Assembly: GCA_964017045.1 (NCBI GenBank)
Contig: OZ024808.1
Coordinates: 12,120,284-12,184,283 of the forward strand
Reading direction: 5' to 3'
From: Omphiscola glabra
Lineage: Eukaryota; Mollusca; Gastropoda; Lymnaeidae
DNA length: 64,000 nucleotides
The number at the start of each line of letters is the position of its first letter. Position 1 is the stretch's first letter. The position numbers and the translations under genes were made by a program. Below, piece by piece: positions 1-64,000 of the stretch. The notes below the pieces were generated by a model. The model was not told the origin of the DNA and made no database searches. It saw only the letters and a program-made list of their open reading frames with translations.

Positions 1-167
1 ATATAAAATGTTGTTATTGTCAGTAAAGCTGACAATTATGGTATAGTTTCTGACTTACATTTTGTAATGCAGAATCAATTAAACGGTTCTTAAAGACTAA
101 ATATCATTTTTTGTGATATAAAATGTTATTATTGTCAGTAAAGCTGACAATTATGGTATAGTTTCTA
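1..167. repeat. Duplicated 52-bp block at left edge
   Basis: Bases 1-52 and 116-167 are near-identical; both contain cagtaaagctgacaattatg. The first copy may continue beyond the window edge. Confidence 0.7.
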
Positions 168-311
168 TCTGCTATCATCTTCCCATTGAGTAGCCAGGTG
201 TTGCTCTGTCGTAAGATCATCATCTAACCATTCAGCACTTAAATTAGAAGCATTGTTGGTGTGAGCAATAATTGCCATAAGCTCTCTCCTTGCAGCTACT
301 CGCATTGGTCA

Positions 312-467
312 AATCCTTTTGCTTTGTTGAAGAGCAGGTGCTAATTTCTTATGCTCAAGAACGCATTGTCGGTGCTGTTGAACATGCTTTTTCAACATGA
401 CTTGTGACGCAAAATTGATGTTACAGATTTTGCAAATCCGCTCAAGCAGCGATGTTATGATTGTTAC
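312..467 (-). pseudogene. Solitary C2H2 zinc-finger fragment
   Basis: On the minus strand a 52-codon open stretch between stops contains one complete finger, I-C-K-I-C-N-I-N-F, with two Cys, a 12-residue spacer and H-V-Q-Q-H. A short hydrophilic tail follows. There is no start codon before the finger and no neighbouring finger. It could be a transposon or host-gene remnant, or a terminal exon of an antisense gene. Confidence 0.4.
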
Positions 468-1092
468 TCACGTTACTTTCCCCTAATTCTCAAAATATCA
501 TATTCCTACTCATTTATCATTTATCTTGACTGCACATGACCCTTGAACCTTGTCCTTGTTCCATACCTGCAACATGATCGCAAACATACCGCCCAAGTCA
601 TTTTGGACAAATAGAATCTGCAGGTGAAGAGAGGCCAAATTTTGACTTCTCTTGCACTAACAAAATGTGCTAAAATTCTGATTTCTGACCAGCCTTCTGC
701 AGTACACAGACAGACACACATTAAATAAATCTTATATTGTTAAAAGCCTAAAAATTATATGACTATTTACACTCATTTACACTTATTATACATTTTTTGA
801 AGTAATTTAATAACCAGTCAATTTTTTTGATTAAAATTTTAATAGAGAAAACATGATTGTTGACGTCAACTAATCTAAACCCCTCTCCCTTGTCAACAAC
901 TGTCAAACATTTAGAACCCCACCATACTTTGTTGACATTATTAATGGACGCCCCCCTGTGGCAGTTTTGTGATATTGTCTAATAGATATTTTTGGTACTG
1001 CTACAGCTTTGAAACCAAAAATAGCTTGACATGAAGCTGGCAACTTGTGAAGGAAGAAATTGTTTATGCATAATGTAAATTAAGGAAATCCT

Positions 1093-1233
1093 TGTAAATT
1101 GAAAGGTCACCTCTTAGAGGTGGATGTACCAGTGTACACTGTAAATTGAAGGGTCAGCTCTTAGTGGTGGATGTACCATTGTACACTGTAAATTGAAAGG
1201 TCAGCTCTTAGAGGTGCATGTACAAGTGTACAC
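1093..1233. repeat. 47-bp tandem repeat, 3 copies
   Basis: Unit begins tgtaaattgaaaggtca and ends gtgtacac. Copies start at 1093, 1140 and 1187. Confidence 0.85.
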
Positions 1234-1296
1234 TTTAAATCTTTTATATAGTGCAAAATAAATTTAGCTTTGACTTTCCAAAAGAGTAATAAGTAG

Positions 1297-1298
1297 TT

Positions 1299-1331
<33 letters not shown>

Positions 1332-1334
1332 GTA
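1297..1334. repeat. (TA)n microsatellite
   Basis: Run of TA dinucleotides with two interrupting G bases. Confidence 0.9.
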
Positions 1335-1645
1335 TTCCTTAAATGACAATCTGGGAGTGTAAGGAGTATCACAAAGTCAGCCTTTGATTCTATAAATGGC
1401 TACTAAACATTTCAGTGGGTGGCACCAATTTGGGATTCACATTTGAAAATATACTTATTAGGCAATTAATTTGACAACTTCTTTTTTTAGCAACATTGTT
1501 TTAGCAAGATCTGCTGATTATGCAAACTAAGTGGGTTGGGAGATTTAAGATTAGAGTGTTATGTAATGGGAAAGTGAAGAACTTCTTGGATTCAACATTT
1601 CAATTGCTATTGTTGTACACTCATCAGCTGTTAAAAACTGGATTT

Positions 1646-1738
1646 GACCTTTGGACTGAAAAGTTGTCCTTGACCTTTGGACTGAAAAGTTGTCCTTGAC
1701 CTTTGGACTGAAAAGTCGGCTTTGACCTTTAGACTGAA
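1646..1738. repeat. 26-bp tandem repeat, about 3.5 copies
   Basis: Unit gacctttggactgaaaagtt plus six bases; copies begin at 1646, 1672, 1698 and 1724. The start of the unit resembles the unrelated 37-bp array at 6.5 kb (ggacctttgactgaa). Confidence 0.85.
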
Positions 1739-2490
1739 GTAGTAAAATGTTACTGAAGTTACTGGTCTTTAAATTCACTGTACAAGAAATCCATTTACAG
1801 TCAGACACCATTTTAATTTGACAAAACGGTTAAATTAATTGTTTTAAATTGCTAATGAACAAAAGAGCCCCTTATCACGTCTATGAATTTCAAAACAACT
1901 ACGGGAACAATTGAGATAACTTTTTCTAAAAGATCAGAGCCATCTATGCTGGCTTTTGTGTGTGCTTCATTTATTTGATACAAGGAAGATATACAATCTT
2001 TTCTATTTTCTATTGAAACATCCATTCATACTTGTAAGTTTGATTTATTGATAAGAAACCTGATGGCTAATAACAAAATGTTAGTACATTTTTAAACTTA
2101 ATTGCTGGATGATAGATAACTAGTGGGCTATAGCCATGGGGGTAGATGGACCATCACATTGGTGAATTGTGTGGTGAGTAGCTGCACTGATGGACCTAGA
2201 ACAGTATCATACTTTCTTTATCTTAAGTCAAAAGGGTTCACTGGTCCTAGTCACCAGACTGGGAGATTGAGGTAGGATCAGCAAACTGGGTAACCACATG
2301 CTGTCAACATGATGTCAGGTTAAATTTTAAAAAATGGGTCAAATATGCACAGACACCTTTGCTAAAGTGGGTCAGCCATGAGGTAACATAATTGTGGGCT
2401 ATTGGCTTCACTGTGGGAAGGATAATGCTTTTTTATTTTAGAAATGGTTCTAATTTGATTACTCATCAGGGTGGTCTTAATTCATTCAGA

Positions 2491-3264
2491 TGGAAATTAA
2501 AATAGCACATGATAGAGGGACATACTTTATCAACATTTTCAAAAAACCATAGGGAATCCCTGGAAGCACTAATGATGTCTCTGTCTGAGGAATGGAAATT
2601 AAACTAACACATGATAGAGGGGGCCCATGGAAATACTTTCTCAACATTTTCAAAAAAAACATTGGGACTCCCTGGAAGCACTAATGATGTCTTTGTCTGG
2701 GGAATGGAAATTAAACTAACACATGATAGAGGGGGCCCATGGAAATACTTTCTCAACATTTTCAAAAAACCATAGGGACTCCCTGGAAGCACTAATGATG
2801 TCTTTGTCTGGGGAATGGAAATTAAACTAACACATGATAGAGGTGGCCCATGGAAATACTTTCTCAACATTTTCAAAAAAAACATTGGGACTCCCTGGAA
2901 GCACTAATGATGTCTTTGTCTGGGGAATGGAAATTAAACTAACACATGATAGAGGGGGCCCATGGAAATACTTTCTCAACATTTTCAAAAAAAACATTGG
3001 GACTCCCTGGAAGCACTAATGATGTCTTTGTCTGGGGAATGGAAATTAAACTAACACATGATAGAGGGGGCCCATGGAAATACTTTCTCAACATTTTCAA
3101 AAAAAACATTAGGACTCCCTGGAAGCACTAATGATGTCTTTGTCTGGGGAATGGAAATTAAACTAACACATGATAGAGGGGGCCCATGGAAATACTTTCT
3201 CAACATTTTCAAAAAAAACATTGGGACTCCCTGGAAGCACTAATGATGACTTTGTCTGGGGAAT
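2491..3264. repeat. 112-bp minisatellite, 7 copies
   Basis: Copies begin with tggaaattaa at 2491, 2593, 2705, 2817, 2929, 3041 and 3153. Most carry the palindrome-rich gggggcccatgg. The first copy is diverged and shorter; the rest are nearly identical. Short open frames on both strands here are periodic and not genes. Confidence 0.95.
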
Positions 3265-3595
3265 TTGTACATCTAGATGATTGCATGCATTATTAATATC
3301 ATCATGGTTTCTCTTTTGGAAACTTTTCTTATTTCTAGGGTAGTCAATAAGAGCGTGTTGCAAGTTGAAGTACAAAGTACTTATGTCAGCCCCACACCAT
3401 TCGCTTTCTACTTACTTTTATAATAAAAACTCATTTCAGTTGTGAAAGTGAACACAATTTCTAATCATATGAATCTATGTAGCTAATGTCCAGAATCACA
3501 TCATTTTTACATCCACCCCCCAACCCCTGCCCCCAAACCTACAACATAGGAGGAGTAACCCATTTCTTAATACAATTTTGTTTGTTTGTCTGAAG

Positions 3596-3726
3596 GAATG
3601 GGTGACAGCTACAGATATCAGGATTGTCCTAACCCGCATGAACACATTCGGTGATGAGGTGTTTGGCGATGCTCAAGTACTCAAATCTTATTTCTATGCC
3701 ATATCAGATTTAGCTGTTGGGGCCAG
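3596..3726 (+). CDS. LAMC1: Laminin gamma exon a (end of LN domain)
   Basis: Acceptor ...tgaag precedes it and donor gtatgt follows. It begins E-W-V-T-A-T-D-I and ends at the L-A-V-G-A-R junction that leads into the first EGF-like repeat. This is the conserved C-terminal strand of the laminin N-terminal (polymerisation) domain. Ends in phase 2. Confidence 0.92.
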
Positions 3727-3766
3727 GTATGTACACCTGTTTAATGGCGTACCCATAATGCATCAG

Positions 3767-3800
<34 letters not shown>

Positions 3801-6800
3801 TTTGCAAAACACTGTTTTCATAATTTGGCACATCATCAAAAGGATGTTGTTCTGTTGATTGAATAAGTGAGTTTTAAAAGCTTTTGTAACATGAATTATT
3901 TTGGGAAATTTCAAAGTTGAACAAATGTTATAAAAGTTTATAATGCTTCAAATGTGTTAGTTTTAAATCAATTAAACACCCAGTTCATGCCATCGTTCAG
4001 GTGTAAGTGTAACGGTCATGCCCGTGAGTGCCAGGCTGTCCGTGGCCAGGACCTGAGGGATCGACTAGTGTGTGTGTGTGAGCACTTTACAACAGGACCA
4101 GACTGCGAGAGATGTCTGCCATTTTACAATGACCGGCCTTGGGGCAGGGCCACGGAGGTTGATGTCAATGAGTGCAAAGGTTGGTCTTAGTCGTCAGATC
4201 AGTAAGAAATGGGAGCTCATAGCTTTCCTTGCAATAATTTGTTTTAACATTTCGTTGTGAATTTGATACCTTGTAACAAAGTATTGTTGAGTTAACCAAT
4301 AGGTAACTTAGTTAGGTAAAATAGTTTTTCTTCACTGTAAATAAAACTATGTTTGTGTTGAGCAAGAGGTAAAATTACACCCAATAGCTATTGATGTATA
4401 AAAGAAAAAGAAAATGTCACAAGTTTTAAAGAAAACATTGTATACCCTTTCATGCAGCTTGGAGTAATTAAATATTCAGGTAAGATTTTGTGTTCATTTG
4501 AAGTCCCTGTCCCTTTACCTGGTTTGTTTCATTGGCTTTTGTCAGCATTATTTTTGTCATTTTGGCTTTTATTTTAAAAAAAATAATTTTTTATAATTTC
4601 TTTTTGTAAAGTGATGGTTATTCCATAATGGTTTGTTTTTAATTGACTTGTCTTCAGAAGCCATCAAGCTATACGAGAAAATGATTTGATTTAAGCAGCT
4701 AATAACAAAATATCATACATTAGTGAAGTGTTACTTTCATAGAATTTTTTTAAAGAATCAAATAAAATAAGTTATTGGTCAAATGTTATATCAAAATGTC
4801 AAATTCAAATATGAATTGCTATATTCAAATTTTTAAAAAATATTACATAATAAAAAAATTCATTCATTTTTTTTTAAAATTATTTTTACGTCTTGAAAAT
4901 ATTTGTTTTGTAAATTATTTTGTACCCGGTGACATGCTTGAACCAACAAAAAAAAAAAAGGGAAGCCTTCCTACATACATTTAAGTCCAATTTAGAAAGC
5001 TAATGTTATCATTTTAAAAACTATTCAAATGTATAATTATTTATTTTACATATTTCTCCATTGCTTGAAAAATTTTGAAATTTCTTTCTTTTTGTTAAAA
5101 TACAGACTTTGAACTTTTACATCCAGAAATTAAATTTAAAAGAAAAGGAATTTAATTATATAAATGTAATCATTATTCCAATGCTAAGGCAAGGGGCTCA
5201 GGCCAAAACTGCATACGACTTTTTGTGATAACCACATTAATGGGTGATTTTAATCTATTTGCTTTCATTCACAGGGAATTATTCTATTTTTGGTGTTGGC
5301 ATTAAGTAAAAAAAATATCTCTTGTTGTTCAAATCCATGTTTTATCAGCATTAAAGCTTGTGTTTTACCTGCTGAGAAATACAAAGTTATTTAAAACTTA
5401 TCCTTACAGTTGTACACCTTTCATTCTATTTGCATACATAAACATAACATCACCTCGCAGAACCTTAGCTTGGGTGTACTCCTTCCATTGTTAAGCCCAG
5501 GGGGGAGATATTTTGATTGACTAATATTATATTTCTAGTTCTGCAACTTTGATTTTTATTGTGTGTTAAATTCTTGTTAACCATTTGAAAACCTATGTTG
5601 GTTTTATTTTTTGAGGTCATCAAACCCTAAACATTTTAGTCAACAATGTTACAATGGGGTTTTTAAAAACTGCCATCTATACTTTCTCATCAAATAGTGA
5701 TAGTTTATAATGTAGTTCATAATGTGCTCCCCCGGGATTCCGGTTGACAAGTCTGTAGTGGCTTGCCGATTTGGAAGCGCTGGCCACCGACCCCCTCAGC
5801 GTTAACCCGGGGCACATTACCACCATTGCGTGTCCCGCGTTGCAGACACGGGCATGCATGGTAGTTGCTGGAATAAACAGCTCCTACAGGACTGCCACCT
5901 GTGATGCTTCACAGGGGGAAGAAAAGGCAAACACAGGGTAGGGATCATGATTACAAGTTGCCGTTAAGGGATATGAAGCGATAGGCTGTGGTGGAAGCCT
6001 ATGGCCGGTGATTCTAAATATGCAGCCCTGAGAAAGCTGCTCCTAGGCAACCGTTTCGTCCCAGCTACTTCGCGAATTAGTTGCGAGGTGGAAACCCACT
6101 GTAGAATCTCTCTTAGAGGGCGTCCGATGCTTCCCCGGGACGGGTGGGGGGGGAGATATTAGGACGTTAATTTACCATCCCGGCCCCTAGGAAAGTGGAC
6201 TGCGGACGCTTGAAACACAGCGTCTTTGGTCGACCAGATGTCTCAGGGCGGGGGGGTCTCCATCGGCAAACCCGATCGAGTGGTTGCTGGTGGAGACGCT
6301 TTACGCTCTGGGAGATCTCTGACGTTCCCCGCACGGCCTGGCGTCGGGGAAACCCGGCGACTGGCATGTGTGGGTGGGCGCCAGGGAGGGCATTAGGAGC
6401 GCAAGCTCGACGGCCCGCTGACGCCATTTCCTAATGAGATATATGAGTTCATAATGTAGCCTCTTATTTTACCATTCAATGCTTCCATTTCATGTTAAAA
6501 CTTTGTGGACCTTTGACTGAATATTTTACTTTCCCAACTTTGGGGACCTTTGACTGAATATTTTACTTTCCCAACTTTGGGGACCTTTGACTGAATATTT
6601 TACTTTCCCAACTTTGGGGACCTCTGACTGAATATTGTACTTTCCTTTTCATCTTCAGGTATCATATTAGAAAATACAGCTACATATTACTGTCAAGCTT
6701 TTATTTCATTTTCCAGCGTGCAACTGCAATGGGTTATCTGACAGATGTGAGTTTGATCCTGAGCTGTACCGCCAGACGGGTCATGGTGGCCGGTGCACAG

Positions 6801-9800
6801 ATTGCAGGGACAACACCGACGGTGTCAACTGTGAGCTGTGCAAAGATGCCTACTACAGGAAAGAGAACCAGTGCCTCAGTTGTGGCTGTCACCCAACAGG
6901 TCGGTCTCCTCATCTGTTACAGCCTGTACTCAAAGTATATGTGTTTATCATTGCATGTTTCTTGCTGCTAATCATGAATTATTTTTCATGTCCTATATAC
7001 ATTTTTTTGTTAAATATCAAAACCTATTGTTGAAAATGATTGGTGCCATAGAACAGTTTAACTGATTGTTCAAAATGATTGATACCATAGAACAATTTAA
7101 CCTATTGTTGAATATGATTGGTGCCATAGAACAGTTTAACTGATTGTTCAAAATGATTGATACCATAGAACAATTTAACCTATTCATGCAAATGATTGAT
7201 GCTTTCCTCGGTGGTCATCTCTTATCTCACCAGAGCACCATCTGACCTTACACTTTTGAACTATGCCAAACACAATATATCTTTGGAATGAAGAGTTACA
7301 GTCTGGTTTTTTTTTAAATTTGATTAGAGAAATACAACCATGTTCTTATTGTGTTCTAGAAATACCACCTTGTTCTTATTATGTTCTAGAAATACAACCT
7401 TGTTCTTATTGTGTTCTAGAAATACAACCATGTTCTTATTGTGTTCTAGAAATACCACCTTGTTCTTGTCTTATTGTGTTCTAGTTGATTGGCCTTCCGC
7501 TGTATCCCACAGGTTTATAAGTTTCACATTTACATGTTCCAGGCTCACGTCACCAGCAGTGCGACAACACTGGTCAGTGCCCTTGTAAACCAGGAGTCGG
7601 TGGAACGAGATGTGACCGCTGTCTACCCAATTATTATGACTTTGGGGAAAATGGCTGCACGTAAGTTAACGTTACATATGCAATCCCTTGAAGTGGTTGC
7701 ACAACATATGACCCTAATGATACCATATCAAGCATTTTTTATTTGTTCATTTGTGGGTCAGGATAGTGTAGACAGACAATTTTTGATCCCACATTAGATG
7801 AAGCATTTTCTTTTGTCTCTCGCCGCCCGCCCCTTCCCCACAGCTGCTCGGGCAGACCAGCCAGACCGCTCCACTATTTGCTGGGGACAATCACAGACAC
7901 ATTAGCAACTGCTATCTTTTGTTTATGAGACAAAGTCATGGGCCCACATTCATTTATATAATTCATTTTTATTTAACATGCTTTTAAATCAACATAGTAT
8001 TTTATTATATTGGTAGTCTGTTGTCCAGAGGCGTAGCTAGAATGTTTGGCGCGCGGGGACAAGATTTATTTTAAAGAGCCTCCCTTTCATTTTTCAACTT
8101 TCAAACCCATTATTTTCATCATTAAAATAATATCAAAGCACATTTTGCCGCCCCGAACTAGTCTGGCGCCAATGGATATCTGCCCACCTTAGCTGCGCCT
8201 CTGCTGTTGTCTGCCCAACTAGCTAATTATAGTAATTTATTATATTGACAGTCTGTTGCCAGCTCACTCACTAATTATAGAAATTTACTGTACTGCCCAG
8301 CTGGCTAATCACAATTCTGTTATTGATGAGTTAATTTGCCCATTGTCAGACCCTGTGCCTGTGTCCCTGCCGGGAGCTACAAGAATGAACCAAGGTGTGA
8401 CTCAAGGACTGGTCTCTGTTCCTGTAAGGAGAATGTAGATGGCAGGCGCTGTGATAAGTGAGTAACTCACTGTATGATCTACAACAATGCTTCCCAAATT
8501 TTCAAGTCTGACAGATTGGATCGGTGGACATGTTCCCACTGAACCAGAAACTGGTGTCAGATTGATTAATTATTTTCTTTTTATTAGACCTTTTCAGACC
8601 TTATGTCATAAAATATTTATTTTTTTGTATCCAGAATGGGCCTATGGGATGGGACTCTGATAACTATCACCATTTAATACTAGCAGTTATGAGCTGTTTT
8701 TTGTTGCTTGTAATGGCTGTTTAAAAATAAAAGGTGCAGATGACAGTTTTTTAAAAAATAAACATTCTTGACTCATGTGTGGACCGGTTATGTAGGGCTG
8801 GTGAAAAAGATGGAGGTCCTATGCCAAATTTGATATTAAATGAAATGCGTAAACCAGTTCCTGGATATGATAAATAATGGGCTAGTCCAATGCTCTGGCA
8901 TTAAACAGAAACTTGTCCCTCTCCCCCATAGACAGATACAAGGCCATGACAGGCAGTTCCGGCTCATACCAGCGAGAAGCCAGTATAGGAACTGCTCATT
9001 CCTACCAAAGACAATCAGGGACTGGAACAAGCTTTCAAAAGGAACAGTTGAGGCGACAACACTTGACTCATTTGCGTCTATTGCCTCAGGCCTTCCAACC
9101 CCCAGTGCATGATACCCTCACTCAGTTCCTCTTGTAACCAGTGAAATATCCTCATCAACACCAGGCACAGAGACATTGCAAATCCCATCTACATTCATGG
9201 GAGCCATAATGATCAATAAATTGATTGTGGGCCCTTAATATATAGAAGAAGAAGGTTACCAAACTGTGGAAGGAAGTTTTAAGCGCCCACACAATACAAT
9301 GTACTATAAAATATCAGCAACTCAAGCCTACTCAATTCTTTACTTTTGTAATTCAACATTGATAGCTCGTATAAAAATGTTACAAACAATCTTATCCTGT
9401 TTTTTAATGGATGCCCAAATGATTGCCTGTTTCTTAGATGTAAACCTGGATTCTTTGGCCTGAGTGAACTGGATCCATTTGGCTGCATTGCTTGTTTCTG
9501 TTATGGTCACTCATCAGAGTGTTCATCAGCTTCTGGGTTTTATGCTGACAACATCACCTCCAACTTTGAAACAGGTTGGGCATTTTTTTAACATTTATTT
9601 TTCTACTCTTGATAAGCGGTTATACAATCCCCTCCGAAAAAATGTGTGTCTTGCTTTTGAAAGATTCTTCTCTTAGTCCACAACACCTATGAAGCTCACC
9701 TTCTTTATCAGTATCTCTTTCTGGGTAGAATCAGTTGATTCCCATCCTGCTAACCAGGAATCATATTTGTTTGCAATTTTTCTAAGCCATACTGCTAAAT

Positions 9801-12800
9801 TAAGCATAAAATACATAACATCCATGCCATAGAATAATTAAAGGTGTTTGAGTCACCTCTCTACCCCAACCCTCCAAAAACCAAAACCACTTGTGATTAC
9901 ACTCTAGCTAAATAAAAATTAATGTTTAAATTATATATATATATTAATTAAAATTGGGGAGAACACATCCTCACAAAGAATTTTTGTTTTTTAACTAGTA
10001 AATGGGAATTATTATTTTTTTAAAACAGTAGGTTCATCAAAATTATGATAGTGTAAAATTGTGATAGTGTATTCAATCATATAATTAATTATATTACCAG
10101 GCAACCAGCGTTGGAAAGCTGGGACCAGGGACAACAGGGAGGCGGAGACCCAGTACAATGGTGTCCTACAGAACCTGGGAGTTTCAGCTGATGCCAATGA
10201 ATATGTTTACCTGGTGGCCCCTGGTCAGTTTTCAAAACTTAAGCACTAGACCTGAAAGCATAAACCTTTTTCTCTACAGTTTCTGAGAAACTTAATCAGA
10301 AAAATTAATTTATCGGCAAAACCATTTCTTAGCTTTTTTAAATTAGTACATTTTTTCTTGTCAGTCAATTTTAAACACAGGATACTACCCTAGGGGTCAT
10401 CTCATAGAATTATGTTTTTAGTGAATGAGTAAAGCTCTTAATAAATTAATGGGGCAAATTTTTTTTCAAGCCAAGCCTAAAATCTAGGGGCCTCCAAACA
10501 TGTGGAAGGGGAGTGTTCTGTCCTTGTTTCCACATTTGAACAGAAAATGGTGGTGGGGACAGGACCAGTGCTGATGGTAGCATTACTTTGGAATTCCCTT
10601 GATATTCTCATTTCTGCAGCTCGTTACCTTGGTGATCAGAGGTACAGCTACAACCAGTTTCTGACCTTTGACCTACGCATCGGAGAGGAGTCCCCCAAGG
10701 CCTCAACCGTCGACGTCATCTTCGAGGGATCCGGACAGTCGTTTTCCACTCACATCTATGCACAAAACAACCCGGCACCCCGTTCGTTCCTGCAGTCCTA
10801 CGCCTTCAGGATCCACGAAGACCCAGCCTACCAGTGGACACCCCGGCTCACCAGCAAGGACTACATTGCCGTGTTGGCCAATCTGACGGCCATCAAGATC
10901 AGAGCCACATACAGCAATAGAGGTAGACAACCGACACATGTTATAGAGTTATATTTCTTGTTTTCTTTTTTTGCAGTGGCGATGGAACTGGTTCCATTAA
11001 AAAAAATATATTCAAAAAAATATATAAATTATCATATTAGGATACTTTCATTTATTTGATCCCCAAAAAATTAATGAAAAGTGTAAATGATTAAATTATT
11101 TAATGAGTAAGTCATAATTTTTTAATTGTAAAGCTACACATTGTTTAGAAACAATAGTTTTTTTACTATGATCTGTTTAACAAAAATAAAATCAAGCTTC
11201 TAGGGACGCAAAAACTGCAAACCAGAAACTCTTTTCTCCAGAAGCTTTTCTTTCAATATATGATATATAAAATCATCTCAGTACTTTCATATGAGATTGT
11301 CTACTTTGATACTTTCATATAATAAAGTTTATTTTTGAAAAATCACGCTTCATCCCCAAAGGCTCGAAGCGCGTTACAAAGTCAAATCTAGGAGATTGAT
11401 TGATTGATTGGAGTACTTAGATAGTGCTCATTCCATAGCATGCTCACGGCGCTCCGCTGTTCGATGTTCGAGAGGTCTCACTGCTGCCAGTTAGGCGCAT
11501 CTGAACTCCATCTCCCCATCTCCGGGTTTGAATTCAGAGTTGCCTTCTCTTAGATGGGTTGCCGTCCAAGGTTAACGAGTCCCATCCACCCGGGGTGCTG
11601 GTGGTGTTGTTTTGCTTGACTGGGCTTTGGCGGGGATTGAACTCCTGACCATTAGCTTGAGATTTGCTCAGTTCAGACCACTCGGCCACCCGATACTTTG
11701 ATACTTTCATATGAGATTGTCTACTTTGATACTTTCATATGAGATTGTCTACTTTGATACTTTCATATGAGATTGTCTACTTTTATACTTTTATATGAGA
11801 TTGTCTACTTTGATACTTTCATATGAGATTGTCTACTTTGATACTTTTATATGAGATTGTCTACTTTGATACTTTTATATGAGATTGTCTAATTCGCTAC
11901 TTTTATATGAGATTGTCTACTTTGATACTTTTATATGAGATTGTCTACTTTGATAATGAAATGTGATTGTCTGCTTGTTCTCAAGGTGTTGGCTTCTTTG
12001 ACAACATCAAGCTTGGCACAGCCAGACAAGGCTTCCAGCTGGAAGAGGAGGCCAGCTGGGTTGAGTCCTGTACATGCCCCACTGGCTACATTGGTCAGTT
12101 TTGTGAGTCTTGTGTCCAGGGTTATAAGAGGGACCCACCCAATGGAGGACCTTTTGCCAAATGTGTACCCTGTGAGTGCAACGGTCACTCTGAAAGTTGT
12201 GATGTTAATACCGGTGAGTGTTTTTTATCCGCCTTAGAACACCAGATCCATTAGTGTCATTGGATGTTGTCATAATATTATTTCAATCCATTCATCATAA
12301 TTATTACAGCGTTCTGTACTTTTTCAAGGGCTCTAATTTTTACTCTGTCGCCTCAGGACGCTGCATCTGCCAAGACAACACAGAGGGTAACTTCTGTGAG
12401 AACTGTGCCAGGGGCTTTTACGGGGATGCCACCAAGGGAACACCTGGTGACTGCACACCATGCCCCTGCCCCAATGGTGGCCCATGCATCCAGCTGATGA
12501 ATGGAGATGTGGTGTGCACTGAATGTGAACAAGGATATGGAGGTGATATTATTATGTCATTAAATAATACTAAATTCAGGTACCAAATTTATTACCAATC
12601 ACATTTATATGAAAATAAGAATTTGAACTGACTGTTTCTTATCAAGAACACCTCTAACTGTTAGAAGATAAGATAAGATTCTTTATTGATGCAAGTAAAT
12701 GGATTTTATTTTTTTAATTACATTTGACATATTACATGTTCAGCACATGAATAAATACATATTTTAATCAAGAAAACATTTACAAGTATAACAATTTAAA

Positions 12801-15800
12801 CCCCAGATATCTAAAGTATTTCTACAGCGTAGAAATCAGCCATCAACAAACTCCTTTAATGTGGAGATTTCATGTTATACATTGCACAAACCCCTTGTTG
12901 CATTATTTCCTTAAGGATTCATTGACAACCATCTTAACTCTCTATTGGTTTTGTGATAAATTAAATGTTGTTTATTTCCTCTTTCCCCCCCCCCTCCCCC
13001 CCCCACAGGAAACCTGTGTGATGTTTGCTTGGATGGTTTCTATGGTGATCCTGTTGGATACTTCACTGGACGTCCTAGTGGATGCAGGAAGTGCACCTGT
13101 AATGGAAACATCGACCCTAATGCTGTAGGCAACTGCAACACGTAAGTGTAGATGACGAGCTTAACACTCTTTGTATATCAGGAAATCTAATTTCTTCAGT
13201 GCTATAAGGAACAAAAGCTGTTTTGTTTTGAGGTTGCTATTTGATCCAAGTATCTCTCGAAAGACATACAATTGTTTGATGAAAAAGTCAGCTTACTTTG
13301 TTATTGTAAGTGTTAAGATATTATTCTAGGAGGCAGCTGCTAGACCTTGGTATACCCTTGTGAACCTGAATGAATAGGGTATAACCTTGTGAACCTCAAT
13401 GAATAAGAATATTACTGAGGTGTTCAGATGCTGTAAACATTTGGAGCTGTCTGATTATATTGTTATTATCTGCAGGACAACAGGGGAGTGCCTCAAGTGC
13501 ATCCGTAACACCGGGGGATTCTACTGTGACCAGTGTCTGCCCAACTACTACAACAACACCAACGGCCTCTGCACGGCCTGCAACTGCTACAGCCCAGGCA
13601 CAGTCAGCCAGCCCGGGACGAGCGGCTGTGACCAGAAAACCGGACAGTGCCTGTGTCTGCCCAATGTTGTGGGCCGTCAGTGCGAGCAGTGTGAGATTGG
13701 ATACTGGAACATAGCCAGTGGTGAAGGTGGGTCATGGGTATTAAGGATTGAAGGCTTTTGGCCAGTGAACTTGTCTTTATGACCTAGGCATTTTTGTAGC
13801 GAGTGCAAACAGAAAAAGGTGTGTCTTAAAATTATGAATACAAATAATATCTTGATTGGATTTTATCAATATTTTCACCAAAGGATTCAGTGTTGGCCAT
13901 ATTGATTAATGCTGAAATTTTGTATCCATGTTCATCCATAATAAAGATTCCACAAGGAACTGTTAATTAAAAAGATTATTAAAAATCACAACATTTTGTG
14001 AACAAATGACATAAAATGTCATCATTGGTAACTTCTGATTAGGTCTGACTTCATTTAGAAAGAGGATCTTGTGTATCAACTTTGAAATCTTCATTTCAAC
14101 TTCCATCTCTGAAAACAGATATTAAATAGATTTTTAAAAAGATTTTTAAATCTTTTAAACTGTCTTTTTTTACTTTTAAGTACCACATTCTTGTGTTGAA
14201 AGGAATTTTTTTTTATGGGTGCCCAGGCGCCATGGTTTATTTTTTTGATTAGTATGTTTTGTATTTTCATGGATAAATTTCACATACAATTTACCTTCTT
14301 CTTCTTCTATATGTTGAGGGCCCATGATCAATTAACTGATCATTCTGGCTCCTATGTTTCAGAGGGGTTCGCGATGTTACTGTGCGTGGTTTTGAAGGGG
14401 ATAGTTAACTGGTTGCCAGGGTAACTCAGCAATGGTGTTATGAACTGGGGGGTTGGAAGACAGGAGGACGCAAATGTGTCAAGTGTAGTCGCCTCAACTG
14501 TTGCTTTTGGAAGCTTGTTCCAGTCCCTTATTGTCTTTGGCAGGAATGAGGAGCTCCTGTACTGAGTTCTTGTTTTTAAAAGTCGGAACTGCTTGTCGTA
14601 GGGGGGAGATGGACGAGTTTCTGTTTAATACTGGAGCAGTGGACCAGCCCATATTTTATCTGTTACAACATGGAGGGCCTAGATAGTCGTCGTTCTTCCA
14701 ACAGTGACTAGCCCAGTGTTTCCAGCATGCTGCCAACACTAGATGTGTTTCTGTAGCGGTTCATGACAAAGTGTGCTACCTTTACAAAGCAATATATAGA
14801 AGATTTCATCATTCACATTTTTAAACTGATGAACAGAGGCCCAGTTATAGAATGACTTTGTTGTTCAATAATCTATTATTTCTATACAGGTTGCTCCCCA
14901 TGCCAGTGCAGCCCAGTAGGCTCCTTGAACTACACATGTGATGAGAGCACAGGCCAGTGTCAATGCAAGCCTGGTGTCACAGGGAGGACATGTGAGACGT
15001 GTGGCAGATATTTCTACGGCTTCTCTCCTACTGGATGTTCAGGTGACATTTTTGTCTTTTTCATTATTCATACCCTACTAGAATGTCAAGTTAGTTGAAT
15101 CAAAACTTTATTTTGGTAAGTTTATTATAATCAACAAATTGTTGGTTTTCTAAGCTCATCTTTTTTGAGATGCTTTTTCTTTTCTCTTTTTTAAGAAAAT
15201 ATCCTGAGTAATAATTTGTTTTCCCCATTTCCTAGCTTGCAACTGTGACCCAGTGGGCTCCACTGACCTCCAGTGTGATGCCTATGGCTACTGCCCTTGT
15301 AAGGAGAATGTGGATGGCAGGAGATGTGACCGTTGTATGGAGAATAAGTTTGATATACGTGCCGGGTGCTTAGGTCAGTTTGGTTAGCAAGTCTAGCTCA
15401 CATGTGTTGTTTAACCATAGTGCTCTACATGTCTAGCTCACATGTGTTGTTTAACCATAGTGCTCTACATGTCTAGCTCACATGTGTTGTAAAACCATAG
15501 TGCTCTACATGTCTAGCTTACATGTGTTGTTTAACCATAGTGCTCTACATGTCTAGCTCACATGTGTTGTAAAACCATAGTGCTCTACATGTCTAGCTCA
15601 CATGTGTTGTTTAACCATAGTGCTCTACATGTCTAGCTCACATGTGTTGTTTAACCATAGTGCTCTACATGTCTAGCTCACATGTGTTGTAAAACCATAG
15701 TGCTCTACAAGTCTAGCTCACGTGTTGTTTAACCATAGTGCTCTACATGTCTAGCTCACATGTGTTGTTAAACCATAGTTCTCTACATGTCTAGCTCACA

Positions 15801-18800
15801 TGTGTTGTTTAACCATAGTGCTCTACATGTCTAGCTCACATGTGTTGTAAAACCATAGTGCTCTACAAGTCTAGCTCACGTGTTGTTTAACCATAGTGCT
15901 CTACATGTCTAGCTCACATGTGTTGTTTAACCATAGTGCTCTACATGTCTAGCTCACATGTGTTGTTTAACCATAGTGCTTGATCTTCTATAAAATGTTT
16001 TATACCTGCTGGCCTGTTTAATTTTAAGTCGCAATCAACTTAGTAATGTCAATATTGACTCTATAAAATTGGTAGCCAAAATGAATCTGACAATTGTATA
16101 GCAAAGACTTCCCACAGGTGTTACGAACTGACCTAAAAGCATATCTGACCATTGTAATCCACAGACTGCCCACAGTGTTATGATCTGGTACTACACCAGG
16201 TTACTGATCACAGAAGCAAGCTAAGGGAGCTCACCAGTCTCATCAACAAAACAACAGACAACCCCAGTCTATTCAACGACACCAAGTTTGTTTCCTACCT
16301 GTCTCAGGTCAACTCTTCCATCAACGACCTGTTGAGGGACGCCAGAGGGGCCTCCAGTAAGTCAGCTCATTAAAAAGTCACTTGTGAGTCAATAAGTCAG
16401 CTCATGACATGGTCACATGTTGGCCTAGTAAGTCAGCTCCTGATATTTTCATGTGTCAGCCTCTTTGTTCCTGGCACCATGTCATCTGATGCAAGTCTTA
16501 TTTGTTGAGTATATCCTGAAATAAATATTTGATTTTAGAAATGATTGATGTGAAAGAAATAATTGATCTGATAGGATGTAGTTGTGAAAAGTGGGGAGGG
16601 GGTGTGTGCTGCTGTTAATCTATATTATTATTTATTTAAAGTTTCTTTGTGAAATAAAAAAACAACTTTTGACAAGCTCTTTATTTTTGAAATGTAATTC
16701 ATAAAATTGTTTATAAATGTGTATATTCACACTAATTATTGGGGATGGGGGGGGGGGGGGTGTGAGCAAATAACATTATTTAATGTGAGATGTTAAGAAT
16801 GAGGAAGAGTAAACTGAAAAAAAAAAAAAAATCTCATATTCATAATGAATGTTTTCCAGTGTAACCAAGGACAGTTGAATGCATGCTTACCCAGCTTCTT
16901 TTTTATCTTCTTTGTTAGCTGGGGATGGCACTGTTGGACAGCAGTTGGATAATCTGAAGAAATCACTGAACGATGTCGTCATCAAGGCAGGAGAAATCTC
17001 TCGGAACATTGGCACTGCCTCTAAGGCCTCTCAGGACAGCCAGAACGACATCACCTCTGCAGAGAAAGCCATTGAGAATGCAGAGATGGCCTTGAAGAAT
17101 GCAGAGAACTACATCGACAAAGAAGGACGAACTGCTCTGAGGCAAGCTCTTGAAGCCTTGGCCAATTTCGGACAGAACTCCAATCAGATGACAGAGATTG
17201 CCAGAAATGCTACGGCATTGGCTAAAAAGTGAGCCTTGTTAACTATCTATAAAAAAATAGTTTTAAGTTATTTCCCATCATTTAGATTTGAATAGAAGGG
17301 AAGCTCCTGTACAAACCTTAACACTTGTTTGTATCCTCAGAGCTCTAATCTTGTAGTAAATAACTCATATCCACATCTAGTTAACTAATATCCAAATCTA
17401 GTAAATAACTAATATCCAAATCTAGTAAATAACTCATATCCACATCTAGTAAATAAATAATATCCACATCTAGTAAATAAATCATATCCACATCTAGTAA
17501 ATAACTCATATCCACATCTAGTAAATAAATCATATCCACATCTAGTAAATAAATCATATCCACATCTAGTAAATAACTCATATCCCCATCTAGTAAATAA
17601 CTCATATCCACATCTAGTAAATAACTCATATCCCCATCTAGTAAATAACTCATATCCACATCTAGTAAATAAATCATTAATTGTTTAATCACCATTCAGG
17701 AAGGAATTCAACTTATTAGAATGGGTGCACAGCAAATGGAAATAATAAAACATTTTTTTGTTGTTTCGGCACACATCAGTGACATTGGGATTTAAAGGCA
17801 AAAAATGTCCAACTCCCATAGGCATCTGTTGTGTGATTGTTTAGTGTCACAGTTGCAGGTGCTATAAGCCATGACCCACGTCTGACACAATTCTGTCCCT
17901 TGATGCTTGTAAAACAATAAGTGCGGTGAGCCTAGCTCTAGGCTGGGGTACAGCGCTATATAAGACAACTAATAATAATAATAATAATAGTTTACAAAGA
18001 GTATAACACCATTGTTGTCTGTAAACTGAACCTGATCATAACTGAGCAACTCAAAAGCTTTTCTGAGTAGTGATTCACCTATCTCTGTTAGTCTATCTGG
18101 TCTAGTGATTCACCTATCTCTGTTAGTCTATCTGGTCTAGTGATTCACCTATCTCTGTTAGTCTATCTGGTCTAGTGATTCACCTATCTCTGTTAGTCTA
18201 TCTGGTCTAGTGATTCACCTATCTCTGTTAGTCTATCTGGTCTAGTGATTCACCTATCTCTGTTCGTCTATCTGGTCTAGTGATTCACCTATCACTGTAA
18301 GTCTATCTGGTCTAGTGATTCACCTATCTCTGTCAGTCTATCTGGTCTAGTGATTCATCTATCTCTGTTAGTCTATCTGGTCTAGTGATTCACCTATCTC
18401 TGTTAGTCTATCTGGTCTAGTGATTCACCTATCTCTGTTAGTCTATCTGGTCTAGTGATTCACCTATCTCTGTCAGTCTATCTGGTCTAGTGATTCACCT
18501 ATCTCTGTTAGACTATCTGGTCTAGTGATTCACCTATCTCTGTTAGTCTATCTGGTCTAGTGATTCACCTATCTCTGTTAGTCTATCTGGTCTAGTGATT
18601 CACCTATCTCTGTTAGTCTATCTGGTCTAGTGATTCACCTATTAATGTAAAGTGTTTAACAGCTGAGATCCAATTCAAGAAGAGTCAGTGTCCCAGTTTT
18701 ATTTTTATTTAATTATATCTATATTTTTTTAAATTAATTGTCAATTATTCTACACTAAAGATCTGGGCTTTCCAACTGACATTAACATGATGGTTTATCA

Positions 18801-21800
18801 AATGTTAAATTTCAAACCCCCCTTGCTTTATGCAGACCTCACTTTAATGTGTTAACTTGTACGTCTTTTGAAATTTAAGGTAAGCTGCTCTTAAGTGGCA
18901 ATTAATAGCAATACAAATTCTGATTGGAGAAATCCCAGCTGTTGGACAAATCTATATAATCTTTTTCCCTTTAAAAGGTATTTGTCTTGCTTGTCTGAGA
19001 ATCTGATTGAATTTTCCCTCAGACAAACTGAAGATGCCCAGATGATTGAAAACTTGGCAAGGAATGCACTGGACACCTCAAGGGAAGCTTACAGACTAGC
19101 CAACGAGTCACTCAGCATGCCACTGAAAACACAGCAGGAAATAGATAGACTGCGTAGAGAGTAAGTATTATTGAATATTACTTTCTCTGGTCTCTCACAT
19201 CTTGTTACTACACATTTTTGTGTGTGTTTGATATCTGTCTGTATGAGTCAAATTTTGTATTCAATTTTTAACCCACTTTTACAGAATGAATTTTCTTGAA
19301 ATTTAGCCTACTTAATTAGTGAGCAGGGGTCCTTTAATTCTGGACACACTGGCTAAATGCACATTATCAGTTATTTTTCAACATTTTATTTCATAATATC
19401 TTTATGTAAACCATTTTTTTATAAAATGTGATGCAAAGTTCTTTGTGCTTTGCAAAATTCACATGAACCAAATGCAGTACCTCTACAATTTTGTCAAGTT
19501 CAGCACATGCCTATGTGTGCAGACTTTGGTGACACCTTATATTCCAATTTTATAATTCTAAATTTAGGGATCATAATAGAAGAAAGTATGAAGTAAATAT
19601 ATATATATATATTTTTTTCCCCCCAAAGCCATCCATGCCAAACTAACGATTGAATCATTGCCAGGTATGATGATGCCAGCCTGCTGTTCCAGAGCACCAA
19701 AGCCCTGGCCAACAACACACTGACCAGAGCTACCACTGCAAGGGAGGAGGCATTCTCTGTGTACAGGATAGCACAGGAACAGCTCCCATCTGTTGACTTT
19801 GACACATTGAAGAAAGAAGCTGACAGGATCTTATTTGAGGCTAGTCTTTTGGTTTTTTTAATGTTTATGTTGATCCCACCTAAGTACCTTTTTTCATAGA
19901 TGCCATGCTATTATGAAACTAAAAATAGATGCCAATTTTTAAAAAAAAATAATTTTTGAACTTAGTTTAGAATAAAAAATTTTTTACCTTCTCTTATGTT
20001 AGCTAAATGTTGTCAAAATTTGATGTAGAATATGTATTAGATTACATTTAAAAATGAGATTTCAAAAACTTAAGATCTGAAATAGTTAACAAAAAAATAG
20101 TGTGTGTGTATAAAGCAAAAAATAAGTAGACATGACAGCATGAAATCAGTGTTATAACGCTTATTGTCTTTATAGGCTGAAGATATCAAGCGACAAGCCC
20201 AAGAGCTGATCAAAGAGAATGAAGAGCTGTTGAACAAGGTCAACAACCAGACTGCAGTGGCCAATGACCTGTTGAATCAAGGAGCTAGTGTTAATTCGGT
20301 GAGATAAAAAACAATAACGTTGGGTTACATGCAAAGTATAAGAAAAATAACATTTGGATTTGGGGGATACACACAGTATAAGAAAAATAACATTTGGATT
20401 TGGGGATGCACCCAAAGTATAAGAAAATTACATTCTGGAAAATATGCAAAGGAAACAAATCTGAATATCTTATTTAAATGAGCTCTTTGGCAGAAATTAA
20501 AAAATGGCATTTTTATTCCAGCTGTTTTAAGATTATGCTTAAGGGTGGAAATAATTTTGTTACGATTCCAGATTGTAAAATAAATTCCAATTTGGTAACC
20601 AGGAACAATTATATCAAAGTCCTGTAGTGGCCTATGCCGTCGAGGTTCAGTCCCAACACTGTTCAGGTCCCTTCTCCGCATATTCTTAGCATTTGATGAC
20701 GCCTTGCTCTTGACAATTCCACATCTGCCCCACTGTGGTTAAAAATGTCCACCTACACAATAGGATAACTGAAAACAGCTAAAGAACACTTATATGTAGG
20801 GCTTCATAAAAGTACGTCCAGCTGCACCCTTGGGATGTACTGCTTCACCACAGGGTCTGATTGAAATATAAGCAACTTTTTGTATTAAAAAATCTATTTT
20901 CAATTCATTGTGAAACAACGTGACATCTAGCCGACCTGGTCCAAAACAGTAACAGTAACTCATATAATGATATCTGAAACAACGTGACATCTAGCCGACC
21001 TGGTCCAAAACAGTAACAGTAACTCATATAATGATATCTGTCTAAAAGAAATTCCGCTACATATGGTTGCCAGGTGAGGCTTTGCAAACAAGTTTTAAAG
21101 AATAAATGTTAATTGTTTATTTCAGGAAATAGCTGAATTGTTGGCTGAAGTAGACTATGCTAAATCAGAGGCTGAGAGCGCTGTACTGAAGGCAATCAAC
21201 ACCCTGAAGGAGGCTAATGAGACTCTCAAAACATTAGAAGGTCTGTCAATGGTCTTTGTAGCTAATAAATTGATTACTTGCTTTAAAGTCACTTGGAAGC
21301 AACAATGGTCCTTGTAGCTAATAAATTAATTACTTGCTTTACAGTCACTTGGAAACTGGACATTTAAGAATTTTCTAATGCCAACCAGATTTTTTTTTTA
21401 AGTTGTTATCCAGTCTATCCTCAATATTTTATTAAAAAATTTGAGTCATCTCTGACTTTGTCATTATTTTATACATAGATACATATACATTGAGTTTTTA
21501 TTTATGTTAGGCAATAAACTTGTTGTTGATAGAGATAGGTACATTTGTAGACTTCATCCCATTCCTTTTCACTACTGGGAGCACACAAAAAGTGGTGGTT
21601 GGAGCTATGCAGCATTGACAAACAAAGTACAAGTTCAAGATAGGGGGGAAAAGGGGGGGGGGGGGCCTAATTTGGTTGAGAAAATATTTTTGTAAGATAT
21701 ATCAGTGTCACAATATATCACTTCACTTATCCTAAAGTTTTGTCCCAGAAGTATTAGAACTTGTGTTGAAAGTTGAGAGAATGTAATGAAACTTTTGTTG

Positions 21801-24800
21801 TCACTGTTGCCAGACTTTGAAAAGTTGATGAACAACAAAGATGCTGCGGACAAAGCCCTGGCAGAGATTCCAGCCATCACAAAGATCATCAATGATGCCC
21901 GTGATATGACTAAGGAGGCTGTTAATGCCCTGAAGGGTGTGGACTCTGATGCCCGCCGGGCCTTGGAGCTTGCAAGGCAGGCTGAGCAGAAAGCCATACA
22001 AGCATCAGAGGTAAGTCAAAACTTCTTTTTAACATATGATAGCTAGAGTTAACTTTAACTGGTTGTTGTTTTTGTGTGTGTGTGTGTTAACATTTAAGTT
22101 TTGTCTAGAATTGTTTTGTTTTTTGGCTGATGTAAGTATTGGTTGTGTTCCTAGATCATTGAATTGATGGTTATTATCAATGTATAGCTGAAATAGTATT
22201 AAACAAAATCTTGGTTTTTTTTAATGGTCCTGTTAACAAAGTATATGCCAGTGAATAGTAGCTATAATGCATCCATTGACTCAATATCTTCCAGCCTGAA
22301 AGGTAGTCAAACATTTAAAGTTTAAAAAAGTTTTATTCATCTTTTTTTTTTATTTTAAAAATTTTATTTTAGGTTAAAATCAATTTTGTGTGTTTAAGTC
22401 ATGCTCAAATAAATTTATAAATAAATATAAATGTGCAGTCACTGAAAGTTTGGAAAAGATTTCTTCTTCTATATATTAAGGGCCCATGATCAATTTATTG
22501 ATCATTATGGCTCCTATGAATGTAGATGGGATTTGCAATGTTTCTGTGCCTGGTGTTGATGAGGATATTTCACTGGTTACAAGAGTAACTGTGTGAGGGT
22601 ATCATGCACTGGGGGTTGGAAGGCTTGAGGCAATAGACGCAAATGAGTCAAGTGTTGTCGCCTCAACTGTTCCTTTTGGAAGCTTGTTCCAGTCCCTGAT
22701 TGTCTTTGGTAGGAATGAGCAGTTCCTAGACTGGCTTCTCGCTGGTATGAGCCGGAACTGCCTGTCATGGCCTCGTCACTGTCTATGGGGGAGAGGGGCG
22801 AGTTTCTGTTTAATGCCAGAGCAGTCGACTAGCCCATTATTTATCTTGTAAATCATTGAGAGCCTGGATAGTCGTCGTCGTTCCTCCAATATTGACCAGC
22901 CCAGTGTTTCCAGCATGCTGCCAACACTAGAGGTATTCCTGTAGCGGTTCAGGACAAAGCGTGCTGCCCGTCGCTGTACTGCCTCCACCCTGTCAATGCT
23001 CTTCTGAGTGAGTGGGTCCCAGACCGAAGATGCATAATCTAAAAGCGGCCGGACAAAGGCATTATAGGCTCTTTCTTTCACACCGGAAGTTGCTGATCTT
23101 TAGATTACGCCTTAAGAACCCCAGGGTCTTGTTTGCCTGGTTGCACACATTGTTAATATGCTCGTCCCAGCATACCTCTCTCTGAATGGTAACACCCAGG
23201 TACCTTACGGAGGAAACTGACTCAAGTAAATAACACCATGGGTACAGTTGTTACTAGTGTACAACAAATCACATACATAAAGCTGATCTGCGCTTGGAAA
23301 TAACTTCGTTTTTACATGAGACAATAGCTTTTAACATTGTAAACTTATTATGTTAAGGTTTTGCATGGGTTAGAATGAATGAACTTGTATTTGTATTTTA
23401 TAAAACTGAACTAAAAATGATGTGTAAGAAACATGTGTTCACCCAGCTCCCCGATAACTTGAAAGGATTTGTGATGAATGTTTCAGGAAGCAGGCAACAT
23501 CAGGAACAATGCTGGGGAAACCAAAGAGAAGGCCAGTCAGCTGCGTCAGGATGCCGAGTCATTGTCTGGTGAGGTTAAAACAAGGCAAGCCACTGTCGAT
23601 GACTATGATGCGCAGGTGTCCAAAGATGAAGAGCTGGCAAAGACAGTAAGAGTTTGTGTGTGTTAGGGTCCATGCATGGAGAAGAAAATCTGGATTGAAT
23701 AGAAATAATCATTCCTATCAATTGCTAAAAGACTTCTCTCCTAATTTTATCACTAGTCATTTAGTCCTAATCTATGGTTCAAATAGAATTGGCCAGCCAC
23801 CTGCTTACTCACCCTCAAATTTAGCCTTTGTGATCTTTGCCTGCAATGGACAAACATCAACAACATGCTCAAATAATCTATCCAGTGTATGACCTTTAAT
23901 TTTAATGTTTTGTTTGCGAATGACTATTCATAATATATATGGGGGAAAACAATTTTCTTTCACCAGGCTTTGAAGGAAGCCGCTGAAGCTAAACAGAAGG
24001 CCCAAGATGCTTGGGATCAAGTTAGTGCCGTCCACAAACTGATCCAGTCAATCAACATTGATCTTGATGACCACGGACCCATAGACCTGAGCAGACTTGA
24101 GTACCTTGAAAAACAGTTGCTAGAGGTGTGTTGTCTTAAACTGATTGAATTTATCATTGAGTGCCACACTGGCCAGTATATCTTCTGACATTGAACAATC
24201 CCATTAGATGATGGTTGATGTAGAACGTTATGACCACACAGACCAGTATATCTTCTGACATTGAACAATCCCATTAGATGATGGTTGATTTAGAACGTTA
24301 TGACCACACAGACCAGTATATCTTCTGACATTGAACAATCCCATTAGATGATGGTTGATGTAGAACGTTATGACCACACAGACCAGTATATCTTCTGACA
24401 TTGAACAATCCCATTAGATGATGGTTGATGTAGAACGTTATGACCGAAAAAATAAATACTAAACTGCTTAGTGTGCCTTAGTTGTGATGCCTTTAAACAA
24501 AGAGGACACACCATTCAATCAGGGCTGGCAAGTTCAAGGTGGCCGGCCCTAAGGGCAATTGAAGCCTCTTCAGCCTTAGTGGCTGATTCAACATCAGGCC
24601 CCTTAGCCATGTGCGCATTGTCTATAAATACCTTCAGTTCGTTACAGATCATGGTAAGCCTAGCTTCGGCCTCTGTGGCCTTAGACATGTGGTCCCCAGA
24701 TACTCTGTCCCTGGAAACTAGCATGAATTGGGATCCTGTGTGATCTTCACTATTGGCTAGGTTGAGTGGCATAATGGATATATTCACCATGTAATGTCTT

Positions 24801-25245
24801 GGAAATATTTTCTCTCCTCTGACGTATTGCCTGCATTCGGATTGACTTAAATGCCATGCCTTGAGAAGATTTGATGGTTTTATAGATCCTTATAGATCCA
24901 TGAACAGTCAATAAATAAAGAAGTGAAAGCTAAATTGACATCAAACATTTAACGTATTGGTCCCTTGGGCAAAGGGTGATAGTGTTAAAGCCTATCTTTC
25001 TTATTGTGCAAATATTTAATAATATGTATTGTCCACTTCCACAGGTCGAGAGGCAGATAAATGAGTCCTCTATAGAACGTAACATTGAGGCGCTCATACG
25101 GAAGAACTCCCTGATTGAAGAGCAGGTGTCTGCATATGAACTTGACCTCTCTGAGTTACGGGCTGCTGTGGAGAACATTGGGGACATCAAGGAGTCTTTG
25201 CCCGACAACTGCTTTAAAACAGTACCCTTAGAAGCACCTAAATAA
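3596..25245 (+). CDS. LAMC1: Laminin subunit gamma (LAMC1 type), 24 exons, 5' end outside window
   Basis: Secreted basement-membrane glycoprotein; gamma chain of the alpha-beta-gamma laminin heterotrimer. Twenty-four exons on + join without a frame break (4,140 nt, 1,379 residues plus TAA at 25243-25245). Numbering from the first visible residue: end of LN domain 1-43, EGF-like LE repeats about 44-280, L4 domain about 285-440, further LE repeats about 440-800 including the nidogen-binding one, coiled-coil domain I about 800-1379. From the same point human LAMC1 has roughly 1,365 residues, so the visible part is complete. Landmarks are the WVTATDI start, NIDPNAV and the ending [11 protein letters not shown]. 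Signal peptide and most of the LN domain are not in the window; bases 1-3595 look like intron. One intron (19840-20175) needs a GC donor. Assignment to gamma is firm; orthology to gamma-1 rather than a general invertebrate gamma is by resemblance. Confidence 0.95.
3769..3803. repeat. (TA)n-poly(T) microsatellite
   Basis: Alternating TA followed by about 22 T residues, inside the intron after exon a. Confidence 0.9.
4001..4179 (+). CDS. LAMC1: Laminin gamma exon b (LE1)
   Basis: Acceptor ...gttcag, donor gttggt. Encodes the first laminin EGF-like repeat, starting C-K-C-N-G-H-A and including [13 protein letters not shown], a block strongly conserved in gamma chains. Ends in phase 1. Confidence 0.95.
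4180..5713. other. AT-rich intron sequence
   Basis: Intron between laminin exons b and c. Very AT-rich, with poly(A) and poly(T) runs. No gene or clear repeat family recognised before the GC-rich insertion that starts at 5726. Confidence 0.6.
5726..6445 (-). mobile_element. 720-bp GC-rich interspersed repeat, copy 1
   Basis: Sharp GC-rich island in an AT-rich intron, flanked by a perfect 12-bp direct repeat agttcataatgt at 5714-5725 and 6446-6457. Full-length relative of 31626-32344 in opposite orientation. Shared blocks include tctcattaggaaatggcgtc, gacgaaacggttgcctagga and ggaatcccggggg. No terminal inverted repeats, poly(A) tail or recognisable protein. Family unknown; the flanking duplication shows it is an insertion. 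Confidence 0.85.
6501..6650. repeat. 37-bp tandem repeat, 4 copies
   Basis: Unit starts ggacctttgactgaatattt; copies at 6507, 6544, 6581 and 6618. It ends just upstream of laminin exon c. Confidence 0.9.
6717..6899 (+). CDS. LAMC1: Laminin gamma exon c (LE2)
   Basis: Acceptor ...ttccag, donor gtcggt. Encodes A-C-N-C-N-G and then [13 protein letters not shown], as in the second EGF-like repeat of gamma chains. The end opens the third repeat (C-G-C-H-P-T). Phase 1 at both junctions. Confidence 0.95.
7023..7204. repeat. 39-bp tandem repeat with 78-bp dimer structure
   Basis: Two alternating 39-bp variants, cctattgttgaaaatgatt and ctgattgttcaaaatgatt, starting at 7023, 7062, 7101 and so on. Confidence 0.88.
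7329..7485. repeat. 30-bp tandem repeat, about 5 copies
   Basis: Unit begins gaaatacaaccatgttctta. The 30-bp period keeps frames open, giving spurious short ORFs. It lies within 60 bp of the exon d acceptor. Confidence 0.9.
7543..7660 (+). CDS. LAMC1: Laminin gamma exon d (LE3)
   Basis: Acceptor ...gttccag, donor gtaagt. Encodes the body of the third EGF-like repeat ([14 protein letters not shown], then C-D-R-C-L-P-N-Y-Y). Ends in phase 2. Confidence 0.93.
8026..8203. mobile_element. hAT-type MITE, family 1, copy a
   Basis: Imperfect terminal inverted repeats (cagaggcgtagctag; reverse complement of the right end is cagaggcgcagctaa). Flanked by a perfect 8-bp duplication ctgttgtc at 8018-8025 and 8204-8211. 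An 8-bp duplication and CAG-GG termini are typical of hAT. The internal sequence matches 45096-45284 inverted. Non-coding. Confidence 0.9.
8350..8457 (+). CDS. LAMC1: Laminin gamma exon e (LE4)
   Basis: Acceptor ...ttgtcag, donor gtgagt. Encodes C-A-C-V-P-A-G-S-Y and [13 protein letters not shown]. The codon split at the 3' end (AA|A, Lys) is completed at 9438. Confidence 0.92.
8853..9253 (+). mobile_element. Non-LTR retrotransposon 3' fragment, copy a
   Basis: Encodes the C-terminus of a LINE reverse-transcriptase polyprotein: I-N-N-G-L-V, then [15 protein letters not shown], a motif common at the end of jockey/CR1-like proteins. A short 3' UTR and a GAA-rich tail follow. It is 5'-truncated. 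Same family as 22461-23225 and 14297-14785. Confidence 0.85.
9438..9574 (+). CDS. LAMC1: Laminin gamma exon f (LE4/LE5 into L4)
   Basis: Acceptor ...tttcttag, donor gttggg. Encodes C-K-P-G-F-F-G-L, then [10 protein letters not shown], the EGF half-repeat that enters the globular L4 domain in gamma chains. Ends in phase 1. Confidence 0.93.
10101..10223 (+). CDS. LAMC1: Laminin gamma exon g (L4 domain, first part)
   Basis: Acceptor ...attaccag, donor gtcagt, phase 1 to phase 1. Encodes the start of the L4 (laminin IV type A) beta-sandwich: R-W-K-A-G-T-R-D, then Y-V-Y-L-V-A-P. No cysteines, as expected for this part. Confidence 0.9.
10620..10922 (+). CDS. LAMC1: Laminin gamma exon h (L4 domain core)
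   Basis: Acceptor ...tctgcag, donor gtagac. Encodes the L4 core: [24 protein letters not shown], then [14 protein letters not shown]. The last block matches the gamma-1 segment that closes the sandwich. GC content is much higher than in the flanking introns. Confidence 0.95.
11277..11960. repeat. 27-bp minisatellite split by a SINE
   Basis: Unit ttgatactttcatatgagat plus seven bases. About two units lie left of the SINE and about nine right of it, ending just before the acceptor of laminin exon i at 11986. Confidence 0.9.
11321..11693 (-). mobile_element. tRNA-derived SINE inserted in a minisatellite
   Basis: Read on minus: tRNA-like head with A box tggccgagtgg (11678-11688) and B box like ggagttcaatcc (11634-11645), then a body with an (ATCA)n stretch near 11396-11412 and a 3' part with gtaacgcgcttcgagcc. 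A perfect 19-bp duplication tactttgatactttcatat flanks it at 11302-11320 and 11694-11712. The A box resembles those of Ser/Leu tRNAs. A SINE and not a functional tRNA. Confidence 0.85.
11986..12213 (+). CDS. LAMC1: Laminin gamma exon i (end of L4, next LE)
   Basis: Acceptor ...ttctcaag, donor gtgagt. Encodes the last L4 strand (G-F-F-D-N-I-K-L), then [11 protein letters not shown] and [11 protein letters not shown]. The WVESCTCP block is a hallmark of the gamma L4-to-LE transition. Confidence 0.95.
12357..12542 (+). CDS. LAMC1: Laminin gamma exon j (LE repeats)
   Basis: Acceptor ...gcctcag, donor gtgata. Encodes [13 protein letters not shown] and [10 protein letters not shown], then a proline/cysteine-rich stretch and C-T-E-C-E-Q-G-Y-G. 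Phase 1 to phase 1. Confidence 0.94.
12664..12850 (-). mobile_element. LINE/SINE 3' end with TTATC tail
   Basis: Read on minus the stretch ends caataaagaatcttatctta, the 3' terminus and TTATC-type tail seen in many CR1-like non-LTR elements. The upstream part is AT-rich and non-coding. The 5' boundary is uncertain. Confidence 0.5.
13009..13141 (+). CDS. LAMC1: Laminin gamma exon k (nidogen-binding LE)
   Basis: Acceptor follows a C-rich tract (...cccacag); donor gtaagt. Encodes [12 protein letters not shown] and then the nidogen-binding loop N-I-D-P-N-A-V at 13107-13127. Ends in phase 2. Confidence 0.95.
13107..13127 (+). other. LAMC1: Nidogen-binding loop NIDPNAV
   Basis: Seven codons give N-I-D-P-N-A-V, identical to the high-affinity nidogen-1 contact loop of vertebrate laminin gamma-1, where Asp, Asn and Val are the key contacts. 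The following G-N-C-N also matches. The protein should therefore bind nidogen. Confidence 0.93.
13476..13726 (+). CDS. LAMC1: Laminin gamma exon l (LE repeats)
   Basis: Acceptor ...tctgcag, donor gtgggt. Encodes [17 protein letters not shown] and most of the next repeat ([13 protein letters not shown]). Ends S-G-E plus one base (phase 1). Confidence 0.95.
14297..14785 (-). mobile_element. Non-LTR retrotransposon 3' fragment, copy c
   Basis: Degenerate minus-strand relative of 22461-23225, sharing the 3' UTR (agggcccatgatcaatt on +) and the region encoding the last part of reverse transcriptase. Several stops and frameshifts. Lies in the intron between laminin exons l and m. Confidence 0.8.
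14890..15042 (+). CDS. LAMC1: Laminin gamma exon m (LE repeat)
   Basis: Acceptor ...tatacag, donor gtgaca. One full EGF-like repeat: [11 protein letters not shown], then [15 protein letters not shown]. Phase 1 to phase 1. Confidence 0.94.
15236..15373 (+). CDS. LAMC1: Laminin gamma exon n (LE repeat)
   Basis: Acceptor ...tcctag, donor gtcagt. Encodes [10 protein letters not shown], then [16 protein letters not shown] 40-bp minisatellite begins within 20 bp of the donor. Confidence 0.94.
15386..15981. repeat. 40-bp minisatellite, about 15 copies
   Basis: Unit includes gtctagctcacatgtgttgt and ttaaccatagtgctctacat. Two sequence variants (gttta/gtaaa) and a few shorter units are interspersed. 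It starts about 15 bp after the donor of laminin exon n. Confidence 0.95.
16165..16356 (+). CDS. LAMC1: Laminin gamma exon o (last LE, start of coiled coil)
   Basis: Acceptor ...tccacag, donor gtaagt. Opens D-C-P-Q-C-Y-D-L-V, equivalent to the C-P-A-C-Y-R-L-V that ends the EGF region of gamma-1. It then enters cysteine-free helical sequence. Ends in phase 1. Confidence 0.93.
16919..17228 (+). CDS. LAMC1: Laminin gamma exon p (coiled coil)
   Basis: Acceptor ...tttgttag, donor gtgagc. Encodes 103 residues of helical, Ala/Asn/Glu/Lys-rich sequence with no Pro or Cys (for example [16 protein letters not shown]). This is domain I/II coiled coil that trimerises with alpha and beta chains. Confidence 0.93.
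17362..17680. repeat. 24-bp minisatellite, about 13 copies
   Basis: Unit like catatccacatctagtaaat plus four bases. The 24-bp period keeps minus-strand frames open with an 8-residue period (M-S-Y-L-L-D-V-D), an artefact. Confidence 0.93.
17870..17993 (+). mobile_element. SINE-like 3' end with (TAA)n tail
   Basis: Contains ggtacagcgctatataagac followed by TAA repeats. The same end (gctatataagacaaca plus TAA repeats) recurs at 57730-57768, so this is the 3' terminus of a dispersed retroelement. 5' limit unclear. Confidence 0.5.
18066..18642. repeat. 35-bp minisatellite, about 16 copies
   Basis: Unit tgattcacctatctctgtta plus gtctatctggtctag. Very homogeneous with a few single-base variants. 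Confidence 0.95.
19023..19160 (+). CDS. LAMC1: Laminin gamma exon q (coiled coil)
   Basis: Acceptor ...ttccctcag, donor gtaagt. Encodes [12 protein letters not shown], then D-T-S-R-E-A-Y-R-L, which aligns with D-T-S-T-E-A-Y in gamma-1. Ends in phase 2. Confidence 0.92.
19665..19839 (+). CDS. LAMC1: Laminin gamma exon r (coiled coil, GC donor)
   Basis: Acceptor ...ttgccag. Encodes [15 protein letters not shown], then [14 protein letters not shown]. The frame needs the exon to end at 19839, where the intron begins gctagt. The nearest GT (19844) would put a stop codon across the junction with the next exon. See findings. Confidence 0.85.
20176..20298 (+). CDS. LAMC1: Laminin gamma exon s (coiled coil)
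   Basis: Acceptor ...tttatag, donor gtgaga. Exactly 41 codons, phase 0 both ends: [14 protein letters not shown], then [12 protein letters not shown]. Confidence 0.92.
20321..20440. repeat. About 39-bp tandem repeat, 3 copies
   Basis: Copies share gtataagaaaaataacattt and ggatttgggg. Confidence 0.75.
20911..21040. repeat. 64-bp tandem duplication
   Basis: Two copies starting tgaaacaacgtgacatctag at 20911 and 20975, nearly identical. Confidence 0.9.
21126..21240 (+). CDS. LAMC1: Laminin gamma exon t (coiled coil)
   Basis: Acceptor ...atttcag, donor gtctgt. Encodes [13 protein letters not shown], then [10 protein letters not shown]. Ends in phase 1. Confidence 0.92.
21246..21357. repeat. Tandem duplication just after laminin exon t
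   Basis: Two copies of a roughly 55-bp segment containing tttgtagctaataaatt and cttgctttaaagtcacttgg. Confidence 0.75.
21814..22010 (+). CDS. LAMC1: Laminin gamma exon u (coiled coil)
   Basis: Acceptor ...ttgccag, donor gtaagt. Encodes [22 protein letters not shown], which aligns with the D-F-D-R...A-L-R-K-I-P-A-I block of gamma-1. Ends in phase 0. Confidence 0.95.
22461..23225 (-). mobile_element. Non-LTR retrotransposon fragment, copy b (RT C-terminus)
   Basis: Minus strand encodes, with frameshifts, the end of a LINE reverse transcriptase: [22 protein letters not shown], then [14 protein letters not shown] and [10 protein letters not shown]. These are characteristic of jockey/CR1-like elements. 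The 3' UTR matches copies a and c. 5'-truncated and not functional; the frame shifts near 23090 and 22770. Confidence 0.9.
23487..23645 (+). CDS. LAMC1: Laminin gamma exon v (coiled coil)
   Basis: Acceptor ...gtttcag, donor gtaaga. Fifty-three codons, phase 0: [14 protein letters not shown], continuing through [12 protein letters not shown]. Confidence 0.92.
23967..24125 (+). CDS. LAMC1: Laminin gamma exon w (coiled coil)
   Basis: Acceptor ...caccag, donor gtgtgt. Fifty-three codons, phase 0, the same length as the preceding exon: [13 protein letters not shown], then [14 protein letters not shown]. Confidence 0.93.
24173..24446. repeat. 70-bp minisatellite, 4 copies
   Basis: Unit begins agtatatcttctgacattga and ends acgttatgaccacacagacc. 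Starts about 50 bp after laminin exon w. Confidence 0.93.
24515..24889 (-). CDS. Unrecognised antisense open frame in last laminin intron
   Basis: Open for 125 codons on minus between a stop at 24890-24892 and TGA at 24515-24517. The first ATG (24790) leaves 91 residues. Composition looks protein-like and not low-complexity: [12 protein letters not shown], then [20 protein letters not shown] and [13 protein letters not shown] do not recognise the family. It may be a remnant of a mobile-element gene, an antisense exon or chance. Confidence 0.3.
   Translation of the reverse strand, partial: GSIKPSNLLKAWHLSQSECRQYVRGEKIFPRHYMVNISIMPLNLANSEDHTGSQFMLVSRDRVSGDHMSKATEAEARLTMICNELKVFIDNAHMAKGPDVESATKAEEASIALRAGHLELASPD
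25045..25245 (+). CDS. LAMC1: Laminin gamma exon x (C-terminus and stop)
   Basis: Acceptor ...ttccacag. Encodes the last 66 residues and TAA. It ends [15 protein letters not shown]: a cysteine for the disulfide to the beta chain, and a glutamate seven residues after it, the position that gamma-1 uses for integrin binding. Confidence 0.95.
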   Translation, partial: VERQINESSIERNIEALIRKNSLIEEQVSAYELDLSELRAAVENIGDIKESLPDNCFKTVPLEAPK

Positions 25246-25377
25246 TCTTTTATCTCAGTTTGTTTCTATTCTTAGGGATTCAACATCATTTTAATCATTC
25301 TCAGTAACTAGACGAAGAAAACATCATTTATTGAACGTTTAAATCCTGATATGTTATAATTTTGCCATTGGCAAAAA

Positions 25378-25383
25378 AATAAA
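25378..25383 (+). terminator. Candidate poly(A) signal for laminin gamma
   Basis: AATAAA about 130 nt after the stop codon, followed by an A/T-rich stretch. Other AATAAA hexamers lie further downstream (for example near 27676), so the 3' UTR could be longer. Cleavage site not determinable from sequence. Confidence 0.35.
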
Positions 25384-25464
25384 AAATTTTTTTTTATAAA
25401 AGTGGTCTATAGGCAATGTATAAATGATTTACAAATGAATATGATATAAAATCTCAAGTTAAGA

Positions 25465-25529
25465 TGTAGCTGAGTTGTCTATTGGAAGGGTCCTGTATAA
25501 TATGTAGCTGAGTTGTCTATTGGAAGGGT
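25465..25529. repeat. Short tandem duplication
   Basis: tgtagctgagttgtctattg occurs twice within 65 bp, in the presumptive laminin 3' UTR. Confidence 0.75.
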
Positions 25530-25969
25530 GTTGTAAAAGATTTCCATTCATCAGTATTTCTTAACTTATAAACTTATTGAATTGCCAGTCTTAATGAAGT
25601 CTTTGACCAAAGCTAAGCACACATACTCTCACAGCAGATCCTTCTCTCATAAACTGCCATCTGCACTCAACCACCTTTATATGTCACATAATATGTATAT
25701 TAATTTTATAGGTGTATATATTTATATATTGGCTTTTCATGAGACCATTATGTTAACAAGTTCTTATTTTAATGCATGTACGTACGTTTGAAAAGTTTGC
25801 ACGCATGAGTTCTGCCAAAGGGAATAGTGATCTGGTCATTGATAATCAAACCTGTGTTCTTGTCCACAATCCGGCACGTTCAACAATCATCACTGTTCGA
25901 AAGAATTTATGGCTACATACTCTTTCAATCGGTTTTTGTTCAAGGCACAATCAATTTGCTGCTCAAACG

Positions 25970-26268
25970 CTCTTCTATGTTTAAACTTTTTGATCGGTTC
26001 TTCTATGTTTAAACTTTTTGATCGGTTCTTCTATGTTTAAACTTTTTGATCGGTTTTTCTATGTTAAAACTTTTTGATCGGTTCTTCTATGTTAAAACTT
26101 TTTGATCGGTTCTTCTATGTTTAAACTTTTTGATCGGTTCTTCATAAACTTTTTGATCGGTTCTTCATAAACTTTTTGATCGGTTCTTCTATGTTTAAAC
26201 TTTTTGATCGGTTCTTCTATGTTTAAACTTTTTGATCGGTTCTTCTATGTTTAAACTTTTTGATCGGT
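25970..26268. repeat. 27-bp minisatellite, about 11 copies
   Basis: Unit ctatgtttaaactttttgat plus cggttct. Two units lack the ctatgtt part. Confidence 0.93.
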
Positions 26269-28477
26269 GCTGTCAAAGTAGAGTTTCAGTTTAAGAAAAT
26301 CTTTGTTTTGATGGGCAAAGTAGTTGAACATTTTGATGATTCTTTGACACAAATTAAAAGTTTTGGAATCGGTCTTAAGAGCTGACTCTTAATCATCTTC
26401 CACATAAATAAAAATATTTTTTTGGAGTTTTTGCTCACTAGTAAATTATAAAATTATTTTAAAATATTGTTTAGCAAATGTATGGATTCACACATATATT
26501 AAAATTATTGATTTGACCAGAGAAGGCTTGTATGTTTATGTTACTATTGGCCAGTCTTTACTTAAAAACTTTATGAAATTTATTTTAATGTTACATAAAT
26601 CTATGTTGTAGAAGTACACATGGTAGCAGGGGGGGGGTTGGTAAATGGTGGAATTCTTTCAGGACTTTCCTTCCTACCATGGAATGAACAATATGCTTTT
26701 TGTATATTAACAGACATCACATCCTGATATCCACCAAGTATATGCTGTCATGTCATGGCAGCATTAGAGTAGCGTTGTAATTGTAAGTTTAGCTGTCATC
26801 TGCATGGCTCATCTGTATCAGAGTGACATGAAAATTTTTGTTGTGCATTATTCACTATAAAAATCTTTTGTTTGACAATCAGCCCAAGATTGGTGACATC
26901 GGCCCATTACTGGTGTCATGTGTGAAAGTTATTGAGTTCATGGTTGCTTGGCTGTAAGAATTTCAAGTGTTGGGTGATTAAAATGGTCGTGATGTTTGCA
27001 AAATTGACTAACTTAAAATTCCTTTTACTAGTTTTACTCCCCTTGAAAGGAATTATTTACCATTTATATTGCCAAAAGATCATATTTTTCATGTTAAATG
27101 TGATTGCTGTAGAAACATTTTGCAATCTAAGCCTTATGTTGGTGGTGAGACTAACTTAAGTCTAGGTAGCGTAGTGTAGCAGATAAGATAACAGTGAAAC
27201 CTTGTATAGTGCTCCATCTAGTCAAGTGAGAATCCTTGGCTGATTTCAACACGCAAAAATAAATGAATGCTTGGTTCAATATTAAAATTAAGAACATTCC
27301 CTAATAATAAGAAAACTGGATTTAATTACTTAATTTTTTTTTCCTTGGTGTGGGAATCTGATGCCGGGTTATTCAAATTTGAGATCTAAATAAATGATGG
27401 GGATAAAGCCCCACATATTTCTAAACACATTTGAACACACTTGTAAAGAAATCCGTATTCCCAAATAAAAAGCCTAGAAAGCGAGATATGTGTGGACCAA
27501 GCAAAATAATGTGTGATGAATGTATGATGTCCTGCTTGCTCCAGTTTGAAAAAAAAATTGTTTTATGGTTTCAAATCTGTGAAACAATTAATTATTGTGT
27601 TAGAGAGTGTAGAATGGTCTCCCTTACCAACGCTGTACTGGGTTATTGATGTTATTGTTTTTATTATACACTTTTAATAAAACATGTACACCATTTTATA
27701 AAAGTTTATATAAATGCATGCTTTTTATAACAAAATATATATATATATATACATCTCTATATTATATAAGTTAATATCTGTAGGGATTTATGTTCAATGT
27801 GTTTGTGAAGGATAACTGCCTAGCTAAGTTCTGTTAGCTGTCATTTGTATTAATTAGCAAATGCATCATTAAATCAATTTTCTTTACACTTCTGGTGTTT
27901 TGGTGATCTTTGGATGTCAGTACATGTGAAAGTTTTATATTCATCGGACAAACTATTTTACACAAACCAAGCTTTTAGGTGCTAAACGCAAATGCATAAA
28001 CTCAAACCTATGTTAAAACTATTTTCTAGAAATGTCCCTGCACAAATGTCTTATGTTGTGTTTGAATTTTAATAGGAACTCATCATTTCTTTAATAAATT
28101 TGGCACCAAAAAGCCTTTTCAAAACTGCATTGAAACATCTTAAAACCAACCCATTATTAATAATACAACCTAGGAAACTTCAAGACGGAGTTTCAGAACA
28201 AAATAAATAAACACAAATTAAAAATGAAGAGACATATTAAGATTTGTTGGCAATAATAATTAGTAACAGTGAAAGAAAAGAAAAAATACAAATTAATATT
28301 TATAAAGAGCTTATCATTGTGTGCCTTGCCATCGCAATTTGGCCAATAATAATAATTTTGTTTAAAAACTACACAAATATTTTAAGTTAAATGGTGCAGT
28401 ACAGTTGCTTCCCATGTGCTGAGAATTCGTAGTGGGACTAAACATAAGTATTAAATAGAAATAAAAAAATAATTAGA

Positions 28478-28710
28478 GAGGTACAAATATTAAACAATCA
28501 AAGAGGTAAAAATATTAAACAATCAAAGGTACAAATATATTAAACAATCAAAGAGGAACAAATATTAAACAATCAAAGAGGTACAAATATTAAACAATCA
28601 CCGAGGTACAAATATTAAACAATCACAGAGGTACAAATACTAAAATAATTAAAGAGGTACAAATATTAAACAATCAGAGAGGTACAAATATTAAACAACC
28701 AAAGAGTTAC
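28478..28710. repeat. About 25-bp minisatellite, about 10 copies
   Basis: Unit like gaggtacaaatattaaacaa plus tcaaa, with drift. Confidence 0.9.
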
Positions 28711-29080
28711 TAAAACTATCAGAATGTTCAAATATCTTTTAATATAAATCTTGTTTTGCACATGAAGTTTCAAAATAGAGAGTTATGAGAGAATTTCAAA
28801 GCTAAAAACAATATTTTAATGCTTTTGACTATTAAACTATTAAGTACATGTATTCAGGCCTGAGTCATGAAATGCCGCACGAGAAAGGCGTTGCTGTACT
28901 TTTACTAAATAATAGATCTTGCTTTGCATTTTTTTGCTAATAAATAAAAACATACCGTATTTGCCTTTTTTATAAACTAAAATTTTTAGGGATTTAAAAA
29001 AAAAAAATTAACGGCACATGAGACACACCCCATATTTTAGACGTTTTTTTTTTTTGTTGGGTGGGGGTGCGTCCTATACG

Positions 29081-29291
29081 CAGACTAATACAGGACTGGC
29101 AACTCTGGTTGTTGGCGCCCCGGGCATGCTTCACTTTGGCTTCATTTATTATCCCCTGCCCGCGGTGCCACAGACTATTCCGAGCGCGTATAGGATTGGC
29201 AAGCCACCTACAAACCCACAGTAACCCACCCCCATAACCGGATGACTGGATGGTCCTAGTCGATTTGACGGACAAACAACAACAACAACAA
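29081..29291 (+). mobile_element. Possible retroelement 3' end with (AAC)n tail
   Basis: GC-rich block ending gtcgatttgacggacaaaca then AAC repeats. This looks like the 3' terminus of a non-LTR element or SINE. No protein domain identified. Confidence 0.35.
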
Positions 29292-29618
29292 ATTTATTAC
29301 ATATTTTAATTGACATTATTTTATCCTGGGGATGAGAGTTTCTTTAATCCTGTTTTCCCAGGATGAGCGAAAGCCCAGGAAATGAGAAAGTCTAGCCCGC
29401 AGCCACTAAAAGAATAGGAGTCACTAAAATGCGCAGGGCTCCTAGGCAGTCCTTACCTTGCCTATAGTTTAATCAGGTGGATAGAGGAAAGCCGCATGAG
29501 GAAATAAAATACCCAAGGCAGAGCAAAATTAGAACCTACCACCTTATTGGAAGTGGAGGGATCCACAAAGGCTAGAAAACCTAACCCAAAAAATTAAGGT
29601 AGCTACCTAAAGAGCTAA

Positions 29619-30208
29619 TAACGCCACATAGGAGATGGCGTTGGTGGGCCGTCGAGTGTGAGCTCTTAATGCCCCCCCCCCCCGGCGCACCCCCACATGG
29701 GCCAGCCGCCGGGTCTCCCCGCCAACAGACCATGCGATGGTACGCCGAGAGCCTCCCCCCCCTGGCCTGGGGAACTTCCGGTCGACCGAGAACGCTGCGC
29801 TTAAAGCGTTCGCGGTCCACTCTCCCAAGAGTCAGGACGGCTTTGCTTCCACTCCGGAGAGGAGGTATTGCGTTACCACCCCCCCCCCCACTGCCCAGGG
29901 AGTCTTTCGGTCGGGATGGAAGGTTGGGACGAAACGGTTGCCTAGGAGCGGCTTTCCCACGGCTGCGTTGCTAAAATCATCGGCATGGGCTTACTTGCCA
30001 CCCAAGCCTCATATCCATCAATGGCAACAAGTAATCATGTTAGACACTGCTACTCCCGTTGCGTTGGGAGTCATGCGGTCAGTCGGGGTTTTTGGCTTCG
30101 GGTAGACAAATCCATCCTACTAGTCCGCCACGCCACGAAGAGGCAAACCCCATGTGGACGCCCCCAAGTTGCCTCAGGGACGCTTCCGCGGCAAGGCTGC
30201 CACTCACT
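29619..30208 (+). mobile_element. 720-bp repeat family, diverged copy 3
   Basis: Shares order and blocks with 31626-32344: gagatggcgttggtgggccg, tccggtcgaccgag..ctgcg, gggacgaaacggttgcctag and aatcatcggc. The second half is strongly diverged, so it is an older or distinct subfamily. No flanking duplication found. Confidence 0.65.
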
Positions 30209-31350
30209 TTTTTTAAATTTCCCAAGATTTTGTCAAAAAATTTCCCAAGATTTCCCAAGATCATGTAAAATATATAAGAGTTTCCTTTAAAAGGAGTTTT
30301 CTATGAAGTAATTAATGCAATAACAGCTTGAATTAATGCCCTTGAAACTCGGGGTACAGTAATTGATTGAAATTTATTTTAAAAGACATTTTTTTTAAAA
30401 TCTGTATCACATAAAAGAAAAAAAATTGATTTTGAAAAAAAATTATATTAATTTATAATCCAAATTATCAATACCCACTGGAGTTAGGCTACAAAATTAA
30501 ATATTACCTCCAAATTTTCTGGTAAAATATCATCTACATGTGTAATAGAAGTCACTTTGAATCAAATCTCACAGGGCTAATCAAAACAGAAGTCTCTTTA
30601 CAACTATTACAAGGGCAAAAGGTTCATCATCAAAAGTTTGTCAAAACCTGTTTTTTTCTTATTGTAAGTCTATATATTAGTAATGGGGTTTGCAAAGCAA
30701 TAAAGCAGAATTTAATAATAATAATTGTAGTTAAAATGGATTGATATTATATGAAGACAATAAGTATTTTTTAAATTGTAAATTAACATTATAATTATAA
30801 TACTTTTTTTCAAACAAAATATTGTCTAAATGAACTTTTCAGTTATAAAAATAAAATGTATATGAATATGTCTATATTGATTTCCTTTGAGATTTCAAGA
30901 TTTATTATCAGTTTTTTATTGTTGAGACTGTTCTATGCATAGGGTGTACAAGGTCAATTTGATAAACTTTCAACACCTTGATGTAATTTTTAGTATTCAA
31001 TGTATAAAAGAAAAGAGAAGATTGAATTTCTTTAATTATTACCTTTTTAATACTTCACAATATTAACTTTAATTTCAGAAGATTTCTTATTTATTTATTA
31101 ATGGTTTTAAAAATTAAAACCAGAAAAGAGTTAAAACAATACATTTTTTCCTAGTTACTTAAAGTAACTAATTTGCTTTATTTTCACTTTAATTTTATCA
31201 CATATGTTGTTTGCGTTTTTCAAAATATGTACAAAAAATCTTCCCCCTGTTAATATTTCCAAAGGTTTTGCCTGATTTTCAAAATTATTCCCCAGATCCC
31301 AATGGGGGTCGTGAATTCCCAAGATCTTGGGAAATTCCTAGAGAACTGTA
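30209..31350. other. AT-rich intergenic DNA
   Basis: No gene or clear element. Short repeats of tttcccaagat occur at 30220-30265 and again near 31310-31340 and may belong to one degraded repeat. Confidence 0.5.
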
Positions 31351-31439
31351 AGAGACAACCCTTTAGACGGTTGTGCGCAGGGCCATCAGCCCGGGCATGT
31401 AAAAAAATGTTAGGAAAGTCAAGCGAAAGTATAAAACCC

Positions 31440-31613
31440 GGACTGATTTAAATGGAAATCGACCTATGCCTAAATAATGACATGATTTTTGGATGTGGAA
31501 TTCAAGTAATGGACAGAAAAGCATTAGTTAGGCCTGAGTGGAAGGAAGTGGTGAGGCAGGCCAAAGCTGTAGCGCCACAGATTTCTGCCGCAGTAAACGT
31601 AACCTTCAGTTCT
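31440..31613 (+). pseudogene. Possible LINE C-terminal remnant
   Basis: Encodes D-R-K-A-L-V-R-P-E-W-K-E-V-V-R-Q-A-K-A, which resembles the D-R-x-x-W-x-x-x-V end of several LINE polyproteins. Interrupted at 31626 by the 720-bp repeat. Weak call. Confidence 0.3.
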
Positions 31614-31625
31614 GTAAGTTTACTG

Positions 31626-32344
31626 AAATATCTCATTAGGAAATGGCGTCAGCGGGCCCTCGAGCTCGCGCTCTTTATGCCCTCCCTGGCGCCCACCCAC
31701 ACCTGCCAGGCGCCGGGTTTCCCCGACGTCGGGCCGTGCGGGGGAACGTCAGAGACCTCCCCGGGCGTGAAACGTCCCCACCAGCAACCGCTCGAACGGG
31801 TTTGCCGCCGGAGACCCTCCCCGCCCGGAGACATCTGGTCGACCGAAGACGCTGCGTTTAAAGCGTCCGCAGTCCACTTTCCTAGGGGCCGGGACGGTAA
31901 ATTAACGTCCTAATATCTCCCCCCACCCGTCCCGGGGAAGCATCGGACGCCCTCTAATAGGGATTCTACAGTGGGTTTCCACATCGCAACTAATTCGCGA
32001 AGTAGCTGGGACGAAACGGTTGCCTAGGAGCAGCTTTCTCAGGGCTGCATATTTAGAATCATCGGCCAGAGGCTTCCACCACAGCCTCTCGCCTGATATC
32101 CCTTAACGACAACTTGTAATCATGATCCCTACCCTGTGTTTGCCCTTTTTTCCCCCTGTGAAGTATCACAGGTGGCAGCCCTGTAGGAGCCGTTTATTCC
32201 AGCAACTACCATGCATGTCCCTGTCTGCCACGCGGAACACGCAATGGTTGTTATGTGCCCTGGGTTAACGCCGAGGGGGTCGGTGGCCAGCACTTCCAAA
32301 TCGGCAAGCCACTACAGACTTGTCGACCGGAATCCCGGGGGTAA
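31626..32344 (+). mobile_element. 720-bp GC-rich interspersed repeat, copy 2
   Basis: Flanked by a perfect 12-bp direct repeat gtaagtttactg at 31614-31625 and 32345-32356. Homologous over its length to 5726-6445 (inverted). No inverted terminal repeats and no poly(A). Open frames inside are not conserved between copies. Confidence 0.88.
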
Positions 32345-33970
32345 GTAAGTTTACTGTCACTGTCAACGTAGCCACTTCATTTTATTAACACAGAACTATA
32401 GCCGGAAGTCAAACAATTTTAACTTACCATTAATGCATTATAAAAAACATCTTTATTCTCTATCGCTATTTGAACCTTGATCGGTCGAACTTAAATAGTT
32501 CAAATAAAGTATCAAGTTCATAGGTCCTCCCAGTTATAACCTATGCACTTCGTTTCTAAAGTAATTATTATTACTACACTTACAGTGGTCTTATGTAGCG
32601 CAGTACCGCAGCCTAGGGCTTGGCTCACCTCGCGCGCTGTGGCTGTGGTCGTAGGCTACATCAACTACAATAACATAAAAATGAAACATTAGCTAATTAA
32701 GATAGATCGTACCTCATTTCATTAGGTTAGGTTTAGGGATATATTTAGAGTTCAGGTTAGGTTTAGGGATAGATTTAGGTGCAGGTTAGGTTTAGGAATA
32801 CATTTAGGAAATTGTTTCATTATATTTTAACGTTTTATTCTTAATTTTATAAGTCACAGCAATCAAGTTGGCGGCCATGGTAAAAAAACGCGGTACGATC
32901 TATTCAAATTTACCAAAACATTATATTAGAATACGCAACCATGACATTAAAAAATAACATACATTTATTTAATTAAAAAACACCCGTATAAATAAAAACA
33001 AATGTATATAATATAGGCCTACACCCCACGGCTACGCACCTCAGAATGTCAAGCCATGTCCAGCAGCAACCTTTTTATCGGTCAAAGGGGACAGGGGATA
33101 ATCAGCATTCAGTTGGGATAGTAGAGTTTAAAGTAGGGTTACCAGACGTCTGTATTTAGTACGGACAGTTTGTATTTTTGAACCCCTTGTCCGTACTAAT
33201 AATTGCGTCCTTATTTGTCCGTACTTTCCTCTCGTCATCATACTTGTCTGTACTTGAGGCAACGAGGACATACTTGTCTTATTTCCATTTGTCTTACTAA
33301 ACTTCTTCTCTTAAAATAGTTATGTACCCTGATTCTGATAATGGAGCAACACCGTAATAATAAATGTTAATTATACCTATGTTATGTTTTTCCTAATATC
33401 TAAAACACCATTAACTTAACCGATAGCCTATATCCATTCACACTGTACTATTTGGAACTTTAATTTAACTGCTTACAATTTTTATACATAGCCTAAATAC
33501 ATATTAGTATAGCTCATATTATCATAGTAAAGTAACCATGAAGGATAAACCATTGTTGATATTATAATTTTAACCATATTCATAATTCAGAGAATGTGAG
33601 TTGTCAAGTGAATAACTTTAATTGCACTTAATTTTTTTTTTAAAAGCCATTTCTTTTGTATTTCAGATAAATATTTGGAGGATAAAGAGTAGATATTTTA
33701 TTATATTTCACTCCATTTTATTAAAAGAAAAGAATTGCACAAGACAAATTAACTTCATGCACAGAAGTGTTGTCTGGTTTAAGGTGAAGACAAAATTAAA
33801 AATTTTAATGAATTTATATTTGAGCTAAGCTTATTTCAAAATCCTCTAAATGTCATTCAAAAGATAAAAATAGATACAGACTGTCCTAAAATATTAAATG
33901 AAGAATTAGATCACAATATTATTACAAAAACACGTTCAAGCCTCAGAAATACAGCCCGACTTTCATAAAA
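32345..33970. other. Intergenic region upstream of the zinc-finger gene
   Basis: No coding feature. Contains a 38-bp block shared with 45752-45794, telomere-like repeats (32718-32812) and a degenerate repeat rich in tgtccgtact around 33140-33260. AT-rich near the zinc-finger start. Confidence 0.5.
32718..32812. repeat. Telomere-like ggttaggtttaggg repeats
   Basis: Three roughly 31-bp units, each containing ggttaggttta and most continuing ggga, related to TTAGGG. Confidence 0.7.
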
Positions 33971-33973
33971 AAA

Positions 33974-35620
33974 ATGAAGAAGGAAGATGGCGATGATGTT
34001 AACCAAACGGGAGCTATAGTTTTTAACTGTTTTTTCAGTTCTATAGTCCAACATGGGACAGGACTCAACACAAATTATGAGTTGGAAACAAGTTTAAATC
34101 CACCATTGCATACTGAATATGTTCCCAATAAAATCTATGAGAAAATTTCTAACTACGAATCAGATTTAGAAAAACCTGGACAATCACATGTAGCTGTATC
34201 TAAAGGACTGGAAGCTGTAAAAGAGACACAAATACGTGACTCAGTGTTACACATAAGACAACATGCAGGAGAGAAGCCTCACAAATGTGACATTTGCTCT
34301 GAAGCATTTTCTAAAAATTCCCATCTTATTGCACACAAAAGAAAACATACAGGAGAGAAACCATTCATATGTGAAATTTGTTCAGCTGCATTTGTCCAAA
34401 ATTCAAGCTTAACTTCACACAAAAGAAAACATACAGGAGAAAAACCCTACAAATGTGATATTTGTCAGGCTGCATATGCTATAAAATCATATTTAAATGA
34501 ACACAAAAGAAGACATACAGGAGAGAAACCCCACCAGTGTAATGTCTGCCCTGCTGCGTTTGTTCAAGCTTCACAATTAAATAAACACAAAAGAATACAC
34601 ACTGGAGAGAAACCCTACAAATGTGACATTTGTCCTGCTGCGTTTTCTATAGGCTCAACACTAGTTGTTCACAAAAGAAAGCATACGGGAGAGAAACCAA
34701 GCAAATGTGATATCTGTAGTGCTACGTTTTCTTCAAGTTCGGGGTTATCTTCACATAAAAGGAAACATACTGGAGAGAAGCCCTACAAATGTGACATTTG
34801 TTCTGCCACATTTTCTACTAGTTCAGGCTTATCTACACACAGAATAACTCATACTGGAGAGAAACGCTACAGTTGTGACATTTGCTCTGCTAGGTTTGCC
34901 CAAAGCTCAACTTTATCTTCACACAAAAGAACACATGCAGGAGTGAAACCTTACAATTGTGACATTTGTCAATCTGCATTTGCCAGAAAATCAACTTTAT
35001 CTTCACACAAAAGAATACACACAGGAGAGAAACCTTACAAATGTGACATTTGTTCTTCTGCCTTTGTTCAAAGTTCAGCATTAGCTTTACATATTAGAAG
35101 ACGGCACACAGGAGAGAAACCCTACACATGTGACATTTGTGCTGCTGCTTTTGCGCAAAGTTCACAATTAATTATTCACAAAAGAAAACATACAGGAGAG
35201 AAACCCTACAAATGTGAAATTTGTCAGTCTACCTTTGCTGAGAAAAGCCTTTTAACCATACACAAAAGAAGGCACACAGGAGAGAAACCCTACAAATGTG
35301 ACATTTGTTCCGCTGCTTTTGTACATAGCTCACAATTTGTTGTTCACAAAAGAAAACATACTGGAGAGAAACCCTACAAATGTGAAATTTGTCAGCATGC
35401 ATTTGCTAGAAAAGGTTTTTTAATTGAGCACAAAAGGACACATACAGGAGAGAAACCATACAAATGTGACATTTGTCCTGCTTCATTTTCTAGAGGCTCA
35501 CACTTAGTTGACCACAAAAGGAAACATACAGGAGAGACACCATATAAATGTGACATTTGTAATGCAAAATTTTCTGCAAGCTCTATCTTGAAAAGACACA
35601 AAAGAACACATAAAACATAA
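33974..35620 (+). CDS. C2H2 zinc-finger protein, 16 fingers
   Basis: Single-exon 548-residue protein, probably a nuclear sequence-specific DNA-binding factor. About 95 residues of non-finger N-terminus precede 16 C2H2 fingers joined by TGEKP-type linkers. A further half-finger (H-I-R-Q-H-A-G-E-K-P, without its cysteines) precedes finger 1. Helix residues at -1, 2, 3 and 6 vary along the array: KSHA, QSSS, ISYE, QSQK, ISTV, SSGS, TSGT, QSTS, RSTS, QSAL, QSQI, ESLI, HSQV, RGFE, RSHD, ASIR. Finger 10 has H-x4-H (H-I-R-R-R-H) where the rest have H-x3-H. No KRAB, SCAN, BTB or ZAD domain seen. The first ATG follows an A-run; upstream the frame stays open only to a TGA near 33899. Orthology not assignable; such arrays expand lineage by lineage. 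Confidence 0.9.
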   Translation: MKKEDGDDVNQTGAIVFNCFFSSIVQHGTGLNTNYELETSLNPPLHTEYVPNKIYEKISNYESDLEKPGQSHVAVSKGLEAVKETQIRDSVLHIRQHAGEKPHKCDICSEAFSKNSHLIAHKRKHTGEKPFICEICSAAFVQNSSLTSHKRKHTGEKPYKCDICQAAYAIKSYLNEHKRRHTGEKPHQCNVCPAAFVQASQLNKHKRIHTGEKPYKCDICPAAFSIGSTLVVHKRKHTGEKPSKCDICSATFSSSSGLSSHKRKHTGEKPYKCDICSATFSTSSGLSTHRITHTGEKRYSCDICSARFAQSSTLSSHKRTHAGVKPYNCDICQSAFARKSTLSSHKRIHTGEKPYKCDICSSAFVQSSALALHIRRRHTGEKPYTCDICAAAFAQSSQLIIHKRKHTGEKPYKCEICQSTFAEKSLLTIHKRRHTGEKPYKCDICSAAFVHSSQFVVHKRKHTGEKPYKCEICQHAFARKGFLIEHKRTHTGEKPYKCDICPASFSRGSHLVDHKRKHTGETPYKCDICNAKFSASSILKRHKRTHKT

Positions 35621-35894
35621 AAACCTTACACTTACACACACGATTTCATCTGTATATTCAATCAATATTTTAAAAGTCACTAAAGAAACAGAGAAACTTT
35701 ACAAACGTGTTGCAATGCTGCAGCTTTCCTTCAAAGACTAACAGAACATGTTGCATTAACAAATAGATAGGTGAGATACTCAAAAGTAGGGAACAACCAG
35801 AAATCACCTCTGCAAAAAATACTATTTCTACAGTACCCATGTGGATCTGCTTAAAATTATCATTAATTTGATGTATGACATATTTATGTAAGCC

Positions 35895-35900
35895 AATAAA
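35895..35900 (+). terminator. Candidate poly(A) signal of the zinc-finger gene
   Basis: AATAAA 275 nt after the TAA stop; another AATAAA lies near 35946. Confidence 0.45.
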
Positions 35901-37699
35901 AAGAATGGTTACGAATTTTTGAAATTGTGTTTTTTTTTTCAGACTAAAAATAAAAACGACTGAACTGAAAATCATTCTTATTTTTTAATAACTTTTGAAT
36001 TAATAGATCGGGCCGCTTGAAAAAAATTGGGCTTAAAGATTGTAAACTTTGGAGTGCATGCACCAATTCTTGGACTTCTGTGTTGATTATTTTTTAAGAT
36101 ATAGGTCCTTAATTAAACATGGCACTTTTTCCATAGTGAAAAAAATCCATTTTTGGTCGATTTTCAGAAAATTTGAAAATTGCACAACCTTTTTGTTTAT
36201 TAAGATATATACATGAAATAAATGGCCTACATCGTAGAATAAAAAGTTATTTCAGCTGAAACTCATTACATATGTCTGCTATGTATAGAAAATTTTGATT
36301 TGGACTACCTAATTATAGAACTCCTTCAATCAGAAGACCTTTTTATCAAGAGAATTATAGAAGTCCTTCGATCACAGATATAATATATATAATAAATTTT
36401 TATAATAAGACAACCACTGAACACTTATATGTCAATAAATAACTCAAGCAGTCAAGAGTAGCTTAACTTTATTTAAACATTTGAACAAAAAACATAATTT
36501 GTTTGATCAGATGCTACTTCGCTTATTGAAATAATTAAAAAATACTTCACACCTTGTCTGTGCGTATAATAATACTTGAACTTCAGAACTAACATGATTG
36601 ATAGAAAAAAATAAGACCACCCTGTCCTGCCTGTGTTAGTACCCCTGTCCCGCCTGTGTGGGCAACCCCTATCCCGCCTGTGTGAGCACCCCTGTCCTGC
36701 CCTTGAAGAGGTAAGGATTTTTCTGAGTCAACGTTTCACGGCCATAGAAAAGCGTATTGAGCACATCCGCCTTGTTTACTTTTAATGGGCCGAAAAATAG
36801 TAGATCCAATTCCCATCACACTTAAATAAAACGCACAAATACGGTAGTAAGATACCATTTAGTAATTGATGAAATCTCTAGTTATACAAATGAAAATTTA
36901 TCCGAAACAGGGGAGGCAACTCATGCGGAAGAAAGGGAAGCAACCCATCCTTTAAAAAAAAACAAAAAACTAACATATGTAACATAGCAAAATTTTTTAG
37001 TTTTTAAAATAAGTTTTATTATTTTATCATTAAAAAAAAAAATTTGGGAAAATTTCTTAAATTGTAATAAAACAGTAACCCCGTTATTTCCCTTGCATAT
37101 TGATGAGACAAGCCGACCCTGCATTTGTCTCAAATTAATCATTAATGAACACAAACCCTCAAGTCCAATGTAATCCCTGCTGGAAAACCATGGCTGCTTG
37201 ATAAAAGAGGCTGTCAAACCAAAAAGACATTTCAACTATATACTAAATCATATTTTCAATTATTTCCTATGTACAAAAAAAAAATAATTTCTAAATCCCA
37301 AATTAAGGAACAATTCAAATATATCAAATAAAATAAGTCTAGATGAGATGAGGAAGTGAACACAACACAAAGAAAATGGAGTTTGACCAAGCAGGACATG
37401 AAATAAACACAGAATATGTGCAAGTCAGAGTGGACATGCGCTAGTGGCATTGATGGTGGCCCATTAGAAAATGTGGACTTGGTATTGCAGTTTGTTTTTC
37501 AATCACTGGCCACAATCAATGCAAAGAAACACAAAATATGTGTACGGTTACACCTCGCTAAGTTACACACCTACATGTTAAATGGAATAAATTACAAAAC
37601 ATTCAACTTAGAAATATATATACATGCATAAAAATGAATAGAAACAATTACAGAGGAGAGGGGGGGTGTGGTAGCATATTTTACACTTTATCCTGTACA
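35901..37699. other. Intergenic DNA
   Basis: No gene recognised. Includes a short 23-bp array (36621-36706) and a T-rich region near 37000. Confidence 0.5.
36621..36706. repeat. About 23-bp tandem repeat, 4 copies
   Basis: Copies of cccctgtcctgcctgtgt with a few variant bases. Confidence 0.85.
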
Positions 37700-40600
37700 T
37701 TTAATATCATTCAAAAAACTATTTTTTCTACTCATAAAAACACATAGCATAATATAAACTATTTTTTACTCTTAAAAACACATAGCATAAAATAAACAAT
37801 TTTTTCTACTCATAAAAACACATAGCATAATATAAAAACATTTTCTTCTCATAAAAACACATAGCATGATATAAACTCTTTTTTCTACTTATAAAAATAC
37901 ATAGCATAATATAAACTATTTTGTACTCATAAAAACACATAGCATTATATAAACTATTTTGTACTCATAAAATCACATAGCATTATATAAACTATTTTTA
38001 AAATTATAAAAACACATAGCATAATATAAACTATTTTCTACTCATAAAAACACATAGCATAATATAAACTATTTTCTACTCATAAAAACACATAGCATAA
38101 GATAAACTATTTTTTCTACTCATAAAAACACATAGCATAATATAAACTATTTTCTACTCATAAAAACACATAGCATAATATAAACTATTTTCTACTCATA
38201 AAAACACATAGCATAAGATAAACTATTTCTTCTACTCATAAAAACACATAGCATAATAATAACTATTTTTCTACTCATAAAAACACATAGCATAATAATA
38301 ACTATTTTTTTACTCATAAAAATGCACAGCACAAAAATTATATTTTTTTATTTCATAAAAACACATAGCTTAATATAAACTATTTTTCTACTCATAAAAA
38401 CACTTAGCATAATATAAACTAATTCTTCAACTCATAAAAACACATAATATAATATAAAATATATTTTCTACTCTTAAAAACACAAAGCATAATATAAACT
38501 ATTTTTTCTACTCATAAAAACACTTAGCATAATATAAAATAATTCTTCAACTCATAAAAACACATATCATAATATAAAATATCTTTTCTACTCATAAGAA
38601 CACATAGTTTAATATAAACTATTTTTACTACTCATAAAAACACATAGCATTATATAAACTATTTTAACTCATAAAAACACATAGCATAATATAAACTATT
38701 TTTTCTACTCATAAAAACACATAGCATTATATAAACTATTTTTTACTCTTAAAAACACAAAGCATAAAATAAAATATTTTTAACTCATAAAAACACATAG
38801 CATAATATAAATTATTTTTTCTACTCATAAAAACACATAGCATAATATAAACTATTTTTTCTACTCATAAAAACACATATCATGGTATAAACTATTTTTT
38901 CTACTCATAAAAACACAGCATAATATTAACTATTTTACTCTTAAAGACACATAGCATAAAATAAACTATTTTTTCTACTCATAAAAACACATATCATAAT
39001 ATAAAATATCTTTTCTACTCATAAAAACGCATAGCACAAATTTATTTTTTTATTTTATACAAACATATAGCTTAATATAAACTATTTTTTCTACTCATAA
39101 AAACACAGCATAATATTAACTATTTTACTCTTAAAGACACATAGCATAAAATAAACTATTTTTTCTACTCATAAAAACATATCATAATATAAAATATCTT
39201 TTCTACTCATAAAAACGCATAACTTAATATAAACTATTTCTTCTACTCTTAAAAACATATAGCATAATATAAACTATTTTTTCTACTCATAAAAACACAT
39301 AGCATAATATAAAAACATTTTCTTCTCATAAAAACACATATAAACTCTTTTTTCTACTTATAAAAATACATAGCATAATATAAACTATTTTGTACTCATA
39401 AAAACACATAGCATTATATAAACTATTTTGTACTCATAAAATCACATAGCATTATATAAACTATTTTTAAAATTATAAAAACAAATATCATAATATAAAC
39501 TATTTTTTCTACTCATAAAAACATATAGCATAATATAAACTATTTTCTACTCATAAAAACACATAGCATAATATAAACTATTTTCTACTCATAAAAACAC
39601 ATAGCATAAGATAAACTATTTTTTCTACTCATAAAAACACATAGCATAATATAAACTATTTTTTACTCATAAAAACACATAGCATAATATAAACTATTTT
39701 CTACTCATAAAAACACATAGCATAAGATAAACTATTTCTTCTACTCATAAAAACACATAGCATAATAATAACTATTTTTCTACTCATAAAAACACATAGC
39801 ATAATAATAACTATTTTTTTACTCATAAAAATGCACAGCACAAAAATTATATATTTTTATTTCATAAAAACACATAGCTTAATATAAACTATTTTTCTAC
39901 TCATAAAAACACTTAGCATAATATAAACTAATTCTTCAACTCATAAAAACACATAATATAATATAAAATATATTTTCTACTCTTAAAAACACAAAGCATA
40001 ATATAAACTATTTTTTCTACTCATAAAAACACTTAGCATAATATAAAATAATTCTTCAACTCATAAAGACACATATCATAATATAAAATATCTTTTCTAC
40101 TCATAAGAACACATAGCTTAATATAAACTATTTTTACTACTCATAAAAACACATAGCATTATATAAACTATTTTTTACTCTTAAAAACACAAAGCATAAA
40201 ATAAAATATTTTTAACTCATAAAAACACATAGCATAATATAAATTATTTTTTCTACTCATAAAAACACATATCATGGTATAAACTATTTTTTCTACTCAT
40301 AAAAACACAGCATAATATTAACTATTTTACTCTTAAAGACACATAGCATAAAATAAACTATTTTTTCTACTCATAAAAACACATATCATAATATAAAATA
40401 TCTTTTCTACTCATAAAAATGCATAGCTTAATATAAACTATTTCTTCTACTCTTAAAAACATATAGCATAATATAAACTATTTTTTCTACTCATAAAAAC
40501 ACATCTCATGGTATAGACTATTTTTTCTACTCATAAAAACACATAGCATAATATAAACTATTTTTCTACTCATAAAAACACATAGCATAATATAAAATAT

Positions 40601-41500
40601 TTTTTACTAATAAAAATGCATAGCACAAATTTATTTTTTTATTTTATACAAACATATAGCTTAATATAAACTATTTTTTCTACTCATAAAAACACATATC
40701 ATAATATAAAGTATCTTTTCTACTCATAAGAACACATAGTTTAATATAAACTATTTTTACCCATAAAAACATATAGCATAAAAGAAAATATTTTAACTCA
40801 TAAAAACACATAGCATAATATAAACTATTTTTTTCTACTCATAAAAACACATAGCATTATATAAACTATTTTTTACTCTTAAAAACACAAAGCATAAAAT
40901 AAAATATTTTTAACTCATAAAAACACATAGCATAATATAAACTATTTCTTCTACTCATTAAAACACATAGCATAATATAAACTATTTCTTCTACTCATTA
41001 AAACCAATAGCATAATATAAACTATTTCTTCTACTCATAAAAACACATATCATGGTATAAACTATTTTTTCTACTCATAAAAACACATAGCATAATATTA
41101 ACTATTTTTACTATTAAAGACACATAGCATAAAATAAACTATTTTTTCTACTCATAAAAACACATATCATAATATAAAATATCTTTTCTACTCATAAAAA
41201 CGCATAGCTTAATATAAACTATTTTTACTCATAAAACACAGAGCATAATATAAACTATTTTTTATACTCATAAAAACACATAGCATAATATAAACTATCT
41301 TTTCTACTCATAAAAACACATAGCTTAATATAAACTATTTTTACTCATAAAAACACATAGCCTTAAAGAAAATATTTTAACTCATAAAAACACATAGCAT
41401 AATACAAACTATTTTTACTCATAAAAACGCATAGCATAAAATAAACTATTTTTTCTACTCATAAAAACTCATAGCATAATATAAACTATTTTTTCTGCAC
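37700..41500. repeat. 3.8-kb AT-rich satellite-like array, unit about 38-40 bp
   Basis: Roughly 95-100 copies of a unit containing actcataaaaacacatagca and taatataaactatttttt. Markers such as the aatgcacagc variant (38321 and 39830) and the aatcacatag variant (37971 and 39440) recur about 1.5 kb apart, showing a higher-order duplication. No coding content. Confidence 0.95.
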
Positions 41501-41759
41501 ATATAATATGAAAATAATTTTTTTCGACACATTTAACATATAACATCATATAACGAGAGGTAGGCCCCTACTCAGTGTTACAAAAATTATATAGACAGAG
41601 GTACACAGATGTCAAAAGTTTGAGAAACACTGCTTTAGGATTTTCCGACCCACATGTTGAGAGCCATTGAATTGGTTAAATATTCATATTTAAATATAAA
41701 TATTACTGTCAAGTGTAATGAATGCTAGTAAATGGTTTAAATGAGCTCCTAATCTTGAC

Positions 41760-42037
41760 TCCAAGATGTACTCAGTCCCTCAGGATCCAGTGAGCCCCTC
41801 CAGTGATCATGTACTTAGGCCATCAGAATCCAATGAGTAGCCTACCTCCAGTGATCATGTACATAGTCCCTCAGAATCCAATGAGTCTTCCAATGATCAT
41901 GTACTTAGTCCCTCAGAATCCAATGAGTCCCTCCAATGATCCTGTACTTTGCCCCTCAGATTCCAATGAGTCCCTCCAATGATCATGTACTTAGTCCCTC
42001 AGAATCCAATGAGTCCCTCCAGTGATCATGTACTTAG
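41760..42037. repeat. About 45-bp tandem repeat, 6 copies
   Basis: Units contain gatcatgtacttagtccctc and agaatccaatgagt. Immediately follows the satellite-like array. Confidence 0.9.
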
Positions 42038-42039
42038 TC

Positions 42040-43480
42040 TTTAGACATTGTGCAGGTTTTTAAAAAAATACAATTTTAGATCAGCGTATGCAATTACAGT
42101 AAAATGGTTTAGTCTCTTTATAACTTAATTTTGATTATTTATTTTACTATTATGGAATTCTATAGTCTATAGGCAGCACATCAAAAGTTATACAATTTTT
42201 AAATCGAAGGCTACATGAAGCTTTAATGGACAGAGCGTTAATTAATATTTAACTTTTCATTTTTAATTTTTTTTGTTAAATTTGTTTTTTAAGTGTAAAT
42301 AATTTAGTTTAAGTAAATATTTATAATCAATTTAAACCCTGGAGCTTACAGCGACTGGCGATAACAATGGTAGGTGCTGATTGATCCCGTCTTTTTAAAA
42401 GTTTATTCTATAGTCCACAAGAGCCCACTTGTAAGCAATCTATAATAATATGCTTGACTTGTATGCGTAGCGTCTTGTTGTATTAACTATTAGAAGAAAA
42501 TACAAAGATTATACTGTAAAAACATATTTTTGGCAAGCATTTATTTACCGGTATTTGAAAAGCTGTTAAAATAGTTGGTTGTGCTCATAGCCAATTAGGG
42601 CGATGTGCTTGCTACAAGATAAAGTTGATTTGGCCAAAAAGATAATTGACTTCATACTTTTTTTTTTAGTGACTACAAATATTCACGAAACGTACCGCTT
42701 GATTCAGATGATCAGAAATTTAAAATTTCAGATGAAAGAAATCTTCATACATAAAAAACAAATAATAAGTTCAAATATGTCTTAAAATGCACCCCAAAAA
42801 ATACCAATTAATTTTCCCAAACTTTTTAAATGTGTCAAATTAAATAAAGAAAGATAAAAAAGAAAAGCCTTGGCCAATACAAGCTCTCCATATATGTCAA
42901 GAAGGAGCCTGAGTAGATGTGTAACGCGCATTAAATCAATAAATGGCATGAAAAATAAAATTTCGGAGAAGTGCAACAGACAGCTTGCAAATCTGTGTTC
43001 ATTATGTGATAGTCAACGTCAGATATACTAATTAAAATATTATTCTGTTAATAAAAAAACCTCATATTTTAATCTTCATTAAAACCATTTATTCATTTGT
43101 ACGTAATTTAATAAAAATTGAGTAGCAATTTTACACTTTAAAATTGAGTTATGTGTCATTGCTTGTGTACAGTATTTATTCAGTTTTATACGGTAACTTA
43201 AAAAGTATTTTTGGAATTTCTAATTACTAGATAAATTTCTTCATTTAAATTACTAAATAATAAACGTTAGGTGCCTTTTGTTAGAATCTTTGATTTAGTC
43301 TACTCCTCCTCCAAGAAAATGATTAATAGATTTTTTTTTCGAATTGATAATTTATCAAAATAATTTTTTTTCTAAAGCTAAGACCAAAAAATTGAATTAA
43401 TGTGAGAATCGAAAATTTAAAAAAAAATAAAATGGAGAAAAATATTTCAATTTTCACTAATAATATTAGCAGCAAAATAC
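42040..43480. other. AT-rich intergenic DNA
   Basis: No gene, repeat array or element recognised. Confidence 0.5.
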
Positions 43481-43484
43481 CCCT

Positions 43485-43765
43485 GGAAGCGTGAGGTGCC
43501 CTGGACGCATACGGTTCCCTAGAAGAGTGAGGCCCCTAAGAGTTCGAGCCAATAATCTTACCGTTAAGGCCACGAGGAGCTCTCAAGCATGACTCCACCT
43601 AGAGGCATGAGACCCAGGGGCAAGTGCCCAGTGGGCCCATGCCTTAAGACGGCACTGATTTTCTGCAAAGCATGATGCCCCTAAAAGAGTGAGCATGCCA
43701 GAAGCGTGAAGCCCTGGGCCAGTGCCCAGTGGGCCCATGCCTTAAGACGGCTCTGCATGTGCCCT
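43485..43765. mobile_element. Possible MITE-like repeat with duplicated end
   Basis: The block gtgcccagtgggcccatgcc followed by ttaagacggc(a/t)ctg occurs at about 43626 and 43716. Reading on minus it begins CAG(T/A)GCCGTCTTAA, a hAT-like terminus. No complete element or target duplication identified. Confidence 0.35.
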
Positions 43766-44180
43766 ATATGCTATAGTGGATGTATCCTAGTTGCTATATT
43801 GGATGTGCCCCTTTCGCTGTAGTGGATGTCCACTATCTGCTATAGTAGATTTGCCCTATCTGCTATAGTGAATGTGCCCTATTTAATGTAGTAGATGTGC
43901 CTATATTGCTACAGTGTATGGTCCCTAATAGCTATAGTGGATATACTCTATTTGCTATAGTGGATGTGCCAAATTTTCTAGTGTATTGATCTAGTGGATG
44001 TGCCATAGTTGCTGTCGTGGAAATGCCCTAATTGCTATTGTGTCTAGTTGCTATAGTGGATGTGCCCTTTTGCTGTAATGGATGTGCCTTACCTGCTATA
44101 GTAGATGTGCCTTATTTGCTGTAGTGGACGTGCCCAGGTTGCTATAGTGGATATGCCCTAATTGCTACAGTGGATGTAAG
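43745..44180. repeat. About 25-bp degenerate tandem repeat, about 17 copies
   Basis: Unit like gatgtgccctatttgctata plus gtg; considerable divergence suggests an old array. Confidence 0.9.
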
Positions 44181-44589
44181 TTCAATTACAGCATAATTTA
44201 AAATTATTGTGAAGGAGTCCTGCTTAGAAAATCTCTTACGTCTTGCAATTTTCAAAGTATATGTTCTCTACTTTCAAAACATACTTAATAAATGTAAAAT
44301 AGCTTATGATATTCACTTCTACTCTTGTTAAGAACTATTTTTATAAAAAATGTCTACTCTGATTTAGAACCCCTGAGCCGGGCGTCTACCTTGTCTGAAG
44401 GTGTGAAAAGAAAAGAACAAACCGTGACGCAAACCAAAGCAGTGGTTCTCAAAGTTATGCTGATAGGTTTAATATAATAAATAACTACTCTTGTAAGTAA
44501 TAAAGAGAGTTGGTTGGCCCGGCATTTTAAATTTAGATCTTAAAAAATATTTCCTATAAATGTGTAAATAACAAAGTCGATTTAAGGAG

Positions 44590-44753
44590 CAGAGGCGTAA
44601 CTGGGTCTTTGACGCCCTTGGCTAATTTTTTTTTGGCGCCCTTGATATTCAAATAAAAATTTAAAAATTAGAGATTTAGCGGCACCCTTTTGAACTGGCG
44701 CAGGCCGGCGCCCTTGGCAACTGCCCCAATGCCAAGCCGTTGTTACGCCTCTG
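44590..44753. mobile_element. hAT-type MITE, family 2
   Basis: Inverted ends cagaggcgtaactg and (reverse complement) cagaggcgtaacaac. Flanks ttaaggag and ggaaggag match at 6 of 8 bases, an imperfect 8-bp duplication. The outer bases resemble family 1 but the interior differs. Confidence 0.75.
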
Positions 44754-44942
44754 GGAAGGAGTTCATAATCGGAATAAAGTTGGATATTTTTGTTTAAACA
44801 TTGAATGTCACAGAAATAAGATTGAGTCACAGAAATTAACCCGCCAAACACGTTCACATTAGTACACACGCCTGGCAGCACATTGTCATACAACGAGACC
44901 AGAACTTCAGGTACTAAAGGAGTACTAGGAGACCTCACAGTA

Positions 44943-45018
44943 CCCTGTCATTACAACAGTGCTGCAATCCTGTCATTACAACAGTGCCGCAATCCTGTCA
45001 TTACAACAGTGCCGCAAT
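44943..45018. repeat. 25-bp tandem repeat, 3 copies
   Basis: cctgtcattacaacagtgcc plus gcaat. Confidence 0.9.
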
Positions 45019-45095
45019 ATGCCGCCATGAAAACCTTCCAGAACCACAGTAATGGTAATAAACAATAAAAAAGCAACAACGTTACAACATATTAG

Positions 45096-45284
45096 CAGAG
45101 TCGTAGCTAAGGGGGTGCAGGGGAGACAGATTTCCTCGGGTGCCAGACTAGTTTGGGGCTCCAAAATGTGCTTTGATATAATTTTTATTGATGAAAATAA
45201 TGGATTTGAGGGTTGAAAAAATAAAGGGAGGTGCTTTAAAATGACTCTTGTCCCCGGGCGCAAAACACTGTAGCCGCGCCTCTG
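45096..45284. mobile_element. hAT-type MITE, family 1, copy b
   Basis: Flanked by a perfect 8-bp duplication catattag (45088-45095 and 45285-45292). Ends cagagtcgtagctaag and, reverse-complemented, cagaggcgcggctac. The interior is homologous to 8026-8203 in inverted orientation. Confidence 0.9.
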
Positions 45285-45292
45285 CATATTAG

Positions 45293-47372
45293 CCTTGACT
45301 GCGCCAAAGATGGTCAACTATAAGATTGTTTTCTAAAGAGCACAGATTACGGCACCATTTATCAATAGACCAGCCACATAGCACAAGTTTCGGTGCTCAT
45401 TTGATTAGCGTGATAACATTTTTTGGTGGTTGCTATTTTAGTATTGATGTCTTGTTGTATTGTTTTCTTGTTGCATTTATATTTTGTAGTATTGATTATA
45501 TTTATATTTCGTTGTATTGATGTTTTGTTGTATATATATTTTGTTGTATTGATTTTTTTAAATATGTGATTTTTTCGTTTCTTTTTTAAATTATTTTTTT
45601 TTAAAAGCAATTGATACATTTTTAATGAATTTGAGTGTGAATATTTAGGTAACAATTGTATCTTTTGATCATTGATATATTGCTTTATTGATTTTTTTGT
45701 TCCTTGTGTTAAAATTGTGACTGCTCGACTTCTAAGTGTCCAAAGTCCAACTAAGGTCATCCCAGTTATAACATATGCACTTCGTTTCTAAAGTGCCGTA
45801 TAAGGCAGAATGAGTTTTGACTAAACGTGTCTTCCAACTTTGTATGTCACAGAAAACAAATATAATTATGTATACCACAGTCTGCTTCGTCATTTAAATA
45901 TGATAATGCTATGAATTAACTAAAATTTAAAAAACACAAATTTAGTGACGTTAGAATGTCTGATTCTTACAACTTCTGTTGTTAGATAAATGATCTGAAA
46001 CTTTTGAATTAAAATCTCATTAATTAAAAAAAATTATTTTATTGCCACATTTGGCAAGCCTGTATGTAAAAGATTTATGTCACTTATTTGTTGCCTGACC
46101 CTGGTCCATTGAGAGAATAACATATTTACAATTACCCTTTATCTAATTTAGCAAGAAACTGCCGAAGACATGATAATCCACAATACGCTCGATTGAAATG
46201 GTATAAAAATTGAAACTGGGCAGCGATAAACGATGAATAATATTTTGAGCTACTGCTAATAAATGCTTACAGTGGATCATAGCCGATGTCATTTCTTTGG
46301 TGAACTACTGTGTGTTGGTTTAGAGAGTGTGGAGAACGAGCGGGCCAGCACATCTTTAGACATGAAGTTCTCACTACGCCAGTGGCAGGATGTGTCTTGT
46401 GATCAGCAGAAGCCTGTCAGCATCGCTGTAAAGTTTTTAAATGATCATTTCCCCAATGAGGGAATCCATGAAATTAGAAGATTTTAACTTAGGGACATGT
46501 ATAATGAAAGAAAAAAATGTAAAATTCAAGAAATGGGGGATATTTTGAAATATTTATTTAAATTTAAATTCATATTTACATTAATAAGTTAATGTGTTCA
46601 CAATTATTATTATTATTATTATAACAAATCCACACAAAGTGTTTTGAACATCAAATAATAAATCTTCAATTAAAATAAATTTACATTAATTACAGAAAAT
46701 AAAATACTATTTTAAAATCATATAGGCATTTAACAATGGCATGTATTAATATAATCATAATAAAAGTTGCATTTTTCTCAGAGCTTTCTATTTTTAATTT
46801 CATCAAGGAATAGTGAGTCGATTTTTTTTTCTCCATTAAAAGAGTGTCAGATTGTTAAATAAAAATCTTTACATCTTTTTTTGTTGATACAAATTGCTCC
46901 ATAATTTTGTATTTAAAAAAAAAAAGAAAACAGGAAAATCTTTTAACAGAATCAGTAAATTAATTTGGACACTTTAATTCTTAATTTACCCCCGAGAATG
47001 TCACCTAATGCTTCTCAAATGTCATCAACTGCCTCACAAAATTTATAAGACATTTACATTTTTATAACTGATTTGAACCTCATTGACCTTTGTCCTCTCA
47101 CAGAGTTCAAACGTTGTGTGTGTCCTGAACTCTTTATCATGCTTTAGTAGACACACGCACATAATTTTTACGACGGGTAGACGCCCCTGCGGTGCCCGCT
47201 TATCATCGTGTGTCCGTCCTTAGATAGGTGGAAGTGATAAACCTTCAGAAACGGAAGTATCTCAATACTGTACACGGAAATACAGAAAAGGTTCACACGG
47301 GACAAAGCTTCCACGTTTTCGCAAAAACCTGTATCCAAAGCTATATGCCCTTGCAATGAATATATCCGTAAA
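45293..47372. other. Intergenic DNA downstream of the nuclear receptor
   Basis: AT-rich. A 75-codon open frame at 46263-46487 (+) has no recognisable domain and is not called. The part near 47.4 kb is likely receptor 3' UTR. Confidence 0.5.
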
Positions 47373-47378
47373 TTTATT
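47373..47378 (-). terminator. Candidate poly(A) signal of the nuclear receptor gene
   Basis: AATAAA on the minus strand about 150 nt past the stop codon. Confidence 0.45.
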
Positions 47379-47528
47379 ATTAAAACCCACATTATGTATT
47401 AGTTGAAGGTGCTAGACAGCGATGCGGTGTTTACAGCGGCCAGACACGTGAATGGTTTGCTATATCATTTATAAGATCACACAGACTGCTGTGTTCAGCA
47501 ACATAATCCCATTATTCATCTGGTCCGA

Positions 47529-49504
47529 TCATGTGCTGTCTGCTGTCTTGTCTTGACAGACACAAGCGCAGGTGCATTTTCTTTTGTTGACCTTCAACCC
47601 CAAAGCCGTTTTGGTGACTGGTGTGCTCGTATATCCGGGTCCGCGTCTCTGGCGTAGCGGCCATCTTTTGTATCTCAGACGCTTGGCCGGCTGGGGTCTG
47701 GAATCGCAAGAGTTGTCCCGCTTTCTTTTCCGTTCGAACGACGCGTTCTCCTTGTTTTCTGGAAGTGTGGACAAGTCTGTTGCCGTAGAAGATGCCCCAC
47801 TGATGCCCAAGCCACTGTCAACAACAGCTTCTCCAGGGGTGGATAACTCGCAAGCTGACGTGACAGACGGATATTCTTTCACCCTTTCCTCATTGCCCCC
47901 CTTCAGATTGTCAGTGTCTACATTCTCCTGTTTGTTATCATTGTCAACAGTTTCACAATCAATAAAGATATCCTGAGACTCTTCATCGGAAGCTAGAATC
48001 TCAGACCTAATTTTGGCCACAAATGGACTGATCCCATTCAACTCAGCTTCACTCGGAAAGAACCCATTTCCACTTTCCGGGGAAGAAGGATACGAATCTC
48101 CACTACAAACACTTTGGGTATTTCGACTAGTCGATTGGGTGGAAAGATCTTCAATAACAGAATGCATCATCTCATCCACTCTAGGCTTTTCAGACCTGTC
48201 ACTCAATGGCTCTAGCGAGCGTGACCTCTGGTCCGCCGCGTTAGCTAAGGCACTGACATTGTAACTGAAAGAACTTGGTGGGTAGACAGATATAGGCCGC
48301 CACTGGACTGGGGCAGAGTTAAGGTTTTCATCAGAATAATGGAAAAATGAGGCGAACCCTGGGGCAATGGAAGCCGGGCTTCGTGTTGGTACAAAGGAGT
48401 TGTAGGGACAGAACTCCTGGAACGTGCTTCCACTCCGCCTAGGTTCCTCTTTCAGTAGATCGTCAATCATGAAAGCTCTCGATTTTTTAGGCTTCTCTGC
48501 TCCTGGTTTATCGGAATCCCGACCCTCGAGAGTACGAGGTTCTCCGTCAACAAGGATCTTGCGATAACACTTCCGGTTTTTGTTGTCCGCCACAAGGGGG
48601 TGGGACGTAACAGAATTCCCGTTGGAGTCCTGAAAGCCCGAGGAAGACGTAGCACTACCTGCACGGATTATCGGTGTGCTCGGCTTGATCACGGAAAACT
48701 CTGCGTCGACGACCCGTTCAGCTGAATGTGCCTGACCTTGACATTCAACGTCTTGGGTATCCACGATCTCTTTTTTAATATTTGTCATTTTGACGTCAGG
48801 GGTCACCTGAGATGGACTCTGCAATACGTCACATCTCGTAGGAGATGTTAGTTGTTGTGCTGACATGGGGACATTGCCGTTGTTGGAGCAGCCAGGCAGC
48901 TGATGCTGCAAATACTGGAGATACTGACCAGCGGTCAGTCCAAGCGACTCCTGAGAATACGATCTCATCGGATCATAAGAACTTGTGATTGGGAAACCGC
49001 TGGCTACTGTTAAGAAATCATTTTTGATTAAAGTGTTGTTGCAATGATTTGCAGAACCTTGGTCACCGGCGTGCGAGGGAAGACCTTTGTTCCATGACCT
49101 CCATTGAGAGAAAGCCGTGTCCGTCATATCCGGTGTGTACCGAAGACCGCCGTAGGCTGAGCTCAGCCCGCCGTCGAAGTACGGAGCGGCGCCGGGGTAG
49201 CTGCCGGAAGGATAGGTCGGGTATGGATTCTGGTTGAACACCCCGATCCCAATAGAAGGTACTTGCAGGTTTATTACAGGTGGTATATGGTAGATTCCAC
49301 TCTGAGGGGCTGAAGTTGTAGCCTGTGGCGCTTGTAAGTAGTGGGGCGGCGGGATGTAAGGCTGCTGGGGGCTGGGTAAATGCGTTGACCAATTTAATGA
49401 CGCCAGGTCCGGTCGTCCCTCTTGCAGCATCTTCTGTTGCTGGATGTACAACTGGGTTTCATCCAGGCTGGTGTCATGGCTGCCCTCCCTTGGTTGTTGG
49501 ACTT
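47529..49504 (-). CDS. Nuclear receptor exon 4 (long C-terminal tail)
   Basis: Acceptor ...ttatctgcag; one 1,976-nt exon encoding residues 81-738 and the stop. Starts V-Q-Q-P-R-E-G-S-H-D-T-S-L-D. GC content is clearly higher than in the neighbouring DNA and there are no internal stops, supporting genuine coding sequence. Low-complexity, Ser/Pro/Asn-rich, with acidic patches and two basic clusters near the end. Confidence 0.92.
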
Positions 49505-52329
49505 CTGCAGATAAAAATGATTTTGAAATGAGAAAAGATGGGCATGCAATCCCGACCTAAATATCATAATGATGGTTTTCTTTTTGTGTGTGTGTTTTTT
49601 AGTGAATAATAAGCCGACATAAATTAAAAACTTGGTAAACGTCACAAAGAAACAAATCGATTTATAAAAATAAATTTTTAAACAAGAAACGCTAAAGTTC
49701 TAGAGAAAATAATATTTAAGTTGCAAGAATCCCTAGGACAGATGTACTTACTGGAACTGTCCACTCCTGCACGCATGCACGCGTCATATCTACACGCCTT
49801 GCACGCCTTTCTCGAGCTGTGGTTGACAATGCACTGGCCGTCCGATTTGCATTCTGGGATTTTTACTTTACCCTGAAGCAGACGATAATAATTTTTAGAT
49901 TTAGAGACGGGTGTTATTGATACAGTCTGGACGACAACCATGGTACAATCCTGGTAGAATACAACAATTTGAAAAACCCTGTTAGAATTTAACAACCCAG
50001 TTAGAATTGAACCATTTGAGAACCTTGTTAGAATGCAATCATTTAACACTCCTGTGGCATACAATCATTTGAAAACCCTGTGTGGCATACAATCATTTGA
50101 AAACCCTGTGTGGCATACAATCATTTAAAAACCCTGTGTGGCATACAATCATTTGAAAACCACTATTAGAATACACAACCATTTGACAACCACTATTAGA
50201 ATACAACCATTTAACAACCCTGTTAGAATACAATCCTAGGCCAACCGATCAAAAGTCTATCTCATCAACAAAAAAACAAGAAGACCCCCAAAAAGCTCCA
50301 AACAGAAGGAGACCAAGAGAGCCAAGAGAGTCAAGAGAGTCAAGAGTGCCAAGAGAGCCAAGAGTGTCAAGAGTGCGAAGAGTGCGAAGAGTGCCAAGAG
50401 AGCCAAGAGTGCCAAGAGAGCCAAGAGTGCCAAGAGTGCCAAGAGTGCTTAAGAGTGCCAAGAGAGCCAAGAGAGCCAAGAGTGCCAAGAGTGCCAAGAG
50501 AGCCAAGAGAGCCAAGAGAGACCAAGAGAGCCAAGGGTGCCAAGAGCCAAGACTCACCTGAACTGTCCGCTTGAAGAAAGCCCGGCATCCGTTGCACAGA
50601 AGTCGTGTGTAGTGTAGAGCCACTTGGTCTGATGTCTCACCACACACAACACACACATGGTGAACTGTGGGGGAGATAGCGGTAACATAGTCAATATTGG
50701 TGGATTACATGTGGATGGATGACGAGTAACGGGGTATAGATGTGGATGAATGGGGTGTAAAATGTAAATGTCGGTTGTTGGGGTTTAGATTTGGGGACGG
50801 GTGGGGCTTACATGGGATTGGATGGGCTTTCATGGGGATGGATGGGCTTTCATGGGAATGGATGGGCTTTCATGGGGATGGATGGGCTTTCATGGGGATG
50901 GATGGGCTTTCATGGGGATGGATGGGCTTTCATGGGAATGGATGGGCTTTCATGGGGATGGATGGGCTTTCATGGGGATGGATGGGCTTTCATGGGAATG
51001 GATGGGCTTTCATGGGGATGGATGGGCTTTCATGGGGATGGATGGGCTTTCATGGGAATGGATGGGCTTTCATGGGGATGGATGGGCTTTCATGGGGATG
51101 GATGGGCTTTCATGGGAATGGATGGGCTTTCATGGGAATGGATGGGCTTTCATGGGGATGGATGGGCTTTCATGGGAATGGATGGGCTTTCATGGGAATG
51201 GATGGGCTTTCATGGGGATGGATGGGCTTTCATGGGGATGGATGGGCTTTCATGGGAATGGATGGGCTTTCATGGGGATGGATGGGCTTTCATGGGAATG
51301 GATGGGCTTTCATGGGAATGGATGGGCTTTCATGGGAATGGATGGGCTTTCATGGGGATGGATGGGCTTTCATGGGGATGGATGGGCTTTCATGGGAATG
51401 GATGGGCTTTCATGGGAATGGATGGGCTTTCATGGGAATGGATGGGCTTTCATGGGGATGGATGGGCTTTCATGGGAATGGATGGGCTTTCATGGGAATG
51501 GATGGGCTTTCATGGGAATGGATGGGCTTTCATGGGGATGGATGGGCTTTCATGGGGATATTGAAACCTGACATCCTTATTAAATGATAGATGAATCTAT
51601 AATTTATTCCATCACGCATAAATTAGGTATGTGTGTGGGGGGGGGGGGGGAATGCTGTCCATAAATCAGACATCTCCTACATTGATTTACAAACACCGTG
51701 TCATCGAGAGAAAAATGAACATTTTTCAAACAAAATTTACTAGTTTGAACATTTCATCTAGAGAACGAAAATACCCACCCATGAACATACTCCAGAGTCT
51801 TTCATGAAAGTTGGGAATAAGACACACAGACACAGGAGACGTTACTCCAGTAATACCTTACTTGAGCTATTTACTTCTATTAATTATGACGTTTTTGTAT
51901 TCTGCTTTGCTTTAAAACATCTCTTACGTCCCATGAATTTTTGTGTTGTGTCCGATTATTGAATAATTTAATAACAAGATGAACAAGATGTAGTAATGAG
52001 ATGAATAAGGTATACTAATAAGATGAACGAGATATAGTTATAAGATGAACAAGAAGTAGTAATGAGATGAACAAGATGTAGTAATAAGATGAACAAGATG
52101 TAGTAATAAGATGAACAAGATGTAGTAATGAGATGAATAAGGTATACTAATAAGATGAACGAGATATAGTTATAAGATGAACAAGAAGTAGTAATGAGAT
52201 GAACAAGATGTAGTAATAAGATGAACATGATGTAGTAATAAGATGAACAAGATGTAGTAATAAGATGAAAAAGATATAATAATAAGATGAACAAGACATA
52301 ATAAATGTGAACTCACCCTTAACATCCAT
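47529..52329 (-). CDS. DBD-only nuclear receptor, 4 coding exons
   Basis: Putative nuclear zinc-finger transcription factor of the nuclear-receptor superfamily. Exons 52329-52317, 50664-50558, 49872-49752 and 49504-47529 join in phase (2,217 nt, 738 residues). DBD is at residues 9-77: Cys 9, 12, 28, 31 form zinc module 1 and Cys 48, 54, 64, 67, 72 supply module 2. The P-box is C-N-G-C-R-A-F-F (usual C-E-G-C-K-G-F-F) and the D-box loop K-S-D-G-Q has the normal five residues. The remaining 660 residues are Pro/Ser/Gln/Asn-rich with no visible ligand-binding-domain helices. They hold a SUMO site I-K-K-E (323-326), an eh1-like F-M-I-D-D-L-L (425-431), basic clusters (672-676 and 688-694) and a C-terminal C-T-C-A-C-V-C. 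The architecture recalls the arthropod Knirps group (NR0A) but the P-box does not. Subfamily unknown. Confidence 0.88.
48453..48473 (-). other. eh1-like Groucho-binding motif FMIDDLL
   Basis: Encodes F-M-I-D-D-L-L, preceded by K-K-S-R-A and followed by K-E-E. It fits the F-x-I-x-x-(I/L)-L engrailed-homology-1 consensus that recruits Groucho/TLE co-repressors. Confidence 0.6.
48768..48779 (-). other. Candidate SUMO-acceptor site IKKE
   Basis: I-K-K-E within D-V-K-M-T-N-I-K-K-E-I-V; fits hydrophobic-Lys-x-Glu. Common in repressive nuclear receptors. Confidence 0.45.
49752..49872 (-). CDS. Nuclear receptor exon 3 (second zinc module)
   Basis: Acceptor ...ctgcttcag, donor gtaagt, 121 nt. Encodes P-E-C-K-S-D-G-Q-C-I-V-N, then C-K-A-C-R-Y-D-A-C-M-R-A-G-V, with the C-x5-C-x9-C-x2-C-x4-C spacing of nuclear-receptor module 2. 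Confidence 0.93.
49960..50225. repeat. About 29-bp tandem repeat in receptor intron 2-3
   Basis: Units combine tacaatcatttgaaaaccct with gtgtggca or gttagaa. Confidence 0.85.
50303..50552. repeat. 9-bp repeat array next to receptor exon 2 donor
   Basis: About 27 copies of gccaagag(t/a), ending within 10 bp of the exon 2/intron boundary at 50558. The period of 9 gives long open frames (Leu/Ala-rich on minus, Arg/Lys-rich on plus) that are not genes. Confidence 0.93.
50558..50664 (-). CDS. Nuclear receptor exon 2 (first zinc module)
   Basis: Acceptor ...cccccacag, donor gtgagt, 107 nt. Encodes H-H-V-C-V-V-C-G-E-T-S-D-Q, then C-N-G-C-R-A-F-F-K-R-T-V-Q. Splitting the DBD between the two modules is a common nuclear-receptor exon boundary. 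Confidence 0.92.
50805..51560. repeat. 20-bp minisatellite, 37 copies, in receptor intron 1
   Basis: Unit gatgggctttcatggg(g/a)atg with only one variable base. The 20-bp period times three (60 bp) keeps all three plus frames open (256-281 codons), a periodicity artefact. Confidence 0.97.
51966..52300. repeat. 22-bp minisatellite in receptor intron 1
   Basis: Unit agatgaacaagatgtagtaa plus ta, with variants. A six-unit (132-bp) block is repeated: the atgaataagg variant is at 52001 and 52133. Ends about 15 bp from the exon 1 donor. Confidence 0.92.
52317..52329 (-). CDS. Nuclear receptor coding exon 1
   Basis: Thirteen coding nucleotides, ATG GAT GTT AAG G, then donor gtgagt. Chosen because it supplies the single base needed to complete the codon at 50664 and gives M-D-V-K-V-H-H-V-C. 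The 5' UTR continues upstream toward the promoter near 52.6 kb. Confidence 0.78.
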
Positions 52330-52629
52330 GGTCGTCTTCTTGACAAATCGGTCCGGTGAATGGGAAGCGAAATAATAAAGTTATTAACACGGTTTTTAGT
52401 TCTGTGCTACACACCATAACACAACACACACTAATTTCTAGACACCGCAGCAGATGAGCCAACGTTAAAATTCCTTGGTGCTCTAGAGAAACTAGACTAC
52501 GGATTATCCAATGTCACAATGGTTGAAATAGTCCATGTGAATTTTGATCTGCTAAAAGTTACCTCCAATTACAATTTTGGGTCTGCGGTGAACTCTTCTC
52601 GGATAGATTGCTGCTATATTTGACCACTC

Positions 52630-52637
52630 TTTATATA
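52630..52637 (-). promoter_or_regulatory. TATA box of the nuclear receptor gene
   Basis: TATATAAA on the minus strand, about 300 nt upstream of the ATG. Transcription start predicted near 52600. Confidence 0.65.
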
Positions 52638-52655
52638 CACGTTCGCTGGACATCC

Positions 52656-52663
52656 TGACGTCA
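52656..52663 (-). promoter_or_regulatory. CRE (TGACGTCA)
   Basis: Perfect palindromic cAMP-response element about 20 bp upstream of the TATA box, a position typical of functional CREB/ATF sites. A nuclear-receptor half-site AGGTCA (plus strand) lies at 52671-52676. Confidence 0.65.
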
Positions 52664-52740
52664 CGGCTATAGGTCATTTCAAGTGCCAAACAAAATCAAC
52701 TTTATTTTTGGTGAAATACAGACTTCCCGTCACGTCCTGC

Positions 52741-52783
52741 ATTGGCCAGAGCGGCTACGGCGCGTGCCACAAGCCCCGCCCCC
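52741..52783 (-). promoter_or_regulatory. CCAAT box and GC box
   Basis: CCAAT on minus at 52741-52745 and a GGGGGCGGGG-type Sp1 box at 52774-52783, about 105-150 bp upstream of the TATA box. Confidence 0.5.
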
Positions 52784-52789
52784 AAACGG

Positions 52790-54300
52790 GTGTCCCTAAC
52801 AATCCACGGATCATCATCGGTCCATCAGCGGTAATGCCATCAAGCTTGACCACTCGAAGGTAGACGCCGGACAACGCGGATTAAGCTTTAAAAACAACCT
52901 GAACAAAAGATGTGTCAACATATCACCGGGAGCAGGACCAACAAAATTGGATTTTCACAAGTTCACGGGGGGGGGGGGGGGGGAGGGGGGGGGGGCAACA
53001 CATTTGTTTCGGTAAAGAAGAAAAAAAAGGGGGGGGGGGGTAATTTCAGCCCAGTAAAAAAATGGAAGAGAAAAGTTTGATTGTGATAATGTTCTGTGGC
53101 CAGCACAAGCTTAACTCGCGGTATTGGTAAACATGTTTAATGTGGAGATATCTTGAGTTGAGGTAGTCTAAGTCTAAGCTCGTCCCTTGTTTCATCAAAC
53201 ACAAAGGGTTCGGTGAGGGGGGCGAGATGAACATCCAACTACAGCAGTGGGGATTAGGTCGGAAACATCATAATGATGACTGACGGCAGCACACTGGGTG
53301 TGAGATGATCAATCATATAATCTTTAAACGTTTCTTGATTATTGATATTTAAGCATCGCAAAAATCGCAATCACTAGAATCCAATGAAAGGAAAGTGAGT
53401 TGAGGATGATCCTAGACAATTGCCTGTACACGCCAGGTAGGGGGGGGGGTGGTGTTCTGACCCGGGCGCCACTTATTTTGGGGCAGCATTCTCGCGGTCC
53501 ACTTCCTATACTTGACATAACTTATGTTTATCTGTTTTCTGCACATATTGGGGTTTGCGTTCATTAGGAAGAAAAAAGGGGGGGGGGTATGGGCCAAAAT
53601 CAAGGACCGCCCTCCCTCCAAACCCCCTCCACCCGTCTAAAATAAAATTAATTAATATTAAAGTGAGATGTGTTGCAATTTCATTTTAAAGTTAAAGACT
53701 CCTTCCATTTAATTTAACTTGGTTTTTTTTGTCAATTCTTCAAAGCATGCAGTGCAACTATTCTCATATACACAGATAATCATTGAAGTCACCATTAAGC
53801 TTTTCACGCTCAATGAATTAGGACAGAAACTTAGGATAGTGCATAAATGAAAATGCGAAGTAGAGGAGCTTTTCACTCTACTGCCGCCACTAGCGGAACC
53901 AGGGATTTGGGGAACAAAAGGTGTGGGGGGGGGGGTCGATGGAGCTGTCGTTTGTAAGTCAACAATTTTATAATTCGGACGAAAATGAAATATTTTTTGA
54001 CGTCATCGTGTTTTAGATGGATGATTATTAAAAACTGCATTGAATATTGCCTCAAGTCTTACAGACGTTATGTGTTCACATAGGCGGATTCACAGTGGAT
54101 CAGGGGGTCTGGGTGTCACAATGTTAACAACATGGGTAAAATGTTAACCCCTTGAGCGTATGTTAACAACGGACGTATATATTGACATCATCGTTGTACA
54201 TATTTATGAGACTTAATGTCTGTGCTTATATCTGTGTACGATGTAATGTTCTAGATCTTAGTCAAGTGTTTAATAGAGAAGCTGAGGTGTTCCTTCTTTA
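52790..54300. other. Intergenic DNA with poly(G) runs
   Basis: No gene. Long G runs at 52969-52995 and 53029-53040, shorter ones at 53441, 53578 and 53926. Confidence 0.5.
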
Positions 54301-54306
54301 TATGCT

Positions 54307-55095
54307 GTAGCTTCCAAAGGGTGATGATGTAACCGAGTGATAGCTATAATAGCTCTGTTGTAGCTTCCAAAGGGTGATGATGTAACCGGGTGATAGCTAA
54401 TAATAGCTCTGTTGTAGCTTCCAAATGGTGACGATGTAACCGGGTGATAGCTATAATAGCTCTGTCGTAGCTTCCAAAGGGTGACGATGTAACCGGGTGA
54501 TAGCTATAATAGCTCTGTTGTAGCTTCCAAAGGGTGATGATGTAACCGGGTGATAGCTATAATAGCTCTGTTGTAGCTTCCAAATGGTGACGATGTAACC
54601 GGGTGATAGCTATAATAGCTCTGTTGTAGCTTCCAAAGGGTGATGATGTAACCGGGTGATAGCTAATAATAGCTCTGTTGTAGCTTCCAAAGGGTGATGA
54701 TGTAACCGGGTGATAGCTAATAATAGCTCTGTCGTAGCTTCCAAAGGGTGACGATGTAACCGGGTGATAGCTATAATAGCTCTGTTGTAGCTTCCAAATG
54801 GTGACGATGTAACCGGGTGATAGCTATAATAGCTCTGTTGTAGCTTCCAAAGGGTGATGATGTAACCGGGTGATAGCTAATAATAGCTCTGTTGTAGCTT
54901 CCAAAGGGTGATGATGTAACCGGGTGATAGCTAATAATAGCTCTGTTGTAGCTTCCAAATGGTGACGATGTAACCGGGTGATAGCTATAATAGCTCTGTT
55001 GTAGCTTCCAAAGGGTGATGATGTAACCGGGTGATAGCTATAGCTCTGTTGTAGCTTCCAAAGGGTGATTATGTAACCGGGTGATAGCTATAACA
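54307..55095. repeat. 53/54-bp minisatellite, about 15 copies
   Basis: Unit contains tgtagcttccaaagggtgat and gatgtaaccgggtgatagct. Units alternate between agctataat and agctaataat variants. Confidence 0.95.
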
Positions 55096-55132
55096 TTAAT
55101 ATATACGCATAAAAAATTATTACAATTTAGAG

Positions 55133-55320
55133 CAGTGGTTCTCAACCTTCCTAACGCCGCGACCTTTTAAAGCAGTTCCTCATGTTATGGTGACCCCAAA
55201 CGATACAATGATTTCCATTGCTACTTCATAAATATATGTTTTCCGATCGCCTGAGGTGACCCCTGTGTAAGGGTCAAACAACCCCCAAAGGGGTCGCGGC
55301 CTACAGGTTGAGAACCACTG
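55133..55320. mobile_element. SPIN-like hAT element (non-autonomous)
   Basis: Perfect 16-bp terminal inverted repeats cagtggttctcaacct. Flanked by atttagag (55125-55132) and attcagag (55321-55328), an 8-bp duplication with one mismatch. The interior (gccgcgacc, gcagttcctcatgtta, ggtgacccc, ttgctacttcataa, ccccaaaggggtcgcg) matches, from memory, the non-autonomous SPIN family of hAT transposons. Non-coding, 188 bp. Confidence 0.85.
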
Positions 55321-55659
55321 ATTCAGAGCATGGGTTAAAAAGGGTAAAACGCTATAATATTTTATTTGAATATTATTATGAATTAACGTGTTCTCACGAT
55401 AATCTAACTCAGTAGGCGGTTCACCTACAAACCCACCCCATCTCGATTGTAAAAAGAAAAAAAAATGACTATAATGTAATAGAGCATTTAAATTATTTCT
55501 GGTGTATGTAGGCAGAATAGTTCTAAAGACTTATTTTTGAATGCTTAGCTAGTAGCTTTGTGTAATTGCGTATACTGCACAATTCCTAACATGGCGCACG
55601 TGCAGATTGCTTCCCCCCCAAAAAAGCAGAAATCTTAAAGGATCTTAGCAAAACTGGGT

Positions 55660-56098
55660 GCAGGTCTACATTACAACCAGGGTGTAGACCTACATTACAA
55701 CCAGGGTATAGTCCTACATTACAACCAGGGTATAGTCCTACATTGCAACCAGGGTGTAGTCCTACGTTACAACCAGGGTATAGTCCTACGTTACAACCAG
55801 GGTATAGTCCTACATTGCAACCAGGGTGTAGTCCTACATTGCAACCAGGGTGTAGGCCTACATTGCAACCAGGGTGTAGGCCTACATTGCAACCAGGGTA
55901 TAGTCCTACGTTACAACCAGGGTATTGTCCTACATTGCAACCAGGGTATAGGCCTACATTGCAACCAGGGTATAGTCCTACTTTACAACCAGGGTATAGT
56001 CCTACGTTACAACCAGGGTATAGTCCTACATTGCAACCAGGGTATAGACCTACATTGCAACCAGGGTGTAATCCCACATTGCAACCAGGGTGTAGGAC
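55660..56098. repeat. 24-bp minisatellite, about 18 copies
   Basis: Unit accagggtatagtcctacat plus tgca, with g/a and t/g variants. The 24-bp period gives 8-residue periodic open frames on both strands (L-Q-P-G-Y-S-P-T), an artefact. Confidence 0.95.
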
Positions 56099-56477
56099 CA
56101 CATACGATGACAAGAAATTTTGTTCAAAGAAGTGGTTGATTAATTTCTATAATATCTTTTAATTTCCATTAACTATTGCTTTCATACATTATCATATCTG
56201 ACACATGGTGGACATATGGCGGAAATATTGGTTCTGCCGGCAGCTCAATCTCAGCCTACCAGTGTATATAATAAAACATTTAGTGTCTTATTGGTTTCAC
56301 CCGAATCAATTGAATATGTTTTACGACTCAATTACATCTGTTACGCTCGTCTTTCGGTGATCTCAGCCAATGATGAAAACAATCAACCAAATGCCGATGT
56401 CGTCATTAGCATCAATCATGACGTCATATGCTGATTGGGGGAAATAGCTCGTCGAACATGACCGAGATATTCAGGGA

Positions 56478-56655
56478 TCATGTCGACTGGTGGCAGTCAG
56501 CAACACGATACCGTAGTCGACTGCAGGCGGTCAGCAACACGATACCGTAGTCGACTGCAGGTGGTCAGCAACACGATACCGTAGTCGACCAGTGGTAGTC
56601 AGCAACACGATACCGTAGTCGACTGCAGGCAGTCATCAACACGATACCATAGTTT
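56478..56655. repeat. About 34-bp tandem repeat, 5 copies
   Basis: Unit gtcgactgcaggcggtcagc plus aacacgataccgta. Confidence 0.9.
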
Positions 56656-56692
56656 ATTTTAATTTCTTAAACCATCAGTGATACATTCACAT

Positions 56693-56752
56693 CGCCGTGT
56701 CACCCACGAGACACTGTGTCACTCACGAGACACCGTGTCACCCACGAGACAC
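56693..56752. repeat. 20-bp tandem repeat, 3 copies
   Basis: cgtgtcacccacgagacac with minor changes. Confidence 0.85.
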
Positions 56753-56759
56753 TTCGCCA

Positions 56760-58180
56760 TTGTTTACAAACTTAACTAAAATGTATTACAGTACACTGTG
56801 CTCCAATAACCTTTCCCCAAAATGACAATCACCCGTATGATATGTTAGCCAAGTGTCAAGTTAAAGGTTATTGTAATTTTTTTAAAAGTAGTGTAGCATC
56901 TCATTCCCAATCTCAGCCCAAGTACCCCAGCCCCCCCCACCCTTCCACCTCCTCTTACCCCACCCAAAAAAAAATATTGCCATAGTCCAACAATGCAAGT
57001 ATGATGAGGGACGGTCTGGTCGATAGCCGTATGACAGATTGCACGACCAGTGGTCAGTTCCCGTGCTCCTGACCTGAACACATTTGACGCGTGTCGCTTA
57101 CCGGATTTGAGATTCAGTCGGGTGTCAGCCCGTGTGGTGACCTCAGCCTTGAGGTCACTAAATCGAGTTATCATTTTGGTGTGGAGTGATCATGTCGTTT
57201 ATGTGGCTACGGTCAGCTGAACATGTCGTCATGTCGTATGGCGATACGGTCCGCTTTCCATCAATTTACTAACATTACATGGTTCAATTTTTAAAAAGCC
57301 ACCTTAGGGCAAAATCTTAAGGTCTCAATATGAACTATTTAAAGAAAAATCGTGTGTTCAAAGTGTTCAGAGCAAGACTGTTGCAAGTGATATTTCTATA
57401 TGATTGAAACAACGAGGCTCTTTGAGAAATAAACATATCTGTTTGTCACTTTCTTCAAAAACGATTTCTACATTCCCAAAACTTAAACTTTTGTGTCACG
57501 AATCATTTATAGATTGGCAGAAAATGTAAATATGATAGCTACCCTCGTATTTGAAGCTGTTGGTGAATTTTTGGTGAATTGGGGAAAAAATTTGGAACGA
57601 AGATGATTTGATGAGACATGCCTTAAAGTATATGCATTAGATTTTGTTTTGTCTCTATACATCTGTTCTTTATTATATATATGTATTTTATGTTAATATC
57701 ACCATTATGTCTCTTTTTTAATATTTTTATGTACGCTATATAAGACAACAAATAATAATAATAATAATATCATTTAGCGTAATTATCGGGAATTATATTT
57801 TGCTCGCTATTAAAACTCATTATTGAACCATACTTTCTTTCAAACAAATAGAATTATTTATAATATACTCTCATTCCCAAATTCGTTGATTAGGAAGGAA
57901 CCGGAAATGGAAGCAGTCCACGAGTCATACCAGAAGCGTAATATATATATTTTTAAGAGATAATAATAATGATTTCAAAACAAAACCTAGCTGTTCAGTT
58001 ACAACTGATTTACATTGACAACTGATTTACACTAACATATGCGAAACTTTGAATTTCTAGATTTAAGTCAAAGCTTGAAAGATTCATTTTTATCATGGAA
58101 AGCCCATTATGGAATGACGTCATTAGATCATCAACACCAATGATACCGCCGCGAGTTATGAATAGTCTCTAACCCATGTT
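56760..58180. other. Intergenic DNA
   Basis: No gene recognised. Contains a SINE-like 3' end at 57730-57768. Confidence 0.5.
57730..57768 (+). mobile_element. SINE-like 3' end with (TAA)n tail, second copy
   Basis: tacgctatataagacaaca followed by TAA repeats, matching the end at 17.94-17.99 kb. Confidence 0.5.
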
Positions 58181-58181
58181 G

Positions 58182-58670
58182 TCACGTGGGGATTACCGGA
58201 GTCCCGCGTGTTTTGACAACCGCCTTCTTGTAGGTACCTGAATCGTTCAGAAGTGGATGGCTCTCGTCTTCAATCACACTCGACGCTTTCAATCTGACGC
58301 CTTCGAAAAGATTGGATTTCCCAATCCCGCACCACGTCTGCACCGCGAGCTTAACTTGGTTTTCACACGCACGTTCAATATTTTGAGTGATCCGCCATGG
58401 AGTATCAGTGGACGCCACGGACATCAAACGATGGCCAGATTTTTTGTTGACGTTTTGCCTGGTTTGTTTTCTCGAAGGGGAGAGCGCTCCGCTTTGATGG
58501 GCCCCTTTTGTCAACGCTAACCTGAGAACGCTGTAGGATATACAGACGCATCTCGTCATGGACGACTTTGAGTGGCATACAGGTAATCCAGGGATTCCCA
58601 TAATGTGACCGTTTCTAAAGGTACGTGTGGTTTTAATGAAAGGAAAGGTTACATCTTTAGACGATGGCAT
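58182..58670 (-). CDS. Unrecognised 162-residue open frame
   Basis: GC-rich island with one uninterrupted minus-strand frame, M-P-S-S-K-D-V-T to R-G-T-P-V-I-P-T-stop. No domain recognised. The segment S-V-I-E-D-E-S-H-P-L-L-N-D faintly resembles the x-x-D-x-S-H-P-L block near the C-terminus of some LINE proteins. No exon context. Probably a mobile-element remnant or chance. Confidence 0.25.
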   Translation of the reverse strand: MPSSKDVTFPFIKTTRTFRNGHIMGIPGLPVCHSKSSMTRCVCISYSVLRLALTKGAHQSGALSPSRKQTRQNVNKKSGHRLMSVASTDTPWRITQNIERACENQVKLAVQTWCGIGKSNLFEGVRLKASSVIEDESHPLLNDSGTYKKAVVKTRGTPVIPT

Positions 58671-58777
58671 TCAAATGCATCTATCAAATTAGACACCCAG
58701 AAAACGGCCATTGTGTTAAAGATGATTGACGTAGAAACCACTTTAGAATTTGATAAAGCTTGTTGACAAAATATTGC

Positions 58778-58921
58778 AGTCCGGCAGTCTCCAAAAACGT
58801 GTTGGTCTCATGGCAGTCCAGCAGTCTCCAAAACGTGTTGGTCTCATGGCAGTCCAGCGGTCTCCAAAACGTTTTGGTCTCATGGCAGTCCAGCGGTCTC
58901 CAAAACGTGTTGGTCTCATGA
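58778..58921. repeat. 36-bp tandem repeat, 4 copies
   Basis: Unit gcagtccagcggtctccaaa plus acgtgttggtctcatg. Confidence 0.92.
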
Positions 58922-58929
58922 AGCATCTA

Positions 58930-60550
58930 TTTTGGACAATGAGTCTCAAACATATTATTTTTATGCCTGCTCCACTTATTCTAAAGAACTCGTGTCGAGG
59001 TAAAAGGCCAAGTAAAGAGAGTGGGTGGGCGTTAGACATGGGTCCAGGGTCCCGATGCTACTTTTGTTCATGAGATGACTCTTAAAACTCCCTACCCACC
59101 CCTCTCATTTTGTTCAAGTAGGAGCGTGAGGTTTTGTCTAAGTCCTATTTCCCCCCCCCCCCCACACACACTTTTCCCCCACTATTTCACGGTTTATAGA
59201 GACCTATTCTATTTTAAAGACATAATTCCATACGTTTCAATCTAAAATCTAACTTGTTGATCTAGCGCAGGAATACAACAGGACATTAACCGCAAACCGG
59301 TAGACACTTCCGGATAATGGCGGCGAGGTAGGGGGTGGACGATTTGGAAAAAGGGGGGGGGGGGGAAGTTGGTCGGTGAGTAAGGGTCAAGTATAATGAC
59401 GTCTGCTCCCTTAGACTTGATGACACGATCTTCAGCGGCGTAGGCTTAATGAACTTGATTTACACCACAACAGTATTAGCGAACTCAACACCGGTCAGTT
59501 TAATTTCTTGTACAGATGTGAAGTGCCAGGTGTTGCGGTCATCGCACGAAACAATAGTTTATACAGCTTGCCGTTAAGTGGACAGTAGTGTTGGTGTAAG
59601 GGTAGTTTAATCGAGGAGTCGTATCTTAAAAATTGTGAATTCGACTCCGGGGATATGACCGCCATGGAGAAGCTAAAGATTGTGGCGTGCGGCTACGCCC
59701 TTGACTCGTAAACTATAATGAATTAAACAATACTGTCGCGGCCCGGAAAAGGGGGGGGGGGGGCGTCGGGGACAACCCACTCTTCTGCCCACTTCTTCTT
59801 ACGCAAGCATTTATGTCGTCCCACTTGTATTACACATTAAACAAAACGTTGTCACGATTTTTAAATATTTTTTTTTTACAGGATCGCTTTCCATAGTTAC
59901 CACAAATACGAATTATTCTCATGGTCTGTGTGTCGGGTTTTTTCATTGGGGGGGGGGGGTGTGGGGGGGTGGGGGGTGAGGTGGGGGGAGTTATGTCGTC
60001 TGCTTCTTTGACTCGATGTCACGCGCGATCATCCAAGGTGGGTGGGGGATTAGCGAATGGGATTAAAACCACCACAAGGATTAGAGTACTATGACGACGC
60101 ACGGTTTGATTTCTTGTCGTAACACTCGAGTGCCAGGTGCCCCGGTTATTGTAAGGAAGCAAATTCGTTTCTGGCGATGTTGGTTTAGAGGACAACAAAA
60201 GCCCGGGTAGATTTTAAGGACGCTCAAATTAACTTTGGAAGTTAAGATTTGGTCTCTGCGTGTCAGTGGACGTGTTCCTTCAGCGATCGCTTGTGTGGAC
60301 GAGATGAGGATTTCTAAAGGTGGATCTATGAGTTGATTAGCTGGGCAAAGAATGGTAGCGAGTTTGGCTGAGGACCTGGTCGAAACGTGATCGCTGTTTA
60401 TGACAGTGGCATTGTTAAAACTTTAATTTAAGGGTTGTTTTCTTAGGGGTGGAGTCGTCTTGATTTTGGCGCCCCGATGGCTGCCGAATCAAAACGTCAG
60501 CTTTTTCGAAACTGCTGAGCCGAAATTGTCTCCATGACCAATATTTATCT
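58930..60550. other. Intergenic DNA, G-rich runs
   Basis: No gene. Poly(G) tracts at 59354-59366, 59750-59763 and 59947-59990; poly(C) at 59151-59163. Confidence 0.5.
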
Positions 60551-60552
60551 CC

Positions 60553-61216
60553 ATATGCCTTGAAGTCGCGATGCCATGATGTTTGTTGCCTTGTAGTCGC
60601 GATTACCATGCTGTTTGTTGCCTTGTAGTCGCGATTACCATGATGTTTGTTGCCTTGAAGTCGCGATGCCATGATGTTTGTTGCCTTGTAGTCGCGATTG
60701 CCATGATGTTTGTTGCCTTGTAGTCACGATTGCCATGATGTTTGTTGCCTTGTAGTCGCGATTACCATGATGTTTGTTGCCTTGTAGTCGCGATTACCAT
60801 GATGTTTGTTGCCTTGTAGTCGCGATTACCATGATGTTTGTTGCCTTGTAGTCGCGATTACCATGATGTTTGTTGCCTTGTAGTCGCGATTGCCATGCTG
60901 TTTGTTGCCTTGTAGTCGCGATTACCATGATGTTTGTTGCCTTGTAGTCGCGATTGCCATGCTGTTTGTTGCCTTGTAGTCGCGATTACCATGATGTTTG
61001 TTGCCTTGTAGTCGCGATTGCCATGCTGTTTGTTGCCTTGTAGTCGCGATTGCCATGCTGTTTGTTGCCTTGTAGTCGCGATTACCATGATGTTTGTTGC
61101 CTTGAAGTCGCGATGCCATGATGTTTGTTGCCTTGTAGTCGCGATTGCCATGCTGTTTGTTGCCTTGTAGTCGCGATTACCATGATGTTTGTTGCCTTGT
61201 AGTCAAGATGCCATGA
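60553..61216. repeat. 32-bp minisatellite, about 20 copies
   Basis: Unit gtagtcgcgattaccatgat plus gtttgttgcctt. Variants: taccatgat/tgccatgct and a shorter gatgccatgat form. Confidence 0.95.
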
Positions 61217-61482
61217 TTTTTTTTTTTTTAAACTCAGATAACGACTGCAATAGTAACACAATTTACAAAAAAACGTTTACATAACAAAAACCATAACAAA
61301 AATCAACAGCAACAACAACTTTAAGAACTATAACATCAGCTATAACAACAACAGTAACACCTTTAAGGCAGTCAGACCAACACACAAGCAAACCATCGTG
61401 TTTTTAACCAAAAAAAAGTTTGGAACGAATTTATTTTAAAAAAAAAAACTGAAGGGGAAATCAAACAAAATTTTTTTAAAGT

Positions 61483-61690
61483 TTGCATTTACAACAATAA
61501 CAACAAATTACAGTTTGCATTTACAACAATAACAAACAAATACAGTTTGCATTTACAACAATAACAACCAAATACAGTTTGCATTTACACAAAAATAACA
61601 AGAAAAGACAGTTTGACTTTACAACAATAACAACAATAGACGGTTGTATTTACAACAATAACACCAATAGATTGTTGCATTAACAACAAT
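61483..61690. repeat. About 31-bp tandem repeat, 6 copies
   Basis: Unit acagtttgcatttacaacaa plus taacaaccaat, with drift. Confidence 0.9.
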
Positions 61691-61963
61691 AAAAACAATA
61701 AAGGAATTGAGTAAAACAAAGCAAGGTCAAACCTGAAAAAATGGAACGCAACAAAACAACGAACGTGTCGGCGGGAAGCCTTCGTCAGCGAACAAAAAAC
61801 ATAAAAAAACAGAATAAAATTATTAAAAAAAAGTATTATCCGAGATGGCAGCAAAAGAATTATGGGATTTCTTTTGAAGTGTATCAAACTGTCCCCAACC
61901 TTTTTATGACTCTTTCACTTCTTTAACTCTATTTATAGATCCTTTAGGCTTAGGTGCAAGAGC

Positions 61964-62141
61964 CAGGGCCGGATTAACCATTAGGAAAACAAGGCACGTG
62001 CCTTGGGCACCAAGCGTTTGGGGGCACCACAAGTCCTCAAGAAATATTTTTACGGTCAGTGAAAGATCAGGGGTCCCGGGCAGAAGGGGGCACCCATTTG
62101 GGTTTGTGCCTTGGGCACTACAATGGCTTAATCCGGCCCTG
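61964..62141. mobile_element. hAT-type MITE, family 3
   Basis: Terminal inverted repeats cagggccggattaaccatt and (reverse complement) cagggccggattaagccatt. Perfect 8-bp duplication gcaagagc at 61956-61963 and 62142-62149. 178 bp, non-coding; interior contains ttgggcac(c/t)a near each end. Confidence 0.92.
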
Positions 62142-62149
62142 GCAAGAGC

Positions 62150-63090
62150 CAAAATATTAGGGAAATGTGATAAAAGCACAATGGATAAATCAAAACTCTC
62201 TAGGTTTGTGAATTATCTCGACAAACATTCACCTCTATATTTTACGAACTTTCCATCTACTTCGCCGTGGCGTTTATTTTATAATTTTGAACGATGGATA
62301 AAATTCTGTTTTTTTTTTAATGAGATTCCAATTTCCCATTGCTGTGTAAGCAGTTGGACATGAGTAAACAGTCACGTGACTATATTGTGTAGTTGTATGT
62401 TTACTGCTATAGCATTATATGTTATTGTGGTGCAATTTTGCAACGCTCCCCGAGAGCACCGCTCCTAAGAAAAATAGGCGCCCTGGTGGAAAGCTTGAAT
62501 ATGGATGGCGCCCCTAACTTACTGCATTTGAACACTTATTGTTTTTCTTTCCCCGATGAACAGAGATTCAAACTGACTCTGTCCCCCCCACCCCCAACAC
62601 ACATTCTCATCTGTTGTAATGACATCCCTGTTGGTGACTCACCCTGATGTCCACCTAATCACGTGACATATCTGAGTCCAATAGTTTGTTTAGAACATAC
62701 AAAATAAATTACTACACACAATTCGACAAGAGATAAACTTTTCAGTTGAATTTAATCTTTTCCTTTAAGTACATGTTATTCTTTAAAAAAAAATTGACAC
62801 GTCAAATGTTGGCAAACATTCATCACGCGACCTGGGGGACAGCAGTCCATACAAACATTGGGTCACGTATTCAAAGAAACATAACAATTGTGACTCTATT
62901 GTGAACAGTCACATACAAAGAAACCCATGCACAAGTGAACAACTCAAACGACGGCTGAGCTCAAAGGTGCACAACAAATAGTTGGATGGCAACTTTTCCA
63001 ACTCAGCCGTCCCGCAAGAGCTGACAACTAATGTGAGGGCAACAACGCCACAAGAACATGAGTGGTGCAATGGTGGGTGTGTGGGACAGT
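62150..63090. other. Intergenic DNA
   Basis: No gene or element recognised before the terminal array. Confidence 0.5.
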
Positions 63091-63095
63091 GGGGT

Positions 63096-64000
63096 ATTTG
63101 GAAGTGGCCAGTGGGGTGGGGGCATTTGGAAGTGGCCAGTGGGGTGGGGGCATTTGGAAGTGGCCAGTGGGTATTTGGAAGTGGCCAGTGGGGTGGGGGC
63201 ATTTGGAAGTGGCCAGTGGGGTGGGGGCATTTGGAAGTGGCCAGTGGGGTGGGGGCATTTGTAAGTGGCCAGTGGGGTGGGGGCATTTGGAAGTGGCCAG
63301 TGGGGTGGGGGCATTTGGAAGTGGCCAGTGGGGTGGGGGCATTTGGAAGTGGCCAGTGGGGTGGGGGCATTTGGAAGTTGCCAGTGGGGCTGGGCATTTG
63401 GAAGTGGCCAGTGGGGTGGGGGCATTTGGAAGTGGCCAGTGGGGTGGGGGCATTTGGAAGTGGCCAGTGGGGTGGGGGCATTTGGAAGTGGCCAGTGGGG
63501 TGGGGGCATTTGGAAGTGGCCAGTGGGGTGGGGGCATTTGGAAGTGGCCAGTGGGTATTTGGAAGTGGCCAGTGGGGTGGGGGCATTTGGAAGTGGCCAG
63601 TGGGGTGGGGGCATTTGGAAGTGGCCAGTGGGTATTTGGAAGTGGCCAGTGGGTATTTGGAAGTGGCCAGTGGGTATTTGGAAGTGGCCAGTGGGTATTT
63701 GGAAGTGGCCAGTGGGTATTTGGAAGTGGCCAGTGGGTATTTGGAAGTGGCCAGTGGGGTGGGGGCATTTGGAAGTGGCCAGTGGGGTGGGGGCATTTGG
63801 AAGTGGCCAGTGGGTATTTGGAAGTGGCCAGTGGGGTGGGGGCATTTGGAAGTGGCCAGTGGGGTGGGGGCATTTGGAAGTGGCCAGTGGGTATTTGGAA
63901 GTGGCCAGTGGGGTGGGGGCATTTGGAAGTGGCCAGTGGGTATTTGGAAGTGGCCAGTGGGGTGGGGGCATTTGGAAGTGGCCAGTGGGGTGGGGGCATT
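63096..64000. repeat. 28/21-bp G-rich minisatellite, runs off the window
   Basis: Two unit lengths are mixed: 28 bp (aagtggccagtggggtgggg plus gcatttgg) and 21 bp (aagtggccagtgggtatttg plus g). Six 21-bp units run consecutively near 63620-63750. Minus-strand frames stay open for over 320 codons in all three frames; this reflects periodicity. Confidence 0.95.

Follow-up and report, generated by a model that had tools for sequence, protein, structure and literature searches.

Gene content of the window

The window, i.e., the whole stretch of 64,000 nucleotides of Omphiscola glabra DNA analyzed here, carries on its minus strand a gene of the nuclear receptor superfamily (Table 1). According to the reading-frame and exon map of the window, four coding exons located between 52329 and 47529 encode 738 residues followed by a stop codon, and all three introns of this gene start with GT and end with AG. 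Since a TATA motif precedes the first coding exon and a polyadenylation-type signal follows the stop codon, the gene model looks complete. Both zinc-finger patterns match this gene alone, and no second DNA-binding domain (DBD) was found in the 64-kb window. The two first introns contain tandem arrays, and the window also carries a laminin-type gene, a set of C2H2 zinc fingers and a region of strongly biased composition.

Table 1. Features of the receptor gene and of its surroundings, ordered by position in the window
Feature	Position	Strand	Description
Laminin-type gene	6671..13779	+	EGF_laminin at 6671-7030 and 13393-13779, Laminin_B at 10481-11056
Tandem C2H2 zinc fingers	33902..35617	+	Single 572-residue open frame with 16 matched zf-C2H2 stretches
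AT-rich region	38001..42000		Very AT-rich and G-poor; 2-kb halves with GC 0.195 and 0.246 and GC skew -0.70 and -0.47; perhaps a long strand-biased repeat
AATAAA, polyadenylation-type signal	47373..47378	-	About 150 bases 3′ of the stop codon; pattern scan
Exon 4	47529..49504	-	657-residue tail, coordinates including the stop codon; open frame, free of Pfam families at E up to 10
PGYTSTP	47619..47639	-	Residues 703-709; conserved block preceded by a basic stretch resembling an NLS; YTSTP at 47633, reading down
eh1-like motif FMIDDLL	48453..48473	-	Residues 425-431; predicted Groucho/TLE-binding site; coordinates from the exon map, in agreement with the tblastn row 48521-48444
IKKE	48768..48779	-	Residues 323-326; psi-K-x-E sumoylation-type motif; coordinates from the exon map
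Exon 3	49752..49872	-	Zinc finger 2; runs from residue 41 through residue 80 to the first base of codon 81; zf-C4 match
Intron 2 array	49987..50235		28-base unit
Intron 2 array	50309..50546		9-base unit
Exon 2	50558..50664	-	Zinc finger 1 with P-box CNGCRA, up to residue 40; zf-C4 match
Intron 1 minisatellite	50804..51556		20-base unit, about 37.7 copies, 96% matches
Intron 1 array	51972..52296		22-base unit
Coding exon 1	52317..52329	-	ATG; four codons (residues 1-4) plus the first base of codon 5, 13 bases in all; GT donor next
TATA motif TATATAA	52631..52637	-	5′ of exon 1; pattern scan

Relatives of the window protein and splice junctions

A search of about 5.8 billion proteins, in which 6699 candidates were scored after a strict word filter, identified four relatives of the window protein, all from heterobranch gastropods: Plakobranchus ocellatus (P0001), Bradybaena similaris (P0002), Elysia chlorotica (P0003) and Elysia marginata (P0004). 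The closest matches of the window protein are molluscan, and the fifth match is an ERR from a mite (P0005). A repeat search of 7992 word-sharing candidates retrieved the same four relatives and the mite ERR, and another one, with 5 candidates, retrieved three of the four, P0004 being missed. The DBD of the window protein is 72-79% identical to those of its relatives (71-92% for all pairs of the five proteins), and between the family and 25 reference DBDs (24 hand-entered sequences and that of the mite ERR, which comes from the protein search) identity does not exceed 45%, the top pair being Bradybaena and NR2E3. In a maximum-likelihood tree of DBDs (30 rows, 24 of which are hand-entered sequences; 69 usable columns; bootstrap not settled), the family forms a single clade with a support of 100/100 and a stem of 4.3 changes per column. 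Since three of the four relatives come from sacoglossans, the number of independent lineages among the five proteins is about three. At the level of the sequences compared, they are a coherent subfamily, found here in heterobranch gastropods among word-filtered candidates.

The relatives also bear on the gene model. In tblastn comparisons, the four of them are 80-88% identical to exon 2 and 56-67% identical to the exon 3 stretch. The 13-base exon 1 fits the alignment, in which the window protein shows MDVKVHHVCVVC and the Bradybaena protein begins with METKVHNTCVVC, the two N-termini agreeing in length and in K-V-H. The junction between the two fingers (VQ/GKV, the slash marking the junction) is found in the alignment of all four relatives, and the third one (VDSS/KVQ) is likewise backed by the alignment. 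In the sacoglossan models (P0001, P0003 and P0004), the N-terminus is longer by 20-25 residues, which contain RKWFVPPQ, DKWLLALQ or DRWLLALQ; these residues are missing from the window and Bradybaena proteins and suggest an alternative first exon. One pattern for such an upstream exon had no match over positions 50700-64000 of the minus strand. The E. chlorotica model extends further, as far as a Med22 match of 41 bits at residues 1122-1172, with no LBD match in between. This end is probably a fusion with a neighbouring gene, and its Med22 part has no tblastn match in the window.

A DBD without a detected ligand-binding domain

Residues 8-77 of the window protein match Pfam zf-C4 (63.6 bits, E 2.4e-17, cut-off 21.1), and the eight zinc cysteines that characterize DBDs of the superfamily (C9, C12, C28, C31, C48, C54, C64 and C67) are invariant in the five proteins. 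The zinc-finger DBD that the sequence-only reading had recognized in the four-exon product is thus borne out by the domain match, the GT-AG introns and the junctions that fit the relatives. By contrast with this DBD, the ligand-binding domain (LBD) of canonical members was found neither in the whole 738-residue protein nor in the four relatives, all of which are DBD-only in a Pfam search for Hormone_recep at E up to 10, the filters of which discard most matches above about E 0.1. The same search, used as a positive control on the mite ERR, detected Hormone_recep with 57 bits. The tail encoded by exon 4, searched alone, gave no match to any Pfam family (E up to 10). The absence of an LBD had been claimed beforehand, with a Hormone_recep match in residues 81-738 named as the result that would speak against it; such a match was looked for and none appeared at E up to 10. 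Lacking one of the two domains, the window protein has the architecture of NR0, a category defined by architecture that gathers receptors devoid of DBD or of LBD (PMC4070562).

This picture could also come from a receptor that is truncated or decaying, or from an incomplete model of a gene with an LBD isoform: the gene model was obtained from the DNA alone and, with 738 residues, the window protein falls short of its relatives (927 to 1183). However, the last exon is open over 657 residues, the splice sites are intact, TATA and polyadenylation-type signals are present, and the LBD is also missing in the models of four other species. Furthermore, ten other minus-strand frames of at least 75 residues between 35.67 and 47.82 kb contain no LBD, a size limit that shorter exons would escape. 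Such a truncation or incomplete model is therefore very improbable, and a pseudogene was rejected on account of the long open last exon, the intact splice sites, the TATA and AATAAA motifs and the four DBD-only relatives.

Signature of the DBD and predicted DNA target

The P-box is CNGCRA in all five proteins. Their finger-1 loop has 15 residues (5/5), compared to 13 in 25/25 reference DBDs, and these two extra residues were absent from the sequence-only reading. The stretch between the fingers has 16 residues in the five proteins; in the reference set, it has 15 residues in 19 of 25 DBDs, 16 in PPARG, REV-ERB, Knirps, Knrl and Eagle, and 17 in THRB. The P-box of the mite ERR is CEACKA, and that of the oestrogen receptor ESR1 (hand-entered sequence) is CEGCKA, two substitutions (E to N, K to R) away from CNGCRA. 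Among solved structures, ERR ranks with the best matches, and the family shares with ERR/ER (NR3) the stretch [KR]AFFKR[TSA][IV]QG that follows the P-box. However, NR3 receptors have Glu at P-box position 1, an LBD and no longer finger-1 loop, and their DBDs are at most 43% identical to those of the family.

The PNR DBD (hand-entered sequence) is 41-45% identical to the five family DBDs, and in the human NR2E3 P-box a Cys precedes Asn65. The Asn-Gly-Cys core of the P-box is common to the family and to NR2E3/PNR/FAX-1 (PMC2225407, PMC2773741): Asn65-Gly66-Cys67 belong to the P-box of human NR2E3 and are lost in a deletion mutant (PMC2773741), and Asn-19 is present throughout NR2E3 members (PMC2225407). 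However, NR2E receptors, including NR2E3/PNR/FAX-1, have Ser or Ala at DBD position 22 (PMC2225407), and the latter also possess an LBD, whereas position 22 of the window DBD is Arg. The window protein therefore shows the Asn of the NR2E3 rule at P-box position 1 but not its Ser/Ala at position 22.

The Asn that the family shares with NR2E3 at P-box position 1 and the basic residue kept at box position 5 hint, by analogy, at an AGGTCA-related hexamer as target of this DBD, the second base being perhaps relaxed. FAX-1, which has Asn-19, binds ANGTCA half-sites with a relaxed second base, and the change of Asp-19 to Asn in NHR-67 moved the preference at the second base from A to G (PMC2225407). 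The prediction is nevertheless weak, since high-affinity binding of AGGNCA by human TR-beta was reported to need Glu at P-box position 1 (PMC3908500) and the Asn-to-Asp change in FAX-1 does not abolish binding to AGGTCA (PMC2225407).

Placement in the superfamily

The phylogeny of DBDs that had been called for recovers the family but does not place it. Grouping the family as one clade with Knirps (p-AU 0.556), NR3 (0.295), NR2E (0.368), PNR (0.365), THRB (0.428) or human HNF4A (0.342) is rejected in none of these six cases over the 69 columns. HNF4A belongs to NR2A, the ancestral group of the nematode supplementary receptors, of which the tree itself includes no member.

The sequence-only reading had connected C-N-G-C with the nematode supplementary receptors, which would imply a copy convergent with, or horizontally related to, these receptors. 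The motif is indeed common to both. However, C-N-G-C is no nematode signature, since Asn-Gly-Cys is also found in human NR2E3 and Asn in all NR2E3 members (PMC2773741, PMC2225407), and the P-boxes confined to Caenorhabditis are CRACAA/CKACAA (PMC3908500), not CNGCRA. As the window protein moreover has no detected LBD and the four other family members found are all from gastropods, the nematode affinity was rejected, and convergence with or horizontal relationship to these receptors is extremely improbable.

The family could also be a molluscan branch of NR0A (Knirps/Eagle), i.e., DBD-only repressors inherited from an early ancestor, with a P-box altered in molluscs. Knirps, Knirps-like and Eagle of Drosophila likewise have a DBD, no LBD and a repressor design (PMC3388334), and NR0A genes were lost early within chordates (PMC7827873), a loss implying that NR0A predates the arthropods and is wider in distribution. 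The 16-residue spacing between the fingers and the CKxxGxC...CKACR second finger are common to the family and Knirps (hand-entered sequences for the Knirps group), and grouping the two costs 0.02 log-likelihood units, the least of the six groupings tried. However, none of the five other groupings is rejected, the 16-residue spacing is also found in PPARG and REV-ERB, and the branches of the family (4.3 changes per column) and of the Knirps group (2.8) are both very long, so that attraction is likely. Furthermore, as had been anticipated for NR0A, the P-box differs: that of the Knirps group, CEGCKS, comes with a finger-1 loop of 13 residues, versus CNGCRA and 15 residues in 5/5 family proteins. 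Finally, Knirps recruits CtBP through PMDLS (PMC9890238), whereas a PxDLS motif is found in none of the five proteins (0/5), which carry an eh1-like motif. Overall, membership in NR0A is unlikely.

An eh1-like motif in a disorder-prone tail

The tail is disorder-prone and is not a simple repeat. Ser and Pro account for 12.8% and 8.5% of its residues, and its 25-residue blocks have entropies of 2.87-3.86 bits. On the TOP-IDP scale it averages 0.162, above the DBD (0.099) and a stretch of 60 residues from the mite ERR LBD (-0.018). It had been described beforehand as low-complexity, but its complexity is just mildly low and two conserved blocks lie within it, so a plain low-complexity tail was rejected.

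The first block was found with an eh1 sequence pattern. In each of the five proteins, this pattern has a single match, of the form FMIDx[IL]L (FMIDDLL, FMIDSIL, FMIDTLL, FMIDAIL and FMIDDIL), and is thus conserved among all relatives. By chance, 6-11% of shuffled tails contain the loose pattern and 0.7-2.1% the strict pattern; for FMIDx[IL]L, which was picked after being seen, the count is 0/5000 shuffles in each of the five tails. The second block, P-x-[YF]-TSTP, is also present in 5/5 proteins. The tail alignment has 417 gap-free columns, 16 of which are invariant; five invariant positions within seven columns occur only at FMIDDLL and PGYTSTP, a density reached by 5/20000 column shuffles in a sample where three of the four relatives are sacoglossans. 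A short psi-K-x-E pattern, a putative sumoylation site, precedes the eh1-like motif by 80-124 residues in each of the five proteins (raw count). Among the five proteins, L-x-x-L-L is found in P0004 only.

From the start of YTSTP, 34 residues remain to the end of the window protein, whereas P0001, P0002 and P0004 continue for 186, 128 and 204 residues; because of this shorter stretch, a further family block is missing in the window protein. A profile of the C-termini of the relatives gave nothing below E 0.97 against the stop-to-stop frames of at least 12 residues on both strands of the window, where the ICGExFQ block of sacoglossans and the TYTM-type block near the end of the relatives were not found. 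On the minus strand below 50.7 kb, a motif scan yielded the known YTSTP and two loose ICxxF-type matches (36273 and 49649), taken as chance.

Discussion

This work revealed five heterobranch proteins that all combine an intact two-finger DBD, an undetected LBD, the same P-box, an eh1-like motif and, upstream of it, a psi-K-x-E pattern. Our preferred reading, which we hold to be probable, is that the window gene encodes a functional, ligand-independent repressor of the nuclear receptor superfamily and belongs to a subfamily present in heterobranch gastropods. The two fingers would bind DNA at an AGGTCA-related hexamer, the tail would recruit Groucho/TLE through FMIDx[I/L]L, target genes would be silenced without hormone input and sumoylation may tune this repression. 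The recruitment of Groucho/TLE, the repression and the half-site are drawn by analogy: Engrailed, whose LAFSISNILSD aligns with the family motif, binds and recruits Groucho through it, and Knirps recruits CtBP (PMC9890238). As in the family, the eh1 repressors of the Engrailed, T-box and Fox types carry F-x-I-x-x-[IL]-L outside their DNA-binding domain. The partners given in the available part of a survey of eh1 motifs are homeobox, Fox, T-box, C2H2, Doublesex and ETS domains, with no nuclear receptor among them (PMC1310626), and the absence of a known precedent for such a combination speaks against the preferred reading.

It counts against a repressor that eh1 is a short motif that may occur by chance. 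The protein could instead be a passive competitor on the response elements of other receptors, with a tail devoid of co-repressor role and an eh1-like motif that is coincidental or serves another contact, and it does contain neither an LBD nor any other known domain besides its fingers. However, the otherwise poorly conserved tail has just two conservation peaks, one of which is FMIDx[I/L]L, and this across about three independent lineages. Passive competition is accordingly a minority option in our view, with a standing close to that of NR0A membership.

Under the preferred reading of an active repressor, the family resembles Knirps in its design but would, by analogy, use another co-repressor motif. 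It is tempting to go further and to see in it a lophotrochozoan counterpart of Knirps, a hormone-free repressor in which the LBD has been replaced by an eh1 tail recruiting Groucho and in which the P-box is of the Asn type. It would then be the first nuclear receptor subfamily with eh1 instead of an LBD within the literature searched, which was non-exhaustive. This proposal has slightly less than an even chance of being right. No report of eh1 in nuclear receptors was found in this same literature.

DBD-only receptors have been attributed to arthropods and nematodes (PMC8363021). In molluscs, a survey of the oyster listed two DBD-only sequences, CgNHR40, thought to be incomplete, and CgNHR41 (PMC4070562). 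The unclassified receptors BgNRU1-3 of Biomphalaria have both domains, BgNRU4 was incomplete, and the LBD of the Lottia LgTR was missing (PMC4388693). The mining of the Lottia and Capitella genomes left out LBD-less receptors (PMC2950128), and therefore such genes may have been missed by design. CgNHR41, which has a DBD without identified LBD and falls outside the NR4 group, although its authors consider it a possible NR4 homologue (PMC4070562), may belong to the family described here. Full novelty is thus tempered by the wider range implied for NR0A (PMC7827873) and by the oyster DBD-only sequences already listed (PMC4070562). For the five proteins with their identical P-box, no description as a subfamily was found in the literature searched; this is in keeping with the undescribed lophotrochozoan subfamily that the sequence-only reading had put forward as one of two options, here with heterobranch members. 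If true, a conserved molluscan subfamily would mean that the loss of the LBD and a dedicated repressor role, whether they arose there or persisted, are also found beyond Ecdysozoa and involve another co-repressor motif.

It should also be emphasized that, in public records, P0001 and P0004 bear the names ‘estrogen receptor beta’ and ‘thyroid hormone receptor beta’, which are unsupported given that no LBD was detected. Such hormone-receptor names, carried by two of the four relatives, could misdirect work on molluscan endocrinology.
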